Source of the DNA: Phaeotremella fagi
Taxonomy: Eukaryota; Basidiomycota; Tremellomycetes; Tremellales; Phaeotremellaceae
DNA length: 64,000 nt
NCBI GenBank assembly: GCA_001599715.1
Contig: BCHU01000015.1
Coordinates: 310,001 to 374,000 of the forward strand
Direction: 5' to 3'
Of this stretch, positions 1 through 64,000 are shown one piece after another. Positions within the stretch are counted from its first letter, which is position 1, and each line of letters begins with the position of its first letter. The notes below the pieces were generated by a model. That model saw only the letters and a program-made list of their open reading frames with translations, was not told the DNA's origin and searched no databases. Position numbers and translations under genes: made by a program.

Positions 1-2195
1 ACCTTCGTCCTCCTTCCCTGTTAGTCGGACAACCAGTGCGGCAAGTGGAGGTTTGGGTCATCACCGACGCAAATCTTCGAGTCATAGGGTTAGGGAGACC
101 ACAGACGGTGAACAGAGATCTACTGAGAATGGAGAGAGAATGGTTAATCAATATAAAATGGGGAAGTGCTTGGGTAAAGGTGCTTATGCAAAAGTAGAAC
201 TTGGAGTGGATGTTGGGACAGGTGTTGAATATGTCAGTATATTCTATGAGACACTTCGTCCCTCGATATCACTAACCTTGCTATAGGCAATCAAAGAATT
301 CTCAAAATCACGTCTCCATCATCAAGCCTTACTTCAAAAACATCAACAGTCGATACGAGTACGAAATCGTCGTTCAAGACCTGGACAGAGGGGTTCACCT
401 AATCCACCTGATGATGAGGGTAAAAGGAAAGCTGGTCAAGATGGTAGTGGTGATGTGGTTGAGGAAAGGGAAAATACTGTAGCTGTGGATGGAGGTAAAA
501 GCGGACCATGGGAGGATAACGAGGAAAAGTCAAAAGAAGATCCGTTGGGTTTGATAAGAAGAGAGATCGCTGTTATGAAGAAGTTGGAGTGAGTTTTTCG
601 TTTGATATTTTGTTCATTCACTGACATGTTTTTAGTCATCCTAATGTAAATACCTGTTCAAAACCCAAAAAAACCGTACTAACCCTTTCCTAGCTTGTGC
701 ATTTATACGAAGCCATATCCGTTCCAAATACCGACTCACTGTTCTTGGTCTTAGAATACATGCAAGGAGGCGTCCTCATGGCCGTTCAAGCAGGTCACGA
801 ATCGGAAACAGCTACACCTCTGGACGTAAATCTCGTTCATGACTATTTTCGACAACTCTGTCTAGGATTAGAGTACCTCCATGCGAATGAAATCGTACAT
901 CGTGATGTCAGTTTCGTCTATCTTTTGATCTTAATTGGACTGAAACTGATATGAGAATAGATTAAACCTGATAACGTTCTTCTTTCGGCTGATAAATCCA
1001 CCGTCAAACTTTGTGATTTTGGAGTTTCTGAAATGTTCATCGCGTCAGGGGACGATCGGATCAAGAAATCAGGTGGAAGTCCTGCATTTCTCAGTCCGGA
1101 GAGTTTTACTTGTCAGTGTTTTTATTCCTTCGTTCTCGACTATCTGTGGAGTTTCTGACAATACCTCTATAGCGCATACTATGGATGTTCACGGTAAAGC
1201 AGTCGATATTTGGGCGTTGGGTGAGCTGCCTTCTCTTCATTGGTCATGGAAGCTGACTATTCTTTAGGTGTAACGCTTTACTGCATGTTGGCTGGTCAAC
1301 TGCCGTTCAATGTTGATAATCCGATAGAACTCTTCGATGTGGTAAAGAATAATGAGTACGTCTGTCACTTTTCAGTTGTTGTTGCTGCTGACTAATTCTC
1401 AACGTAGGCCTCCAATACCTGAGGGATGGGATGACCAACTGAAAGATTTAGTCAAAAGAATGCTGGATAAAGATCCAAAGACTCGTATCGCTATGACAGA
1501 CATCAGGGTTAGTCGTTGTCTTGGAATTTCATCTCTTCATATGTGCTGAAACGCGATAGGAACATCCTTGGGTGACCAAAAACGGAGAAAATCCAATGAT
1601 AAGTCTAGATGAAAACATTTACGAACTTGGTCAACATGTCGAAGAACCTACGGTGGAGGAATTGGGCAGTGCTATATCGAGTATAAGAAGTGTTTTGTGA
1701 GTTCAGCTTTCGTCAAATAAGGCATAAGCTGATTCGGCATTCAGCACCGTGGTACGAGCCGTTCAAAAAATGAGACGTCTTCAACTCCACAGACGTTCTC
1801 TCTCTACTCAATCCATTACCGCAACCCCCTCCTCACCATCATCGAATGAACCGCAATCGTTAGCATCGGGGTCAATGGATTCTTACACCACAACAACGAC
1901 AGACGCTACGTCCACCAGTGGAGAAGGTTTCGGTGAAAATGGTGAAGAAGTCATGAGTCCACGTAGTATGGGTAGTTTGGATTCTGCTGGTGGGATCAAT
2001 GGGGAATGGAGAAATCCTTTCGATAATCTGAAACCTATCAATACCGATTTATCTGGTCAAGAAAAAAATAAAAAGAATGGGGAAGACATTCAATCTTCAG
2101 ACGAAACTGTGGTCATTGTGAATTCACCTGTATCGGATGAGGAACATGAATCAACTCCAATTGGAACATCTAGGGATGGGTCTGATACTCCGTGA
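1..2195 (+). CDS. CaMKK-type Ser/Thr protein kinase, 5' end missing
   Basis: Calcium/calmodulin-dependent kinase kinase family (Ssp1/Sak1/Elm1 side of the AMPK/CaMK cascade), a cytoplasmic kinase that phosphorylates activation loops of downstream kinases. The spliced product shows the glycine loop (LGKGAYAKVELG), the VAIK-type lysine (AIKEFSKSR), HRDIKPDNVLL, the DFG segment (LCDFGVSEMF), and an SPE at the end of the activation loop (GGSPAFLSPE). About 75 residues rich in Arg, Pro and acidic residues sit between the AIK strand and helix C; such an Arg/Pro insert is known in CaMKKs. The C-terminal tail is Ser/Thr-rich and acidic. Introns read as 233-286, 589-635, 646-693, 907-960, 1112-1172, 1221-1267, 1356-1407, 1508-1559 and 1697-1744; each restores the kinase frame. 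The frame is open to the window edge, so the N-terminus lies upstream. It converges on PFD6. Confidence 0.9.
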
Positions 2196-2361
2196 TAACT
2201 CGATTCGTCCCAATCGTCAATAGATAATATGTTGTAATTTTGCTGTACAATTCATGCTATCACATTACAATTCCTGTCTACACTTCCAGTTGAAGACATG
2301 TACGAGGTATATTCAATTGCATAGGTATAGTTTTGAATTTTTGATATATGAGGAAATGAAA

Positions 2362-3054
2362 TCAAGGTGCTGAAGGTGTTTGCAGAGATTGGAATTCTTG
2401 TTGCAGTGTGATAATCTACCAGTAATGAATCAACAATCAAATTCGACTTGACGATGGATGACTTACCTCGTTCTTTTTCTTTCCAGCTTTCTCCTCAGCT
2501 TCTTTGATTTGATTTTCAACACGTTTGCTATAAATTGGGATTAGTAGTCACTTTAAAAGGTTTTGATTGCAGGGTGAAAGCGAAGAAAATCAAAACGATA
2601 ACGTACATTTCTGATTTAATGAATTCCAATCGTTTCTCAACATTCACTTTAGCTTCACCTTGATCTTGAGGAACTAAAGATGGTCCAACTAATTTATAAA
2701 CTGTATTATGTGATTTTAACAATGAGAATTCCTATTGAAAATGAGTTTCAGTGATTAAGCTTCTGGAATGTGATTTCAATTCTGAAGGAACGGGACAGGA
2801 CAGGAGCTCACTTTCAAGACCAATTCATTCTCTGATAACTGTGAATCTAACCTTTGTCTAGCTTCGATGATTTCTGCCATCTCTATTGATCGATTAAAAT
2901 GAAATTAGTACTGGTTATTCATTTATTGGAAGGGATTTGATTTTGGATCTGGATCGACAATCGTAGACTCGTACTTACCTGTTTCTAATTTTTGAAAATC
3001 TCTAGATGAATCTTGTAGTTTCGCTTGAATGGCTGCTATCTTCGTCGACGACAT
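2362..3054 (-). CDS. PFD6: Prefoldin subunit 6 (beta-type)
   Basis: Beta-class subunit of the hexameric prefoldin (GimC) chaperone, which hands unfolded actin and tubulin to the cytosolic chaperonin CCT. Five exons (3054-2979, 2882-2812, 2731-2607, 2527-2467, 2415-2362) splice to 387 nt, a 128-residue protein, the usual size. The family signature is clear: an N-terminal coiled coil, then RQRLDSQLSENELVLKE, a beta-hairpin centre (NTVYKLVGPSLVPQDQGEA), NVEKRLEFIKSEIKRVE, and a C-terminal coiled coil ending QQEFQSLQTPSAP. The start is the only ATG that places the first helix correctly. Introns are 47-97 nt with GT-AG ends. Confidence 0.93.
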
Positions 3055-3324
3055 TTTGGATTGAAAATATGTATATAAATCAGTGATAAGTTTGAAGAAG
3101 CAGGTGGAGATGTTCATTTCACAGGTTGGTAGAAAGAAATCTCGCGTGGCATTTGTTCTTGTGGCATTCTCTTCAAGACTACTTGAGCTTGTAAATGCCT
3201 GGATGGGAGTTCTTAATACTAAATCATGCATAAACATCTCGAAATCTTTCTTCATCACTTCAAACGATAACCTTTCCTAACCTTCGAACAAATTCCAACC
3301 TCCTTTCTTAGTGAGATTTCTTAC

Positions 3325-3903
3325 TCACTCATCCCAAGAAACAGTACCATCCATTTGGAAAAGACCCTCGATTTTTTTATAAAGATACCATTGCGGGTCG
3401 GAGATCCAATTACCCGTGAACGCTCCCATGACCGCCGCGTCGACTTCTGCTGTACTCATATGAAATGGTACTAACTCTTGAGCTTGAGTGATTTTCTCGA
3501 AATCAAAGGAGAGGTTCGGAGTGAGCGGTTCACCATTTTCTTTGTAGAAAGTTGATCCTTTGAGACGATATTTCTCATCCAAAGGCATGATTGTTCTGAT
3601 CTTACCATTCTCCTCATCTTTTTTTGTATAATAGCCAACATGGCAGAAATAGAAACCGAAATCGAAAGGTTCTTTGGTGCTACCCTCGATATCGTTGATG
3701 ACTAGTTGGTAGCGAAAAGAGCGACGGGATGTGGGGGAGGAGGTCTTCGGTTTTTGGTCGTGTGTAGATTGAGCCGGATCGTCGATACTCATTGTCGCAT
3801 CACTTTCGAGAGAATTGGAGCTGAACAGAGTCGCATAACTGGGTGGTGGATCGTCCATTGTATGGTCGGAATCGATAGAGTTGGATCGTGGACGATTCTC
3901 CAT
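3325..3903 (-). CDS. Orphan tandem-duplicated protein, family A copy 1
   Basis: A single-exon ORF of 192 codons that I do not recognise. Residues 1-70 are Ser/Pro/Asp-rich and probably disordered (starting MENRPRSNSIDSDH). The rest looks folded: SFRYQLVINDIEGS, then MPLDEKYRLKGSTFYKENGE, and an extreme C-terminus GTVSWDE. There is no signal peptide or membrane segment, so it is probably intracellular. The neighbour at 4,535-5,080 shares the start (RPxSIDSD), the central PLDxKYRLxGS and the end TVSWDE, so the two are tandem duplicates. The pattern 'beta strand + GS ... YRLxGS ... GTxxx-end' also recalls the family D array at 44.7-50.6 kb. No function is assigned. Confidence 0.75.
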   Translation of the reverse strand: MENRPRSNSIDSDHTMDDPPPSYATLFSSNSLESDATMSIDDPAQSTHDQKPKTSSPTSRRSFRYQLVINDIEGSTKEPFDFGFYFCHVGYYTKKDEENGKIRTIMPLDEKYRLKGSTFYKENGEPLTPNLSFDFEKITQAQELVPFHMSTAEVDAAVMGAFTGNWISDPQWYLYKKIEGLFQMDGTVSWDE

Positions 3904-4534
3904 AGTTGATTGTTTATCAGAAAGCGGTATACTGTAGACGATGACTATGGATAGAAGTCAGTGATTAACTGTAACTGCCAGAGGATGGATAAGAGGCAAG
4001 ATGATGTTAAAAGTAAAAGTATTGTATTCTAATTGTTAACTTGAAAATACTTACAATATTTACTTTGGGTGGGCGGGTGGCAAAAACCAAAAGTGGAATG
4101 AAGAAGAGAAAAGAAATTACTAGCAATGTCCTTCCCTAAATCTTTTTCGAAACGAAGGCTCACAGATCAGTCCTTGACTTATCGGCTTTCGGAGAGACGA
4201 GGAAGTTGTCCAAGACAAAGGATCTGGAAATACTTTTGAAGAAACGATCAAAGGTTGGGAGGTCATTTTCCCGACATACTGTACTGTAGCTTTTGCCAGA
4301 ATAATCTTGGGCAGCAAAAGTTGAGGGGTGTTTCCTCTCTTCGATCGCAGGGCGCAGCTTCATGTGGTGTACAATGCTTGTTTTACCGACTCATGAATAC
4401 AAATGATATCTCAATGCATACATATATCTGTTCTGATCTCGTATTCACCTCCTTGACAACCACTGGCTTCAGAATTCTCGCTACCTTTAACTCAGTCATT
4501 CAATCCTCCTCTTAAAACTAGAGCACTACACAGT
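3904..4534. promoter_or_regulatory. Region between the two family A genes; candidate 5'UTR intron of copy 1
   Basis: No convincing coding region. On the minus strand a splice donor (GTAAGT, complement of 4049-4054) and a plausible acceptor near 3,944 would define a 5'UTR intron of about 110 nt. Just upstream of the donor lies TTTTTGCCACCC (complement of about 4,074-4,086). The same pairing of donor and TTTTGCCAC is seen before most family D genes. Short ORFs at 4,120-4,515 overlap each other and look random. Confidence 0.4.
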
Positions 4535-5080
4535 TCACTCATCCCAAGAAACGGTACTGACTAAATGGAAAGCATTTGGGATATCTACCCAGTCGTATAG
4601 TGATAACTCAACTTTCCTACCCTCAAATACTGACATGAAAGCGGTGTCAAAGTCAACCTGACTTTGGGCCATGAGTGGTTCTTTGCGTTGAAGAGGTAAC
4701 CAACCCAAAACTTCGATAGTCGGATTTTGAGAGAGAGGTTCACCTGATTCAGTGAGTAGATTAGACCCGTAGAGGCGATATTTGGTGTCGAGAGGAATGA
4801 CAGATTCAACCTTGAGAGTTTTCCCAGTTTGACCATCAATGTAACCAATACCGATAAGGGAGAAGCTGATGTCGTACGGTTCGATTTTGGAGCCTTCGAG
4901 ATTCTTTACGAGTAGGTCGTATGTGAATGATAAACGATGAGTGTTATCAGGAGCTTTGGTATCTCTCGTTGCATCTGTTTCGAACGAGTTGGCTCTTGAT
5001 AAAGTTCTAGATGGGACTTCTGGGTGTTGAACGATTTCGTAATCGGAGTCGATAGATTCTGGTCTTGGAACAGGTTCCAT
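4535..5080 (-). CDS. Orphan tandem-duplicated protein, family A copy 2
   Basis: Single-exon, 181 codons, paralog of the gene at 3,325-3,903. Shared features: a short disordered N-terminus (MEPVPRPESIDSDYEIVQ), a strand ending in NLEGSK matching NDIEGST in copy 1, VIPLDTKYRLYGSNLLTESG matching the same central block, and the end STVSWDE. The stop-proximal DNA is also nearly identical between the copies (ACTCATCCCAAGAAAC, 4,538-4,553 and 3,327-3,342), so the duplication included the 3' end. Unknown function; probably soluble and intracellular. The upstream TTTTGCCAC signature seen for copy 1 was not found here. Confidence 0.72.
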   Translation of the reverse strand: MEPVPRPESIDSDYEIVQHPEVPSRTLSRANSFETDATRDTKAPDNTHRLSFTYDLLVKNLEGSKIEPYDISFSLIGIGYIDGQTGKTLKVESVIPLDTKYRLYGSNLLTESGEPLSQNPTIEVLGWLPLQRKEPLMAQSQVDFDTAFMSVFEGRKVELSLYDWVDIPNAFHLVSTVSWDE

Positions 5081-5541
5081 TGTAGTGAAGCTGGGTGCAG
5101 ATTGTGTGTCTTCTTGTTTCGATGAGATTTTAGGTCAGTGAGTAGAATAATCACTGTTTGTCGACTAATCAGTATAGAATTGGAATACTATATTGTTCAC
5201 TGGTGAAGAACTGATCAGAGTTGAACAAAGACAGAGGATAAGAAACGAGTTGGTGAAAAATATGTATGCTACTATGAATTGAGACTCAGATAGAAGAAGG
5301 CTTTATCATAAAAGGAGGTGTTTATTTCGGGAATTCAGTCTTTCAGAGAATAGATGACGTTCATTCAGAGATAATCGAAACAGGGTCTCTCCTTGGTTGA
5401 AACACCTTGAAACTCCCACAGATGAGTCGTTCTTTATGTGTGTAAGCTTAACACTCGACTTACAACATACCAACTTCCGTTCACATTATTCTACATAAAT
5501 TTACTTACCAAAGCATCATCCAATCTCACTCATATTCGATC
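5081..5541. promoter_or_regulatory. Divergent intergenic region between family A copy 2 and family B copy 1
   Basis: About 460 nt separating two divergent orphan genes. It is AT-rich and has no ORF worth reporting. It presumably holds both promoters. A direct ATG context (ATCATGACC) marks the start of the plus-strand gene. No repeat or known motif was recognised. Confidence 0.4.
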
Positions 5542-6384
5542 ATGACCGTTTCCAACCCATTCTTAGTTCCGTTTAGTGAGGATGACATGGAAAAGATTAC
5601 AAGGGAGACCAAGAAGATGTTAGCAAGAACTTACAATTTCATTGGCACCGCTGAAGGTATGAGTGAGCTGGATTAAGAAGCTTGGTGTGCTGATGAATAT
5701 ATGACAGAATACAACACCTGTAAATCGTATTCCACTGCGTCACAAACTTCACAGTCTAGATTTGACAAAGAGCTAACGCTCATCCACTATAATCTTCTTT
5801 CATCCTGTACATCTAACTTCAACCTTAAAGATGGAGTGAAAACCATTCTTGAATACTGGGGAAAGGGGACATCAGCAGCTGAAAGGCATTGGATGAACAG
5901 AACACAGAAAACCTTGAACGTCGTCAGTGAAGTCTTTGGAACGACCGAAATTCCACGTCAATTGGTAGAAGAGACTGCAGCAAAAATCCTCACTGGCAAC
6001 ATGGGTGAATATCTCGGATGGTTAGAGAGGAAAGATGGATCCAAAAGTCGTTTTGGTAATAACGGGAATCTCTCAGAGGAAGAGATCAAGACGATAGAAA
6101 ATGATCTGAATTTTACGGGTCTCAAATTTCGAAACCTCCAAGCTGCAATCTCGAGAAACTACCCTGAAAATACCGACAAAGAAACTGATACGAGGTTGAT
6201 TCAGTTGCTTTCCTGCGGGAAACTTTGTGAATCCAAAGAAAGAACTACTAAAGGTTTTGATGTTAAAGGAAGTAATGGGTCTTACTTTGCTGATGAAAAT
6301 TCTTATGTTAGACGGTCTGTGTTATCGGAACAAAATCAAATTGTTTTCGCTGATTTTGACAGAATGTTTGCGGGGTGGAAATAG
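5542..6384 (+). CDS. Orphan tandem-duplicated protein, family B copy 1 (intact)
   Basis: Two exons (5,542-5,656 and 5,708-6,384; intron 51 nt, gtatga...acag) give 263 residues. Exon 1 encodes a leader with no signal peptide (MTVSNPFLVPFSEDDMEKI). Exon 2 holds conserved blocks found again in the next gene: HYNLLSS, DGVKTILEYWGKGT, AAKILTGN, GWLERKDGS, and QLLSCGKLCESKER with a paired-Cys SCGxLCESKER motif. It is predominantly helical and charged with no membrane segment. I recognise no family. It is kept intact while the downstream copy has lost its frame. The start was chosen because the same exon-intron structure exists in copy 2. Confidence 0.72.
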
Positions 6385-6971
6385 TTAGTGTCTTACGTTC
6401 ATACTTTGGATCTGCATGTATATTAGGATTACCGATTCCGGTTTGCTGTAGATCTTGTACTTATAAGCACTTCAAGCCAAACAGGCAGATGATTTAGTCC
6501 AAAATGTGATTCGACCTTTTCTGCTTACTACCATTCTCCAATTCAAGGATCATGTATCTATTCAAGGTTTCTCAGGGGAGAACAGTAAGCTGCTACTTTC
6601 AGCTATACTTTCAGCTATAACGAATTGAAAAAGGATCAAGAGAAAAGAAAGATCTTTTTCATGCATAGTGATGTGTAGTTTCATTGAGGCATAGTCATCA
6701 TAAAAGGCATGTAATCAAAAGATCTGAGTTCTTCAAAGGAGTCAATAATTCAAAGGAACTGATACAAATTCCACAAAAGAAATGAGTCATCTCCTTTGGC
6801 TCACTATCCCTGAAACTCTTGTAGCTGAGAGTTAATGTATCGTAGTTGTATGGACTTTGAGCTCCGCTTCACTCGCGTAAGACGGCCATTGACATCACCC
6901 TATATATTGCTATACAGATTCTGTGTGATCCCCAGAATCTCTCAAACCAACAATAAAATCTAATCTGCTCA
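6385..6971. other. Intergenic region between family B copies
   Basis: AT-rich, no ORF or recognised element. It should contain the terminator of copy 1 and the promoter of copy 2. CCTATATATTGCTATA at about 6,899-6,914 is a possible TATA-like stretch some 60 nt upstream of the copy 2 ATG. Confidence 0.3.
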
Positions 6972-7881
6972 ATGGTAAAGACAACTTATCACCCTCTTCT
7001 GATTCCGCGCGATCATGAAAATCTGAAAACGATGGCAAGCGACATCAAGCGGACGCTTTCGGCGACGTACAATTGTAGCAATTCTGCGACAGGTAAGAGT
7101 TTATCAGGGATTGGATGACTTTATTGACGGCATATCACAGGTAACAGATACGACAAAATCAATCCCGAAAAAGAACTAGCGATAATGCGATATAATCTAC
7201 TATCTTCTCCCAGCATCAAATCAGACCTCCAGGATGGTGTACAGACAGTTCTTGAATACTGGGATAAGGCTACTCCAGCTACCATAGGATACTGGAGAAT
7301 AGAACAAAAGAGACCCTTGATTTCATCGACACGACGTTAGGTACGACTAATATCACTCATCAACTCGCAATGGAAATGGCCGCGACGATATTGACCGGTA
7401 ACTTGGAGAATCTTTTGGTTGGTTAGGGAGGAAAGATGGGTCGAGCGTCAACTTCAAAGATTGTGGTCATCTCTCCGAGCGGGAAACTCAGACCATAAAA
7501 AGTGATTTGGAGTTTCCGACGCTCAGGTTCGAAAATCTTAGACAAGCGGTCTTGAACAATAATCCCGATAGCGTTGTTGACGATAGAGAAAGGAGAGTGG
7601 TTCAGGTGTTGTCTTGTGGAGAGCTGTGTGAATCGAAAGAGAGAATTGGTATGGTGTCTGGCTTCTATAAAGATGAGATACCCGATAGGAAGGGTGGCAG
7701 AGAGGATGATGATGATGAGGAGGAGGAGGAAGAGGGGGAAGAAAAAGATAACCGGTCTGGCTCTGCTTATAAAGGTCTCAGCTCTGGTGAAAAAGTTCTT
7801 TCTGTGAAGCTGTCCGACCTCATGCAAAACCCAGAAATGCTATCTCTTTTAGCTCAGCTCCTTTCTATGGGTGGTCAGTAA
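6972..7881 (+). pseudogene. Family B copy 2, frameshifted
   Basis: Same layout as copy 1: exon 1 from ATG at 6,972, intron 7,093-7,140, exon 2 to the stop at 7,881. Compared with copy 1 there are two single-base deletions, one between about 7,317 and 7,336 and one near 7,402-7,410, each moving the reading frame. Between them the shifted frame still reads like copy 1 (TLGTTNI, AATILTGN), and after the second the frame resumes (GWLGRKDGS, QVLSCGELCESKER). No intron of normal length explains either shift. The C-terminus differs from copy 1: a run of Asp/Glu (7,706-7,745) then SDLMQNPEMLSLLAQLL. It could be a pseudogene or sequencing error in two places; resequencing would settle it. Confidence 0.6.
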
Positions 7882-8103
7882 TGGCTCATTTTTAATACTC
7901 TTATATATTGTAAAATCTCTTTCAGTTTGTATCTAATTCTTTCTGTACATGTTACAAGTAGATGCTAGTGTTTTTGCCACACTGAAGATTCGCCACCCAA
8001 TCGTATGTAATGTTTACGAAGAAGATCCAGTCATTTCCCTCCTTCACTTTCATCTATCGAATTATGTGAAAACTTCATTCAGACATCATCAACGACAACA
8101 GAC

Positions 8104-9328
8104 ATGTCAACACCAGTCCCATCAGATAAGAAACGTTCAGCACCAATCAATGCTAGCGCTTTTTCTTTTTCTTTCAACACCCCAGCAGTGAAGAAACCCA
8201 GAGAATCGAAACCAGAATGGCCGTCAACAACACCTCTCAAATCTATCGGTGAAGATCGCAGAAAGACATTACCCCTCAGTGCATTTGGTCAAACTCCTTC
8301 AAAGACCCCTCGATCTATCATCCAAGATATCAAACCTATAATCCATGGATCTCCATCCGGTCCTTCCAATTTGACACCACGTAAACAATTTCAACGATTG
8401 GACACGTTAACCACCCCTTTCAAATCTATTGTCAAGGTCGAGAACGAAGCTGGTTCATCCAAGAAACCTCAGCATCGTCTTCATGAGTTTGAAGCGCCAT
8501 GGTCGGGAAGGAAAGATAAAGGGAAAGAGAAGGAGAAAGCTCAAGAGGAAAGATCTGATTTACGCGGTTTCACCGAAGTCGTCATACCATTAAGAGATTT
8601 TGTTCTTCAAAGTCCTGGTCTCAGTTTGGAGGGAGAGAAAAGAGAGATTGAGGAAGGAGTATCTCCTCAGAAAAAAGGTCGAGGAAAACCTGGTTTGAGG
8701 TTAGTAATTTTTCATGTCTATGGTATGAAAGAAATATTAACTCGATTGTAGTAATATGCTTTCGAACATGGTCTCTAGCTCCTCGTCATCTCTACTCCTC
8801 TTCTACACTGCTATGCACCATACTTTATATCCACTTCATCGAACGAACATAACTACACATAAACAACCTCAACCCATCTCTCCTTTAACCCACCTTCGAA
8901 CCGCACCTATCCATCTTCGAATCTTACAACCAGTCACTAGATCTTTACATCAATCATCATTGATGTGGTGCGAAATAATCAACATCAACCACAAGAATGT
9001 CGATAAAAATTCTTCCATCATCTCCTCTATAGAACGATCAAAAAGCCCGATACTGGTCGTTTTCCAGACACTTGCAAATGAGTGTCCTAAGCTTGGTTTG
9101 GACCCAAAATTACATCTCACTAGAATGGACCTTCAAAAATGCGAGGTCGAAGTCGGGATATGGGGATGGAGTGAGATGGCAGATGCGGAATTCCCCTCTT
9201 TTGCTCTTGATGGGATGGAGATCCACAACCAACATGGTGACAACCTGGAGGAGGAGGGGCAAGAAAAGAAATCAGATCAAACCATTACAGTTTTCGCCTC
9301 TAGATATCTTCTAGCGGAAGACCTGTGA
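8104..9328 (+). CDS. Unknown two-exon nuclear-looking protein
   Basis: Exons 8,104-8,699 and 8,752-9,328 join in frame across a 52-nt intron, giving about 390 residues. The N-terminal half is basic, Ser/Pro-rich and disordered, with repeated S/T-P sites (TPLKS, TPSKTPRS, LTPRK) typical of cyclin-dependent kinase targets, and stretches such as VKKPRESKP that could be nuclear localisation signals. The C-terminal half is more ordered: SPILVVFQTLANECPKLG, CEVEVGIWGWSEM, and the final TITVFASRYLLAEDL. I do not recognise the family. It may be a conserved tremellomycete replication or cell-cycle protein, but that is only a guess from composition. Confidence 0.7.
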
Positions 9329-9540
9329 TACGGAATCCTGGAGACGACAAACATCGATACTCAACAATACATATAGAAACTCATATATACACCACCATCA
9401 TATCATCGCATTTCATATACCAATACAAGTCAACAACAAAACATTTTCAAACATGTATTCATTACTTCCTTCACCAAGATTATTTGAAATAGCAAATCAT
9501 CAGTATCCATACCCATACTGACGGAAATCAGTAAGAAGTT

Positions 9541-9875
9541 TCAAAGAGTTTGATTATAACCCACCATTCCAGTGTAGTAAGGATTACCAGCTAGCATCCC
9601 ATACGGATAACCCATCCCCATTCCCATACCATACATTGGCATCCCTAGACCGTACCCTGTAAATCATTTAACCAAAAATTCACGTTGTGTAAGTTGGAAA
9701 TGTTAGATTACCTACCGAAACCTCCCATTCCCATCATGTAGGGAATACCTAAACCACCGGCGTAATAAGAGGTGGCCATAGGCTTTAGAGGATTGATTAG
9801 GATAATCACGATCAGATGTTGTTGACTTACCCCATATCCATAATTCATGTAAGGCGACCAATGTCCTCCGTACAT
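9541..9875 (-). CDS. Small Gly/Tyr/Met-rich protein
   Basis: Three exons (9,875-9,831, 9,782-9,716, 9,656-9,541) splice to a 75-residue protein almost entirely of Gly, Tyr, Met and Pro: MYGGHWSPYMNYGYG at the start, MPMYGMGMGMGYPYGM near the end. Both introns have consensus ends (gtaagt/aag, gtaggt/cag) and keep the same composition on both sides, which supports a real gene despite its size. There is no signal peptide. Low-complexity GY-rich proteins often phase-separate or bind RNA, but nothing here proves that. Confidence 0.6.
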
Positions 9876-10266
9876 TTACTTCCGAAGTGGCCAAAATTCC
9901 AGAAAAAAAGTGATTCTTTCGATTCGTTTAGCAAAAGCTTTAAAAAGTCTCGTTATTGGTTTCAAAAACCAGTGTTATCAATAGAAATGGAAGATAGGAG
10001 AGAGGGTGTGTTGAAGTGTGTCTGGTAAGAAGAAGAGAAGAGCAAAAAGAAGAAATAAAAATGATGAGCTATTTCACGTTTCTTGGTTGCGAGGGAGGAG
10101 GTGGGACAAAGGAGTGAGCTGATTGATCAGATGACGTGGTCGATTGTTTTTGCATCCATGATGGAAACGTGTTGCACTTCCCTTTGTTACCAAAAGTCTC
10201 GTTTGGCGTGTTTCCCAGGAATATTTCCTATGTTCGAAGGTTTGAGGTAAAGGACAAAATATCGAA
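9876..10266. promoter_or_regulatory. Promoter region of the Gly/Tyr/Met-rich gene
   Basis: About 390 nt without a supported gene. Small ORFs on both strands overlap and look random. It presumably holds the promoter of the minus-strand gene and possibly that of the short plus-strand ORF at 10,267. Confidence 0.3.
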
Positions 10267-10557
10267 ATGTCTAGTGTTCGGTATTTTCCTTTTGGCTCCG
10301 GTGAGATTGATTTTTTAAACATCGAGAAACAGAATTCGCTTGATAAGAATAATCAAAAACCACCCTGGTGGAGGAATTTTGATGAGCACTCTGCATTGAC
10401 TAGAGATACTGAGAGGATCAAAGTCGGTGCAGACGAGAGGGCTGTTTTATTCGAGATCTTCGTTCGACGATCTCCGGAAGCTTTCACACTCTACACAATG
10501 CCATCAGATGGTCAGGGCATCAGGATGATGGAAGAACTAGTGCCTCCTTCCTTTTGA
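10267..10557 (+). CDS. Possible small gene, 96 codons, unknown
   Basis: An ATG-started ORF (MSSVRYFPFGSGEIDF...) with a balanced residue composition (KVGADERAVLFEIFVRRSPE), in a stretch free of other genes. No paralog in the window, no recognised domain and no intron. It could be a real small protein, the last exon of a longer gene, or chance. Confidence is low. Confidence 0.3.
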   Translation: MSSVRYFPFGSGEIDFLNIEKQNSLDKNNQKPPWWRNFDEHSALTRDTERIKVGADERAVLFEIFVRRSPEAFTLYTMPSDGQGIRMMEELVPPSF

Positions 10558-10858
10558 ACATTCAGGAAGAATCGATGAAAGGTGTAGGTTTTGTACTGGA
10601 AAAAGAATTTTTTTCGCTAATATCGATACTCTTTGTACTTACACCACTCGGGAGTAGGCGGAGCGAATCACTCACATCAAGTGCAGATGATTGAGAAATG
10701 GTAGATGGAACGGTGAACGATTAGAAGGACCCGACACATTCAAACATGCATGATCAATCCCAAGCTTCCATAATGTCCGTGATCCAATTGTCCTAAAATT
10801 CAGAAAGAGTTTGTGAAACTGTTTCATTCGTTCTCTTTGTATACACCAAAACCATCGT
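10558..10858. other. Short intergenic region
   Basis: No supported feature. It lies between the small ORF and the 3' end of the tail-collar gene and should contain that gene's 3'UTR. Confidence 0.3.
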
Positions 10859-11617
10859 TTAACTACGAGAAGGGTAGACACCTTGAAGAGCAATCACAAA
10901 ATTCATGGTGAGATAAGGAGGAAGTGGAGTATTGACAGTACCCGAGACAGGAAGTGTGACACCCAAAGGAACTCCACCACCAGTGTTATCGGTTGTGACT
11001 GAACCAGATGGGATAATAGTGACTTGGGAGGTACCACCATTGACATTCACTGTTGGACCTGAGGCTCCAGGTGGTTGGAAAATGTTGGCAACTCCAACAC
11101 CACTGTTCGAACCTTGAGATAAAGAACCACCGCTTTGCGCATTCAATTGACCAGCTGATTGCATAATCGAGATTTGGCTGGTGAACGATGCTGAAGATGA
11201 TGAGCCCGTGAAATGACCAACATGATTGTGAGCAGGTAAGTTGTTCACACCAAGAGTGATTGCTCCATTGGCATTAACGCCCTGACCAGCGAAAGAGAAA
11301 CTAGTAGCCCCAGCACTTTCACCCAAGTCATAATTTTGGAGTCCTGGACCTTGACCGAAATGATTAGGGAATCTACCTCGAAGATCTGGAAGGGCGAAAG
11401 TAGTTTGGCCATTTCCACCATAGGTCGTACCAAGGAGTGAGAACAGAGCAGTGTTCTGTGCAATGGGAAGTAGTTGACCATTACAGAATGCCCAACCATT
11501 GGGAGCAAAATTACCAGCAAAGATCATGATCTGACCAACGAAAGGATCAGATTGAGCGTGGACGCCAAGAAGACAGGCAGCTGCGCCGATTAGGTAGAGG
11601 ATTGTATTTGACACCAT
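10859..11617 (-). CDS. Secreted phage-tail-collar (microcystin-dependent protein-like) protein
   Basis: Intronless, 252 residues. Residues 1-22 form a secretion signal (basic start, hydrophobic core YLIGAAACLLGV, cleavage near HAQ). The mature part follows the plan of bacterial tail-collar / MdpB-like proteins: GQIMIFAGNFAPNGWAF, CNGQLLPIAQNTALFSLLG, TTYGGNGQTTFALPDLRGRF, then NNLPAHNHVGHF, a Ser/Gly/Asn-rich middle, and PYLTMNFVIALQGVYPSR at the end. In bacteria these proteins sit near phage-tail-like or surface structures and their role is poorly known. The family is bacterial and viral. Finding it intact, without introns and with an added eukaryotic-style signal in a fungal gene neighbourhood suggests horizontal transfer followed by domestication. 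It is probably secreted or bound to the wall; the ligand is unknown. Confidence 0.88.
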   Translation of the reverse strand: MVSNTILYLIGAAACLLGVHAQSDPFVGQIMIFAGNFAPNGWAFCNGQLLPIAQNTALFSLLGTTYGGNGQTTFALPDLRGRFPNHFGQGPGLQNYDLGESAGATSFSFAGQGVNANGAITLGVNNLPAHNHVGHFTGSSSSASFTSQISIMQSAGQLNAQSGGSLSQGSNSGVGVANIFQPPGASGPTVNVNGGTSQVTIIPSGSVTTDNTGGGVPLGVTLPVSGTVNTPLPPYLTMNFVIALQGVYPSRS

Positions 11618-12238
11618 TACGCGTTTTGATAGTATGTTGTTGAACGTTGAGTAAACAGAAGAAATGTTGAAAAGATGAAGTGAAGAGAGCGACTACTTGT
11701 CATATATCATATAATCAAATGACCATACGAGAGGTAAACAACAAGTGGCGGGATCCCGAATCAACAACAGAGGGGACGAGTATGTAATACCTCTCAATCA
11801 AGGGAGGTGTTCACGCCAGACTGAATTGTAAACCTGTACAGACATCACACTCGTGTCGAACAAGATCTTGGATTCAATTGAAAACGTTCACCTGACAGAA
11901 AGTTTGAGAGATGGACTACATACTCGTTGCCCTCTATTTGTGAGATCTCGTAAATCCAGAACAATTCGTAGCCTTCTTGGTACCTGGCGCCACCGCTTGG
12001 CCACACCTAGTTTTAGATTTAGGTTGAATCCTATAGCCTTAAGTATTCTAATCTTCAATTAATCTCGTAAGTAAGGACGTAATTTAAAAAACTCCGAGCC
12101 AGATGATGTAAGCTATTTGAACATCGACAATTCTTGGGGCGAAACAAAAAAAAGAAAACATTTTTTCTGCACTCTTGTTTCAAACTTGCTCCCTTCTCCT
12201 TTTCAACGTCTCTTGTTTCGATCGCCAACAAAATAAAC
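11618..12238. promoter_or_regulatory. Divergent promoter region between two secreted-protein genes
   Basis: About 620 nt between the divergent tail-collar gene and the secreted six-exon gene. The short ORF at 11,853-12,062 shows no protein-like features. No repeat or known motif was recognised. Shared regulation of the two secreted products is possible because of the arrangement, but is not shown. Confidence 0.35.
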
Positions 12239-13349
12239 ATGTTTGGCTTTCTAATCCCCACGGTTCTCTTGATCATCCAGTCTTCTTTAGCTGCTCAGAC
12301 TGTTGGTAGTTTTGGTACGGAAACGTATACCTGTCCAGATCGTCAGACGATAGACACAGCATTTTTCAATTATTGTACGTTGTTGGTGTTCTTTGAAGTC
12401 AGAAAGCTAACGAACTGTTAGGCTCCGGTACTGCATCTGGTGCACCTTTGATTGGTATCTCGTCAAATGTAGACTACAACAGTCCATACACTGGCACCTA
12501 CATCACCAAAGCAACCGACTACACCTTAACATGCGAGTACCAAGCTTCTCCCTCAGTGAGTGATGAAATAATTTTTGGGTTATGACAGACGATTCTGATA
12601 TAATGTGAAAGGATATTTTCTATTGTACCTACACGGCCGGAGGAGGAGTAAGTTTCGTTTTTTCTCCCGTTATACTTTGTACTTTCTCATGACAAAAACT
12701 GACGAAACAACGCTAGACACCTCTTACAGCCCAAGGAGGTAATGACAACCGATGTCAAACATTGTCACAAACTGTGCCACAGCCCTCTGCAGGGGTCAAC
12801 TATCGAAGAACTGGTCTCGTCAGTGGAAGAGCAAACACTGGTTTAGGTAAGGAATTCGTTTTCTTCAAACACACATATAGTGGTACACACAGACTGATTT
12901 ATTTTTGATAGCTCCACTTTTCACTTGTCCATTTACAAGCAGTGACAACAACATCCATGTTACCGATACTGAGATCGATGCAGGCGATCTTGCAGTAATG
13001 AATGCAAACGGATTTGGTCAGACTGTTCAAACCACTCAACTCTTTTATACATGCGCGACGACACCGGATACATCTTGTTTCTATGTTCAGGTAATTATTT
13101 CTCACAACAGAAACAACCGTTCCCAGCTGACAAAATAACCAAAAGACCGGTTCAACAATAGCATTCGTAGGATCTGCCGGAACCCTCACCTCATGTCCTA
13201 CTACGTTATGCAACGCGATCTTGACAGGTACTGGGAACATGCGAAGAGGGGTTTTCTTGGAAGGAAACGCTTTAGATCTGAAGAGACGTCAAGTTGATAC
13301 TGGTTCTTTGAGAGATACACTCAAAAGACGATTGGGTAAAGTAAAGTAA
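12239..13349 (+). CDS. Secreted Cys-containing protein with C-terminal dibasic sites
   Basis: Six exons: 12,239-12,374, 12,422-12,555, 12,612-12,647, 12,717-12,846, 12,912-13,090 and 13,146-13,349. The ATG at 12,239 was chosen over the in-frame upstream one because it begins a clean signal peptide (MFGFLIPTVLLIIQSSLAAQ). The mature part has regularly spaced cysteines (YTCPDRQ, LTCEYQ, FYCTYT, FTCPFT, YTCATTPDTSCFY, TSCPTTLCN), suggesting a disulphide-bonded extracellular domain. The C-terminus carries two KRR sites, DLKRRQ and TLKRRLG, that could be cut by a Kex2-type protease and enclose QVDTGSLRDTL. I recognise no family. Exon 3 is only 36 nt. Confidence 0.78.
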
Positions 13350-14083
13350 CGAATTTCGGTGAAAAATTTAACGTGCAGTGCGGTAGTTTATGAGGGTTAC
13401 GGACATTTATAACGGACATTGGTGTGTTTTTGCTACTTATGCACTTTTATTTCGGGGTCTATGCTCTACTTTGCACCATTGGGAATCTGAATGACACTTG
13501 TCGAAGACAACAAAGGGGTGAGCACAAAGCTATCAATGGTAAGAAGGGAGCTTACCGTAGGTCAGAGAAATACTTCCGACGAGAACAGCTATGTTTACCA
13601 CTTACTGGGTGCAATCCTGACTGAATAAACTTAACCTCTAGAACTAAATCTCATGTTCCTGGTGCCATACAGTACAAGGTCCGATCGCTTCCCCCAGTTT
13701 CAGCACGCCTCCTCCTGCTTCCCTGAAAAGGTGTCAATTAACTCAATAACCTTGAAACTGACCTACATACGTACGTTTTCGAAAGTGTTCGTGGCTCTTT
13801 GTTCCTATGTACGTTATGACCAAAATTTTGTACGTGCTAGCTTTGATACTTCACTATTTCAAAAATATGTTGAATGATATTCAAGTCGTATATGATATCT
13901 ATCGCTTATCTACATACAGTACTAGTACTAGTACAAATATATCTCCTCTCCAAAAGAAACATGTAATAAATACCACACAGTATCCGGCAATCATTCTTCT
14001 CCAAGAAACTGAACTATATTCAAATCGTTCCGCATAGCCATGTCGTACCGGTTCCATATATCAAGATATCCCCACCATTTTAT
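13350..14083. other. Intergenic region, no supported gene
   Basis: Contains only short ORFs without protein-like features (13,424-13,624, 13,653-13,877, 13,807-14,037). A short run of ACTAGT-type repeats lies at about 13,918-13,934. It should include the 3'UTRs of the two convergent neighbours. Confidence 0.35.
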
Positions 14084-15639
14084 TTAAATTTCCCCATCTC
14101 TCATTCTTTTAGGTAAATTCTCTTGCATCCATTTAGCCGTATGTCTAACTCTATCGAAATTCTCAGGTGGCGCACCAATCAAACGACAGATATCCATCCA
14201 AGTCATATGGGGATCATTTGTTGAAACACGTAGTCGTTGAAGTAAACTCTGTCTTTCGATTCCCAAAAGAAGTTCTTTCGAAGGATTCAATCAATCATTC
14301 CAAATACGATGAATGGAGAGTCAGGACTTACGAAGTAGATTAGCTCTGAGCTCGCGGTCCAAAACTTTCACTCCTGTTCCTTTACTCTTCCGATGATTTT
14401 TCCCATCTTCGTCATCACTATCATCGATGAACGTGATTATTTCCTTCAGATCCTCTTCTTTAACCTCAGCTAATGGAGGGGTATCTTCGATCGTTGATCG
14501 ATCGTTGGATCTTCCTATTGAATTGTCAGATTGCTGTTGTGGTTCAAGTTTAGGTCGTTTACTTGATCGATTTGATGAAGATGAAGTTGAAGTGGTAGCC
14601 AAAGTAGAAGACGATGTTGATGATGAGTGAATGATGAAATCGTCATCGTCATCGTCATCGTCCTCAACTACGATTACTTCATGGGATTGACGTTTATTAA
14701 ACTGAGCCAGATGACCAATCAATCAGTCCATCACCTTCGAAGACAAGGGAATATACTGACTTTGTTGAGCACAGTCGATCCACCAGATACAGAAACAAGA
14801 TTGCCAATTTTCTGATCTTTCGACGAGAACGATCTCCCCAAACCATCACCTTCGCCTGAACGCTTTGAATTGGAGACATCTGTGTTTCTTTCCTTCCAGA
14901 ATCCACCCGTGGCTCCTACCCTAGAAACAGATGGTTGAAGAGTAACACTAGCGTCCGGAAAAATCGATGGATCAGGTAAGAAGAGAGGTTCTGTCTCTCG
15001 AATCCTTTTAAGAGCACCAGCTTCATTGGCATTCCGAGTAACGACAGCTGAGTTTTTGAAGTTGGAATCTCCATTCGAGATAGGTGTTTGGTTGTGGTAT
15101 AACTGTAAATCTGTTGAAGTTGAAGTCGAAGTCGATGCCGATGGAAGGATGAATTTACTGATCTCACTACATCTACTCCAAGAGCACAAAACATGATGAT
15201 ATCCATGAAGTTGATTTCTAGAAGGTATACCCTCGAGATCAATGTCCATATCATCCGATTGGTGATCCCAATTGATGACGTTATCACTTCCTTCATCACC
15301 ATCCACAATCATTTCCCCCTCCCCTCTCTCGACCCTCAACTGCATCTCATAGATCAACCCGAAATCAGGTGTCTGAGGTCTATCAGCTTCATAAACCACT
15401 TGAGGCAATTCGAACGGAGACGGAGCGATATCGCTTAATCTACATGTCTGCTGGAGTTCGATATCTGGGATCACACCGATGATCGTTGGAGGGGAATTCG
15501 ATTCTTGGATTGGGTGGAAGAGGATCCTTGGATGTCTTGGAGGTGTGGGGATCGTTGGTGGTGGTGTTAATGGGTTGGTGGTGGTGGTTTTGATGGGAGT
15601 CTGTGGGGTTTCGTAGTTTCGTTCTATTTGACTCTCCAT
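14084..15639 (-). CDS. Unknown acidic, Ser/Pro-rich nuclear-looking protein
   Basis: Three exons read from ATG at 15,639 (MESQIERNYETPQTPIK). Exon 1 runs to the donor gtcagt near 14,760, exon 2 from about 14,700 (FNKRQSHEVIVVEDDDDD) to a donor near 14,332, exon 3 to the stop at 14,084. The joins give LNKFNKRQS and ANLLQLLLGIERQ. The protein is mostly disordered, with S/T-P sites, polyserine, an Asp run, and a basic SKRPKLEP that could be a nuclear signal. The last exon is compact and helical (MTWMDICRLIGAPPENFDRV, HTAKWMQENLPKRMRDGEI) and is the likely functional domain. Family not recognised. An in-frame upstream ATG exists but the sequence before 15,639 looks like 5'UTR. Confidence 0.7.
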
Positions 15640-16138
15640 TTTTTCTTTTTCTTTTGCAGATCTCTCAACAATGTTATGATATTTTATACAGTGTCCTTTT
15701 TTGAACGCAGGATGAATTGTATGATAGATGCGAAGTGACAAGTCGTTATGCAACGAAATGAAGTGATTGGAGATTGAGAGATTGATTAACGCTTTGATCT
15801 CGTTGTCAAGGTATGGCTCATTGGCAACGATCAATTGCATCGTGTATGATGGCATGATCATCAACACAGACTCTCGGTAACATCAATCCACGGCGATCTA
15901 TCTATGTTCTGTAGTTACGTTCTGAAAGATGAAGTCACAAGTCTGTCCATAACCTGCCACTGGTAGCTTTCAATCTGCCACAAACACTCCAAGAAAACTG
16001 AGCAATCCATACTAAACTATAATTATATTATGAGAACCTGTACTTGTATAAGAATAAAATAGATAAGCAATCAAGGCAAAATCCCAGACCTTCGCTGCAT
16101 ATCTACCAAGAACCGAAAGCACAAGATCCAAACCTCAC
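15640..16138. other. Intergenic region
   Basis: About 500 nt between the start of the acidic protein gene and the 3' end of the Zn2Cys6 regulator, both minus strand. Holds the former's promoter and the latter's 3'UTR. No repeat or RNA gene was recognised. Confidence 0.3.
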
Positions 16139-19100
16139 TCAACCTTGATTTATCGTCCCCGTCGTCCCCAAAATCCCTAAAAAAGCCATCAGTTACACCA
16201 CCACCCCGCCCAGAACCAATTAAATACAACTCACCATCAATCAAAGCGTTCCAATATTCATCACTGTTCTCCTGCCCAACTTCCAGATTAACACCAACAG
16301 TCCCCGCGCCCAGCGCCGCTCCCTCAATCCCCGTACCCCCAAACGACCCATAGAAATCTTGGTTCCCACCAAGTTGTTGGTTCATCTGCATCATCGTGCC
16401 TGTTATCCCCATTGGTGTGGATATCACCCCGTTACCGTTGGTATTTTGGTTTTGGGGGTTGTAATCGTCTATCCATGATTGTTGATAGTTCATTGGTAGA
16501 TTCGGGGTTATGGGGTTATTGGTAGTTAGATTCATTGGTGTTGGGGTGTTGTATATCACGTTTCCAGCTCCGCCTCCACCGAATCCTAAAGGATTCAAAC
16601 CGTTACCTAAAACCATTGGTGTTGGGTTATATGTCATCCCCATATGATCCAATGGTGGATTCGGTCCGTTGACCATACCAACTGCCAAAGACGTATTGGC
16701 GTTTAACCAATGATCGAGTCTAATCCGTATTCTATCAGTAAAGCCCAAAATCATACTTTCAGGATCAAACTTACAATCGTTGTGAATGATCATCCTCATG
16801 TCCACCTGATGAAGCTGGACTCTGTATAACCCCACCAGGGGGGTAGACAGCCCCAACCCCATGTCCAAGATTCATTTTACCGATCCAATGAGGTTGAGGT
16901 TGGGGTTGTGAATTCATTATCAAAGGTGAAGGACGGGGTGGAGCTTTGGGACCACTGGCCGAAGGTGTCGGAGCGTCTTCGCGAGGTTGAACACCTCTTG
17001 GATAAGCGTTCGATTGGGTTGATGAATCTCCACTTTGTCTCAAGGCTAATAACAACGCCACTGAGTCTTTGTCCTGTGGATTGAGTTCACCGGGGCCAAA
17101 GGAGTCTTCGTATATCTGTACAGCTCTTCGGGAGAGTGTATGGATCTAACAGAACAGTCAGTTATGAACTAGCGAACGCTTCAAGGTAACTAACAATCTG
17201 AACCTCCTTCCTGGTAGTTTCATCCTTAAGCACCACCTCATGCCAAGGATGTTGTTCAAGAAAAGTCGTTAGTATCCGTCTACAAAAACGAACAATCAGC
17301 AATACTCCACCACAGGCCCTAAAGCACTTACCTCATCTGATCAGCATCAATACCCTTAGGATCGATAATAGCACTAATCCCAGCGATCATCGCACTATTA
17401 AACATCTTGAATTGACCGGTGATAGCGAACAATCTATGTTCAGGTACTTCCCTTTGCAGTTCTTGTCTGATTTGGAAGTCCAGTTTCGCCGATTCGAAAC
17501 ATGCAGTTCGGGAGGCTGCGTATCGATTACTAGAGAGTTTACGGAGTAGCCAGGGGCGCTGTTGTGGATGTCAGTATGGTTTTATCAGAGAAATTCATTG
17601 TCAACGTACGTGAAGTATGATGGTGGTGACGAGAACCTATAATTTCGTCAGTTCAAAGACCTGTCCAATGGCGTTCAGCAACTGACCTCGGTAAGAAGCA
17701 TAAATCGATGAACAGGTAACCAGAAATTAGCTAATAAAAACAAAAATCAGTTGAACCCCGCAAAACCGCCGCAGAGACCCACAAGCGTCCAAACTTTTAT
17801 CAGGATCATGCATCCTAAAATGGGGCGGTAAAGACGCAACGTAATTTTCAATCTCCGCTTGTAACCTCTCAACATCAGAGTATTGAGCGGGTTCGTTGAG
17901 TTTCTGGAAATGATGGACGATTCTACCGATTATACCTGCGAATGTTCTTCTTAGGATTAGGAAGGTCGAGGTTGTTGGTTCTGTCATTGGTTTGGCTATT
18001 GGGGGACCTATTTGATGGTCAGCTTTGAATGCGGATAAAGACCGAACAGCTAACTTACCAGAAATAGCTGTTATGCTAGGATCGAACTCTGAGAGATCAA
18101 GATTGGATGGTGGCCTGTGTTATAATCAGCCACGGTGCAATTTCGACAAACAATGTTTGCGCGGGTAACTAACAATGTATCTGTATAACTGTCCGAGATA
18201 CTAGGTGGACGTCCTAATATCAAACTATACCTGAGAAAGTCGTCAATAAAGCAATGATCAATGATGTTTAAACCGACATACAATCTATCCGCATGGTACA
18301 GATAACTCCACAATCGTCGTCGATATTCAGTTTGAAAGGGGCTAAAATAACACTTCAGTTCCGCTGCTAATGAAACGACTATATCACTAACTCTAATCCC
18401 AATTTTGCACCGTCACGATGTAAACCTATAGCTTGAGCTGTACGAAGCGAAGCACCCAATTGTGACCAACATTCAGTGAGTCTACGATCATGAATGAGGA
18501 CCAGATACATCGCGGACTGGTCGACGTGGACATGGTCAGCTATTACCATCTTGATAGTAACATGTTTAGCTCACCAATAATCTAGTAACGACAAGTTCCA
18601 GAGATTCAGATTGGACAGCGGTAGCGATGAGAATACTTCTTCGAGCTATGTGTTTCTGTTTGAGTTCTGATTAAACTGGATGGTACCAGGAACCAACTCA
18701 CAACTCCAATACATTCTTAGACTAGATAGCTTTCTGGTTTGTTCGTCACCAGCCCATTCTTCTGGTGCTAGTCTAACGGCCAACGCCAAAACAATAAACA
18801 CTAAAGGTAAAGCTCTAACGTTAGATGGATCCACAGCGGTAGATTTATCATAAAGATCCTCATAAGCTAAATCATCAAGATCAGTTAATCGTTTTCTACA
18901 TTTTGAAAATAAACATGAACTGACAAATCCTGAACAACCGTTCATCAATCGGATACCTGATGTAATTGAATTTCCCAAAGAACCAATCGACAATAGCATC
19001 AGCGAAATGTTTCGGTGGTAATTCTTGAACAAGTTCTTGAACTTTATGAGGTGAAACTCCACAATCCGTTATTAATCTTTGTAAATTTTCAGCGGGTGTT

Positions 19101-20297
19101 CCATGGATATCTAATTGGATTTGAATCTTTTCGCGGGATTTCATCTAGTCGAGGTGTCAACATTCTTCAGTATATTGTTCAAGTAAAACTTTTGGGAGAT
19201 GGAACCTACGGATTCTGGCATCCCACTAAAATTCAATCAGCATTAAATCCAATCAACAAAAAGAAACGACACAAACCCCTCTAAATCACCTAACCAACCC
19301 TTGCCAACATTCTTAGTAATCTCATCATCCCCACCACTCCCAGTCCCATCAAACTCCATACCCTCCCCGCCAACAGTCTTCCCCTTCAACGAAGAATCAC
19401 GTAAATCGATCGAACCTCTGGCAGAGATCGGTCCATGGTTGGTGGAAGGGGTGTGATTGAGTGGGATTGGCATGTTTGGTAGGAAAGAGTTTGGTGAGGA
19501 TGGTGAGGATGGAGTAGAGGAGATCATACGTTTGAAAGGTGCAGCTGGGTTTTTTATTATTATGCGTCGGATTTTAGTTTTTTTGGGAATGATGGACGTA
19601 CATCCTATCCAATCTCTGACTATGTCGTAACCTGCTATTCCACCTGTATGACGAACCACTACGGAAAGGAGGGATTCGATCCTCTCGAGTCTGGAGGCGG
19701 TTTGGGCATCTGGACCTGAGGTCGTCGATGTTGACGGTTGCGGGTTGTAAGGGACCTAGAACAGGTTATCAGTTTTTGTGGTGATCAGTGTTTGTGGTAA
19801 TGACCGTAGACATACACATAGTTCTGGCACTTTTCTCGCTGGGACGGGTTAGTCACTTGGTCTATACTGTAATTGTATTATTCCTTACCTAGACCTATGG
19901 GTTCGTTAGTTGTTGGATTCTAAGTGATTGAAAGAATAGCTTACAATGTTGACAAGGGACTTCACGATTACACTGATGGAAGTGGATATTAGAATATAAA
20001 TTTTTCATGCAATTGGAATTAAACTGACTTTTTGTTTACGTTTCGCACCTAATAGTTTTGGTCAGGATAATGAGATGACAAAGAATTCGAAAACACCAAC
20101 ATACATTGATTACAACTCAAACTAACTCTTTTCTTCTTTCCAGATTCCTGATCATGGTGAGTGGGTGTACTACCAGGTGTATGAACTGATGAATGTGGAT
20201 GTGGTGGTAGTTCAGATTTAATCCTTTTATCGTTGCTGTTGTTGTTACTACTACTTGATTGGATATCAGGTGCTAATGGACGTTTCATTGGAGTCAT
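16139..20297 (-). CDS. Zn2Cys6 transcription factor with fungal MHR domain
   Basis: Large multi-exon regulator of roughly 1,000 residues. The spliced N-terminal half of the zinc cluster reads CNQCAKRKQKCNREVPC; it continues QHCLARKVPELC, giving six Cys spaced 2-6-5-2-8, so it binds two zinc ions and DNA. Reaching this needs tiny exons: 20,297-20,105, 20,048-20,029 (20 nt), 19,972-19,945 (28 nt), 19,894-19,889 (6 nt) and 19,838-19,816 (23 nt). Downstream come a linker, PPKHFADAIVDWFF and NYIRYPIDER (the start of the fungal-specific regulatory domain), EDLYDKSTAVDPSNVRALPL, and RRSILIATAVQSESLELVV. The Asn/Gly/Met-rich C-terminus ends with EYWNALIDG followed by a small exon giving ILGTTGTINQG. 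Joins near 18,900-19,250 are uncertain. Target genes unknown. Confidence 0.88.
19889..19894 (-). other. 6-nt microexon of the Zn2Cys6 gene
   Basis: The bases GTCTAG (minus strand) lie between an acceptor (cccatag) and a donor (gtaagg). Including them gives QHC-LARKVPELC and restores the fifth zinc-binding Cys. Skipping them gives TCG (Ser) in place of that Cys. Retaining either adjoining intron gives an early stop. Confidence 0.75.
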
Positions 20298-20607
20298 TGT
20301 GTAGATGTAGATGTGGTTGTAGATGTTAACATCAGAAGTAGATGTAGAAGTAGATGTTTATTAAAAGACTGATAATATGGCTTAGGGGAATCCTCTCCTC
20401 CTTCTCGAGTCACTACCCCATCCCCTTATCAGATTAACATAACGCCGATTAAAAGGTTATATTCCCGACGAACACCTACCATCTCACTTCGCACCACCCT
20501 GCTCTCTCTCTCACTGCTCTTTATCTTTCGGCCGATGCACACCGATCAAGTATATCCTATTCCAACTCCTATCAGATAAGATACAGACATATGCATCCAC
20601 ACCACTC
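20298..20607. promoter_or_regulatory. Promoter of the Zn2Cys6 gene and 3'UTR of the PDI-like gene
   Basis: Just over 300 nt. The first 60 nt upstream of the ATG carry imperfect repeats of TAGATGTAGATG/TAGAAGTAGATG type (20,301-20,358). CTCTCTCTCTCACTGCTCT at about 20,503-20,521 is a pyrimidine tract common in basidiomycete promoters. Confidence 0.4.
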
Positions 20608-23078
20608 CTAATCTAATCTATTGCTCCCATGTCCATGTCCATAACCCCCACCACCCCCATTAGAATTCAAATCCCTAACCACACATCGTTGCAACACAAA
20701 GATAATCCCCGAAACAGTTATGATAAGTGTGAAAAATGATAATAAAGGATGATCAACACTCCATTGCTGATCCCAACTCTCATCAGCACCCTCCCTAGTA
20801 TCTAAGAAATCAACTTACACCCATAGTCATCAACGTCATAGTCGCTGATCGAGATCCCCATTCTAACGTACTTTCCGATTTCTTGGGTCGTAGGAAATGT
20901 TGATAGATCCCTTCGAGAACTGAGAAGACGCTTGACCCCTCGAATTCAAGTTTGGTACCTTCGATCGTCGTGTCGTAATATTCTTGGCGCTACAGAGACG
21001 AAAGAGATTAATTTGGTAGCTACTTCTGTCTATCAATTTCAAGCTAACTTACCGACGGGTCAGCTACAACCACAGCTGGAAGATGTTTATGTTTGATCCT
21101 AATCTTCTGTCAACATCAAACCTCTAACTATTTATTCAAATAATACCCACCCATAAGTCTGTCGTAACCATCCAGACCATTTATCCCCATCCACCCAAAC
21201 AAACCAAACCGGACGACTAAAATCCCTACCCCCCTTCTTCCAAGCTTTAGCAATCTCCAAGAATTTCGCCTTGTCTTTAGAAGAATCCCCACCAAGATGA
21301 AGTGCACAAAGTACGATCAAAGGTTTAAGTGTCCCCTTCATCATTTCTTGATAATTCGATCCACTCAACGCAGTGATCGTTGGGAATTTATGGAGATTCA
21401 CGAATCTTTCCAAACGTTCTTTTTGGGTTGGGAACGGTAGGGTTCCAACTGGGACTAGGGAGTTTGAGAAAGCTAGTAAGAGTGAGGGAGGTGGTGGGAT
21501 TGCTATCGAGAGGTTGGAATAGATTTGGAGATCTGATGTGGTGTATGCTGGAACGGTATGGATTAGAGGTTCGAGGGTGGATTTGACTAGGTCCTAGAGT
21601 CTAATTCAGCTAACGATTGGTCGATAACGCTCACAGCTGACTTACCAAATCAGCAGCTTCAGTGTCGTAAGTCTGTAAGAACAGGAAAAAAGCTTCATCA
21701 GTCTTAACCACGTCCTCCCAATCGTTGATTTTGATAGGACGAAGAGCGGTCCTAAAATTAAAACGTCAGAGATGATCTCATAATGCAAAAATAACCACTA
21801 ACGCATCCAAAGTCTTCTCAGCAAAAGCTCTCATTTTTTCCAAACTTCTAGCACCAGAATAATCGGTCGACGTGCCATGATGTAATCTGGACGTAAAATC
21901 GTATGTCAGTTGACAACATGACAAAGTATGAATAGCTTGTTTGGTCGCACTTACAATCTTATCGTGGGGTAACCTGCGATTTGTTGTTTTCGACAAAAAG
22001 ATTTATGTTGTTCACAGTCTATCGAAGCGATATTCAATTTCCCTTTCATAGCTTCTGCGAGTTGGTCGTAAACTATGAAAAGTAGTTGTAATCAGTACAT
22101 CTGGACTAACGTCATAAAACAAAAACACCATACTAGGTTTGAGTTTTTTACAACTAAAACCCCAACGAATCAGCATTAAACCATCAACCCTAAACAAAGA
22201 AAAGAAACCCACTGTCCACACCAAGGAGCGAAATAATCAAGTAAAACCGGACCACTCTCGACTAAACTTTTCAATTTCAATTCATCAACCTCGATAACTT
22301 TGCCATCCAGATTAGGTACTCTGGAGGAAGTCGAGGTGAAAATCTCTTCGTTGTTGTTACCGTTTTGGTGGGTGAGTTGACCTGATGAATAGGCTAGTGA
22401 TTGCTCGTCGATGTATTTTGTGAGATCTTTGTGGGATCTGTCGCCTGGGTAGGGACCTAGGGATTCACCGTCGGCGTATCTGTGGTTTATTAGGTTGTGT
22501 TTCTTTTGGATAATGGGTGATGGACGTGGATGTGGACTTACAACATGAGTTGAGGATCTGATAGACGAGTCAGAATATGTTATAAAAGTCTACAACTTGA
22601 CTTACAGAACTTGATTCCATTAGAATTACATAGATCTGAAAAGTTTTCATCAGATAATCTCCAAAAGCAAGCTCATCTGACTCACCACCTTGAGCCAAAC
22701 AATTTACTTGAGCCATATGGAACCCACTCATCCTTTCCAGATGTTGTTTCTCCTCCGCAATCTCTGTCCAAGTAGGTGCGAAAGCTCTACAATGGGCGCC
22801 TACAATGCAACCAAGCCCATTTAGCGGGTTGAAAAGATTAAAAAAACAGAAAACCACCTACATTTCGGTGAAAAATGTTCTACTAGCCTAGAGAATCATG
22901 TATCAGCTTCAACATTCTGATGAGATAAGCTAAAATAACCTCACCATAATCCTTTCGACGTCTCTTTCGTGAAATCATCTTCTGTTAGTTGTCTTAATGG
23001 GAGATCGTCATCTGTCGAAATGGCTTTGGTGAGGGTGAAGGTTGCTAAGCAATATATGAGCAGGTCTCTGAGCTGCAT
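20608..23078 (-). CDS. ER membrane protein-disulphide isomerase-like protein with two thioredoxin domains
   Basis: Multi-exon gene for a type I ER membrane protein. It opens with a signal peptide (MQLRDLLIYCLATFTLTKAI). The first thioredoxin domain holds LVEHFSPKCRHCRAFAPTW with active site CRHC. The second holds [20 protein letters not shown] with active site CGHC, then SIDCEQHKSFCRKQQIAGYP, the usual cis-Pro region. A further thioredoxin-like part (LKPLIVLCALHLGGDSS) has no CxxC. Near the C-terminus is one membrane span (LLSFFTLIITVSGIIFVLQR) followed by a short cytosolic tail GGGGGYGHGHGSNRLD. It should form or rearrange disulphides in secreted proteins, like TMX3/Eps1-type PDIs. Many 45-70-nt introns; individual joins were not all resolved. 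Confidence 0.87.
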
Positions 23079-23364
23079 ATTGGACGTTGTGGTTCGACTC
23101 TTCAAATGAGATATGTATTACTGTTTTTATATCTCCACTCGTGATCTGAATAGATGTCGTCGCTATCGTGAAATTCGTTGTCGTTACTGTTGAGGTCGTT
23201 GTCGTCGTCGTGTACTTGTAACATTGCTTATTGCCACCGGGATACCCGATATCAAATGATCCCCCCATATAAATCCCGCATCAAGATAAGTGTCAAGGTC
23301 ATGTCTCCAGTCAATTCAATTCAATATCATCCATCCATCCATCAACCAAGAACTACATCTCAAA

Positions 23365-24386
23365 ATGAATATCCTAGTGAGTATACATCCAAATCCACGA
23401 GAACAACAGCCCCTAACAACCCCCTCAGGACACCCTCTTCGGAAGAAGTCTAACCCCAGCAGAAAGACTCCGTCAACATCAGCGATCCCTCCAAAAAGCC
23501 CAAAGAGAATTAGACAGAGAAAGAAGTAAACTCGAAGCTCAAGAGAAGAAAACTATGGCTGATATCAAGAAGAACGCTAAAGCTGGTCAAATGGTGTGTT
23601 GGTCTCCCCCGCTTTTCATTCTTTATTGCTGCGCTAACGGGAAAACCTCTTAGAACGCTTGTAAAATCCTAGCCAAGGATTTAGTTAGGACTCGTCGATA
23701 TATACAGAAGTTTACTCAGATGAGGGTTCAACTTCAGGCTGTTTCACTTAGGATGCAGACTTTACGTAGTAATGAACAGATGGCTAGTGCCATGAAGGGA
23801 GCTACTCGGGTGGGTACTACCATACAAACGTTTTAGAGATATTCTGATAATGACGTTTAGGCAATGGGCCAAATGAATCGATCATTAAATCTACCTCAAG
23901 TACGTTTACTTCTTTCATCTCAATAAGTGATGAGTATATAAACTGATTTCCTGGTAGATTCAAAAAATCATGAACGATTTCGAAAAAGAATCGTCGACTA
24001 TGGACATGAAAGAGGAAATGATGTCTGACGCTGTAGACGACGCCATGGAAGATGAAGCTGAAGGTGAAGGTGAAGAGGTTGAGAGTGACAAGATCTTAAA
24101 AGAGGTTCTAGATGAAATTGGATTAGGTGTTAACGAGAGTGTACGTCCCTTCCCTTTCCAACATCTATTTTAATGCTAATTGAAATTGATAATCTAGTTG
24201 ATATCCGCACCAACTGTCAATCCATTATCTAACGATCCCATACCAACTTCTCGAGTCGCCGTGGCAGAGGGTTTACCTTCGATTACTGGTCCACCTTCTA
24301 CTGGGGGTGCTGGCGCAGGAGGAGGAGGAGGTAGTAGAGAAGAGGACGAATTGCAGAGACGATTAGATAGTTTAAGACGTGATTGA
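23365..24386 (+). CDS. VPS2: ESCRT-III subunit VPS2/CHMP2
   Basis: Core ESCRT-III protein that assembles on endosomal membranes with Vps24 for multivesicular body sorting and recruits Vps4. Six exons (23,365-23,376, 23,429-23,593, 23,654-23,809, 23,861-23,899, 23,958-24,140, 24,198-24,386) give 247 residues. It shows MNILDTLFGRSLTPAERLR, the family's N-terminal membrane-inserting helix, then NACKILAKDLVRTRRYIQKF, SEQMASAMKGATRAMGQMN-type helices, and a C-terminal MIT-interacting motif (DELQRRLDSLRRD) that binds Vps4. A Gly-rich linker (GGAGAGGGGG) precedes the motif and is longer than in yeast. The first exon is only 12 nt, encoding MNIL. Confidence 0.94.
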
Positions 24387-25333
24387 TCTGTTGGGGAGTG
24401 AAGTTTCAGTTACAACTTCAAATGGTTTGTTTTCATGTTTGTACATTAATTAATCTTTATATGGTTTGTGATTGGATCGTTGTTTCGCTTAGAATGTTTG
24501 GTTTGATTTATCTGAATGCAGAACTCTTATAAAGAAGACAATCCGGTGAATCTGGCAATTGGATTTTAGTGTCGTGTATTCAGCATTTTTTCAATAAGTT
24601 CATCAATTTTCCAGAAAACTCATCGATCACTGGATGGATCTCATGAATACGGAAGAAGTCTTTTTGGTTGCCACATCGGATGAACGACAAAGAAAAATCA
24701 AGACGTATGCGAGAAAGGAGGATTTCACGTTGATAAGATACCGGAGTTCGAAATTTCGAGACACAAGGTGGTACTGCTAAGTCAAGACCACAGAATGAAG
24801 ATCAAATAGCTTGAGCAAAGAGACGGGATGATGAATCGCAGGAAGGATTCAGAGGCTTGAAAACATGTGTTTGGATGTTGGCTTCTGTGTTTTTAGCCAT
24901 GAAGATATTGAGGAAATGTATTTACGGTATGGCATATACTACGCTCAGATTGCTCTGAGTGTGATTACTTTGACATGATTATGATCTGAATAACGAATTA
25001 TATATCGAGATTTGACAGATGTTCATAGCATCCATCCTGAGGATCATGCAATGTTAGTAAGCATACTCAAAGCCTTGGGCTTTTCATGCAATCCGATATC
25101 GCAGCAAGTTGAAGCACCTGTGTACTTTCAACAGGTGATTCAGTGAGTAGGTATGGTATTTCTCGAGGCTATTCGAGAACAAAATCTCCTGAGATTGAAC
25201 TGATTCATTTTAATGCCTCCCATAAAACATTCATCGCAATAAGGTTGATTCACTAACTTTCTCTTACAAATTTAACTACAGACTTACTACAAAATTCCCT
25301 ACTACTATCACCTTTCTCAGCCTTTCAGACGTA
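24387..25333. other. Intergenic region, left edge of a tandem duplication
   Basis: No ORF of note up to about 25,100. From there to 25,333 the DNA is the 3' flank of the family C gene and is repeated at about 26,320-26,595. It holds a small inverted repeat, ACCTGT-N9-ACAGGT, at about 25,116-25,136. Confidence 0.45.
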
Positions 25334-26205
25334 CTAATCTTTAATATCCCTTGAATGATACTTCCTAGATTGCGCAGGACCTTGATTTTCCTTGTAATAC
25401 TTTCCTTCTCTCGGTCGAGGATGCTTTTCGGTGTACCCACTGTCTGATGCTGAAGCACCGTATCCCGTTGAACTACCGTATGTGGTGTGGCCACCGTATT
25501 TGGCTGAATTGTTTGAACCACCGTTTCTACTTGATTCACCGTTTCGATATGAACGACTGGTTCTGGTTGAACCATGATTTCGATTTGAACCATCGTTTCG
25601 ACTTGAACCGTAGAATTGATTTGAAGCGATAGGTTCGCTCTCGACCTTATTTTGAGCCCATAAGCTTACTTGACAAGTACCGCTTGCTTGAGATGACTCA
25701 TTGTACTTCCCAAAACAGGCCTTGACTAAACCTATGGACGTTTGAAAATCCATACTGGTGTTGGTGAAGAAGGTTCCTTGATATACGAATAGCCCCGCGG
25801 GAATACTATCGTCGACCTTGTTCGATCTTGAGAAAACATTTGGATCCCGGTTGCATGCTGTGACGCTGAAAGCGGTGACTTCCCTACCTTTACGTTGGAG
25901 AGGGGAAACGATAAGGTTCCAGACTCCCACACACGCTGTAGGATTGAACACTTCCCTATGCTCGCTACTATGACCACTCATGATGTTATTTGAAGAAAGT
26001 TTAAATGAAGTTCAAAAGATGAAATTCAAGTGAAGAAGAAGAAGAAGAAGAAGAAGAAAGAAAGAAAAAGAAAAGTTGAACAAAGACTATCTCTGACCTG
26101 GTCTGTTCAGTTAGAAGGCCCCCAAATTGCACAATAACTTTTTTCGTGTTATTTTTTTTCAATCTCAGAACAAAGGTTCTCGACCGATAAAGATAATATC
26201 CAACA
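25100..26205. repeat. Tandem duplication unit 1 (family C)
   Basis: A block of about 1.1 kb holding a family C gene with its 3' and 5' flanks. Identical runs shared with unit 2 include TCCCATAAAACATTCATCGC, AATAAGGTTGATTCACTA and CTACTACTATCACCTTTCTC in the 3' flank, and AACAAAGACTATCTCTGACC and AGAACAAAGGTTCTC in the 5' flank. A GAA repeat lies at about 26,033-26,058. Confidence 0.8.
25334..25981 (-). CDS. Orphan tandem-duplicated protein, family C copy 1
   Basis: Single exon, 215 residues, unknown family. Residues 1-120 look folded: GVWNLIVSPLQRKGREVTAF, SVTACNRDPNVFSRSNKVDD, FVYQGTFFTNTSMDFQTS, ACFGKYNESSQASGTCQVSL. The same blocks are found in the next gene (GVFQLSC, FNVTAYKWVSGLFSS, LFVGQKIFQ, ARFKEYNDRNNTCQVVL). 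The rest is a low-complexity tail of imperfect RNxGS repeats (GSSRNDGSNRNHGSTRTSRS) coded by a 15-nt minisatellite, ending in a charged segment. No signal peptide or membrane segment is seen. Start at 25,981 (MSGHSSEHREV) matches the start of copy 2 (MSRHSSKRKVE). Confidence 0.7.
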   Translation of the reverse strand: MSGHSSEHREVFNPTACVGVWNLIVSPLQRKGREVTAFSVTACNRDPNVFSRSNKVDDSIPAGLFVYQGTFFTNTSMDFQTSIGLVKACFGKYNESSQASGTCQVSLWAQNKVESEPIASNQFYGSSRNDGSNRNHGSTRTSRSYRNGESSRNGGSNNSAKYGGHTTYGSSTGYGASASDSGYTEKHPRPREGKYYKENQGPAQSRKYHSRDIKD

Positions 26206-26318
26206 CATTGACAGATGATCAAAGTAACCATTATCTGAGGACAATGTAGGGATAGTACTGCAAGTATACCGTACTCTGTAAGTATACTCATTCTGGTTTT
26301 TTCATAAAAGTCGGAAAA

Positions 26319-27490
26319 CGCAGCAAGTTTATCAATGAAAGTTCCTGTGTAATTTCAACAGGTGATTGAGGGAGTAGTAATTTAGCTTAGTTCTTTTCGA
26401 GGTTATTCAAGAAGAGTTTCCAAGATTGATCTGATTCATTTTAACGCCTCCCATAAAACATTCATCGCAATAAGGTTGATTCACTACTTTCTCATACAAA
26501 CTTAACTACAGACTTCATTACAGAACTCCCTACTACTATCACCTTTCTCAACCTTTCAAACCTACCGATCGACTTGACTTCTTGGAAAATACTGCTTAGA
26601 ATGGCCCCCAAGGAAATTCCTCGCCTTCGTGGTCGTCTTGTATCGCAGACCAACCGCTTGAACTTGGATCACCGTATTGGAAATCATCGTATTGACTTGA
26701 ATCACCGTATTGTGAACCACCGCATTGTCTTGAACCACCGTTACTAGATGAACCGTGGTTTCGATATGAACCATTGGTATCCGTTATATCATAGTAGTTT
26801 GGATCTGATTCACCGTATGGTATTGAACCAGAGTATGGATTTGAATCAGCTTCTCGTCGTTTAGTATGAATACAGAATTTGTTGCAACTTGTTTTACAAC
26901 GGGTTGAATAATCGTTCTCGGGAGCTTCGGTCTGGTTGTTCCTGGTCACGCTTAAGACTACCTGACAAGTATTATTTCTATCATTATACTCCTTAAAACG
27001 CGCCTGCACTGAACCGCTGGGCGTATCGAAATAGCTAATTTCATTGGGCTGAAAGATTTTTTGACCGACGAATAGACTCTTGGTGGTATCGACCCAGTCG
27101 CTTGGTGATGAGAATAACCCTGAAACCCACTTGTAAGCTGTGACGTTGAAACCGGCCTCTCCAGAGAGACCTCTGTAAGCATTGTTACAGGAAAGTTGGA
27201 AGACTCCCACATGACGTGTATGAGGGGGCTCTACCTTACGTTTACTACTATGTCTACTCATGATGTTATTTGAAGAAAAATTAAATGAAGTTCGAAATGA
27301 AGAAATTAAAGTGAAAGAGGAGAAGAAGAAAGAAAGAAAGAAAAAGACAAAGCTGAACAAAGACTATCTCTGACCTGGTATTTTCAGTCGGAAGGCGCCG
27401 TCGCTAAACTGCACAATGAATTTACTCAAGTTATTTATTTTTCAATCACAGAACAAAGGTTCTCTAGCTCGACAAAGATAATATAATATC
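26319..27490. repeat. Tandem duplication unit 2 (family C)
   Basis: Second copy of the 1.1-kb block, about 115 nt from unit 1 and in the same orientation. Flanking DNA is more conserved than much of the coding tail, so the duplication is fairly recent while the tail has changed quickly. Confidence 0.8.
26596..27261 (-). CDS. Orphan tandem-duplicated protein, family C copy 2
   Basis: Single exon, 221 residues from ATG at 27,261 (MSRHSSKRKVEPPHTRHVGV). An ATG further upstream at 27,360 would add a hydrophobic, Phe/Ser-rich stretch that comes from GA-rich 5' flank DNA and is not shared by copy 1, so it was rejected. The folded part matches copy 1. Copy 2 has an extra Cys-rich segment (STRCKTSCNKFCIHTKRR) and a different tail: YRNHGSSSNGGSRQCGGSQY, then GDSSQYDDFQYGDPSSSGW and an acidic end. 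The function is unknown; it is probably soluble. Confidence 0.7.
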   Translation of the reverse strand: MSRHSSKRKVEPPHTRHVGVFQLSCNNAYRGLSGEAGFNVTAYKWVSGLFSSPSDWVDTTKSLFVGQKIFQPNEISYFDTPSGSVQARFKEYNDRNNTCQVVLSVTRNNQTEAPENDYSTRCKTSCNKFCIHTKRREADSNPYSGSIPYGESDPNYYDITDTNGSYRNHGSSSNGGSRQCGGSQYGDSSQYDDFQYGDPSSSGWSAIQDDHEGEEFPWGPF

Positions 27491-28644
27491 CATCATTTTC
27501 GGGGAAATAAAATGCATACTTAGCGAGAAAAACAATAGATTAAGTGTATCGGGAATAGGGGTAGTTGCTTCTAGTCATTTCATTTGAAATAAATTATTAT
27601 TGAAAGATCCATTTTATCAATAAGAAGTGCGACTGTGATCCAGACAAAGGATTTCTTGTTGGTCTAAAAATGCGTCGTGCTCAGAATCGACGAAAATGGA
27701 GTTTCTCGGAAGCATATGCCTTTTTCAAGGTTTTCCCGTACTTGACTGTACTGATGATCATATTGTATTGGACATTGATTCCTTGAGAAGAATCAGTAGA
27801 ATCAGGTGCATAGCAGTTATATTTTGTATTCATGGTATTAAATACTGTACAATATTTTCACAATATTACGTATGCAGTGTACAGTACAGTACGAGTACTG
27901 AAACAACTGCCACATTCCGATTCCTCCTTCTTCATCGAAACACCAGCCACGAAGCCACGAAGCCCGTCTCAGTAACGTCATAAGCACACAGTTCAATCGA
28001 AAAGGGTTACTCTGATCCAACAGTACGAGAAAGATGAGTGGATTTGACATCGTAAGGAACATTGTCTGTGAGCGAATGACGGAATTTGTGGGCATCAACA
28101 TCGGCATTATCAGTTTCAGACCGTTTATGTTCGAGGTGTTTTAGGGTGAAAGTGAAGTCTGACACTCCGAGGGTCTTTCTTGATCATACCCACTGAATTT
28201 TACCGCCAATCTCCAGTGTCCTAGGGAGATGTGATCTGGGGCTTCCCAGTGTTTTAAACTACTTTACCACTTCTGGTTTAGCAAGAACAGAATTTGAGTA
28301 GGAAGTGAATTCCCGTGGAGATCTTCGTTGGGCGCTAGCTAGAAGGAAGAGGACTTCTAGAAGCTGTGCGTGGATAAAGAAAGATACAACGGATGGAATT
28401 GCAAGACCTGACTGTTTTCGCAGCTAAGAACGAACAATTGTGATGAATCAATTCAAAGGTCGGCTCGGGCTCTTGAAAGTGGTCCGGTTCCATATTTCCA
28501 AGTTCGCAGAATGTCTTCTTTGAGGAAATAACGGGGATGCTTCCAACGTTAACTACCCTGGTATATACGAGATTTACTGACTGTTCAGAAAATGAAGGAA
28601 CTATAACAATTACTACTGACTCTGAGGAAACGATAAGCCTTTCC
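27262..28644. other. Long intergenic region without a supported gene
   Basis: About 1.4 kb. The first 230 nt are the 5' flank of family C copy 2. ORFs at 27,696-27,983, 27,838-28,107 and 28,335-28,697 have no family resemblance. The last, on the minus strand, overlaps the 3' end of the F-box-like gene in another frame and could be a lost continuation of it. Short GTACAGTACAGTACGAGTAC repeats lie at about 27,879-27,898. Confidence 0.35.
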
Positions 28645-29403
28645 CTAAGTCCAAGCCGTATAGTCCATGGTGATATTTGCCCTGCTTGCCAGACCAAACA
28701 CTGTATCTTTGACTTGACACATGAGTCGATGTAGAGTCATATCGTCTTCAGTGAGTGGACCACTATTTTTTGGAAGCGACATGATTAGGATTTTGAGTCG
28801 GGATTCCCGTGAAAATGAGACGGTTGTAGACAAGGTCTTGAGATCGCGGAACTGAACGTTGCCTTCTCTGATATATTTTAAATCTTCCGAATACCTGTTC
28901 AACAACCTGATTGTCTCCACCTCATCTTCACCAGCATTCCAATGAGAATATCGATCATCACCATCGTATGTCATAAAATCACCCACAAGTGGCCGAATCC
29001 AATTAAGATTCTTGATAGAGTCTAAATTTTGAGATTTGGTGCAAGATTTTCTGCTCATCTTTTGGTTGGTATCAAAAGTTAATCCATAGAACAAGCTTCT
29101 CAGATCGTCTGTCTTGACATCTTCGTACACACGGGGGAAAACAATACCGTTCATACCCTAGAGGAGAAATCAATATACGCATGTAAATGGGAATCAAAAA
29201 AGTTGAAGAAATGAACCTACCGAGCTAACTCTCATCAGGACAGTCAGAATTCCTTTCTGAGGTTTATCGTTTGTCTCTATCGGCTGTGGAAGGGAAGATT
29301 CAATACAGGCTACAACCATGGACCATATTTCTGGCGGAAGGAATGGTCTACCAAGTGTTGCGGTACCTTCTATATCGTAAGATAAGCGTGATGAATGAGA
29401 CAT
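28645..29403 (-). CDS. F-box-like protein
   Basis: Two exons joined across an intron whose donor is gtaggt near 29,219 and acceptor is cctctag near 29,158, giving VSSGMNGIVFPRVY. The N-terminal GRPFLPPEIWSMVVACIESS is the start of an F-box-like helix bundle, as in many fungal F-box proteins that bring substrates to SCF ubiquitin ligases. The rest (WIRPLVGDFMTYDGDDRYSH, ETIRLLNRYSEDLKYI, LKTLSTTVSFSRESRLKIL) resembles the leucine-rich substrate region of such proteins but is not a match to a named one. It is about 230 residues, shorter than usual, ending in TMDYTAWT; an open frame continues out of register to 28,335, so the end may be truncated or mis-spliced in my reading. Confidence 0.55.
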
Positions 29404-30079
29404 GATCGTGGTTGGATGATTGGAAGACGAAAATGTTTTTGTTAAAAAAAAAAGGACTTATCTTAACTTGTCGGAGAGCCTTCGTGGAAGGATTTTATGA
29501 ATCCAACCGTCTTCCTTTGAGACTGTGTGGGAAGCTGTGATATCCGTAAGTCGAAAATTGAACTCATCTGCATCGCGATACCGCTCACTTCTGCAGTACC
29601 TAAGAAGTCTGATTCTCCCAACTCAAAAATGGGATGTGAAAGTATCTTCAACCTGAACATTTTACATACACCAACAGCGATACTTAATCTGAAAAGCTTC
29701 TCAGCTAAATTACGTCCAGTATAATCTTATTCGAAATGAGAGGGCACAGAAGCAACTAGAAACGGCGGCGTCTTCTTCGGAGAAAACGCAGTCCGTGCAC
29801 TTCACTCCAGAAAGGAAGACATACCAAGACGACGACAAGATTTGGGTCGAATGAGTATCACCTCGATTAGCCTCGAACACCGTGGCACTTCAAATCTTTC
29901 TCTGGATACAGTCCCGAAACCTCAGTCAAGAAGAACTCGTGAAACCTCGTAGCGAGCTACCATAAGACTATGAAAGTATGCTGCGTAGCATGAAGATTTA
30001 CATAGGGCATCCGAACTCCCAATCAACTTTAAACCTTCCAATTCTAACATCTGACCCCAATGTACCAAAAAACATCGCC
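29404..30079. other. Intergenic region without a supported gene
   Basis: About 675 nt. Overlapping short ORFs on both strands (29,463-29,724, 29,978-30,214) show no protein-like pattern. Possibly degenerate coding DNA, given orphan genes on both sides, but I cannot show it. Confidence 0.3.
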
Positions 30080-30586
30080 TCAGTATTTCCCTTTGAACCA
30101 TGGGTACGGCTCAACCGGGAACCTCTCAATCTTCATCTCTCTACGAGTCTGAGCGAACGACACATAAGCTTCGTATTGACTTTCAACAATTCCAGAAAGA
30201 TCTTGAGCCTCTGACAAATCGTCGTTCAAGCAGTACTGATAAATCTTCTGTCCATGTACTATCACCTTCCACCCTGAATCTTCACAACTCGCTTCTACAT
30301 CCAACAAAGGTTTTTCCCACTCTTTGGTCAAGAAACATTCGCAGAGATTTTGATATTTCTGTTCTACATCGATAATTGAGGTGAACAACTCTTCGATACT
30401 CGATATCAACCATATGACTTCAACGTCTTTTTGCTGGGTAACATCGATTCCTCCGGTTGAAGTCTGGACGTTCTTGCGTTGTTCTAGGTTACTGAAGATT
30501 TGATGGCAGAAAACTCTGAATTTGGGACTTAGGACTGTTTCTCGGAGACTGGTTTGGCCTGGGGTGAAATCTGTATTGGACGACAT
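30080..30586 (-). CDS. Orphan protein, 168 codons, unknown
   Basis: Single-exon ORF from MSSNTDFTPGQTSLRETVLS to FPVEPYPWFKGKY. It looks helical and acidic (VIWLISSIEELFTSIIDVEQ, DDLSEAQDLSGIVESQYEAY), with no signal peptide or membrane segment and a composition typical of real protein. No paralog in the window. Convergent arrangement with nothing upstream on the left; divergent from the MFS gene on the right. Confidence 0.5.
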   Translation of the reverse strand: MSSNTDFTPGQTSLRETVLSPKFRVFCHQIFSNLEQRKNVQTSTGGIDVTQQKDVEVIWLISSIEELFTSIIDVEQKYQNLCECFLTKEWEKPLLDVEASCEDSGWKVIVHGQKIYQYCLNDDLSEAQDLSGIVESQYEAYVSFAQTRREMKIERFPVEPYPWFKGKY

Positions 30587-30943
30587 GTTTTCTTTTTTGT
30601 CGACGGATAGGAGGGAAAGTTTTGGGAAATTCCGGGCGTTACTATCCCATAACTCTTGTCTTCGGGTTCTTCATCGTCCTTTGATGAAAGTTCATTTAGA
30701 GCCCGACTGATCGTCTGAGTATCAAGGGAAACTCAGACGGTACTCAACACTTTGAAAGGTAGCTTAGTATGTATCGATATCCATACGCTGATTGGTTGTC
30801 AAACCGGACAGAAAGATTACGATAACAGGGAAGAAAGTTTGTACCGAGTCGAAAACCTCGGCCGACTGGAGACAGTATCTCTATCGAAACATCAACTCTG
30901 AAATGTAGTCTGCTTGTTATGAAAACTACATCATCTTGCCAGT
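30587..30943. promoter_or_regulatory. Divergent promoter region: orphan gene and MFS transporter
   Basis: About 357 nt separating divergent starts. No ORF of note and no recognised motif. Confidence 0.35.
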
Positions 30944-32540
30944 ATGACTGAGCAGGTGGATGTAGAAAATGAAAAAGCAATCAACATAATCCATGAACCC
31001 GCTGTTCTGGCTCGACAGCCAACAATCACCATCGTAGCTACACCTGAAAAAACGACTTTCACTCGTTCACAAGTGAATCTGCTGGTCACTATGGCAGCTG
31101 TTTCAGCAACGTTTTCTGGATTCGCTTCGAACATCTATTTCCCAGCTATACCAACCATGGCAACTGCTTTACACACTTCCGTGGAAAATATTAATCTTAC
31201 TGTGACTTCTTATATGATCTTTCAAGCTATTTCACCAACTTTCTGGGGGTGAGTGTTTTTCTCGATTCAAACCGGGTCAGTTGTTAACGTTGTTTACAAA
31301 GTGCAATCTCTGATGTTTATGGGAGACGATTGACTGTTATAACGACACTTTGTGTTTTCTTTTCAGCTTGTATTGGTTTAGCTTTGATCACGGAATATTA
31401 CCAGTTACTTGTTCTGCGTTGTCTGCAGAGTTCTGGTAGTGCAAGCACAATAGCGATAGGTGCTGGGATCATTGGAGATGTCACATTACCGGAACATAGG
31501 GGTGGATATTTGGGAATTTATCAGACTGGTCTATTGATGCCTTTGGGTTAGTCAGACTCTGCATATATACGTATAGATATTGATTAAAAATAGCTATCGG
31601 TCCTATTATCGGTGGTGGACTAGCGGAGAAATTAGGATGGAGGGCGATCTTTTGGTTCCTATCGATATACTCTGGGGTCTATCTTGTTATCCTGATATTA
31701 GCTCTACCGGAGACACTACACTCGTTGGTCGGTAACGGAGGACTTTCACCATTCCCACTAGCTCGAGCACCATTGGAACGACTCACAGCATCCCGAAAAC
31801 CAATCACTTCGAATGAAGAGATCCAAGAAAGATCCTTACCTAAATTCAAGATAGATTTTATCGGACCTATCAGAATGATCTTCCATCGTCGAATTTTCTT
31901 TCTTCTTCTTTTCTTATCAATCCATTATTCAGCATGGATGATGGCCGTCACCGCCCAATCTTCTTTATTCTCATCAATCTATTCTTTATCCGAAGCTGAA
32001 ATCGGTTTAACGTTTTTAGCTAACGGGGTAGGATGCATGTTGGGGACTTTGACTACTGGTAAATTCTTGGATCGTGATTATGCAAGGTACAAAAAGAATT
32101 TTCGGGGTGAAGCTAAGGATTTCCCTTTGGAGACTGCTAGACTTCGAACTATTTGGTTATGGGCACCGTTGGAATGGGGCTCACTGTTAATGTTCGGATG
32201 GACTCTTGATAGACAGGTTCATATTGCTGCTCCGTTAGTGGCAACATTCATCACGGCTTGGTCGTCAATGTCAACTGTCTCTGTTGTAAATACTTTACTG
32301 GTTGATCTGTATCCTAAACATGGGGCTTCAGCTACTGCCGCTTTGAATCTCTTTCGATGTTTAGTTGGTGCTGGGGCTACTGCTTCTGTTAGTCCTACCG
32401 TTGATCGAATTGGTATAGGTTGGACATTCACACTTTGGACATGTTTGATGGCTGCGTCCATCATCCCAGTGGTAATCCTGTTTCGTAATAGTAGCAGAGA
32501 AAGGCGGGAAGAACATGTTACTAGTCAAGATACGGTTTGA
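30944..32540 (+). CDS. MFS transporter, DHA1 (QDR/TPO-like) drug:H+ antiporter family
   Basis: Three exons (30,944-31,248, 31,302-31,546, 31,594-32,540) give 498 residues, normal for a 12-span major facilitator. After a 45-residue cytosolic start come LVTMAAVSATFSGFASNIYF (span 1), then WGAISDVYGRRLTV, the MFS motif A between spans 2 and 3, and LLVLRCLQSSGSASTIAIGA (span 4). Motif C is less plain; AIGPIIGGGLAEKLGWRAIF is the conserved end of span 5 region. A long hydrophilic loop (LERLTASRKPITSNEEIQER) divides the halves. The family exports drugs, polyamines or other small molecules across the plasma membrane; the substrate cannot be told from sequence. It converges on KAP120 with a gap of 130 nt. 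Confidence 0.9.
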
Positions 32541-32670
32541 TATCACTTGTATACATTTGAACAATCTTTATGTATCGCTATCAGAGAGACAATACATTCA
32601 TCTAAAATCTAAAGATCATTATCATTAAAAGATATCTTCATGTCGGTATACAGCAACCCCTCCCCTCCCC

Positions 32671-35600
32671 CTACTGCAAAAACTTCTCCAAACTCCTTCG
32701 AGTCCCTTCATCAGCTTTCTCCCAATAAGCACCCAAACCAACCCCCTGGGCCTGTGTCAAAACATTAATAATATATTGTTTCAATGAAATCGAAAAGGCC
32801 GGATCTGAATCTTCTAACGCTAATCGTCTAATACCTTCTGGTGTATCTAATAACAAAGAATTTCCATCAGTCCGAACTAAGTGAAATTGGGTAGAGAGGT
32901 GGACATACTTTCTATTTCTGAATATTCTATACTATTTGTTGTTTTCCAATGTTGGACAGCGGCTCTGTTGTTGCAAATCAGTGAACAATCAATTGTGAAA
33001 AGTTGATGTGACCTACTCTGGCGCAGTGGGATCAACCTGAGAAGCTTGAATTTCTCCTAAAACATCAAGGAAGATATTCACTAAGTTTCCATCAGTACGA
33101 CATCCCTCACACTCCTTGAGTGAACTTACTAAACTCCCCATCAAGTCTATCAAGAACTTGATGATTACCCTAAAAAGTTGTTTTCAACGACCAAAAATGA
33201 AAGTATTCAATTGAAACCAACCTACCGTAGTCAAAAGTATCCCTGCACCCATCGCCACCGCCTTCCTAGTCCTAGCTTCAGCGACATAATCGAAATTCCT
33301 CCACAAAGCGTCCAGAACCTCTTCCAAAACTTTCTCACCATCCCGACCGTCCCGTCTAGCAACCTCCGCAACCATCTGTAGAAAACCGTTTGGATCAGAT
33401 AAAGCGATCCGCGAAAGTATCTCTAAATACGCAGCCAGGATGATTCCACTAGCTTTATCGTCCTCGAGGGATTTCAGGATGTGTTGGAAGATGGTTGAAT
33501 CTAGGAGGAGGGGGGCGAGGTTCTGTAGTGGAGTTGTACGGATTAGGAGGGAGAGGGTGGTTTGGAGTCTTTGGATGGAGGTCGCGTTGGCTTTGGAGGT
33601 TTGGAGGGCTTTCGCTAGGGTTGTGCAGAGGTTGGGACCGAATGACTGGGTGTGGGTCAGCTTAAACCAGAATGGCTGGGTTGGCCTGTAGGAAGCTAAC
33701 TTACCTGGATAATACTTCCAGCATCTAGGAGGAGATACGATTCAAGAATCGTCAATAACCGATTCAAAAGATCCATGTTATCCCCCAAAATACCCAATAA
33801 CCCAGGAACCAATCTTATGAGACCAGTTTCAGGTGTAGGTTGGAAAGGAGAAGTAGCGTTGTACAAAGCAGCTTGCCATCTATGTTTGTGTCAGCTAAAT
33901 GGAAAATATTCAAACTAGCTTACAGAAGTAAACCGTCTTCCTCGAAGAAATCTTTAGCTGGAGGAACCAGACTCTCTTCGATGAGTGGTATGACGAGATC
34001 CATCAATCCACCTGAGGATCCTTTGGCGGCCTAGGTCGGGTTAACGAACGGCTTGTATAGGATATTAGATAAGCCACTCACGGAAACAAGTTTTGTGGTG
34101 AGGACGACCAACGACGCTTTGAACAACCATTCTCCCTCTAGACCTGATGCTCCTTGCCCTGTGCATGGGTTAGCGGGAATATGTATAGACCACAGGATAT
34201 TGACTTACAGAGACCTGGAATAGCTTGAGCCAAAGTAGGTAGGTACGGCATAATCTACATGAGTGTTAGTTACGTCGAAGCCAGCCATGATGGACGATGA
34301 CCAACTAACCTTATCCTCAACCCGTTCAATGACAACACCAATCGAATCATTAACGAATCGTTTCCCAGGTAAAGTCGAAGCCTCCCCCAAAAGTTTAATA
34401 AGACCCTCAGAGGATTGTTGTAAATAAGGCAAGAAATAATCAATCTCCATTTCCCACAGCTAAATCAAAAATTCAATCAGCTTTTATCCCATGGATCCAA
34501 ACGAGAGCTCGAAAAAACTCACATCAACAGATTCTTTGATCGCTATGGCGGCGGAAAGGTTGACGGCTAAATCTGATGATTCCCCACGTTCAGTTAAAAG
34601 ATGTAAGAGGATTTGCCAGACTAATGGTAATTTTGCGCATTCTTCATCGGCTGAGACCCATTGTCCTATTAACCATGCAACTCGTCGTTTGACGATTCGA
34701 TGTCTGCGGAATAGTCAGTTTGTCTTTGGAGAATCATTTTCAAGACACGACATACAATGGTAAACCTTGTCCTAGCCATGAAGCTATACCTCCGAGGAAC
34801 GCATTGAAATCTACACCTCCATAGGCTGAGAGACTACGACTGAGTCTACCGAGTGCACAATAGACTGCTTCGCGACGTAAGATTGCGGGTAGGTCGTTAG
34901 GTGGTGCAGCTGGTTTTGTCAGCTTTAACAATGAAGATGAAAGAAAGCTCACCTTCAGATTCAGAGAGAATCTTCAACATCTCAGGTTCAATAACTTTAT
35001 GTTCAGCTGGTAGATGTCTACAAGCGTTGTTAAGTGCCATCAAAACTCTCTCTGCACAAGGCTAGAGCAAAGGTCAGCTGAATTCAACCAAGAAAGCTAG
35101 CTAACCCACCCTAAATTCAAAAGACCAAGCTTCCTCATCGTTACTCTCAGCAATCAACCATTCTTCAGATTCATCCTCCAACCCTTCAAGGTCTGTTGAG
35201 GTTAATGGTAAAAGTTTATCGACGAGTAGATGGAGACCTGAGAGGATGAAGGGTGGGGTGAAGACTTTTAATTAGTCGTGATCTAACGGCTAGACGTACT
35301 ATCTGGATGATCTACCGCTAATATTGGTAGAATATCTTTGAACAGCAACATTCCTAATAGAAGGAATCTTTTTGGGTAAGCAACATCATCACCATCTACA
35401 CGTTTTATTAGTAACTCAAATTTGAGACCACGAATGTCACAGCACTTACCATCATTTGCAACAGCACCATCAGATCCCGCTACAACACCACCAACTTCAC
35501 CCCACCACCAACCAACTCCACCAGTACTTCCGTCAAGTTTACAAAAACCCTTCGGATCAGCTGAAATCATAACCCTCCACCATTTCCCAATAGCTCGTAA

Positions 35601-36689
35601 ATGTTTGATGAGTGAATGTAAAATTCCCTTTGAACTTCCTTGAGGTTGATGGGATAGATTTGAGATGATGCGTAAACGATGAGATTGGATTATTGGGGCG
35701 TGATGGACGGAATGGTGGAGGAGGTTTTGGATTTGGGATAGGGCTGTATCGGTTTGGAGACCTTTGGCTTTGTGCCAATGCCATTGGGAGAAACGGGCTA
35801 GGATTCTGATGAATCGTCAGTAGATGATCTAAGATCAATTTATTAAAATTGAAGAACTCACTTGAAAGCATATCTCCCAGCTTCACCAATAACCCAATCA
35901 TCATCACCGTTCCTCTCTTTCGTACCCCAAATCTCCAAAACTTTACCGACAGGACCAACAAACACCTCCTCAAGCATACCCATGACAACAGCCCCAGTAG
36001 ATAATTTGACACTACGCCATTCTTTCACCAGAGCGTTGATAGTCCATAGAGTGTTGATAAGGACGATGGACGTTGTTGATGATGTGGCGGTGGTGGAGGA
36101 TTCTTGGAGTTGGGATAGACAGGTTAGGAGTGGGTTTAGGAGGAGTTGGGGTAGGTTGGGGAATTGTTTCGGATATTCGATTCTACCTATGGCGACTAGG
36201 AGGTTTAGTTGGGGTCGGGCGATCTGTGTATTTGGTTAGTTGGTGGTTGGTTGTGACGTGTGAGACTCACTGAAAGATCTGATTCCTCTAGAAAACTAAA
36301 GAGACGTTCACGAACTTCAGGTTTTCTAGCTTCAGGTATAAGACTAATAGAGGTTGAGTGTATCAGCTTGACATATTCTTTACGGAGAAGACGTAGCTGG
36401 ACTCACGCTTTGCTTCTCCATTTAGTCTTCATTTCACGTCCAGTGATAACAGAAGCCAACAATCTTTCAGGTTGACTAAGTGATTTATCACTAGCGAAGG
36501 CTTGGAGAGCTATGAAGAATTCTGAGAGCCGGGGGGTTAGTTGTAGTAAACGAGCACGGTGATTAGTTTTGACTTACCGGGCTCTTTGAAGAGATCAGTT
36601 AGGGTTTGTTGATCTTTCACATAACCTTGGTTTGAGGTTGGATTTATTATTGAATGGACTAGAGTTCTTAGATCGTGGTGGTTGTTCAT
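32671..36689 (-). CDS. KAP120: Importin-11-type karyopherin (Kap120)
   Basis: Large HEAT-repeat nuclear import receptor, about 1,000 residues, split by many introns of about 50 nt. The N-terminus (MNNHHDLRTLVHSIINPTS, LLASVITGREMKTKWRSKAI) carries the importin-beta N-terminal pattern that binds Ran-GTP. Later blocks match importin-11: EYPKQFPNLPQLLLNPLLTC, LTSTDLEGLEDESEEWLIAE, WSFEFRPCAERVLMALN, REAVYCALGRLSRSLSAYGG, and RRVAWLIGQWVSADEECAKL. It ends GAYWEKADEGTRRSLEKFLQ. In yeast Kap120 works in nuclear import and ribosome assembly. Its start lies 197 nt from the divergent TRM61 start. I did not resolve every exon edge. Confidence 0.87.
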
Positions 36690-36886
36690 GGTGGTGTTTG
36701 GTCAGGATAGTCAGCTGGGATTAAGCTTGACTGGGGGTGGTGGTGGTGGTGGTGGTGGTTGAGTTGATGTTGAAACTGAAATCTAGGTACCTGTAGGCGT
36801 AAAATATAAATGACACGTCATTAAATTCATTATTTGGCTCAAAAGTTGAAAGTGACTCTCTAACTTGATCTTCAACAACCACCACC
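36690..36886. promoter_or_regulatory. Compact divergent promoter KAP120 / TRM61 with GGT repeat
   Basis: Only 197 nt separate the two ATGs, so the promoter is probably shared. A GGT trinucleotide run lies at about 36,735-36,760. The minus-strand ORF over this region (36,721-36,981) is mostly that repeat translated as polythreonine and is not a gene. Confidence 0.5.
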
Positions 36887-38635
36887 ATGTCAATGTTCCA
36901 TTCAAGAACGCATATACAAGAAGGCGATCTAGTTATAATATATATGGTAGGTATCTCATCATTCAGCTCAACTGACCACACAAGAATCGCGATAATATGG
37001 TAGCGATAACTATCAAATCAGGTGAAATCTTTCATAACAAATTTGGGAAATATCAACATTCAGATTTCATCGGTGAAAAGTTTGGATCCAAGGTGGGCAA
37101 TACTCTATCTCCGAAAGATAAACCATCTAGAACTAAATCGATGATGCTATAGATCCACTCCCCACCCCCCAACTCAGGATATATCCATCTCCTCAAACCA
37201 ACACCGGAATTATGGACACTCTCTCTCCCACATCGAACGCAAATCCTCTATCTCCCAGATATAGCGTACATAACCCAAGAACTCGGTGTTAGAGTCGGTG
37301 GGAAAGTTATAGAAGCTGGTACGGGGAGTGGGAGTATGACACATTCTTTATCTAGGAGTTTGGGGGATCGAGGTAGGTTGTTGAGTTATGAATATCATAA
37401 AGGTAGATTTGAAAAGGCTGGGTAGGTTTTTTTCTTTTTGCCTGGGTGGGAGGGGGACTGATTCACTTGGGGTATAGAGTTGAATTTGAACATCATGGGT
37501 TGGAGAATGTTTCGTTGCAACATAGGAATGTTTGTAAAGATGGATTTGGGGAGGTTGAGGGTGTCGAAGCTGGTGAGTTAGGCGTTAAGCGTAGTTGTCT
37601 AGCAGTCATTCACACGGCTTAGTGTTTCTCGATTTACCTGCTCCTTGGGAAGCTATACCTCATGCAGTGAAGACGTTACGGGTAAGTTGGAAACACTTCC
37701 GGTTGATTAGTGGTCTAACTCTTACCATCGTAGCCCGATGTCATCACTAAGATATGTTGTTTCAGTCCTTGTCTCGAACAAGTACTCAAAACAGTATCTG
37801 CACTACGAACAGAAGGGTTTTCAGGTATATCCATCCTACAAACCACCGAGATCATAACTGACTAACCATCTCCATAGACATCTTCACCCAAGAAGTCCTA
37901 TCAAGAACACACGAACTCGTCCAACCCCCTCCCCAAAATTCATCACACCTAAACACGATTTCGTCTTTAGTGGATAAACTGAAAGATCACGAGACTAGAA
38001 AAGAACATAGAAGGGTTATACAGATGAGAACTGCTAGGACGAAAGCTAGAGAAAGGAAGGAATTGGAGATGAAAGCTGCCGCTGCTACTGCTGTTGCTGG
38101 GGAATCGGAGGAGACTGGGACGGTTGGAGTGAAGAGGAAAATCGATTTGGTGGAGGGTGAATCTAGGTCGGAGACGGTGGTCGAAGATGGCTTGGATATA
38201 AATGTGTCTGAAACGGTTAAAGAGGAAACAATAGACAAAGCAACGGTTTCAGACGAGACTACAAAGGAATCTGCCGACACCACGGATACAAGAGAAGCAG
38301 ATCCAGAACCAACACCCTCTAACCCAATATGGGCGGAACCTGCAACGACTTACTCCACGATGATCTTAACCAAACCATCAACAGAAATGAGAGGTCACAC
38401 GTCGTATCTAACATTCGGTAGGTTCTACCCCAAAAACGTCAGAGATCAACTGGCCAGTCAGGAGAACAAGTCTAGTGGATTTGGATTGGCGGTGGGGGCT
38501 AAACGGGTTGTGGAACTTGGTGGTGGCGGGATAAGAGAGGATAGTGTTGTTAGTACTGAATATGGGAGTGATGGGATGGACGGAGTTATTGGGACGTTGA
38601 GTGAAGAGGAGATGTTGGCTTTGGGTGGGAGGTGA
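36887..38635 (+). CDS. TRM61: tRNA (adenine58-N1)-methyltransferase catalytic subunit
   Basis: Catalytic subunit (Gcd14/Trm61) that works with Trm6 in the nucleus to make m1A58 in tRNAs, needed for initiator tRNA stability. Seven exons: 36,887-36,946, 36,985-37,092, 37,153-37,421, 37,478-37,572, 37,623-37,681, 37,734-37,824, 37,878-38,635; 479 residues. Landmarks: [50 protein letters not shown], the SAM-binding [18 protein letters not shown], then [19 protein letters not shown] with the catalytic Asp motif, and [19 protein letters not shown] long acidic insert ([20 protein letters not shown] onward) precedes the final [10 protein letters not shown] block, which is usual in fungal Trm61. The first intron is only 38 nt. 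Confidence 0.95.
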
Positions 38636-39506
38636 TGTTGTGATGTTGTAGTGCCACATTGAATGCCACGTGTTACGCGCTATGATTCTTCTGACGTTCC
38701 TTTGGCCCCGTCCCCCTCGTCTCACCCACCCACCCTCCCTCACTCATTTTCACAGCGACAACTAACAACTACTATTTATTCTCATTCTCATTCTCCTGTT
38801 TATTCTATTCAATCTTATAACTCTTATATATCCTAACATCACATCACATCACCCCACCCCCACCCCCATTCCCACCATCATCACCACACAACGCACCAAT
38901 CAATCAAATCAATACCACACACAATAAACCGCACTTCGTTTCAACCCGCACCGCCCCTTTTTAAGTTTACTTTTCAACTCCACCAACACCAACTTAATTG
39001 AATCACTTCCATCATCCATCTTCATCCTCAAGATCATATACTCCTTATATCATTAATCACCTGGAAGTGAAAGCAAACATCATCATCTATAACAACATCC
39101 TTGTTACGAAGACCATCGGTCATTGGTTACAGATCAAGAAAAAGTGTTATTTTTCGATCGTTCGTTGACTTAGCTTGTAGCTTTTAGTCTGTTCCCGGTA
39201 AGTCATGTTTCTTTTAACATCAATCCTAAATCCTCTATTGGATTCCATCGAGAATTTCTCATGTTCTTCTATATAAAACAACGTTTATATTACCCTGCCT
39301 TCTGTTGTTACACACTTTAACCTCCCTCACTACCATCGTTCAGCCATCGACATCCTGAAACGACTTATTGACATCATCCTTAGTTCTAGTTCTCTCCTTC
39401 ACGACCTTACGACGACAAGAAATGAATACATAAAAAACATCATTAGCACATTGATAGATCTAAACGACAACCGCGCATAAAAGTTTCTCATTCCCACAAA
39501 CCAACA
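38636..39506. promoter_or_regulatory. Long promoter/5' leader of the chitin synthase gene
   Basis: About 870 nt of C- and T-rich DNA with no supported gene. The donor ccg|gtaagt at 39,198 and the acceptor ttcag ending at 39,343 could define a 146-nt 5'UTR intron. Stretches such as CACATCACATCACCCC and CCCACCCCCACCCCC (38,839-38,868) are low complexity. Confidence 0.4.
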
Positions 39507-42500
39507 ATGTCACGCCCCAACCCTACCTCCAACGTCTCATTCCGTGATGCCCCACCATCCAGACGATCCAACAACATCCCAGAACAACCTCCACGTCCAC
39601 CAGCTAAAAATCTACCTTCCAAAACTTCTTTGACTACAACTACATCCGGTACGAGTTCTGGTTATCAGGGTGGGAATTTAGGTTATGGCGATGACGGGTA
39701 TGTCGATGTTGGTAACGTTAACCCACAAGGGTTTTCGGAAAGTAATGGTGCAGATGTTAGACGTAAGAAGAGTATGGTTAAACCTGATAGAGAGAGGATC
39801 GATCCTGGTCATAGACTTTGGCATTATCGTGAACATGCTGCTGATGATGGTGTTAGAGTTCAACCTAGTTGTAAGTTGAGAGTTAGATTGAAATTATCTT
39901 AACTTACAATTTATTCCCAACAGCAACTGGTAATCAACCTTACAACTCCAGATCTGGCGGTGCGAATTTACGTCGTGGGAAATCATTATTAGCAAGAGAA
40001 CAAGATGAAGGTGGCCATGAATCCGGATTAAACATATTTAAACGGGGTGCAACAATTCGTAGAAAAGCTTCACAAGCTACCCCTCGTCAAGCACCAACTG
40101 CGACTCAAACCAACAGAATCGCTACCGGCGCAGTCAAAGTTCATCCAGAAGAGAAACTAGGTTGTTTAGGCAATTTCGCTCCAGGTCCAAAAGACGCTTG
40201 GATGGTTTACTGTTTCTTGTTGACTTGTTTAGTTCCTGGATTCGTCCTTCGTGGAGTCTTCGGGAAGAAGACACCAGAAGCTCAAAGAGCTTGGAGAGAG
40301 AAGATCGGGATCGTCAGTATCTGCGCTAGTTTAATGGCAGTTGTCGGTTTCGTTACTTTTGGTTTCACCCAGGCTGTCTGTGGAACTCAGGCTTTACGTA
40401 TCGCCGGTGGTCAAGCTAATAATGGATCTTTGATTATCAACGGGTTCGATTACGATTTCTCGAAATGGAATCATCCAGCTGCTGGAACTTATTTCAATGG
40501 TTCAGTTAACCCTCTTTATTCAGAGCAATGGTTATACGGGGGAAGATATGCTGGTGGTTCAGATGCAAGTTTCCTTTTCCAGAATGTCAACGATAATTGT
40601 TTGGGTGTCATTAATCCTGCTTCGACAACTACCATCACATGGAATCAAACTAGTGGTGGTAAAGCTATGGCATATTATTTCCCTTGTAACCTACACGATC
40701 AAAATGGTACCACCCCAATCAATCAAACTGGTTACAACAGTCCTATCAATTGTCATGACAGTAATTACGCCAGAACGAATTTCTCAAACACCATCCCAAC
40801 CGCGGAAATCTATTATACTTGGGATAAAATTCAGGATTCAACAAGAAATCTCGCTGTTTACAAATCTGCCGTACTCGATCTTAATCTTTTGAACTGGCTC
40901 AGTACCACTCAAGTCTCTTATCCTGCTTTCTTCGATACTATCAAAGTCGCGAATGCGACATACCAAGGAAGGGATATTACTGCAACAATTGAACGAGCTG
41001 GTCTTCAAAAGGAGGCCATGTGTTTATCGGATATCATTCAAGTCGGTTTCCTAGATTCCATCTCGATCGGTTGTGTGGCATCGGACGTCGTTCTCTACGT
41101 TTCGTTGGTTTTCATTCTAGGTGCAGTCGGAATTAAATTCGGTATGGCAGTCATCTTTGGTTGGTTCCTTTCATGGAGATTAGGTAATTTCGAAGGTGAA
41201 AGTTATCAACAACGTATGAAACGGGCTGCGGAAATCGAAAATTGGACAGATGATATTTATAAAGCTGCACCAGGTTATTTGAGACCTAACGCTAAGAATG
41301 GTAATCAAAGAAAAACTGTTTTCTTACCTACGACTTCTAGGTATAGTAAAGCTGAGCCAATGTTGGTTAATCAATCGAGACCTAGTACGACTTATGGTGG
41401 ATACGACATGCCAAGACGTCAAGCTTCAAGTATGTACGGTAACAAACTTGGTCCTGGTACACCACCTGGTTCTCCAATGATTCGTAATTCAAGATCATCA
41501 ACTTCTTTACCTTTCAGGGATGAATCGCATTCTAATCTCGCGGATTCAGCATGTCCTTTCCCACTTCATAACGTTATTCCACAACCTTCACCTGATTTCG
41601 AACCTTTCCAGTATCCATTGGTTCATTCGATATGTTTGGTTACCGCTTATTCAGAATCTGTTGAAGGTTTACGAACAACTCTTGATTCATTGGCTACGAC
41701 TGATTATCCAAACAGTCATAAATTGATACTGGTCATTTGTGATGGTATGGTCCGAGGTGCCGGTTCAGACAAATATACACCGGATATCTGTCTGAGCATG
41801 ATGAAAGAACTCGTCGTTCCTGCTGACGAAGTCGAACCTCATTCTTACGTCGCTATCGCCGATGGTCATAAACGACACAACATGGCTAAAGTCTATGCTG
41901 GATTCTATTCGTACGATAGCGAAACGGTCGAACCATCAAAACAACAACGTGTGCCCATAGTCCTAGTCGCCAAACACGGTAACCCACTCGAACACAACGA
42001 TCCAAAACCAGGTAACAGAGGTAAACGAGATTCGCAAATCGTTTTAATGTCTTTCCTTCAAAAAGTAATGTTCGACGAACGAATGACAACGTTCGAATAT
42101 GAATTCTTCAATTCCATTTGGAGATGTACCGGGATTTCACCCGATCGTTATGAAACCGTCCTTTGCGTTGATGCTGATACTAAAGTTTTCCCGGATTCTT
42201 TGACTAGGATGAACGCTTGTATGGTTAATGATCATGATATCATGGGATTGTGTGGAGAGACGAAAATCGCTAATAAATCCGAAACTTGGGTTACTATGAT
42301 TCAAGGTATGTTGTGTTGATTTTATATTAAGGCAAGACGTTGTGCTGACTTTGATAGTCTTTGAATACTACATCTCGCATCATCTTACTAAAGCTTTCGA
42401 ATCCGTGTTTGGTGGTGTCACTTGTTTACCAGGTTGTTTCAGTATGTACCGAATCAAGGCACCTAAAGGAGATCGTGGATATTGGGTACCAATCCTAGCC

Positions 42501-44206
42501 AATCCAGATATCTGTGAACATTACTCGGAAAACGTCGTCGACACTTTACATAAAAAGAATCTATTACTTTTAGGTGAAGATCGATATCTCTCCACTTTGA
42601 TGCTTAAAACGTTCCCAAAACGTAAAATGGTTTTCTGTCCTCAAGCGGTTTGCAAAACCATCGTACCGGATGAATTCAGGATTTTGTTATCTCAACGTCG
42701 ACGATGGATCAATTCGACTGTTCACAATTTATTCGAATTAATGTTGGTCAGAGATCTTTGTGGAACGTTCTGTTTCTCAATGCAGTTCGTCGTCTTTATG
42801 GATTTAGTTGGTACTTTGGTTCTACCTGCTGCTATCTCCTTCACACTTTATATTATCGTGGTTTCGATTATCCCTCAATCGATCACTCATATTGAAAAAC
42901 CGGTAGTTTCGTTGATCCTACTTGCTTTCATTTTGGGTCTACCAGGTGTACTTATCGTCATCACTTCGAGGAAAGTCGCTTATGTCGGTTGGATGTTGAT
43001 GTACTTGATTTCTCTACCTATCTGGAATTTATGTCTACCGGCTTACGCTTTCTGGCATATGGACGATTTCTCATGGGGTGAAACTAGAAAAATCGTTGGT
43101 GAAAACAAAGAAGGTAATCATGGTGATAAAGAGGGTGAATTCGATTCCAGTCATATCATCATGAAACGTTGGGTCGAATTTGAGAAGGAAAGAAGGTGGA
43201 GGAATGGAACTACGTCAAGAGATTCTTATTATGACGTTGTTCGATCGACTTCACCTAAAGGTCCATCTGGTTCCAACAGATATTCTGTCGTGTCGACCTC
43301 GGAAACTTATGCTTCTGGATTCGGTACCACGGAATCTAATCCACTGTTTAGACAATCACAATCTTTCGCTTCAATGTCACAAGCTGGGTTATACAATAAT
43401 TCTCCGGATATCAGATCAGAACATAACGTTTCGAATCTCGCTTTGCCTGCTGCTAGAAGTGGTACACAATTAGGTCCACCATTGGGACGTGATCCTTCAC
43501 CTGCATCAACTGAATCTGGTGGTTCGGGTTCTGCCAATCGATTGGAAAGAGGTGTAAGCGACGATCCATCTTCGTTCTCACATTCAAGTTCTGGTACAGG
43601 TTTCGGAGCGGGATCTGGAAATTATCCTTATAACCCGTACAACAGCGATTCATATCTCGATGAAGCTGAACAACCTATTCTACCATCTCATGGAGGGTTG
43701 AGTGCGGCTTCTTTCTCGTCTCCAACGGTTTCACCTGATTATAGATCGAACCAGAATCAACAGAACACGCAATATAACGTTTTCAGTGAACCTGAAGATT
43801 ACAGATCGACGTCGAACCCGATCACACCGATTAAAACTAATTTCTCTGCTCAATCGCAGCAATCTCCTTATAGTCCTTCTCAATCTCAACCACCACCACA
43901 ACAGCAACAGCAACGTCAACCTTCACACGGTCGTGGATTCAGTTTGACTGATCCCGGTATAGTACCTGTACCATCTCAAAGTGGTAAACAGTTAGATCAT
44001 CAACCGGTTAGAAGAGTTTCCAAGGCTGCCACTGCAACTGGAACTAAACGAAGTTCGAGAACTAACATGGTTAGTCCTGTTAGTACTTCAAGTCATACTT
44101 CTAGTTTACCACCTGGTGCTGTAAGTTTAACGTTTGGATGCTGTGGTTTGATATCAACTAACGAATTGATTTATAGGCTCCACCTCAATCGCAACATCGA
44201 TATTAA
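39507..44206 (+). CDS. Class IV chitin synthase (Chs3-type)
   Basis: Plasma-membrane glycosyltransferase (family 2) that polymerises UDP-GlcNAc into cell-wall chitin. Four exons: 39,507-39,870, 39,924-42,305, 42,358-44,120 and 44,177-44,206; 1,512 residues. After a disordered N-terminus come [20 protein letters not shown] (membrane span), a large lumenal part including [20 protein letters not shown] (cytochrome b5-like region of class IV enzymes), spans near [20 protein letters not shown], and the catalytic domain: [53 protein letters not shown] and [13 protein letters not shown] (the QRRRW motif, near residue 1,027). Further spans follow, then a Ser/Gln-rich cytosolic tail. The last exon is 30 nt. 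There is no myosin motor, which excludes classes V and VII. Confidence 0.94.
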
Positions 44207-44689
44207 GACATTGATACATATGAATATACGAAGAACACTTGTTTTGTTGATTTGATTTCACCCCCGGACATTCCACCCTCCCCTCCACCTCACTAATGAT
44301 CAATGAATATATTAATCCAACTCGTATAAATCATCAAAACCTTTCCTCTTTTTCCCCCTGTTTATTGTTTCTTTGATAGATATAGTACTCTTGAACTTTT
44401 TATATCCTTTTCCTTTCCTGTTCTTTCATTCAGTTTCGTAGTTTTCTTTCTGTTTTTTTGTTATATACAGTACACGTCTGTGATTACGATGGATCAATGA
44501 ACATTTAGCTCTTAGTCTCTTGGACGAGGTGGCAGTTCCGTGTGGCACTTGTACTTGTACAGGATTCAACATTACTGTCGACGTCACGTTCAATCTTACA
44601 TACTCGCAAAGGAAAAACTAACTAACTAACTAACTAACTACACTGCAAAACACGTCTTTGAAACAACAAAGGATTACACCTTTACCCTC
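44207..44689. other. 3' flank of chitin synthase gene; AACT repeat
   Basis: About 480 nt between convergent genes. It holds T-rich 3'UTR-like DNA and a perfect short tandem repeat of AACT units at about 44,618-44,640. No gene. Confidence 0.45.
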
Positions 44690-45145
44690 CTAAAAGTTTG
44701 GAAGACAAAAAGTACCAACCAACTTCGTAGAGTCGGAAGATTGAGCTGGAGGTCTAGCTTCCCATTCGTCGACGAGCTTAGAAGACTCCCCTTCAACACC
44801 CCATCCATCGTCGTCGAATGCCTTAGAGAACACTCTTTTCGCTCCCCCCATCTCCCAAGAATCCCCCGAAGCAGATGTTTGATCTTGATCTGGAACAAAC
44901 CAAACCTTCTTACCATCCATATTTGAGATTCTAGACGGCGACCCAAACCCATCTCCATCAATTATGAAATACCCTTTCCCGACTTGAAAAAAGTCTCTTA
45001 ACCTTGAGGAGACGTCGTTATCGGGATTATCGAACGACGGAGCTGGGTGACCTAGTTTGAAACTTTTGCCGGTGACGCCTGACGTTTGTTGACTTTGGAT
45101 GTAGAGAGTTCCTTTGCTGGAGTTTAATGATGTGAAGTTTGACAT
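44690..45145 (-). CDS. Orphan array member, family D1 (divergent)
   Basis: Single exon, 151 residues. It keeps the family outline in weakened form: an early strand SSKGTLYIQSQQ, a SFDNPDND segment, RLRDFFQVGKGYFIIDGDGF in the place of the LFKxxHxYxL block, KVWFVPDQDQ in the place of ICYMxDF, and the end LVGTFCLPNF matching ITGTFFLP. It is the most diverged member at the edge of the array. No signal peptide or membrane segment. Candidate 5'UTR intron: donor at 45,367-45,372 and acceptor near 45,179. Unknown function. Confidence 0.68.
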   Translation of the reverse strand: MSNFTSLNSSKGTLYIQSQQTSGVTGKSFKLGHPAPSFDNPDNDVSSRLRDFFQVGKGYFIIDGDGFGSPSRISNMDGKKVWFVPDQDQTSASGDSWEMGGAKRVFSKAFDDDGWGVEGESSKLVDEWEARPPAQSSDSTKLVGTFCLPNF

Positions 45146-45884
45146 TTGAGGTTGGTGTTTGAATTTGTTTACTTGGGGCTGATTGGATAGGTTTGGGAGA
45201 TGGAAACTAGGAGAGGGGTTGTTAGTACGATCTGTTTTTCGAGATTAAAATGGTTATAAGGGTAAGAAGGCTATAAGGTGGTTGGAAACTTGGGAGGGAT
45301 ATAGTGTGACGATTGCAACATGAATTAAGAAAACAAGAGAGAGAGAAAACACAAATAGAGGACGGAACTTACTACTCGTGGTGAGAAGGATATTCAAAAA
45401 ATGATTAGTATAGTTGAAGATAACAATCAGAGTTCAAGTTGAAAAGCTCAACATACTGTAAATACATATATTATATAACAGCATAAAAGGTGCTCAGACA
45501 AAAGAGGACTCTTACAGTAATGTTTTTTAAGATAAAAGGTCTTCGTTGAGCTGAAAAGAGAGAAATTGCGTCATGGCATTTGAAGCACATTCTGCACTAA
45601 GTAATGAAAAGATCTCTAACATTGTGTGTTAAGAGACTCGAAAGAAAAGATTGAGTACAAGGTAGCAAGATGAATTCTGTAAGAAAATTCGAGAAGAGTG
45701 AATTACAAGTCTCATATCAGCTTACTGTACGTCGTCACAAATTCTGGCGTGTGGCTAGATGATCTTTTGCCAATGATAAAGGCGCCATTCACAGATTACA
45801 TCCACACACTTGAATACTACTGACTTCAATCTCAACCTTGTATTCTTCCTGATTCTTCGCCCTCCTGTCCTCCTTCTAATTAAG
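45146..45884. promoter_or_regulatory. Intergenic D1-D2
   Basis: About 740 nt with no gene. The D1 leader and promoter lie here. The palindromic element seen before D2, D3 and D6 was not found upstream of D1. Confidence 0.3.
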
Positions 45885-46379
45885 CTACACACTTTGATTA
45901 CTTCCTTCCAACTCTTCTTCAGCTTCCTTGGGAAGGAAGAACGTACCGGTGATGATAAAGCTTGGTGGTTTACGTATAGCTATGGCGTGGGTGGGTGGGG
46001 GAGAAATAACCTCAGTTCTTGAGGCCTCCCATTCCCCCAATTCTTTTATTACTTCTGCGGCCCACTCTCGGTACTCTGGAGTGATGATGTAGGAATCTTC
46101 GAATTTGAAATCTTTCACGTAACAGATTACGTTGTTTTCGTCGTTGTTCTCTGAAATTTCGAGGGTATCGGTACCGACAAGTCGGTATTGATGTTTGGTG
46201 TTGAAAAGCGTTTTTAAGGTTGTGGCAGCCTCATCTGATGATGTGGACTGGAAGCTTTGATCATTGGTATAGAAACTGGCTTGCTTGGTACACCCGGAAG
46301 ATACGTTATACAAACCGTTGAAGTGATGGACATAGAGTTTTCCCTCACAAGAGTTGTCATAATCGATTGTACTGGGCAT
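45885..46379 (-). CDS. Orphan array member, family D2
   Basis: Single exon, 164 residues, unknown family. Blocks: MPSTIDYDNSCEGKLYVHHF, QSFQSTSSDEAATTLKTLFN, KHQYRLVGTDTLEISENND, VICYVKDFKFED, and the C-terminal FIITGTFFLPKEAEEE. The segment between ICYV and ITGTFF is variable in length across the family. The protein is hydrophilic, rich in Glu and Ser, and has no signal peptide. It was read in one exon like the other members, in contrast with the intron-rich neighbours. Confidence 0.72.
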   Translation of the reverse strand: MPSTIDYDNSCEGKLYVHHFNGLYNVSSGCTKQASFYTNDQSFQSTSSDEAATTLKTLFNTKHQYRLVGTDTLEISENNDENNVICYVKDFKFEDSYIITPEYREWAAEVIKELGEWEASRTEVISPPPTHAIAIRKPPSFIITGTFFLPKEAEEELEGSNQSV

Positions 46380-46778
46380 TGATGTTTGACTAATTTCATG
46401 TATGAGCTATTGTTTATAGGAGAGAGAATGTGCGTGGGATACGGATGTGTAGTGGACATTCGAGTATTGTATCGAGTAAGGAAAGGATAAGGACAACTTA
46501 CAGGAAATGGAAATTTGTGAGTGGCAAACGAATAATGTGGGGAGGGAAAAAAACTAATATGCAACTTAATGGTAATGTATATATGTCTTCAAGTTGTTCA
46601 GTGAAGACAAATATCCTTTGATCATCATTTGAAAAGAGCGAAAAAACAACTGAGCTGGGAAAGTTGATCAAAGGGGCGAAATAATGTACCCAACACGTTT
46701 CAATGAAACAAGCTGCACTCGTCATTCATATCCCTCTACAACATTCACAATTTTCTCGTTGGAAACAATACATCCCCC
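46380..46778. promoter_or_regulatory. D2 upstream region with shared family elements
   Basis: On the plus strand: donor complement ACTTAC at 46,496-46,501 next to AGTGGCAAA (coding strand TTTGCCACT), palindrome-like GTCTTCAA...GTGAAGAC at 46,585-46,608, and CCTTTGATC at 46,615-46,623. A candidate 5'UTR intron spans about 46,390-46,501. From about 46,680 the DNA matches the 3' flanks of D4 and D5. Confidence 0.55.
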
Positions 46779-47345
46779 CTAGTCTAATACCAATGACTCC
46801 AATCTGTCTCTGATGCTTTGTTCGTCCTCCTTACTTTCCAAACTACTGTTTTGACTTGCCTCCGTTTCCTTTTCAGCTTCTTTGGGAAGGAAGAAAGTAC
46901 CGGTGATGGAGCATGGTTGTTTTTCGTTTTCGTCTTGGAGCTTCTGCGAGGGACGGGGAGGAAAAGTAACCTTGGTAGTTCCTAAGGATCTCCAAAATTC
47001 ATCCACAGCTTTGTGTTTTGCCGCTCTCCACTCTTGGTACTCTGCACTGTAGTTATCTTCACATCGGAAATCTCTCATGTAGCAGATAACGTTGTTTTCG
47101 TTGTCGTTCTCTGAAATTTCAAGGATATCAGAACCAAGAAGTCGGTATCGATGGTCGACTTTGAAAAGTTCGTTTAAGGTTGTAGCAAACTGATTGGGTG
47201 ATGCGGACACGAAGCTTTGAGTGTCGATATTGAACTGATTTTCCATTGGATATCCAGGTTCTACTTTTTGACAACCACTGAAGTTATAGACGTAGAGAGT
47301 TCCCTCACAAGATTTCTCATAATCAACTGTACTTGTACCGGGCAT
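46779..47345 (-). CDS. Orphan array member, family D3 (full-length type)
   Basis: Single exon, 188 residues; the clearest representative. YEKSCEGTLYVYNFSG opens the core, then QSFVSASPNQFATTLNELFK, VDHRYRLLGSDILEISENDN, NVICYMRDFRCED, a charged segment of about 60 residues (YQEWRAAKHKAVDEFWRSLG), and SITGTFFLPKEAEKETEAS with an acidic tail. The core suggests a small beta-rich fold closed by a helical insertion. Unknown function; probably cytosolic or nuclear. Confidence 0.74.
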   Translation of the reverse strand: MPGTSTVDYEKSCEGTLYVYNFSGCQKVEPGYPMENQFNIDTQSFVSASPNQFATTLNELFKVDHRYRLLGSDILEISENDNENNVICYMRDFRCEDNYSAEYQEWRAAKHKAVDEFWRSLGTTKVTFPPRPSQKLQDENEKQPCSITGTFFLPKEAEKETEASQNSSLESKEDEQSIRDRLESLVLD

Positions 47346-47772
47346 TATTGTTTGATGTTTTAAGGCGCTGGTGGAATAACTGAAGTTATGTATGAGCTGA
47401 CAGCATTATGGGAGACAGTGATCAAGATATATATGTTGTAGTGGATGTTTGGAGGAATAAATTGATTCACAGTGAAGAAAATGGACAACTTACAGGAAAG
47501 AAATTTGTGAGTGGCAAAAGGATATTGCGGTGAGGGAAAGAAACTAAATTGCGACCTAGTAGTTCTGTATAATATATGTCTTCAAGTTGTCCATTGAAGA
47601 CAGATATCCTTTGATCATTGTTGAAAGAGATACAGTAAAAAGGACTGATTTGGGCAAGCTGATGAAAGGGCGAAATATTGTACCCGACACGTTTCAACAA
47701 AACAGGCTTCATCGTCATTCATATTCCTCTACAGCATTCACAGATTTCTCATTGAAAACAATACATCCCCGT
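47346..47772. promoter_or_regulatory. D3 upstream region with shared family elements
   Basis: Same order of elements as upstream of D2: donor complement ACTTAC at 47,488-47,493 followed by AGTGGCAAAAG, the inverted repeat GTCTTCAA-N8-TTGAAGAC at 47,578-47,601 and CCTTTGATC at 47,608-47,616. Beyond about 47,690 it is the 3' flank of D4. Confidence 0.6.
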
Positions 47773-48183
47773 TCAGTCTAATACCATCGAGTCCAAATTC
47801 TCTCCTATGCTTTTCAACTCACTATCGTGGCTTGCCTCTGTTACCTCTTCAGCTTCTTCGGGAAGGAAGAAAGTACCGGTGATTGAGCTTGGGTTGCCAC
47901 GTTCATAGCGGAAGTTTTCCATGTAACAAATCAAGCTCTGTTTGTTGTAGTTCTCTGAAATTGTGAGGATACCGTGACCTTGAAGATGGTATCGATGGCC
48001 AGATTTGAAAAGATTGTTTAAGGTTGTAGCAGCCTCATCTGATGACGCTGACTGGAAGCTTTGAGGGTGAACACTGAACCGGTTTTCGACTGAACCTCCA
48101 GGGGCTTGATATCCACCACCGATCAAGTCATAAATGTAGAGAGTTCCCTCAAAAGACTTTTCATAATTGACCGTATTGGGCAT
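47773..48183 (-). CDS. Orphan array member, family D4 (short form)
   Basis: Single exon, 136 residues. It has the core (YEKSFEGTLYIYDLIGG, QSFQSASSDEAATTLNNLFK, SGHRYHLQGHGILTISENYN, LICYMENFRYE) but the charged insertion present in D2, D3 and D5 is missing: GNPSSITGTFFLPEEAEEV follows almost at once. So the insertion is dispensable for whatever the core does, or D4 has lost part of its activity. The start codon and 5' flank are as in the other copies. Confidence 0.72.
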   Translation of the reverse strand: MPNTVNYEKSFEGTLYIYDLIGGGYQAPGGSVENRFSVHPQSFQSASSDEAATTLNNLFKSGHRYHLQGHGILTISENYNKQSLICYMENFRYERGNPSSITGTFFLPEEAEEVTEASHDSELKSIGENLDSMVLD

Positions 48184-48621
48184 GAATGTTTGATGTTGTA
48201 AGGTGTTGATTGGAAAACTAAAGTCATGTATGAGCTAACATGTCTACAGGAGACAAGAGGCTAAATAAAGTTTGTATGTTGTGGTGGATGTTGGAGTATT
48301 TCATCGATTTTGAAAGAAGAAATAACAAGAACAACTTACCAGAAATTTGCAAGTGGCAAAAGAATATTGGGGAAGGAAAACCTAAAAATACAGCTAACAG
48401 TTGTGTGGAGTATCTGTCTTCATTTGTCCACTAGAAGGCAGAATGATTTCCTTTGATCGTTGTTTCAAAAGAAATAAAAATGACTGAATAGGCAATACCC
48501 AATGAAAGGGGAAAAATTCCCAACACGTTTGAAAGCAAAATGCTCCACTAGTTTCATCCATCGTCATTCATATTTCTCTACAAGATTCACAGATTTCTCT
48601 ACGGAAACAATACATCCCCAC
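48184..48621. promoter_or_regulatory. D4 upstream region with shared family elements
   Basis: Donor complement ACTTAC at 48,334-48,339 followed by AGTGGCAAAAG, a decayed form of the GTCTTCA...GAAGGC inverted repeat from 48,416, and CCTTTGATC at 48,450-48,458. Beyond about 48,560 it is the 3' flank of D5. Confidence 0.55.
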
Positions 48622-49170
48622 TCAGTCTAACATTGACTTCAATTTTTTTCCAAAGCGTCTCAAAGTACTATGTTGGCTTGCCTCTGTTACCTCTTCAGTA
48701 CTATGTTGGCTTGTCTCTTTTACCTCTTCAGCTTCTTTGGGAAGGAAGAATGTACCGGTGATGAAGCTTGCCCGTTTGTTGTATTCTTCTTTGATATTCT
48801 CCCAAACTTCAAATCCCTCACTGTTTTCCTTTGCTTGGGCTTTTGCTGCTTCCCACTCTAGAGGTTTTGACGTGTCGATACGTTCAAAGTGGAAATCTTT
48901 CATGTAACAGATTACGTTCTTGCTGTTGTAGTCGTTCTCTGAAATCGCAAAAAGATTATTGACTCCGGAAAGATAGTATTGATGGTCGACTTTGAAAAGC
49001 TTTTTCAAGGTTGAAGAAACCTGATTTGGTGACGAGGATTGGAAGCTTCGTTTATCAATCATGAATTGATTTCCCCTTACAACACCGGGTGCTGAATAGA
49101 TTGAACCATTGAATTGATAGGTGTAGAGAGTTCCCTCACAAGAATTATCAGAGTCGACTGTACTGGGCAT
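48622..49170 (-). CDS. Orphan array member, family D5 (with internal 33-nt duplication)
   Basis: Single exon, 182 residues: SDNSCEGTLYTYQFNGS, RSFQSSSPNQVSSTLKKLFK, VDHQYYLSGVNNLFAISEND, NVICYMKDFHFE, a charged insertion (EWEAAKAQAKENSEGFEVWE), and FITGTFFLPKEAEEVKETS. After this the segment EVKETSQHSTE / EVTEASQHSTL is an 11-residue tandem repeat from a 33-nt duplication at about 48,665-48,730. Otherwise the same plan as D3. Confidence 0.73.
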   Translation of the reverse strand: MPSTVDSDNSCEGTLYTYQFNGSIYSAPGVVRGNQFMIDKRSFQSSSPNQVSSTLKKLFKVDHQYYLSGVNNLFAISENDYNSKNVICYMKDFHFERIDTSKPLEWEAAKAQAKENSEGFEVWENIKEEYNKRASFITGTFFLPKEAEEVKETSQHSTEEVTEASQHSTLRRFGKKLKSMLD

Positions 49171-50076
49171 GCTGTTTGATGTTGCAAGGCGTTGATTGGA
49201 TAACTAAGGTCATGTTTCAGCTAAAATATGTTGGGGAGAGAGAGAAAGAGTGTGTGTGTGAAAGAGAGTGGGGGATGGATGTTTATTGGTTGGACATTCA
49301 AGTATCATATTGATTCACAAATGAAGAAATGACAAGGACAACTTACCGAAAATTCTGCGAGTGGCAAAAAGATATTGTGGTGAGGGGAAAAAACTAAAAT
49401 GCAACCCAATTACTCTGGGGATTATATGTCCTCAATCATCCAGTGGAAGCCAGACGATATCCTTTGATCGTCTTCTGAAAAAAATAAATAAAACGACTCA
49501 ATCGGGTTTGGAAGACCTTGCAAGCAATTCCCGATGAAAGGGGCGAAATGCCCGACACGCTTCAAGGGGAAATGCTCCACTACGACAACGGAAGGTTGAA
49601 AGGATTTTGAAATATATTACACGTTTTGTTGATTCAGTCCTTTATCTCCATCTTACAATAGGAATTCACCGAAGAAGGCATAAAGAATAAAAGACAAATC
49701 ACGTTTTCCCGATCACTGCGCTTGTATAGTTGACCCTTATCTCTTGAAAGGAAACTGCATTTCCGGTAAATTCAGCTTAGAAGTCCTGTGACGTCTTTAG
49801 TGGTCCTACAGATAACGACAGTCAAAAGAGGTTATCGGGGATGTGACTATAGAAGACAGCATGTAAAGTGATTTTCAGCTCCATCCCCATTCTTACCAAT
49901 TCGGACGGGTGGTACAATGAGTTTGCACAAGTGTAGTAAAGATTGACAAGACGTTGTCGCCTTCAAAACATGCATAAACCTCAGATCTCCTCCTCATATC
50001 AACCACTTCAATACAAACTAAAATTTACAGATACCTCTCATCCTCCCCCTTCCTGCCGGTGAACACGATTATCACC
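49171..50076. promoter_or_regulatory. D5 upstream region and spacer to D6
   Basis: About 900 nt with no gene. The donor complement ACTTAC at 49,341-49,346 is followed by GAGTGGCAAAAAG, and CCTTTGATC lies at 49,461-49,469. A purine/TG-rich low-complexity stretch is at about 49,234-49,270. The part from about 49,600 has no shared family elements. Confidence 0.5.
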
Positions 50077-50622
50077 TCAAAGATAATAGAATTTACCTGA
50101 AAGATTGTAGCTGATCTTCTCGTCGGAGACTTCTGAGACACCCCCATCTTGTTTCTCGTTTTTCATCCCTTCTTTGACCAAGGGAGTGATTGATGCGTTT
50201 TGAACATAGCAAATAGTTTTGCTTTTGTTGTCGATGAGAGGGTAGATGTAACCGTTGTCGAACAAGAATTCGGACGTTTCTTGACCATCCAAAATCGAGG
50301 ATAACTCGGAACCACCTGGGTCGGTTGGGTTGTATGAGAAGCTATCTTTATGGGTCTCGAATTTGAAATAAGATGAAGCCTCTTTGGCCTTTTCATCTTG
50401 TTTGGAGATGCGGACGTGTAAAGTACCAGTGGAGGACTTTCTGTAGTCGAGGTCGGGGATGGTCTTCTTGGACTGTGTGTTGCTTCCGCTTGAAAACAAG
50501 GAATGAGATAATTCGTAGGGTGATAATTTGCTGCCCTCATCTTTAGTTGATCCTAAAGTACGTTGCTGATTATAGAGACCGAACGTATCTCCAATCGAAA
50601 AATGGTCGGAACTTTCGGACAT
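50077..50622 (-). CDS. Orphan array member, family D6 (divergent, long N-terminus)
   Basis: Single exon, 181 residues. An extra N-terminal part of about 65 residues (MSESSDHFSIGDTFGLYNQQ, Ser-rich) precedes a core in family order: YRKSSTGTLHVRISK, HKDSFSYNPTDPGGSELSSI, FLFDNGYIYPLIDNKSKTIC, YVQNASI, and the end YNLSGKFYYL. Sequence identity with D2-D5 is low, but order and spacing agree. The upstream region carries TTTTTTGCCACCC, a 5'UTR donor/acceptor pair and the palindrome, as for the other members. Confidence 0.68.
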   Translation of the reverse strand: MSESSDHFSIGDTFGLYNQQRTLGSTKDEGSKLSPYELSHSLFSSGSNTQSKKTIPDLDYRKSSTGTLHVRISKQDEKAKEASSYFKFETHKDSFSYNPTDPGGSELSSILDGQETSEFLFDNGYIYPLIDNKSKTICYVQNASITPLVKEGMKNEKQDGGVSEVSDEKISYNLSGKFYYL

Positions 50623-51463
50623 GTTCTTGGAACGTTGTTTGCGTAATCTGTAAGTGTGAAACTTGAATGGAAATCTTTACTGAGGTGAGGATAAGTGATA
50701 GAGTGGTAAGAGTAAGATCAGTCCAAGTACGCTGTAGAATCGACAAAAATGACTTACATCTTTAGGGGGTGGCAAAAAATGTGAAAGAGGAATGAAAGAG
50801 GAGAGACTTTTCTGCTCCACAAGTCAAATTCATATACGACTTCAAGAAGCCAATTGAAGACTTTTCATGTCCTTTGTGCAGCAGTTTGTGCGTTATTTAA
50901 CTAGGGCGACGTCATACTAAATAACTCAAAACAAATTAAATGAAAGGTTGTCGAAACATGTTACATGTTTCATTTAAAGTCGTCTCTAACCAATAAATGA
51001 AGCTTGATCGATAACACCAAGGATACAAAAGAACGTCCCGACTACTTTAGCTTATGAGCCAACCCGATGTAGGTTGAAATGATAAAGGATGATCAAAGGA
51101 GATCAAGTCCTCCTCGGAAGTATAAATAAAGACATGATCTAAGGTTGAAAGTGCCACATATCTCGATCGCCACTAAAATTGAAGAATTGAGAGATGTCAG
51201 GCTCATGGTTTTGATTTGGAAATTGATTCCGTTGCTTTCTCGAAAAGTCAATGAGATTGAACATTTACAGAAATTTCAATTTCATCTTAAAATTCAATCT
51301 TGAATCTCAGTCTTCATCAAGACCTACTAAGCACCATCCGATCTCCCAGCACCCCTCGTACTCAAAGAGAAATTATCATTGTTGAAAGAAACGAAACAAA
51401 ATACAACTTATTATTCTCACCGCTGGAAATCACCCAACTAAAATCCTTTAATCAAAAATCACC
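50623..51463. promoter_or_regulatory. D6 upstream region
   Basis: A candidate 5'UTR intron of about 110 nt runs from the donor complement ACTTAC (50,752-50,757) to an acceptor at about 50,648. GGGGGTGGCAAAAAA follows at 50,765-50,779, the inverted repeat GACTTCAA-N8-TTGAAGAC lies at 50,838-50,861 and CCTTTG at 50,871-50,876. The remainder, up to the uS8m gene, shows nothing recognisable. Confidence 0.5.
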
Positions 51464-51949
51464 ATGCCACTCGCAAACCTGCCGCATCGACTCTGTACCC
51501 AACTCCTCAACACCTCCCTCTCCTCCCTCTCCCAAACATCCATCCCCTTCTCCAAATCCTCCCTCCAAATAACCTCGATCCTTCTCCAAAACGGTCTAAT
51601 CCAATCCCTAACGACCGGAACCCCCACTCACCCCTCACCAACCGATTTCCTCGATCAATCAAAATCAACACAAAGAATCTGGGTCACTTTGAAATACAGG
51701 AACGGTTTACCTGTGCTGAAGAAATTCGAATTGATCAGTAAACCCTCGTTAAGGGTTTTGGTAGATAACAAAGAATTGGGTTTGTTGCTTAGTGGGAAAC
51801 GAGCACGGAATGTTGGAGGTGTTAAATTAGGAGAGGTTTTGATTGTCAGAGTTAATTCTAGGGATGCTGTGGATGGTGAGAGTTATCTGGAAGGTTGGGA
51901 AGCTTGGAGGAAAGGTTTAGGTGGTGAGATCGTTTGCAGAGCTGGGTAG
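51464..51949 (+). CDS. MRPS8: Mitochondrial small-subunit ribosomal protein uS8m
   Basis: Single exon, 161 residues. The C-terminal half is typical of S8 proteins: RIWVTLKYRNGLPVLKKFEL, ISKPSLRVLVDNKELGLLLS, GKRARNVGGVKLGEVLIVRV. S8 binds the central domain of the small-subunit rRNA and is an early assembly protein. The N-terminus (MPLANLPHRLCTQLLNTSLS) is Ser/Leu-rich with a few basic residues and could act in mitochondrial targeting. The start fits other fungal mitochondrial S8 proteins, which begin close to the first S8 helix. Confidence 0.85.
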   Translation: MPLANLPHRLCTQLLNTSLSSLSQTSIPFSKSSLQITSILLQNGLIQSLTTGTPTHPSPTDFLDQSKSTQRIWVTLKYRNGLPVLKKFELISKPSLRVLVDNKELGLLLSGKRARNVGGVKLGEVLIVRVNSRDAVDGESYLEGWEAWRKGLGGEIVCRAG

Positions 51950-52233
51950 GGGTTTTTGGGCAAGAGATTGGTTCGATTTTGGGTTTTTTGATCGAGAAGA
52001 GTGGGGGTTTGTGATGGATTTGGGGGTTGGCATTTGAGGAACGATATGCGAAGGGTGTTATGGAGTAGGAGTAAGAAGAGGTGCTTCTGGTTCGAGAACG
52101 AAATTCTATCTTGGTGGGAATGTTATACCACTTTACATAAATATCCACACGATGATATCAACTAAATAGCTAAATGCAGGGTATCCACGGCCATTCAGAC
52201 AGTATATACAACTATATCGCCTCTTCACGTTTC

Positions 52234-54989
52234 CTAACCACCTCTAAACCTCTCTTGAGAGAAAACAGATAATTCCCCAAGTCTATTGTGATGTTGATCA
52301 ATATGAGTCTTGGCCAAATTTTCAAGCTCTCGCTTTCCATCTTGTCGATATTGATCTAAATAACGAACTCATGAGTCCAAATCCAAAACTGATTGAATAA
52401 AACAAATACCTTTCAACCTGATCCAGAACCATGATCCCAAAGTCACTTGACCGACTTGATCGTCCCTATCCAATCCACCTAACGATAACGCTAGATCACG
52501 ACCAGTCTCTAATTGTTTCATCGTTCGATCTTTGTTCCCGTACAAATGAGAACTAGTCGTGTACGCGAATATCAACATTTTTAGAATAACGTTGTTCGCT
52601 TTATGAGCGATTTCGTATGACGAAGTCAAAGATTTCCTGAATGTTTGTCAGCTTTACAACCAGTGATCAAAGAGTTAACAACCACTGACTTGGAAGTGAT
52701 CCTCTCTGAATCTGTTAGACTAGCCATGAAACATCCAGCAGCGTTCATGGAAGCACTAGTTGACATTTTCATTTTCTCAGCAAGTCTCTGAACCTCTTTA
52801 ACCACCTGATGATCTTTCAAGGGATCGTTCAGACATTCCAAACCACCTTTCACAGCTCGGATCCCAATATCAACGATGATACCCAATTCTGATCCTGGGA
52901 CGATCAACCTTTCAGCTGCTGCGTAGTATCGATATGCTGCTCCTATGTTACCTAGGAATTGGGCGTATTGGGCGTGAAGGAGACAGAGTTGTGGGGCAAG
53001 TGTTGTGAATAGGTTGTTGGTGCGCAAAAATGTTATCGTTTGTGCTAGTATCTATTCCAAATCAACGTCAGTTTTATACATAAACAGATATGTTTCTAGA
53101 TGACTTACAGAGTCGGCTTGAACTGTATCACTTCGGTAGACATAGGTCGTAGCTTCTTCCATCATCATTTCAGCCCGTATCGTCATGACCTGCATTAAAA
53201 GGATTTGTACATCTTCGAGACTATGCATTCTCGAGACTGGTCATCATAATCAGCAAACATTACAAGCAGAATAATCATATAACCTACATCCCACATCCCA
53301 CATTTCGTTAGCTCTCGTCGTAGAATCAGAATCTCTCATTGCTCGAGCATGAACGAGATTTTTGTTGTTGGCGTTAGTACCGGTGATGTCTTTGCGAGCT
53401 GTTACCGAAGTCAAGTAGGTCAACAGCCATAGGATATTCGGTGGGGTAACTTGTATACGTAGAAGTTGAGATTGAGCAGTTGACACTGAACTCGGACGAA
53501 GAGCGAACTAAGATCGTTCTGATAAATACGAGGATTCAGTACAAATTGGTATAACTTACTGTTACGACGCCGCCTTCCCTTCTTATTGACCGGTAAGACT
53601 TGTTCTCCTCAAGTGAATCCATGTTGGAATACAGTTGCTTCAATAAACCTTTCACCACTGAATCATTTCCACTTCGTCCCTCCCAGAGGATTTTGAGTAT
53701 CAAATACTGAATTTTCAAAATGGCCACCCATCCTTCTAAATCTTGGACGGTCGAATTGCCTTCGGTCCACATTGCAAGATCGTCAATCCAGTTGATAGAG
53801 ATTAGACAATCTGAAAGCGCTGAATGAAGTCTATCCCATTTTCTTTGGACGAATAGATATCGAGCCCTTGAGAGACGAACTAATTGTACTAAATGAAGAT
53901 GACCTCTTGCATGTGCTTCGCGCTAATAGTTTCGTAAGCAAAGAATTACAGTGCCTACAATGGATTAACCCACCTCAAGATCGTTCATTGTGTTCAAAGG
54001 ATCGATTTGGGAAGTTCCATCTGCAAACTCTAGAAGAAGGAGGTATAGAGAATAACGATGTGCGACCTCCTCACTGCGGTATGTCAGCCAACATAACCAA
54101 TTCAAAAAGAGGAGGACTCAAACCCACTTCGTTGCACTGGCCAAGCTCTGTCTAGCGATTCGAGCTCCCAAATTACCTTTCCCCTGAGTGTCCAGTTAAC
54201 AAGATCCACATAGTTTGAAACTAATCGATTCACGTACCTGAAGAAAAGACAATTTAGCGTTAAGCAACTCTAACTGTTGCCGTTTGACTCTAAGATTCGG
54301 ACTACTCATTGAAGCAGCCAGCTAAGACAACGTTAATCTTTAATTGTGAACAAGAAACTTACAGCTTTCCCAACGAAATCCAAAACATCGTTCAGAACCT
54401 TTTGAGAGTCTATCCTCATTCCTTCGACCTCTCGTTTCTTGCCTTTCCTCTTAGCGTTCTCAATCTCACTTTCCTCTCTTTGTAAAGATAGGTAAAGTTT
54501 GATTCCAATCACACCAAATTCATAACCAAAATAAACTACTTCTCGGTCGGAAATTTCAGTCGATCGTAGACCTATACCTAACAGATCTAGAGCTAAGATC
54601 AAAAGAGCTTTAGCTTTATTTGAGGCGAGAGGATCATGGACGAAAGGTATCGAGGTTCCTTTGGTCGAAGTTGGTGGAATCAACGGTACCGAAGGATCAT
54701 CTCCCGTATCAACACTGATCGAAAGTGGAATAAAAGATTGTTGCAAACATCTCGAAGAAGCTTCATGAGCTGAAATAGCTGTATGATATAACAAAGGTAA
54801 CGTAGAAATTGAAAGTGGTTCTTTGAAATCAGGTAGCACAGGTCGAGGATTTATCTTCTGTCTTTTCGAACTTGACTCTTCGATGTGAACGGCTTTTGAA
54901 CTGTTCAGATCGATTGGATCCATTGGAGTTCCGGGATGGAAAGGTCTTTTGAACGATCCATTGGAGTTGGATCCTGTCGTTTCTGTCAT
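52234..54989 (-). CDS. Probable Scc4/Mau2-type cohesin loading factor
   Basis: Multi-exon gene for a TPR-like protein of about 650-700 residues, read from MTETTGSNSNGSFKRPFHPG at 54,989. A disordered, basic N-terminus with a possible nuclear signal (SKRQKINPRP) is followed by helical repeats: KAKALLILALDLLGIGLRST, VKRQQLELLNAKLSFLQ, GKGNLGARIARQSLA, and later QLCLLHAQYAQFLGNIGAAY, RYYAAAERLI and SMNAAGCFMASLTDSERI. The order and the LHAQYAxFLG pattern resemble the Scc4/Mau2 partner of Scc2, which loads cohesin onto chromosomes. The match is by pattern only; another TPR-type protein is possible. It ends ELSVFSQERFRGG. Divergent from HIS3. Confidence 0.6.
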
Positions 54990-55336
54990 TCCTGGATATA
55001 AATCAAGTCATCAAGTTGGCGTTTGATGAGGTAGGGTTTGGTAGCTGGTGTTTTGCGTGAAATTGAGCTAGAGTTTCTGTGGGGTTTTACGAGTTATTTT
55101 ATCTATCAGATGAGATCTTCTCTAACTGTCGACGATACTGTTAATATTGAGGAAAGTGTATGTTGTCTAAGTGAATTTGTGTAGGTGAAATGTAGGTGAA
55201 CTGATTCGTAAGGTTGATTCAAGGTCACGTGATTATCAGACTCGATTTATGAATAATTAAGATCTACACCTGAAATAAATTCATATTTTTTTGCAATTCA
55301 TTGCCATTACCATACCCAACAGCAACAAAAACAGTC
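54990..55336. promoter_or_regulatory. Divergent promoter between the cohesin-loader-like gene and HIS3
   Basis: About 350 nt with no ORF. TGATTCGT at 55,202-55,209 and TGATTAT at 55,232-55,238 are weak resemblances to Gcn4-type sites (TGACTCA) and are not convincing. No other motif recognised. Confidence 0.35.
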
Positions 55337-56171
55337 ATGCCTAGAACAGCAACAGTGGAAAGGAAGACGTCAGAGACATCGATAACATGTACGATCGATT
55401 TGGATCATATTCCAGGAGTGACAGAGCAAATTATCGATGTATCGACTGGAATAGGATTTTTAGATCATGTAGGGATCCTCTTTTCAGATTTACGATACTA
55501 AAAGTTGACATCCAGTAACAGATGTTCACAGCAATGGCTAAACACGGTGGAATGTCTTTAACATTGAAATGTGTCGGTGACATCTATATCGATGATCACC
55601 ATTCAGCGGAGGATTCAGCTTTGGCAGTTGGTGAAGCTTTCAAGAAAGCTTTGGGTGAACGTAAAGGGATTAAACGATATGGTTATGCTTACGCCCCACT
55701 CGATGAGGTAGGTAGTGTTGTCATGGTCTGGGACGACTTCAGAAGATATCATGCAAAAGAGCACAATCTGATTTCTTGTTTAGGCTTTATCTAGAGCTGT
55801 CATCGATATATCTTCAAGACCTTATTTCGTCAGTCATCTCCCATTCACCAGGGAGAAAATTGGAGATCGTAAGCTATTTGTCTCGTGTCATCTGGAAGAA
55901 AGCTTACGATATCTAGTATCAACCGAAATGATTCCTCATCTCCTTCAATCATTCGCTTTCGCCGCAGGTGTTACTCTTCATGTGGATTTCATAAGAGGAG
56001 AGAACAACCATCACATGTAAGTAGATCATTCGAGTTGTCACGCTGGTTTTGACAATTGTGATCTATAGTGCCGAATCTGCGTTCAAAGCTTTGGCTTTGG
56101 CTATTAGAATGGCTATTACTTTGACGGGCGGCGATGATGTCCCTAGTACAAAAGGTGTTTTGGCTTTGTAG
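55337..56171 (+). CDS. HIS3: Imidazoleglycerol-phosphate dehydratase
   Basis: Sixth enzyme of histidine biosynthesis; removes water from imidazoleglycerol phosphate, using two manganese ions per active site. Five exons (55,337-55,468, 55,522-55,707, 55,784-55,868, 55,917-56,016, 56,069-56,171) give 201 residues, the normal size. Metal-binding repeats are clear: [15 protein letters not shown], then [20 protein letters not shown], and the second set in [20 protein letters not shown] with [13 protein letters not shown]. The C-terminus [11 protein letters not shown] is conserved. The start [15 protein letters not shown] is usual for basidiomycete HIS3. Confidence 0.96.
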
Positions 56172-56484
56172 TTTAGATTTACATGAATGGGTAACAGGAA
56201 ATTGTGTTCAACTTGTCCAAATAACGAGACTGCAAATATTTTCTTTTAAGCCTGCATTCAAATTAAGAGACATGAATTTTTGACATGCATTGTGTTTCGG
56301 TGTAAACTTTGCTTCTATATGACAATCACTACGGTATACGATGAACGAGAGTTGCTGATTCCCCTCGACTGTTCCAGATATAACTATACAAGAAACTTTT
56401 GATTTTTTCTTTTCCCTTGTCCCAATTCTGTTCTTTCACATTCCACTGTCCCCATATTTCATGAAGGTCTTACTTAATCAGAGA
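56172..56484. other. 3' region between convergent HIS3 and SHR3
   Basis: About 310 nt of AT-rich 3'UTR-like DNA. No gene or repeat. Confidence 0.35.
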
Positions 56485-57386
56485 TCATCGCTTTCTAGTC
56501 TTCCGTTTCCCACTGGTACTCGTTGAATTCAACTCAAAAGATTCCTCCTCCGTAAGTTCTCTGAAGGGAGTAGCTGATCTCCTGGTGAGAGGCGTGGATG
56601 GTTTGACTTCTTCAGGTTGGATTGGGGGTGTGGAATGTGAATCTGAGGAAGGTCTGTTGGAATAATATCTACCGGCCTAAGGTGGGAAGCATCAACATGA
56701 GGTTCAGTGAGAGATTGAAGAGGAATTTGAGATACCTGTAACAACATTACACCGGTTAACATCACCGCCGTGATGACATTATCATTAGCTAGATCTCTAA
56801 CCGCAGTCGTGAGTCCCGGAAAGAGAGGATGATGTTCGATATCAGAAGGTAAAGGTGATGGAATCATAGCGACAGCTAGTAGTCATTTAGCCTCGCTTCA
56901 GAACAGATTCACGAAACCGTCACTCACTAGGAAACACCTCAGTGATTTGATTATAAGTAATCGCAGCCAATAAAACTATTCTCTTGATCAGCATTTACAA
57001 TACTCAGCTAAGTATTATCAAAGACGTACCGACACTACCACCATCAAACAAGACCTCCCCACCACGTCCTTGCCAACCTTTAACGAAACTTCCAGCAGCA
57101 GCTAATAAAGCTGCTATCCCCACGCAAACGTAAGCCCATCCAAGACCGTCGGGTGCGGAGGAAAGTATCGAATAATAAGTAATGGACGTAGTCAGAGCCT
57201 CGGACGTTAAAGGTGAACGCCAGAGGGTATTGTGATCTGCTATCCAATGGGTGAATGTTGTTCCTGCGTCTAGTGTTAGTTGCTGAATTTATGAAACGGG
57301 ATGATGATGTGGATTTCTGATTGGAATATCAACCCACCTAACAAGAAACATGTGGTTATGGTCAATGCCATCGTTCGCCAAACCAT
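56485..57386 (-). CDS. SHR3: SHR3-type ER membrane chaperone for amino-acid permeases
   Basis: Polytopic ER membrane protein that helps amino-acid permeases fold and enter COPII vesicles. Read from MVWRTMALTITTCFLLG at 57,386 through at least four exons. The hallmark GTTFTHWIADHNTLWRSPLT follows the first span, then TTSITYYSILSSAPDGLGWA, a second span (YVCVGIAALLAAAGSFVKGW), LFDGGSVVLLAAITYNQI (third span), and DNVITAVMLTGVMLLQAGRY (fourth). The cytosolic tail is charged and ends SGKRKTRKR, a basic end that may aid ER retrieval. About 225 residues, usual for the family. Confidence 0.85.
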
Positions 57387-57789
57387 TTTGATTGATGTTG
57401 ATGGGGTCTTAGTGGATCCCTATCGTGGATGCTATGATATATAACAAGAAGGTAAGAAAGACAAAGATTAAAAACCCATAGAATACCAAGAACTGTAACT
57501 GGACTGACTGATGACCGAGTGTGGTGATTCCCGCTGACGATGCCAAACGTAAACATGGCACTGGAATTTAAAAGTGGCACTCTGGCAACGTCATGGTCTG
57601 AAGCAGACAAGTACTTTGGATAATCATTGAAGTAGATTTGTATACATGGTAATCTTTCCCATAAGCTCAGCAAGGCTACAATATATACTGTTACAACAGC
57701 TTTGGGATAATAACGAGCGAAAACTCTCTTCATATTGCGGCTATCAACAGACGCACTGAACAATCCTCGTCCATCACCTTCAGTCCTCG
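57387..57789. promoter_or_regulatory. SHR3 promoter region and 3'UTR of the next gene
   Basis: About 400 nt. The minus-strand ORF at 57,362-57,763 runs through the SHR3 start in another frame and resembles no known protein. No motif recognised. Confidence 0.3.
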
Positions 57790-60618
57790 TTACAAAGATT
57801 GCGGTTCATTCAAAAAATTCAGAAAATCCAATTCCCCGTTGACCGGCATCATCATCTGTTGTAAGAGATTCTGCAAAAATCGGTCCGATTCAGCTGAATT
57901 GTTGTTCACGAACTCCGCTTGATGATTCGATCTTTGCTGGGTTAGCGCTTGAATTCGAATGTTTACCTACGGTAGTGCATGGTTTCCGTGAAATGTTCCT
58001 GGTTCTGGCAACGGTATCGAGTCCGGCTCCCATTGCTAAATTGAATTGAAGATGCTCAGATTCGAACACCCACATGTATTGGTACACTCACCATATCCAT
58101 CGCTTGACCAGAGCCACTCGAATGAGAAGCTTCTTGAACGACATCAGCCACTTGAGACGTTTTCCCATTTTCAAATCGATTTTCCCTGTTTGAATGATTT
58201 TGAACCAGAGTACTCCCAAATTCTTCAAGAAGATCATTCAAAATTGTCGCTTTCTGCATCGCTGCTGGCCAAGTTTCAGCTACCGCATATAGGGCTTGTC
58301 GACAATTTTGAGCATTTTCTAATGCAGCCTTATTTTGATTCGGTGTCCTTCCTCTTGTTGCAACGAGGAGAAATGTTGTTCCAGCTGTATAAACTATTTG
58401 AGCCATTGTTGGCGATGAAAATCGAAGTCCATGTTGAAGTTGCCATAAATTCACTAATTGAATTATTTTAATTGCTGCTTGATGACATCGCTGATGTTCA
58501 AGAGTTTCTGATCAGTTTTGCCTGTGTTTTTGATGGCTGTGTGTACTCACAGCCATGGGAGTGAAAGCCACCATTCCGTTGAAGAATTCTTCATCATTTC
58601 CCGTTGTTGAAATCGGGACTTGACTGAATGGTTGGAAAAGTAGAATCAAGACCCAGGCCCAAGCCAGATGCATCATCAGGATATGAGGCAAAACTCGATC
58701 GCTCGACCCCGAAGCCACGAGGAGCGGGCGAGGAAGACCGTTCAACCAATTGTCTAGTCTGATTCTACGAAACGATGTTAGCATGTTGCTGAATGTGGAC
58801 TATAGTGATTGACCACTTACTCAAAATCATGCACAGTTCCATTTCCCAAGAGTATATTCTTGTCAGAGTGAAGAGCGTACCTGCCAGTTGAATGAGTTCG
58901 ATGACCTGACTTGCGGAAACACGAGTATTTACACAGTTTTCGTGATATCGTAAGAAATTCTCAACAGATTGACGGTGTGTACGAATGTCAAGCTCAAGTA
59001 CGATTGCTGTTGTGAAGAGGACTCCCCCGAATCATCCCATACGTAGGTAATATCATCAGTTGATTGATCAACAGATGGTAGTGGTGTTCTGAGAGGAAAC
59101 CCAGAGTCAGTTTGATTCAATCAAAAACGCAAAATACCTACGAAAATCTTTGAGTAGAAGGATCTCTCCCAATGTAAATTGCCCACATCTCTTCTTGACA
59201 AAATACCGTCCAGAAAGTTACATTCCTCTGCGGTTACTGCATTAGCATTCTGATAACTTGATGACAATACCTGAACGACCATTTCTGAGCTTAATCTACC
59301 CTTCTTAGCCAGAGGTGTGACATCGATATTCAAGCCAACTGAAGAGAGTTCAATCTTTCCATCCTAGTGAGAAATGCATTTGAGACAACTTACTGCCTTG
59401 TGAAGTCCGTAAACAGAGACCATAATATGTCCATCCTATACTGTGATCACCATTCGTTGAATGAAAGCTTGCTAGTAAAGCCAAAGCCTGGACGGTGGCT
59501 ATACTAGGTGACATTAATTCTTTATCCATCCGTCGTCGACCCTCATTGAAAAATACAGTTCTTGTGAACACATGACGCAGATGAGGTTCATCGCAATATG
59601 TCAATGCTAGTGCCAAAATTAGATTATGTAACATTGGACTATAATTTGGAGCCCTGGTGGGAATGTCATCCTCATTTGCCAGGGCTATAGCTATTTGCAC
59701 GTCTCTTCGAAATAGATGTGGTGTAACCCTTTGTGCTAAGGCATCAGTCTCTTGATTGTGTTCGAATTACTCACTCCATGATGCAAAATAACGGAAAAAT
59801 CTGTCCAGAGCTGTAGCATGTTGTGTAGCAGTCAATGGGAAGTCTGGAAGATACCTTTTGAAATTGGTTTCTTGTTGTGTATCGTTCCCTACGAATGGAA
59901 TGGGGTCGTGAGGAGACTTTTGGCTGATGTGGTGGTACGCGCTGGTAGGACCGTGAAATTGGAGTCCACCCTGTTCATCCTGCAACTGTTTGATAATGAG
60001 CGTTTGCCTTTAGACTAAATGGATAATCATACCAAGACAGCATCCAGCTCCCCAAGATGAGAGCCGTCACCACTTTCTGATCTGAAGGTGTCAAAAGGAA
60101 CCGACGTATCACCACTCCCAACCATAGATGATTCAGGGATCAAGCGAGTGGTTAACGGACTGGTTGTGTTGGTGCGTTGTCTGGAAACTGTATTTCCTTC
60201 AAAGGAGACATATTTGGAAGTCTCTTGATTACTAGTTTCACCTCTAGATGCACTGCGATGATTTCTAACTTCTCGTTCCAGCTCTTCGACTCTGGACCGA
60301 AGTTTCGCAGCTTGCTCACGCGAAATTGGTTTACGATAGTCTATTGTGTCCCATGAACATTGATCCTGATATCGTCAGACCTGAAAATTAGACGACCTTG
60401 AGATAACATACGTTGAATTCCCGACAGGTTCCGCAAGTTGGAGTTGCTCCGTCACATCTCCTCTTCCTGCAACAGCTTTAATAAATAGATTTCCATCCGG
60501 AAGTGGTAAAAAAATCCAAATATTTTAGATGTTTTAACATACCTTCGTCGACAGTTTGCACAAGCCTCAGTGATGTTATGGCGTTTAGGCTCCTTACCTT
60601 TCTTACTCGGTGGCATGA
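57790..60618 (-). CDS. Zn2Cys6 transcription factor with fungal MHR domain (second)
   Basis: Read from MPPSKKGKEPKRHNITEACA at 60,618. The zinc cluster CANCRRRKRRCDGATPTCGT followed by CREFNDQCSW has Cys spacing 2-6-6-2-6 and a basic RRRKRR loop. It is split by introns ending near 60,475 and near 60,368. A coiled-coil linker follows (AAKLRSRVEELEREVRN). The regulatory domain shows DRFFRYFASW, PTRAPNYSPMLHNLILALAL, RRRMDKELMSPSIATVQALA and DHSIGWTYYGLCLRTSQGL, the pattern of the fungal transcription factor MHR. The protein ends NFLNEPQSL after an Asn/Gln/Met-rich stretch. Roughly 800 residues. Its neighbour on the 5' side is the aldehyde dehydrogenase gene; a regulatory link is possible but unproven. 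Confidence 0.86.
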
Positions 60619-60808
60619 TTTGGCTTGGTTGTTATCGAATGATCGATGGAGGTAAAAGTGTGATAGTGGAACTTGGTATTTTAGGAGGAACGGAAATCTT
60701 CCGCTCAACTTAATCCAGTTGTGGCACATACCGTACAGTACTGAATTGAATATATTCGTACTACGGTCAAGTATCGCATAGCAAATTACTACAAAGGGAA
60801 AGTCATAC

Positions 60809-62778
60809 TCATGTTGAGCGACTGAATGCAATCTGTACAGTTTTCGATTGACTATACTCAGCCAAAGCGTTGTGACCGAGATCTCTACCGATTCCACTTT
60901 GTTTAAAGCCACCTGAGATATAGGAAAGAGATCAGCTATTCACCCATACAAGATTTTTGCTAGTCGGACTTACCCATTGGTAGTTGTCTGAGTGAACATA
61001 GTTAGTATCGCTTGGTTTGGAGGTCATATTGCTATCTTACGCTGGTAGAGATCCATATTGATTAACCCAAACTACTCCCGCTTCTAAATCTTCTGACAGC
61101 TGCAAAGCTTTGTTCAAGTCGGTCGTATGAAGTCCAGCCGCTAATCCGTACTCAGTATCGTTACCCAAGTGGGTAACCTCAGAGATAGTGTCAAAAGGCG
61201 CAATACACCTAGGAACTATGAGTTTTGTTTCTGTATATCACATTGCTACTCACAAAACAGGACCAAAAATCTCCTCTTGAAGCTTCGATACGCGTCAGCG
61301 AACTTGTGCTTCCGACTTGGACCTACCGGAGAATCGGAGGAGACATCACAAAAGACTGTGGGCTGAATGAAAAGCTTTCCAATTGGATCTAATTTTCCTC
61401 CTATGAGAACCCTGGCACCACCATCCATTCCCGACTGGATAAGCTTCATAATTCTATCATGTTGTAGTTGTGAAACCTGAGGTCCCTGGAACGTCTCAGG
61501 ATCGAAAGGATCACCGAGTTTGATTGACGATACTCGTTTCTGTAATGCGGCCAAGAACTTTTCGTAAATCGGTCTTTCCACATAAGCTCGAGAACCAGCG
61601 CAACAATTTTGTCTATATACAATAAGTCAACAGGGTATGATATGATGATCTTACCCGTGATTGAAGAAAATACCCATTGTAACTGCTTCCACTGCTTCGT
61701 CGAACTTGGCATCGGCGAAAACTGGAGAAAGTTAACTCGAGACCTTTTGAAGATGCTGAACTCACCGATATTTGGAGATTTACCACCCAACTCGAGCGTC
61801 ACTCGTTTTAGATTAGATTCTGCGGCTGCTTTGAGGATCTTTGTCAAATGTGTCAGTGCAAGGGAGTGAATATAAGTGTTTTTGGTTACTCACCACTCGA
61901 CCAACAGGCGTGCTTCCGGTGAAAGCCAGTTTTCTGATTTCCATGTGAGAAGCCAAGGCAGCACCAGTCACGGAGCCGATACCACTGAGAACGTTGATGA
62001 CTCCCGGTGGGAAACCTGCTTCGCCAACCAGTCGAGCTACATACAAGGCAGACAATGGGGTCTGTTCTGCAGACTTTATGATACATACATTCCCACAAGC
62101 AATCGCAGGTGCAATCTTCCAAGCCCAAATCAAAATTGGAAAGTTCCACTGGGATGTTGTTAGCTACAGAGTGCAGTACATTAACGATCTATCGAACCTA
62201 CGGGAATGATTTGTGCCACGACTCCCAAGGGTTGATGTGTAGTGTAATTAAGAGATTCACCACTCAAATCGACAGTCTCCCCTGTTGAACACCTCGTTAT
62301 TTACTGACTTGTCGACTAATTCAGTCGAACTTACCAAATACCTTGTCACACCATCCTGCAAAGTAACGTAAACAGTCAATCGCTCCTTGCACATCGACAA
62401 CTTTGGCAAAAACAAACGATTTGCCGTTATCTGCAGCCTTTAAACAGTCAGCACCACTGCCATTCACAGTAGACTCACCTCGATGGCAGCAATGACCTCG
62501 ATGTCTCTCTCCATAAGGTCCGCCAAAGCATTCAACAATCGTCCTCGTTGAGAACCTTTCACATACCGCCAACTTTCGAAAGCCTTCTTTGCCGCCTTCA
62601 CAGCTTGATCTACGTCCTTTGACGAAGCACTTTCTACTTCGCATATAACATCCCCCGTGTACGGATTAGTAACAGAAATCTTTGGCTCTTCACCTGAAAC
62701 GAATTCGTTTCCGATGTAAAGCCCTGTTGGCTGGTCGTAAACGGTACCATTTGGAAGTGTGATTGACTTGGTGCTCAT
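60809..62778 (-). CDS. Aldehyde dehydrogenase (NAD(P)+), cytosolic class
   Basis: Oxidises aldehydes to acids. Many exons; spliced product about 500 residues from [20 protein letters not shown]. Landmarks: [40 protein letters not shown] (cofactor loop), [20 protein letters not shown], the general base Glu in [16 protein letters not shown], the catalytic Cys in [20 protein letters not shown], and [43 protein letters not shown] near the end. There is no targeting signal, so it is probably cytosolic. A 14-nt microexon at 60,974-60,987 is needed near the C-terminus. The ORFs on the opposite strand are shadows. Confidence 0.92.
60974..60987 (-). other. 14-nt microexon of the aldehyde dehydrogenase gene
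   Basis: ACAACTACCAATGG on the minus strand, between acceptor cactcag and donor gtaagt. It codes the centre of LPAQLPMGGFKQSG, a conserved aldehyde dehydrogenase stretch, so its inclusion is well supported. Confidence 0.78.
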
Positions 62779-63354
62779 TTTTGGATAAGATGAAGGTTAG
62801 TGTGAACAGGTTGAGTCTGGCAACTTGCAATATGACATCCATCGGCTGTGTTCACTCGTTGCAAGACAACTTCCACATTTCATCTCGTATGGCATCTATG
62901 CGGAAATCATGCGGAAGTGAACCGGTTTGAACTGGCCAATCAAATTCAATTGCCAAGAAGACAAGACTTGAATTTCAATTTGATGTTCAGTGTTACGACT
63001 CTCATGCCGTTGTAAGTCAGGACTAGCAGAAAGGTGCAACGGTTCTGTGTCTAACAAGCTTTATGAGATAATAGTTGTTTTCACCAAAGAGTGGTTTCGC
63101 CTCGATCAAAAGTTGTCGACCGATGCATTCTTTTTTAGAATACAAAATGCACCGCATTACATTTCGAACACGAAATGCATCAGATTCTACAACGGTTCTC
63201 CAAAACTAAGCTAACCACTATCCCTCGCCTCCCTGTTCTCGTCGTTGCTTCCTACCCTACTCTCCTATCATCCAAACTAATCCTCTGATCTCACCGAGCA
63301 AAATCACCCTTTTCCTAACTTGATATATCTGTCCTGATAAACAGCTCAAAGAAC
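62779..63354. promoter_or_regulatory. Promoter of the aldehyde dehydrogenase gene; 3' flank of the symporter gene
   Basis: About 575 nt. The plus-strand ORF at 62,990-63,214 (74 codons) has no protein-like features. No motif recognised. Confidence 0.3.
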
Positions 63355-64000
63355 ATATCGGAAGGAGTAATGATGATCGCCAGTAACTCCACGATCATCT
63401 TGTTCCTTCTTTTGTTCCTGAGTCATGTTCTCACGAGCGATGTTTCTGCTGCGCCAGATGTACCATTCCAGAGTCAAGGCGAGCAAGCCAACGATCCAGA
63501 AACCCAAGGAGACTGAGTGACCGAGGATATAATTTGGCTTGTCAACTGTACGATAGATCTGTCCTGCGATACTGATGACGACGAAATGTCAGTTCAGTCA
63601 ACAAAATGTGTAAAAATGTGAACTCACACTCCACCAATGTTACCAAAGGTTTGTTGCATTCCAACACCTGTGGAACGCTTTCGGAATCCTGCCATGTTTT
63701 GACCTAACCATGTGATATGGAGACCAACAGTGATATAGATTCCGGCACCAGTCAAGAAGCAAGCAAACAGACGTGCTGCAACGGACTCTTTAACAGCGAT
63801 TAAGATAACATAGCCGACAAGCGTCACCGCGCCCAAAGGCATGATGATCCAGTATCGCACAGAGTATTTGTCAGAGATCAAAGCCCCCGCGAGGTAGACT
63901 GCTGCCGCCACTGAGTCGAATAAGCCACTTATCTTTGACTTTTACGTTGAGCACTTACCGAAATATACTGGTGCAGTGATACCTTGCGAGGCAATAGTGT
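63355..64000 (-). CDS. MFS anion:cation symporter (Dal5/Tna1-like), 3' part only
   Basis: C-terminal part of a major facilitator. Visible spans: AAAVYLAGALISDKYSVRYW, IIMPLGAVTLVGYVILIAVK, RLFACFLTGAGIYITVGLHI, the conserved TWLGQNMAGFRKRSTGVGMQ (a hallmark of the anion:cation symporter family, which imports allantoate, nicotinate, pantothenate and similar acids), QTFGNIGGIAGQIYR, and the last span LGFWIVGLLALTLEWYIWRS. The cytosolic tail NIARENMTQEQKKEQDDRGV ends at FRYVL. The gene continues beyond the window edge, so substrate class and length cannot be judged. Confidence 0.85.

Follow-up and report, generated by a model that had tools for sequence, protein, structure and literature searches.

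Tail-collar proteins are usually regarded as a matter for bacteria and phages. The occurrence of a gene of this type within a 64-kb stretch of the Phaeotremella fagi genome (the window) raises the question of how a fungus came to carry it and what its product does. Our best overall explanation is that a bacterial gene was gained and then duplicated to give five secreted, probably trimeric surface-binding proteins, and we assign this reading as a whole a probability of about 0.6. The features on which the discussion depends are collected in Table 1.

Table 1. Position of the collar gene, its predicted parts, and an adjacent gene in the window
Feature	Position	Strand	Basis
Tail-collar (PF07484) gene, intronless, 252 aa with signal peptide	10859..11617	-	ORF, Pfam match, and genome search
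Signal peptide region, residues 1-22, cleavage after about A21	11552..11617	-	By eye
Collar domain PF07484, residues 28-84	11366..11536	-	Pfam match
H-x-H motif (H130, H132); predicted metal site, to which a trimer would contribute six histidines	11222..11230	-	Alignment with T4 gp12
Tip loop, residues 153-188, candidate ligand-binding region	11054..11161	-	Model secondary structure, inference
C-terminal block, residues 234-252 (PYLTMNFVIALQGVYPSRS)	10862..10918	-	Alignments; structural match range to residue 246
First exon of the adjacent gene, whose N-terminus resembles a signal peptide by eye and which matches no Pfam family; outside the collar system	12239..12374	+	Evidence of fungal setting
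Putative 47-base intron (GT...CTAAC...AG) in neighbouring gene	12375-12421	+	Sequence

The collar gene and its copies in the genome

The gene consists of a single uninterrupted ORF of 252 codons plus a stop codon, and the frame remains open through the 75 bases upstream of the ATG. A first-pass annotation had described an intronless ORF of this length at this site along with four sequence blocks at its N- and C-terminal ends, including LPAHNHVGHF. The ORF and all four blocks are present, and the minus strand, absent from that annotation, can now be added. When the protein was compared with Pfam (E values up to 1), only one family was matched, which is Collar (PF07484; E = 4e-31). This match, which the annotation had proposed as a check, scores 107.2 bits relative to a cutoff of 24 and covers the whole profile (positions 1 to 57 of 57). 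The protein also matches 16 PHROGs families, mostly tail fibre or collar (best E = 3e-18). A comparison with NCBIfam gave no match, and Rfam and tRNA scans of the 64-kb window found nothing. Fourteen columns are invariant in an alignment of 63 homologues, and these include C45, Y66-G67-G68, P77, P128, H130, P234, G246, and P249. As judged by eye, a hydrophobic stretch followed by V-H-A ahead of Q22 forms a classic signal peptide, which supports the eukaryotic-style signal peptide reported previously.

A protein search of the fungus's own assembly (22.6 Mb in 24 contigs) identified five near full-length copies, none of which has an internal stop. The window copy is on contig C15, single copies are on C1 and C11, and C3 carries a tandem pair separated by about 740 bases. 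A Pfam family search of the same assembly returned the same five genes, all above the PF07484 cutoff, and this count is a lower bound. Each copy is a single ORF encoding 245 to 252 aa with a signal-like N-terminus, and an intron is found in none. Pairwise identities between copies range from 36.9 to 51.4%. Nei-Gojobori estimates for the ten pairs gave dN values of 0.42 to 0.73 and dS values of 1.2 to 2.2, the latter being near saturation. As far as the sequences indicate, the open frames in all five genes and these dN and dS values fit long purifying selection. GC3 in the five genes is 0.32 to 0.41, compared to 0.33 to 0.34 for the window's chitin synthase ORFs. The lack of introns is notable relative to a bacterial amylase gene transferred to Agaricomycotina, which reportedly gained many introns soon afterwards (PMC3584928), but it does not date the collar transfer.

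Ten ORFs in the window were scanned against Pfam, and the five that exceed the cutoff correspond to MFS (one ORF), chitin synthase (two ORFs, 39887-44252), and aldehyde dehydrogenase (two ORFs). The two nearest scanned neighbours of the collar gene had no Pfam match. Another ten ORFs located near the other copies were scanned in the same way, and the three above cutoff are two carboxylesterase pieces (C1) and a CPL1-like protein (C11). The gene for the CPL1-like (PF21671) protein is at positions 803-1465 (minus strand) of locus L176, approximately 3 kb away from the collar gene on C11.

Separately, we observed four tandem ORFs of one family on the minus strand at positions 45888-49203 of the window (45888-46406, 46782-47405, 47776-48234, and 48625-49203) that are 37 to 47% identical among the pairs reported. 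ORFs at 44693-45244 and 50080-50676 have a similar style by eye. Three more adjacent pairs of diverged duplicates are present at 3328-5134 (minus strand, 36% identity), 5677-7878 (plus strand, 50%), and 25337-27363 (minus strand, 41%). Such adjacent diverged pairs indicate that local tandem duplication is frequent in the window.

Relatives and origin

Among the best 120 of at least 7999 candidates from a protein search, most entries are nameless, and those with names are bacterial except for CI109_103869 (P0026) of Kwoniella shandongensis. P0026 and P0009, a nameless protein with fungal length and a signal-like N-terminus, top the profile search (again the best 120 of at least 7999). Like the window protein, P0026 is fungal and has a signal-like N-terminus; it is 247 aa long and shares 50% of 246 positions with the window protein. 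Its identity to the five copies is 38 to 50%, which makes K. shandongensis itself an improbable source of the window. A stretch of adenylosuccinate synthetase agrees at 145 of 168 positions with chain 5i33 (the Cryptococcus neoformans enzyme) and at 99 of 168 with 1iwe (the mouse enzyme), and this would put the fungus close to Cryptococcus and Kwoniella. K. shandongensis accounts for one row among the 120 best matches listed, compared to five copies here. It is the only other named fungus among the matches listed, to which we add P0009, an unnamed metagenome protein. The “seven fungal-type proteins” discussed below are the five copies, P0026, and P0009, the last of which is included on sequence alone. 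As judged by eye, position -3 relative to the cleavage site is small or aliphatic in most of the seven, and position -1 is Ala.

In alignment A2, the window protein is 41 to 46% identical to 14 bacterial-type rows, 13 of which are either unnamed metagenome proteins or nameless rows. The similarity is collinear from one end of the mature chain to the other and takes in the C-terminal PYL..NY.IAL.G.(Y/F)P block. Whole-length bacterial relatives (220 to 231 aa) include proteins from two Undibacterium isolates (L012 and L029) and from a Ramlibacter MAG (P0159). The two Undibacterium proteins (PF07484, annotated as microcystin-dependent protein or MdpB) are stand-alone proteins with the same domain as the fungal protein, and they share its plan of a collar, NLPxHTH, a needle region, GSVTV..NTGGG, and PYLxxNYIIALxGIFPSR. 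However, they lack a signal peptide, whereas the fungal copies have one by eye. A search using residues 112-252 alone gave 2 of 289 candidates (P0166 and P0167), but known fungal rows were missed too and hence this result has little weight.

The neighbours of the Undibacterium genes among ten ORFs scanned include sulfotransferases, DUF6916, and an aspartyl hydroxylase; L012 additionally has APS kinase and PrmC. The collar gene of a Sphingomonas MAG (L006) likewise adjoins DUF6916. Thus, DUF6916 is found by stand-alone bacterial collar genes in three of three loci (L012 1158-5617, L029 1153-4769, and L006 6613-6930), and sulfotransferase and aspartyl hydroxylase genes are found by the collar gene in both Undibacterium loci. 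This neighbourhood is a trait of the three loci examined rather than a published definition, and it may be a bacterial module worth separate study. A Pseudomonas syringae island with collar, sulphotransferase, and acetyltransferase genes has been described (PMC2745422). There is no sign of partner co-transfer in the fungal genome, where DUF6916 (PF21880) and Sulfotransfer_3 (PF13469) were unmatched, with positive controls in 1 of 14 and 2 of 14 cases, respectively. Asp_Arg_Hydrox was matched neither in the fungal genome nor in the controls and is therefore uninformative.

The relationships among these proteins were assessed with two trees, both computed without an outgroup and with giant-virus and protist rows outside them. 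A genome scan yielded at least 591 stretches and at least 587 relatives, from which 80 loci were kept. The larger tree (86 rows) took 46 of these 80 genome loci, 5 of 80 viral-contig loci, and 28 other proteins from 167 ids. The rows left out were mostly single-collar ORFs, and three extracted loci (L013, L022, and L044) did not enter the tree. In this tree, the seven fungal-type proteins are on one side of a branch (support 98/83; 97% of 200 bootstrap trees, with the bootstrap unsettled). When rooted at the midpoint, the fungal-type rows fall inside a 44-row group whose other members are bacterial, metagenome, and viral-contig sequences. The smaller tree (38 rows picked by length) also has a fungal-type clade (96/98), and its midpoint root is on the fungal branch, so this tree provides one clade but no nesting. 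Three alternative placements were not rejected with the 38-row tree: the fungal rows with a 16-row group of 14 metagenome-type and the two Undibacterium proteins (p-AU 0.377), the fungal rows with P0166 (p-AU 0.536), and a grouping of P0009 with the five copies that leaves out K. shandongensis (p-AU 0.535). Nesting within bacteria is therefore suggested by the midpoint root of the 86-row tree and by taxonomic breadth (80 kept genome loci, many phyla).

These results modify the previous view of the gene in several respects. Horizontal gain had been proposed, and bacterial affinity and a single fungal clade agree with it, but nesting is seen in only one of the two midpoint-rooted trees. The notion of a private, single-gene gain does not hold, because five paralogues and a K. 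shandongensis homologue point to an older acquisition that later expanded. As for the assignment to a bacterial and phage family, the bacterial affinity is supported. By eye, we saw no phage genes in the ORF lists of L012, L029, and L006, and these full-length chromosomal bacterial relatives indicate that the phage label stems from the domain name. Although 296 of 50,697 phage records match the window protein, none does so over 80% of the query. A phage origin of the fungal gene is thus less likely, as judged from these comparisons. Finally, a secretion signal was said to have been added after the gain. Among the non-fungal rows of the 86-row tree, a crude anchor, which did not work in 4 of the 86 rows, picked out 14 of 79 whose N-terminus is extended by more than 14 residues. 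By eye, some nine of these 14 (P0093, P0104, L018, L020, L034, L072, L085, L086, and L087) resemble signal or Tat peptides. With about 9 of 79 non-fungal rows already signal-like, the proposed order of events is one of two possibilities, as the fungal signal could have been either inherited or gained.

Two other accounts of how the gene came to be in this assembly need to be weighed. The gene might represent bacterial contamination or the recent insertion of a non-functional bacterial fragment, in keeping with its lack of introns and its mostly bacterial relatives. However, five diverged and intact copies are spread over four contigs, their base composition resembles that of a fungal gene in the window, and the adjacent gene has a putative intron. 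The contigs are large (416 kb for the window copy and 1.06 to 2.41 Mb for the other four), and with the fungal setting these sizes make contamination very unlikely. We rejected contamination, a scarcely conceivable explanation, on the basis of the five copies over four contigs and the neighbouring intron. The initial statement that fungal flanks argue against it is supported by that neighbour, the Pfam matches in the window, and the five copies. Alternatively, the gene could have arrived via a virus (a giant virus of eukaryotes or a phage) or another eukaryote rather than straight from a bacterium. Matches in BFVD include proteins named as collar-domain from Cafeteria roenbergensis virus (27% identity over 222 columns) and Orpheovirus (23%), and a Pithovirus LCPAC201 protein named as a collagen repeat protein (61% over 62 columns, collar only). 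Moreover, 15 of 80 kept IMG/VR loci (188 relatives) span at least 80% of the query from first to last matched residue, on contigs of 2.1 to 142 kb, some of them short, that are viral by label. Another eukaryote is represented by the clubroot protist Plasmodiophora brassicae, whose predicted secreted protein Pb4_109755 (CEO97090.1; 191 aa) is tabulated among candidate effectors with the designation Phage Tail Collar Domain (PMC9530463). This protein comes from a protist rather than a fungus, carries the same domain name as the window protein, and is possibly an independent eukaryotic gain. Against the viral route, the full-length Cafeteria roenbergensis virus match is only 27% identical, compared to 41 to 46% for bacterial-type proteins, and the Pithovirus value is unremarkable because the collar alone is 55 to 79% identical in metagenome proteins too. 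In addition, none of the five IMG/VR rows in the 86-row tree joins the fungal clade. We therefore consider an indirect route decidedly unlikely.

Predicted structure and possible function

By sequence, the T4 short tail fibre ranks first among PDB entries (1ocy; E = 3.3e-8, residues 27-145). T4 gp12 binds the bacterial surface. LPAHNHVGHF of the fungal protein aligns with the H-K-H stretch of gp12, so that the H-x-H motifs of the two proteins coincide. H130 is present in 63 of 63 rows of alignment A3 and both histidines in 61 of 63, and all seven fungal-type rows have H-x-H. The monomer model has a pTM of 0.51, and the best Foldseek rows have TM-scores of 0.2 to 0.4. According to this model, the predicted fold is the same as that of gp12/gp37-type fibre tips. 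The collar fold is in common with the tips of gp12 (1ocy) and gp37 (2xgf), the matched ranges reach both chain ends, and identity over structurally aligned residues is 30 and 15%, respectively. In contrast to the T4 tips, which sit on a fibre shaft, the fungal protein is shaftless and has a signal peptide. Features of a phage virion were not found, as there is no second Pfam domain and the neighbours among the ORFs scanned are fungal. The C-terminal block is expected to fold back against the collar. Long predicted strands (residues 141-152 and 189-201) flank the tip loop in the predicted needle. Mean identity among copies is 0.42 in the tip versus 0.42 and 0.50 in the strands. The tip is thus not clearly more variable than the strands, and a diversifying binding site is not favoured.

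The directly supported elements of our preferred explanation are the domain, the five copies, their intact frames, a fungal-type clade with bacterial relatives, and the likeness of the monomer model to fibre tips. From these we infer export, a trimer, metal and ligand binding, and the targets. A stand-alone bacterial tail-collar gene of the microcystin-dependent-protein type would have entered an ancestor of the fungal lineage, probably once, and then taken on the local base composition and duplicated to give five intronless genes. Each product would be exported through its signal peptide and would most likely form a homotrimer. The collar and C-terminal block would make up the base, an axial metal ion would be bound by the H-x-H motifs of the three chains, and the two long strands would carry the tip loop outward. 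The most likely ligand of the tip is a carbohydrate or another surface polymer, and possible targets are the bacterial envelope, the surfaces of plants or algae, or the wall or capsule of the fungus itself. Different copies may serve different ligands.

Two narrower possibilities exist for the role of these proteins. They could be structural, with the metal-locked trimer residing in the fungal wall, capsule, or extracellular matrix and recognising nothing foreign. A signal peptide seen by eye, a needle rich in Gly, Ser, Thr, and Asn, the presence of several copies, the CPL1-like gene near the C11 copy, and a tip that is not clearly more variable than the strands all suit this role, which is nevertheless unlikely in our estimation since no wall anchor, GPI signal, or repeats are apparent by eye and the related fibre tips are receptor-binding by their structure-entry titles. 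Alternatively, they could be effectors aimed at bacterial surfaces, in which the tip still binds envelope sugars for killing, aggregation, or attachment. This idea draws on the bacterial affinity of the sequences and on phage relatives that bind bacterial surfaces, and receptor-binding fibres are described in PMC6116203. However, there is no lytic domain (PF07484 only) and the stand-alone bacterial relatives are without a target demonstrated here, and this role is likewise unlikely in our estimation.

Implications for the collar family

The collar domain itself has long been known, and the Kwoniella protein is already named “Phage tail collar domain” in UniRef. In the literature searched, which included few subscription journals, we encountered no description of a fungal branch of the family that is secreted and present in several copies. 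Judging from their listings, none of the papers retrieved on collars or phage tails together with fungi or yeasts treats fungal collar proteins, and “tail collar” is absent from the main text of a Cryptococcus and Kwoniella genome paper (PMC11185503). A broader proposal would be that Tremellomycete yeasts took over a fibre-tip fold from bacteria and turned it into a multigene family of secreted trimeric adhesins, locked by metal, for recognising surface polymers of bacteria or other organisms, and that soil protists (Plasmodiophora) recruited the same fold separately. We regard this proposal as doubtful.

If our main reading is true, five copies with signal peptides, whose frames have stayed open at about 45% identity, would mean that the fibre-tip fold works off virus particles and outside bacteria. 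Small, soluble collar proteins of this kind would make a simple test system for ligand screening. The ligands of the fungal proteins may also explain the stand-alone bacterial relatives, which are common and as yet unexplained.
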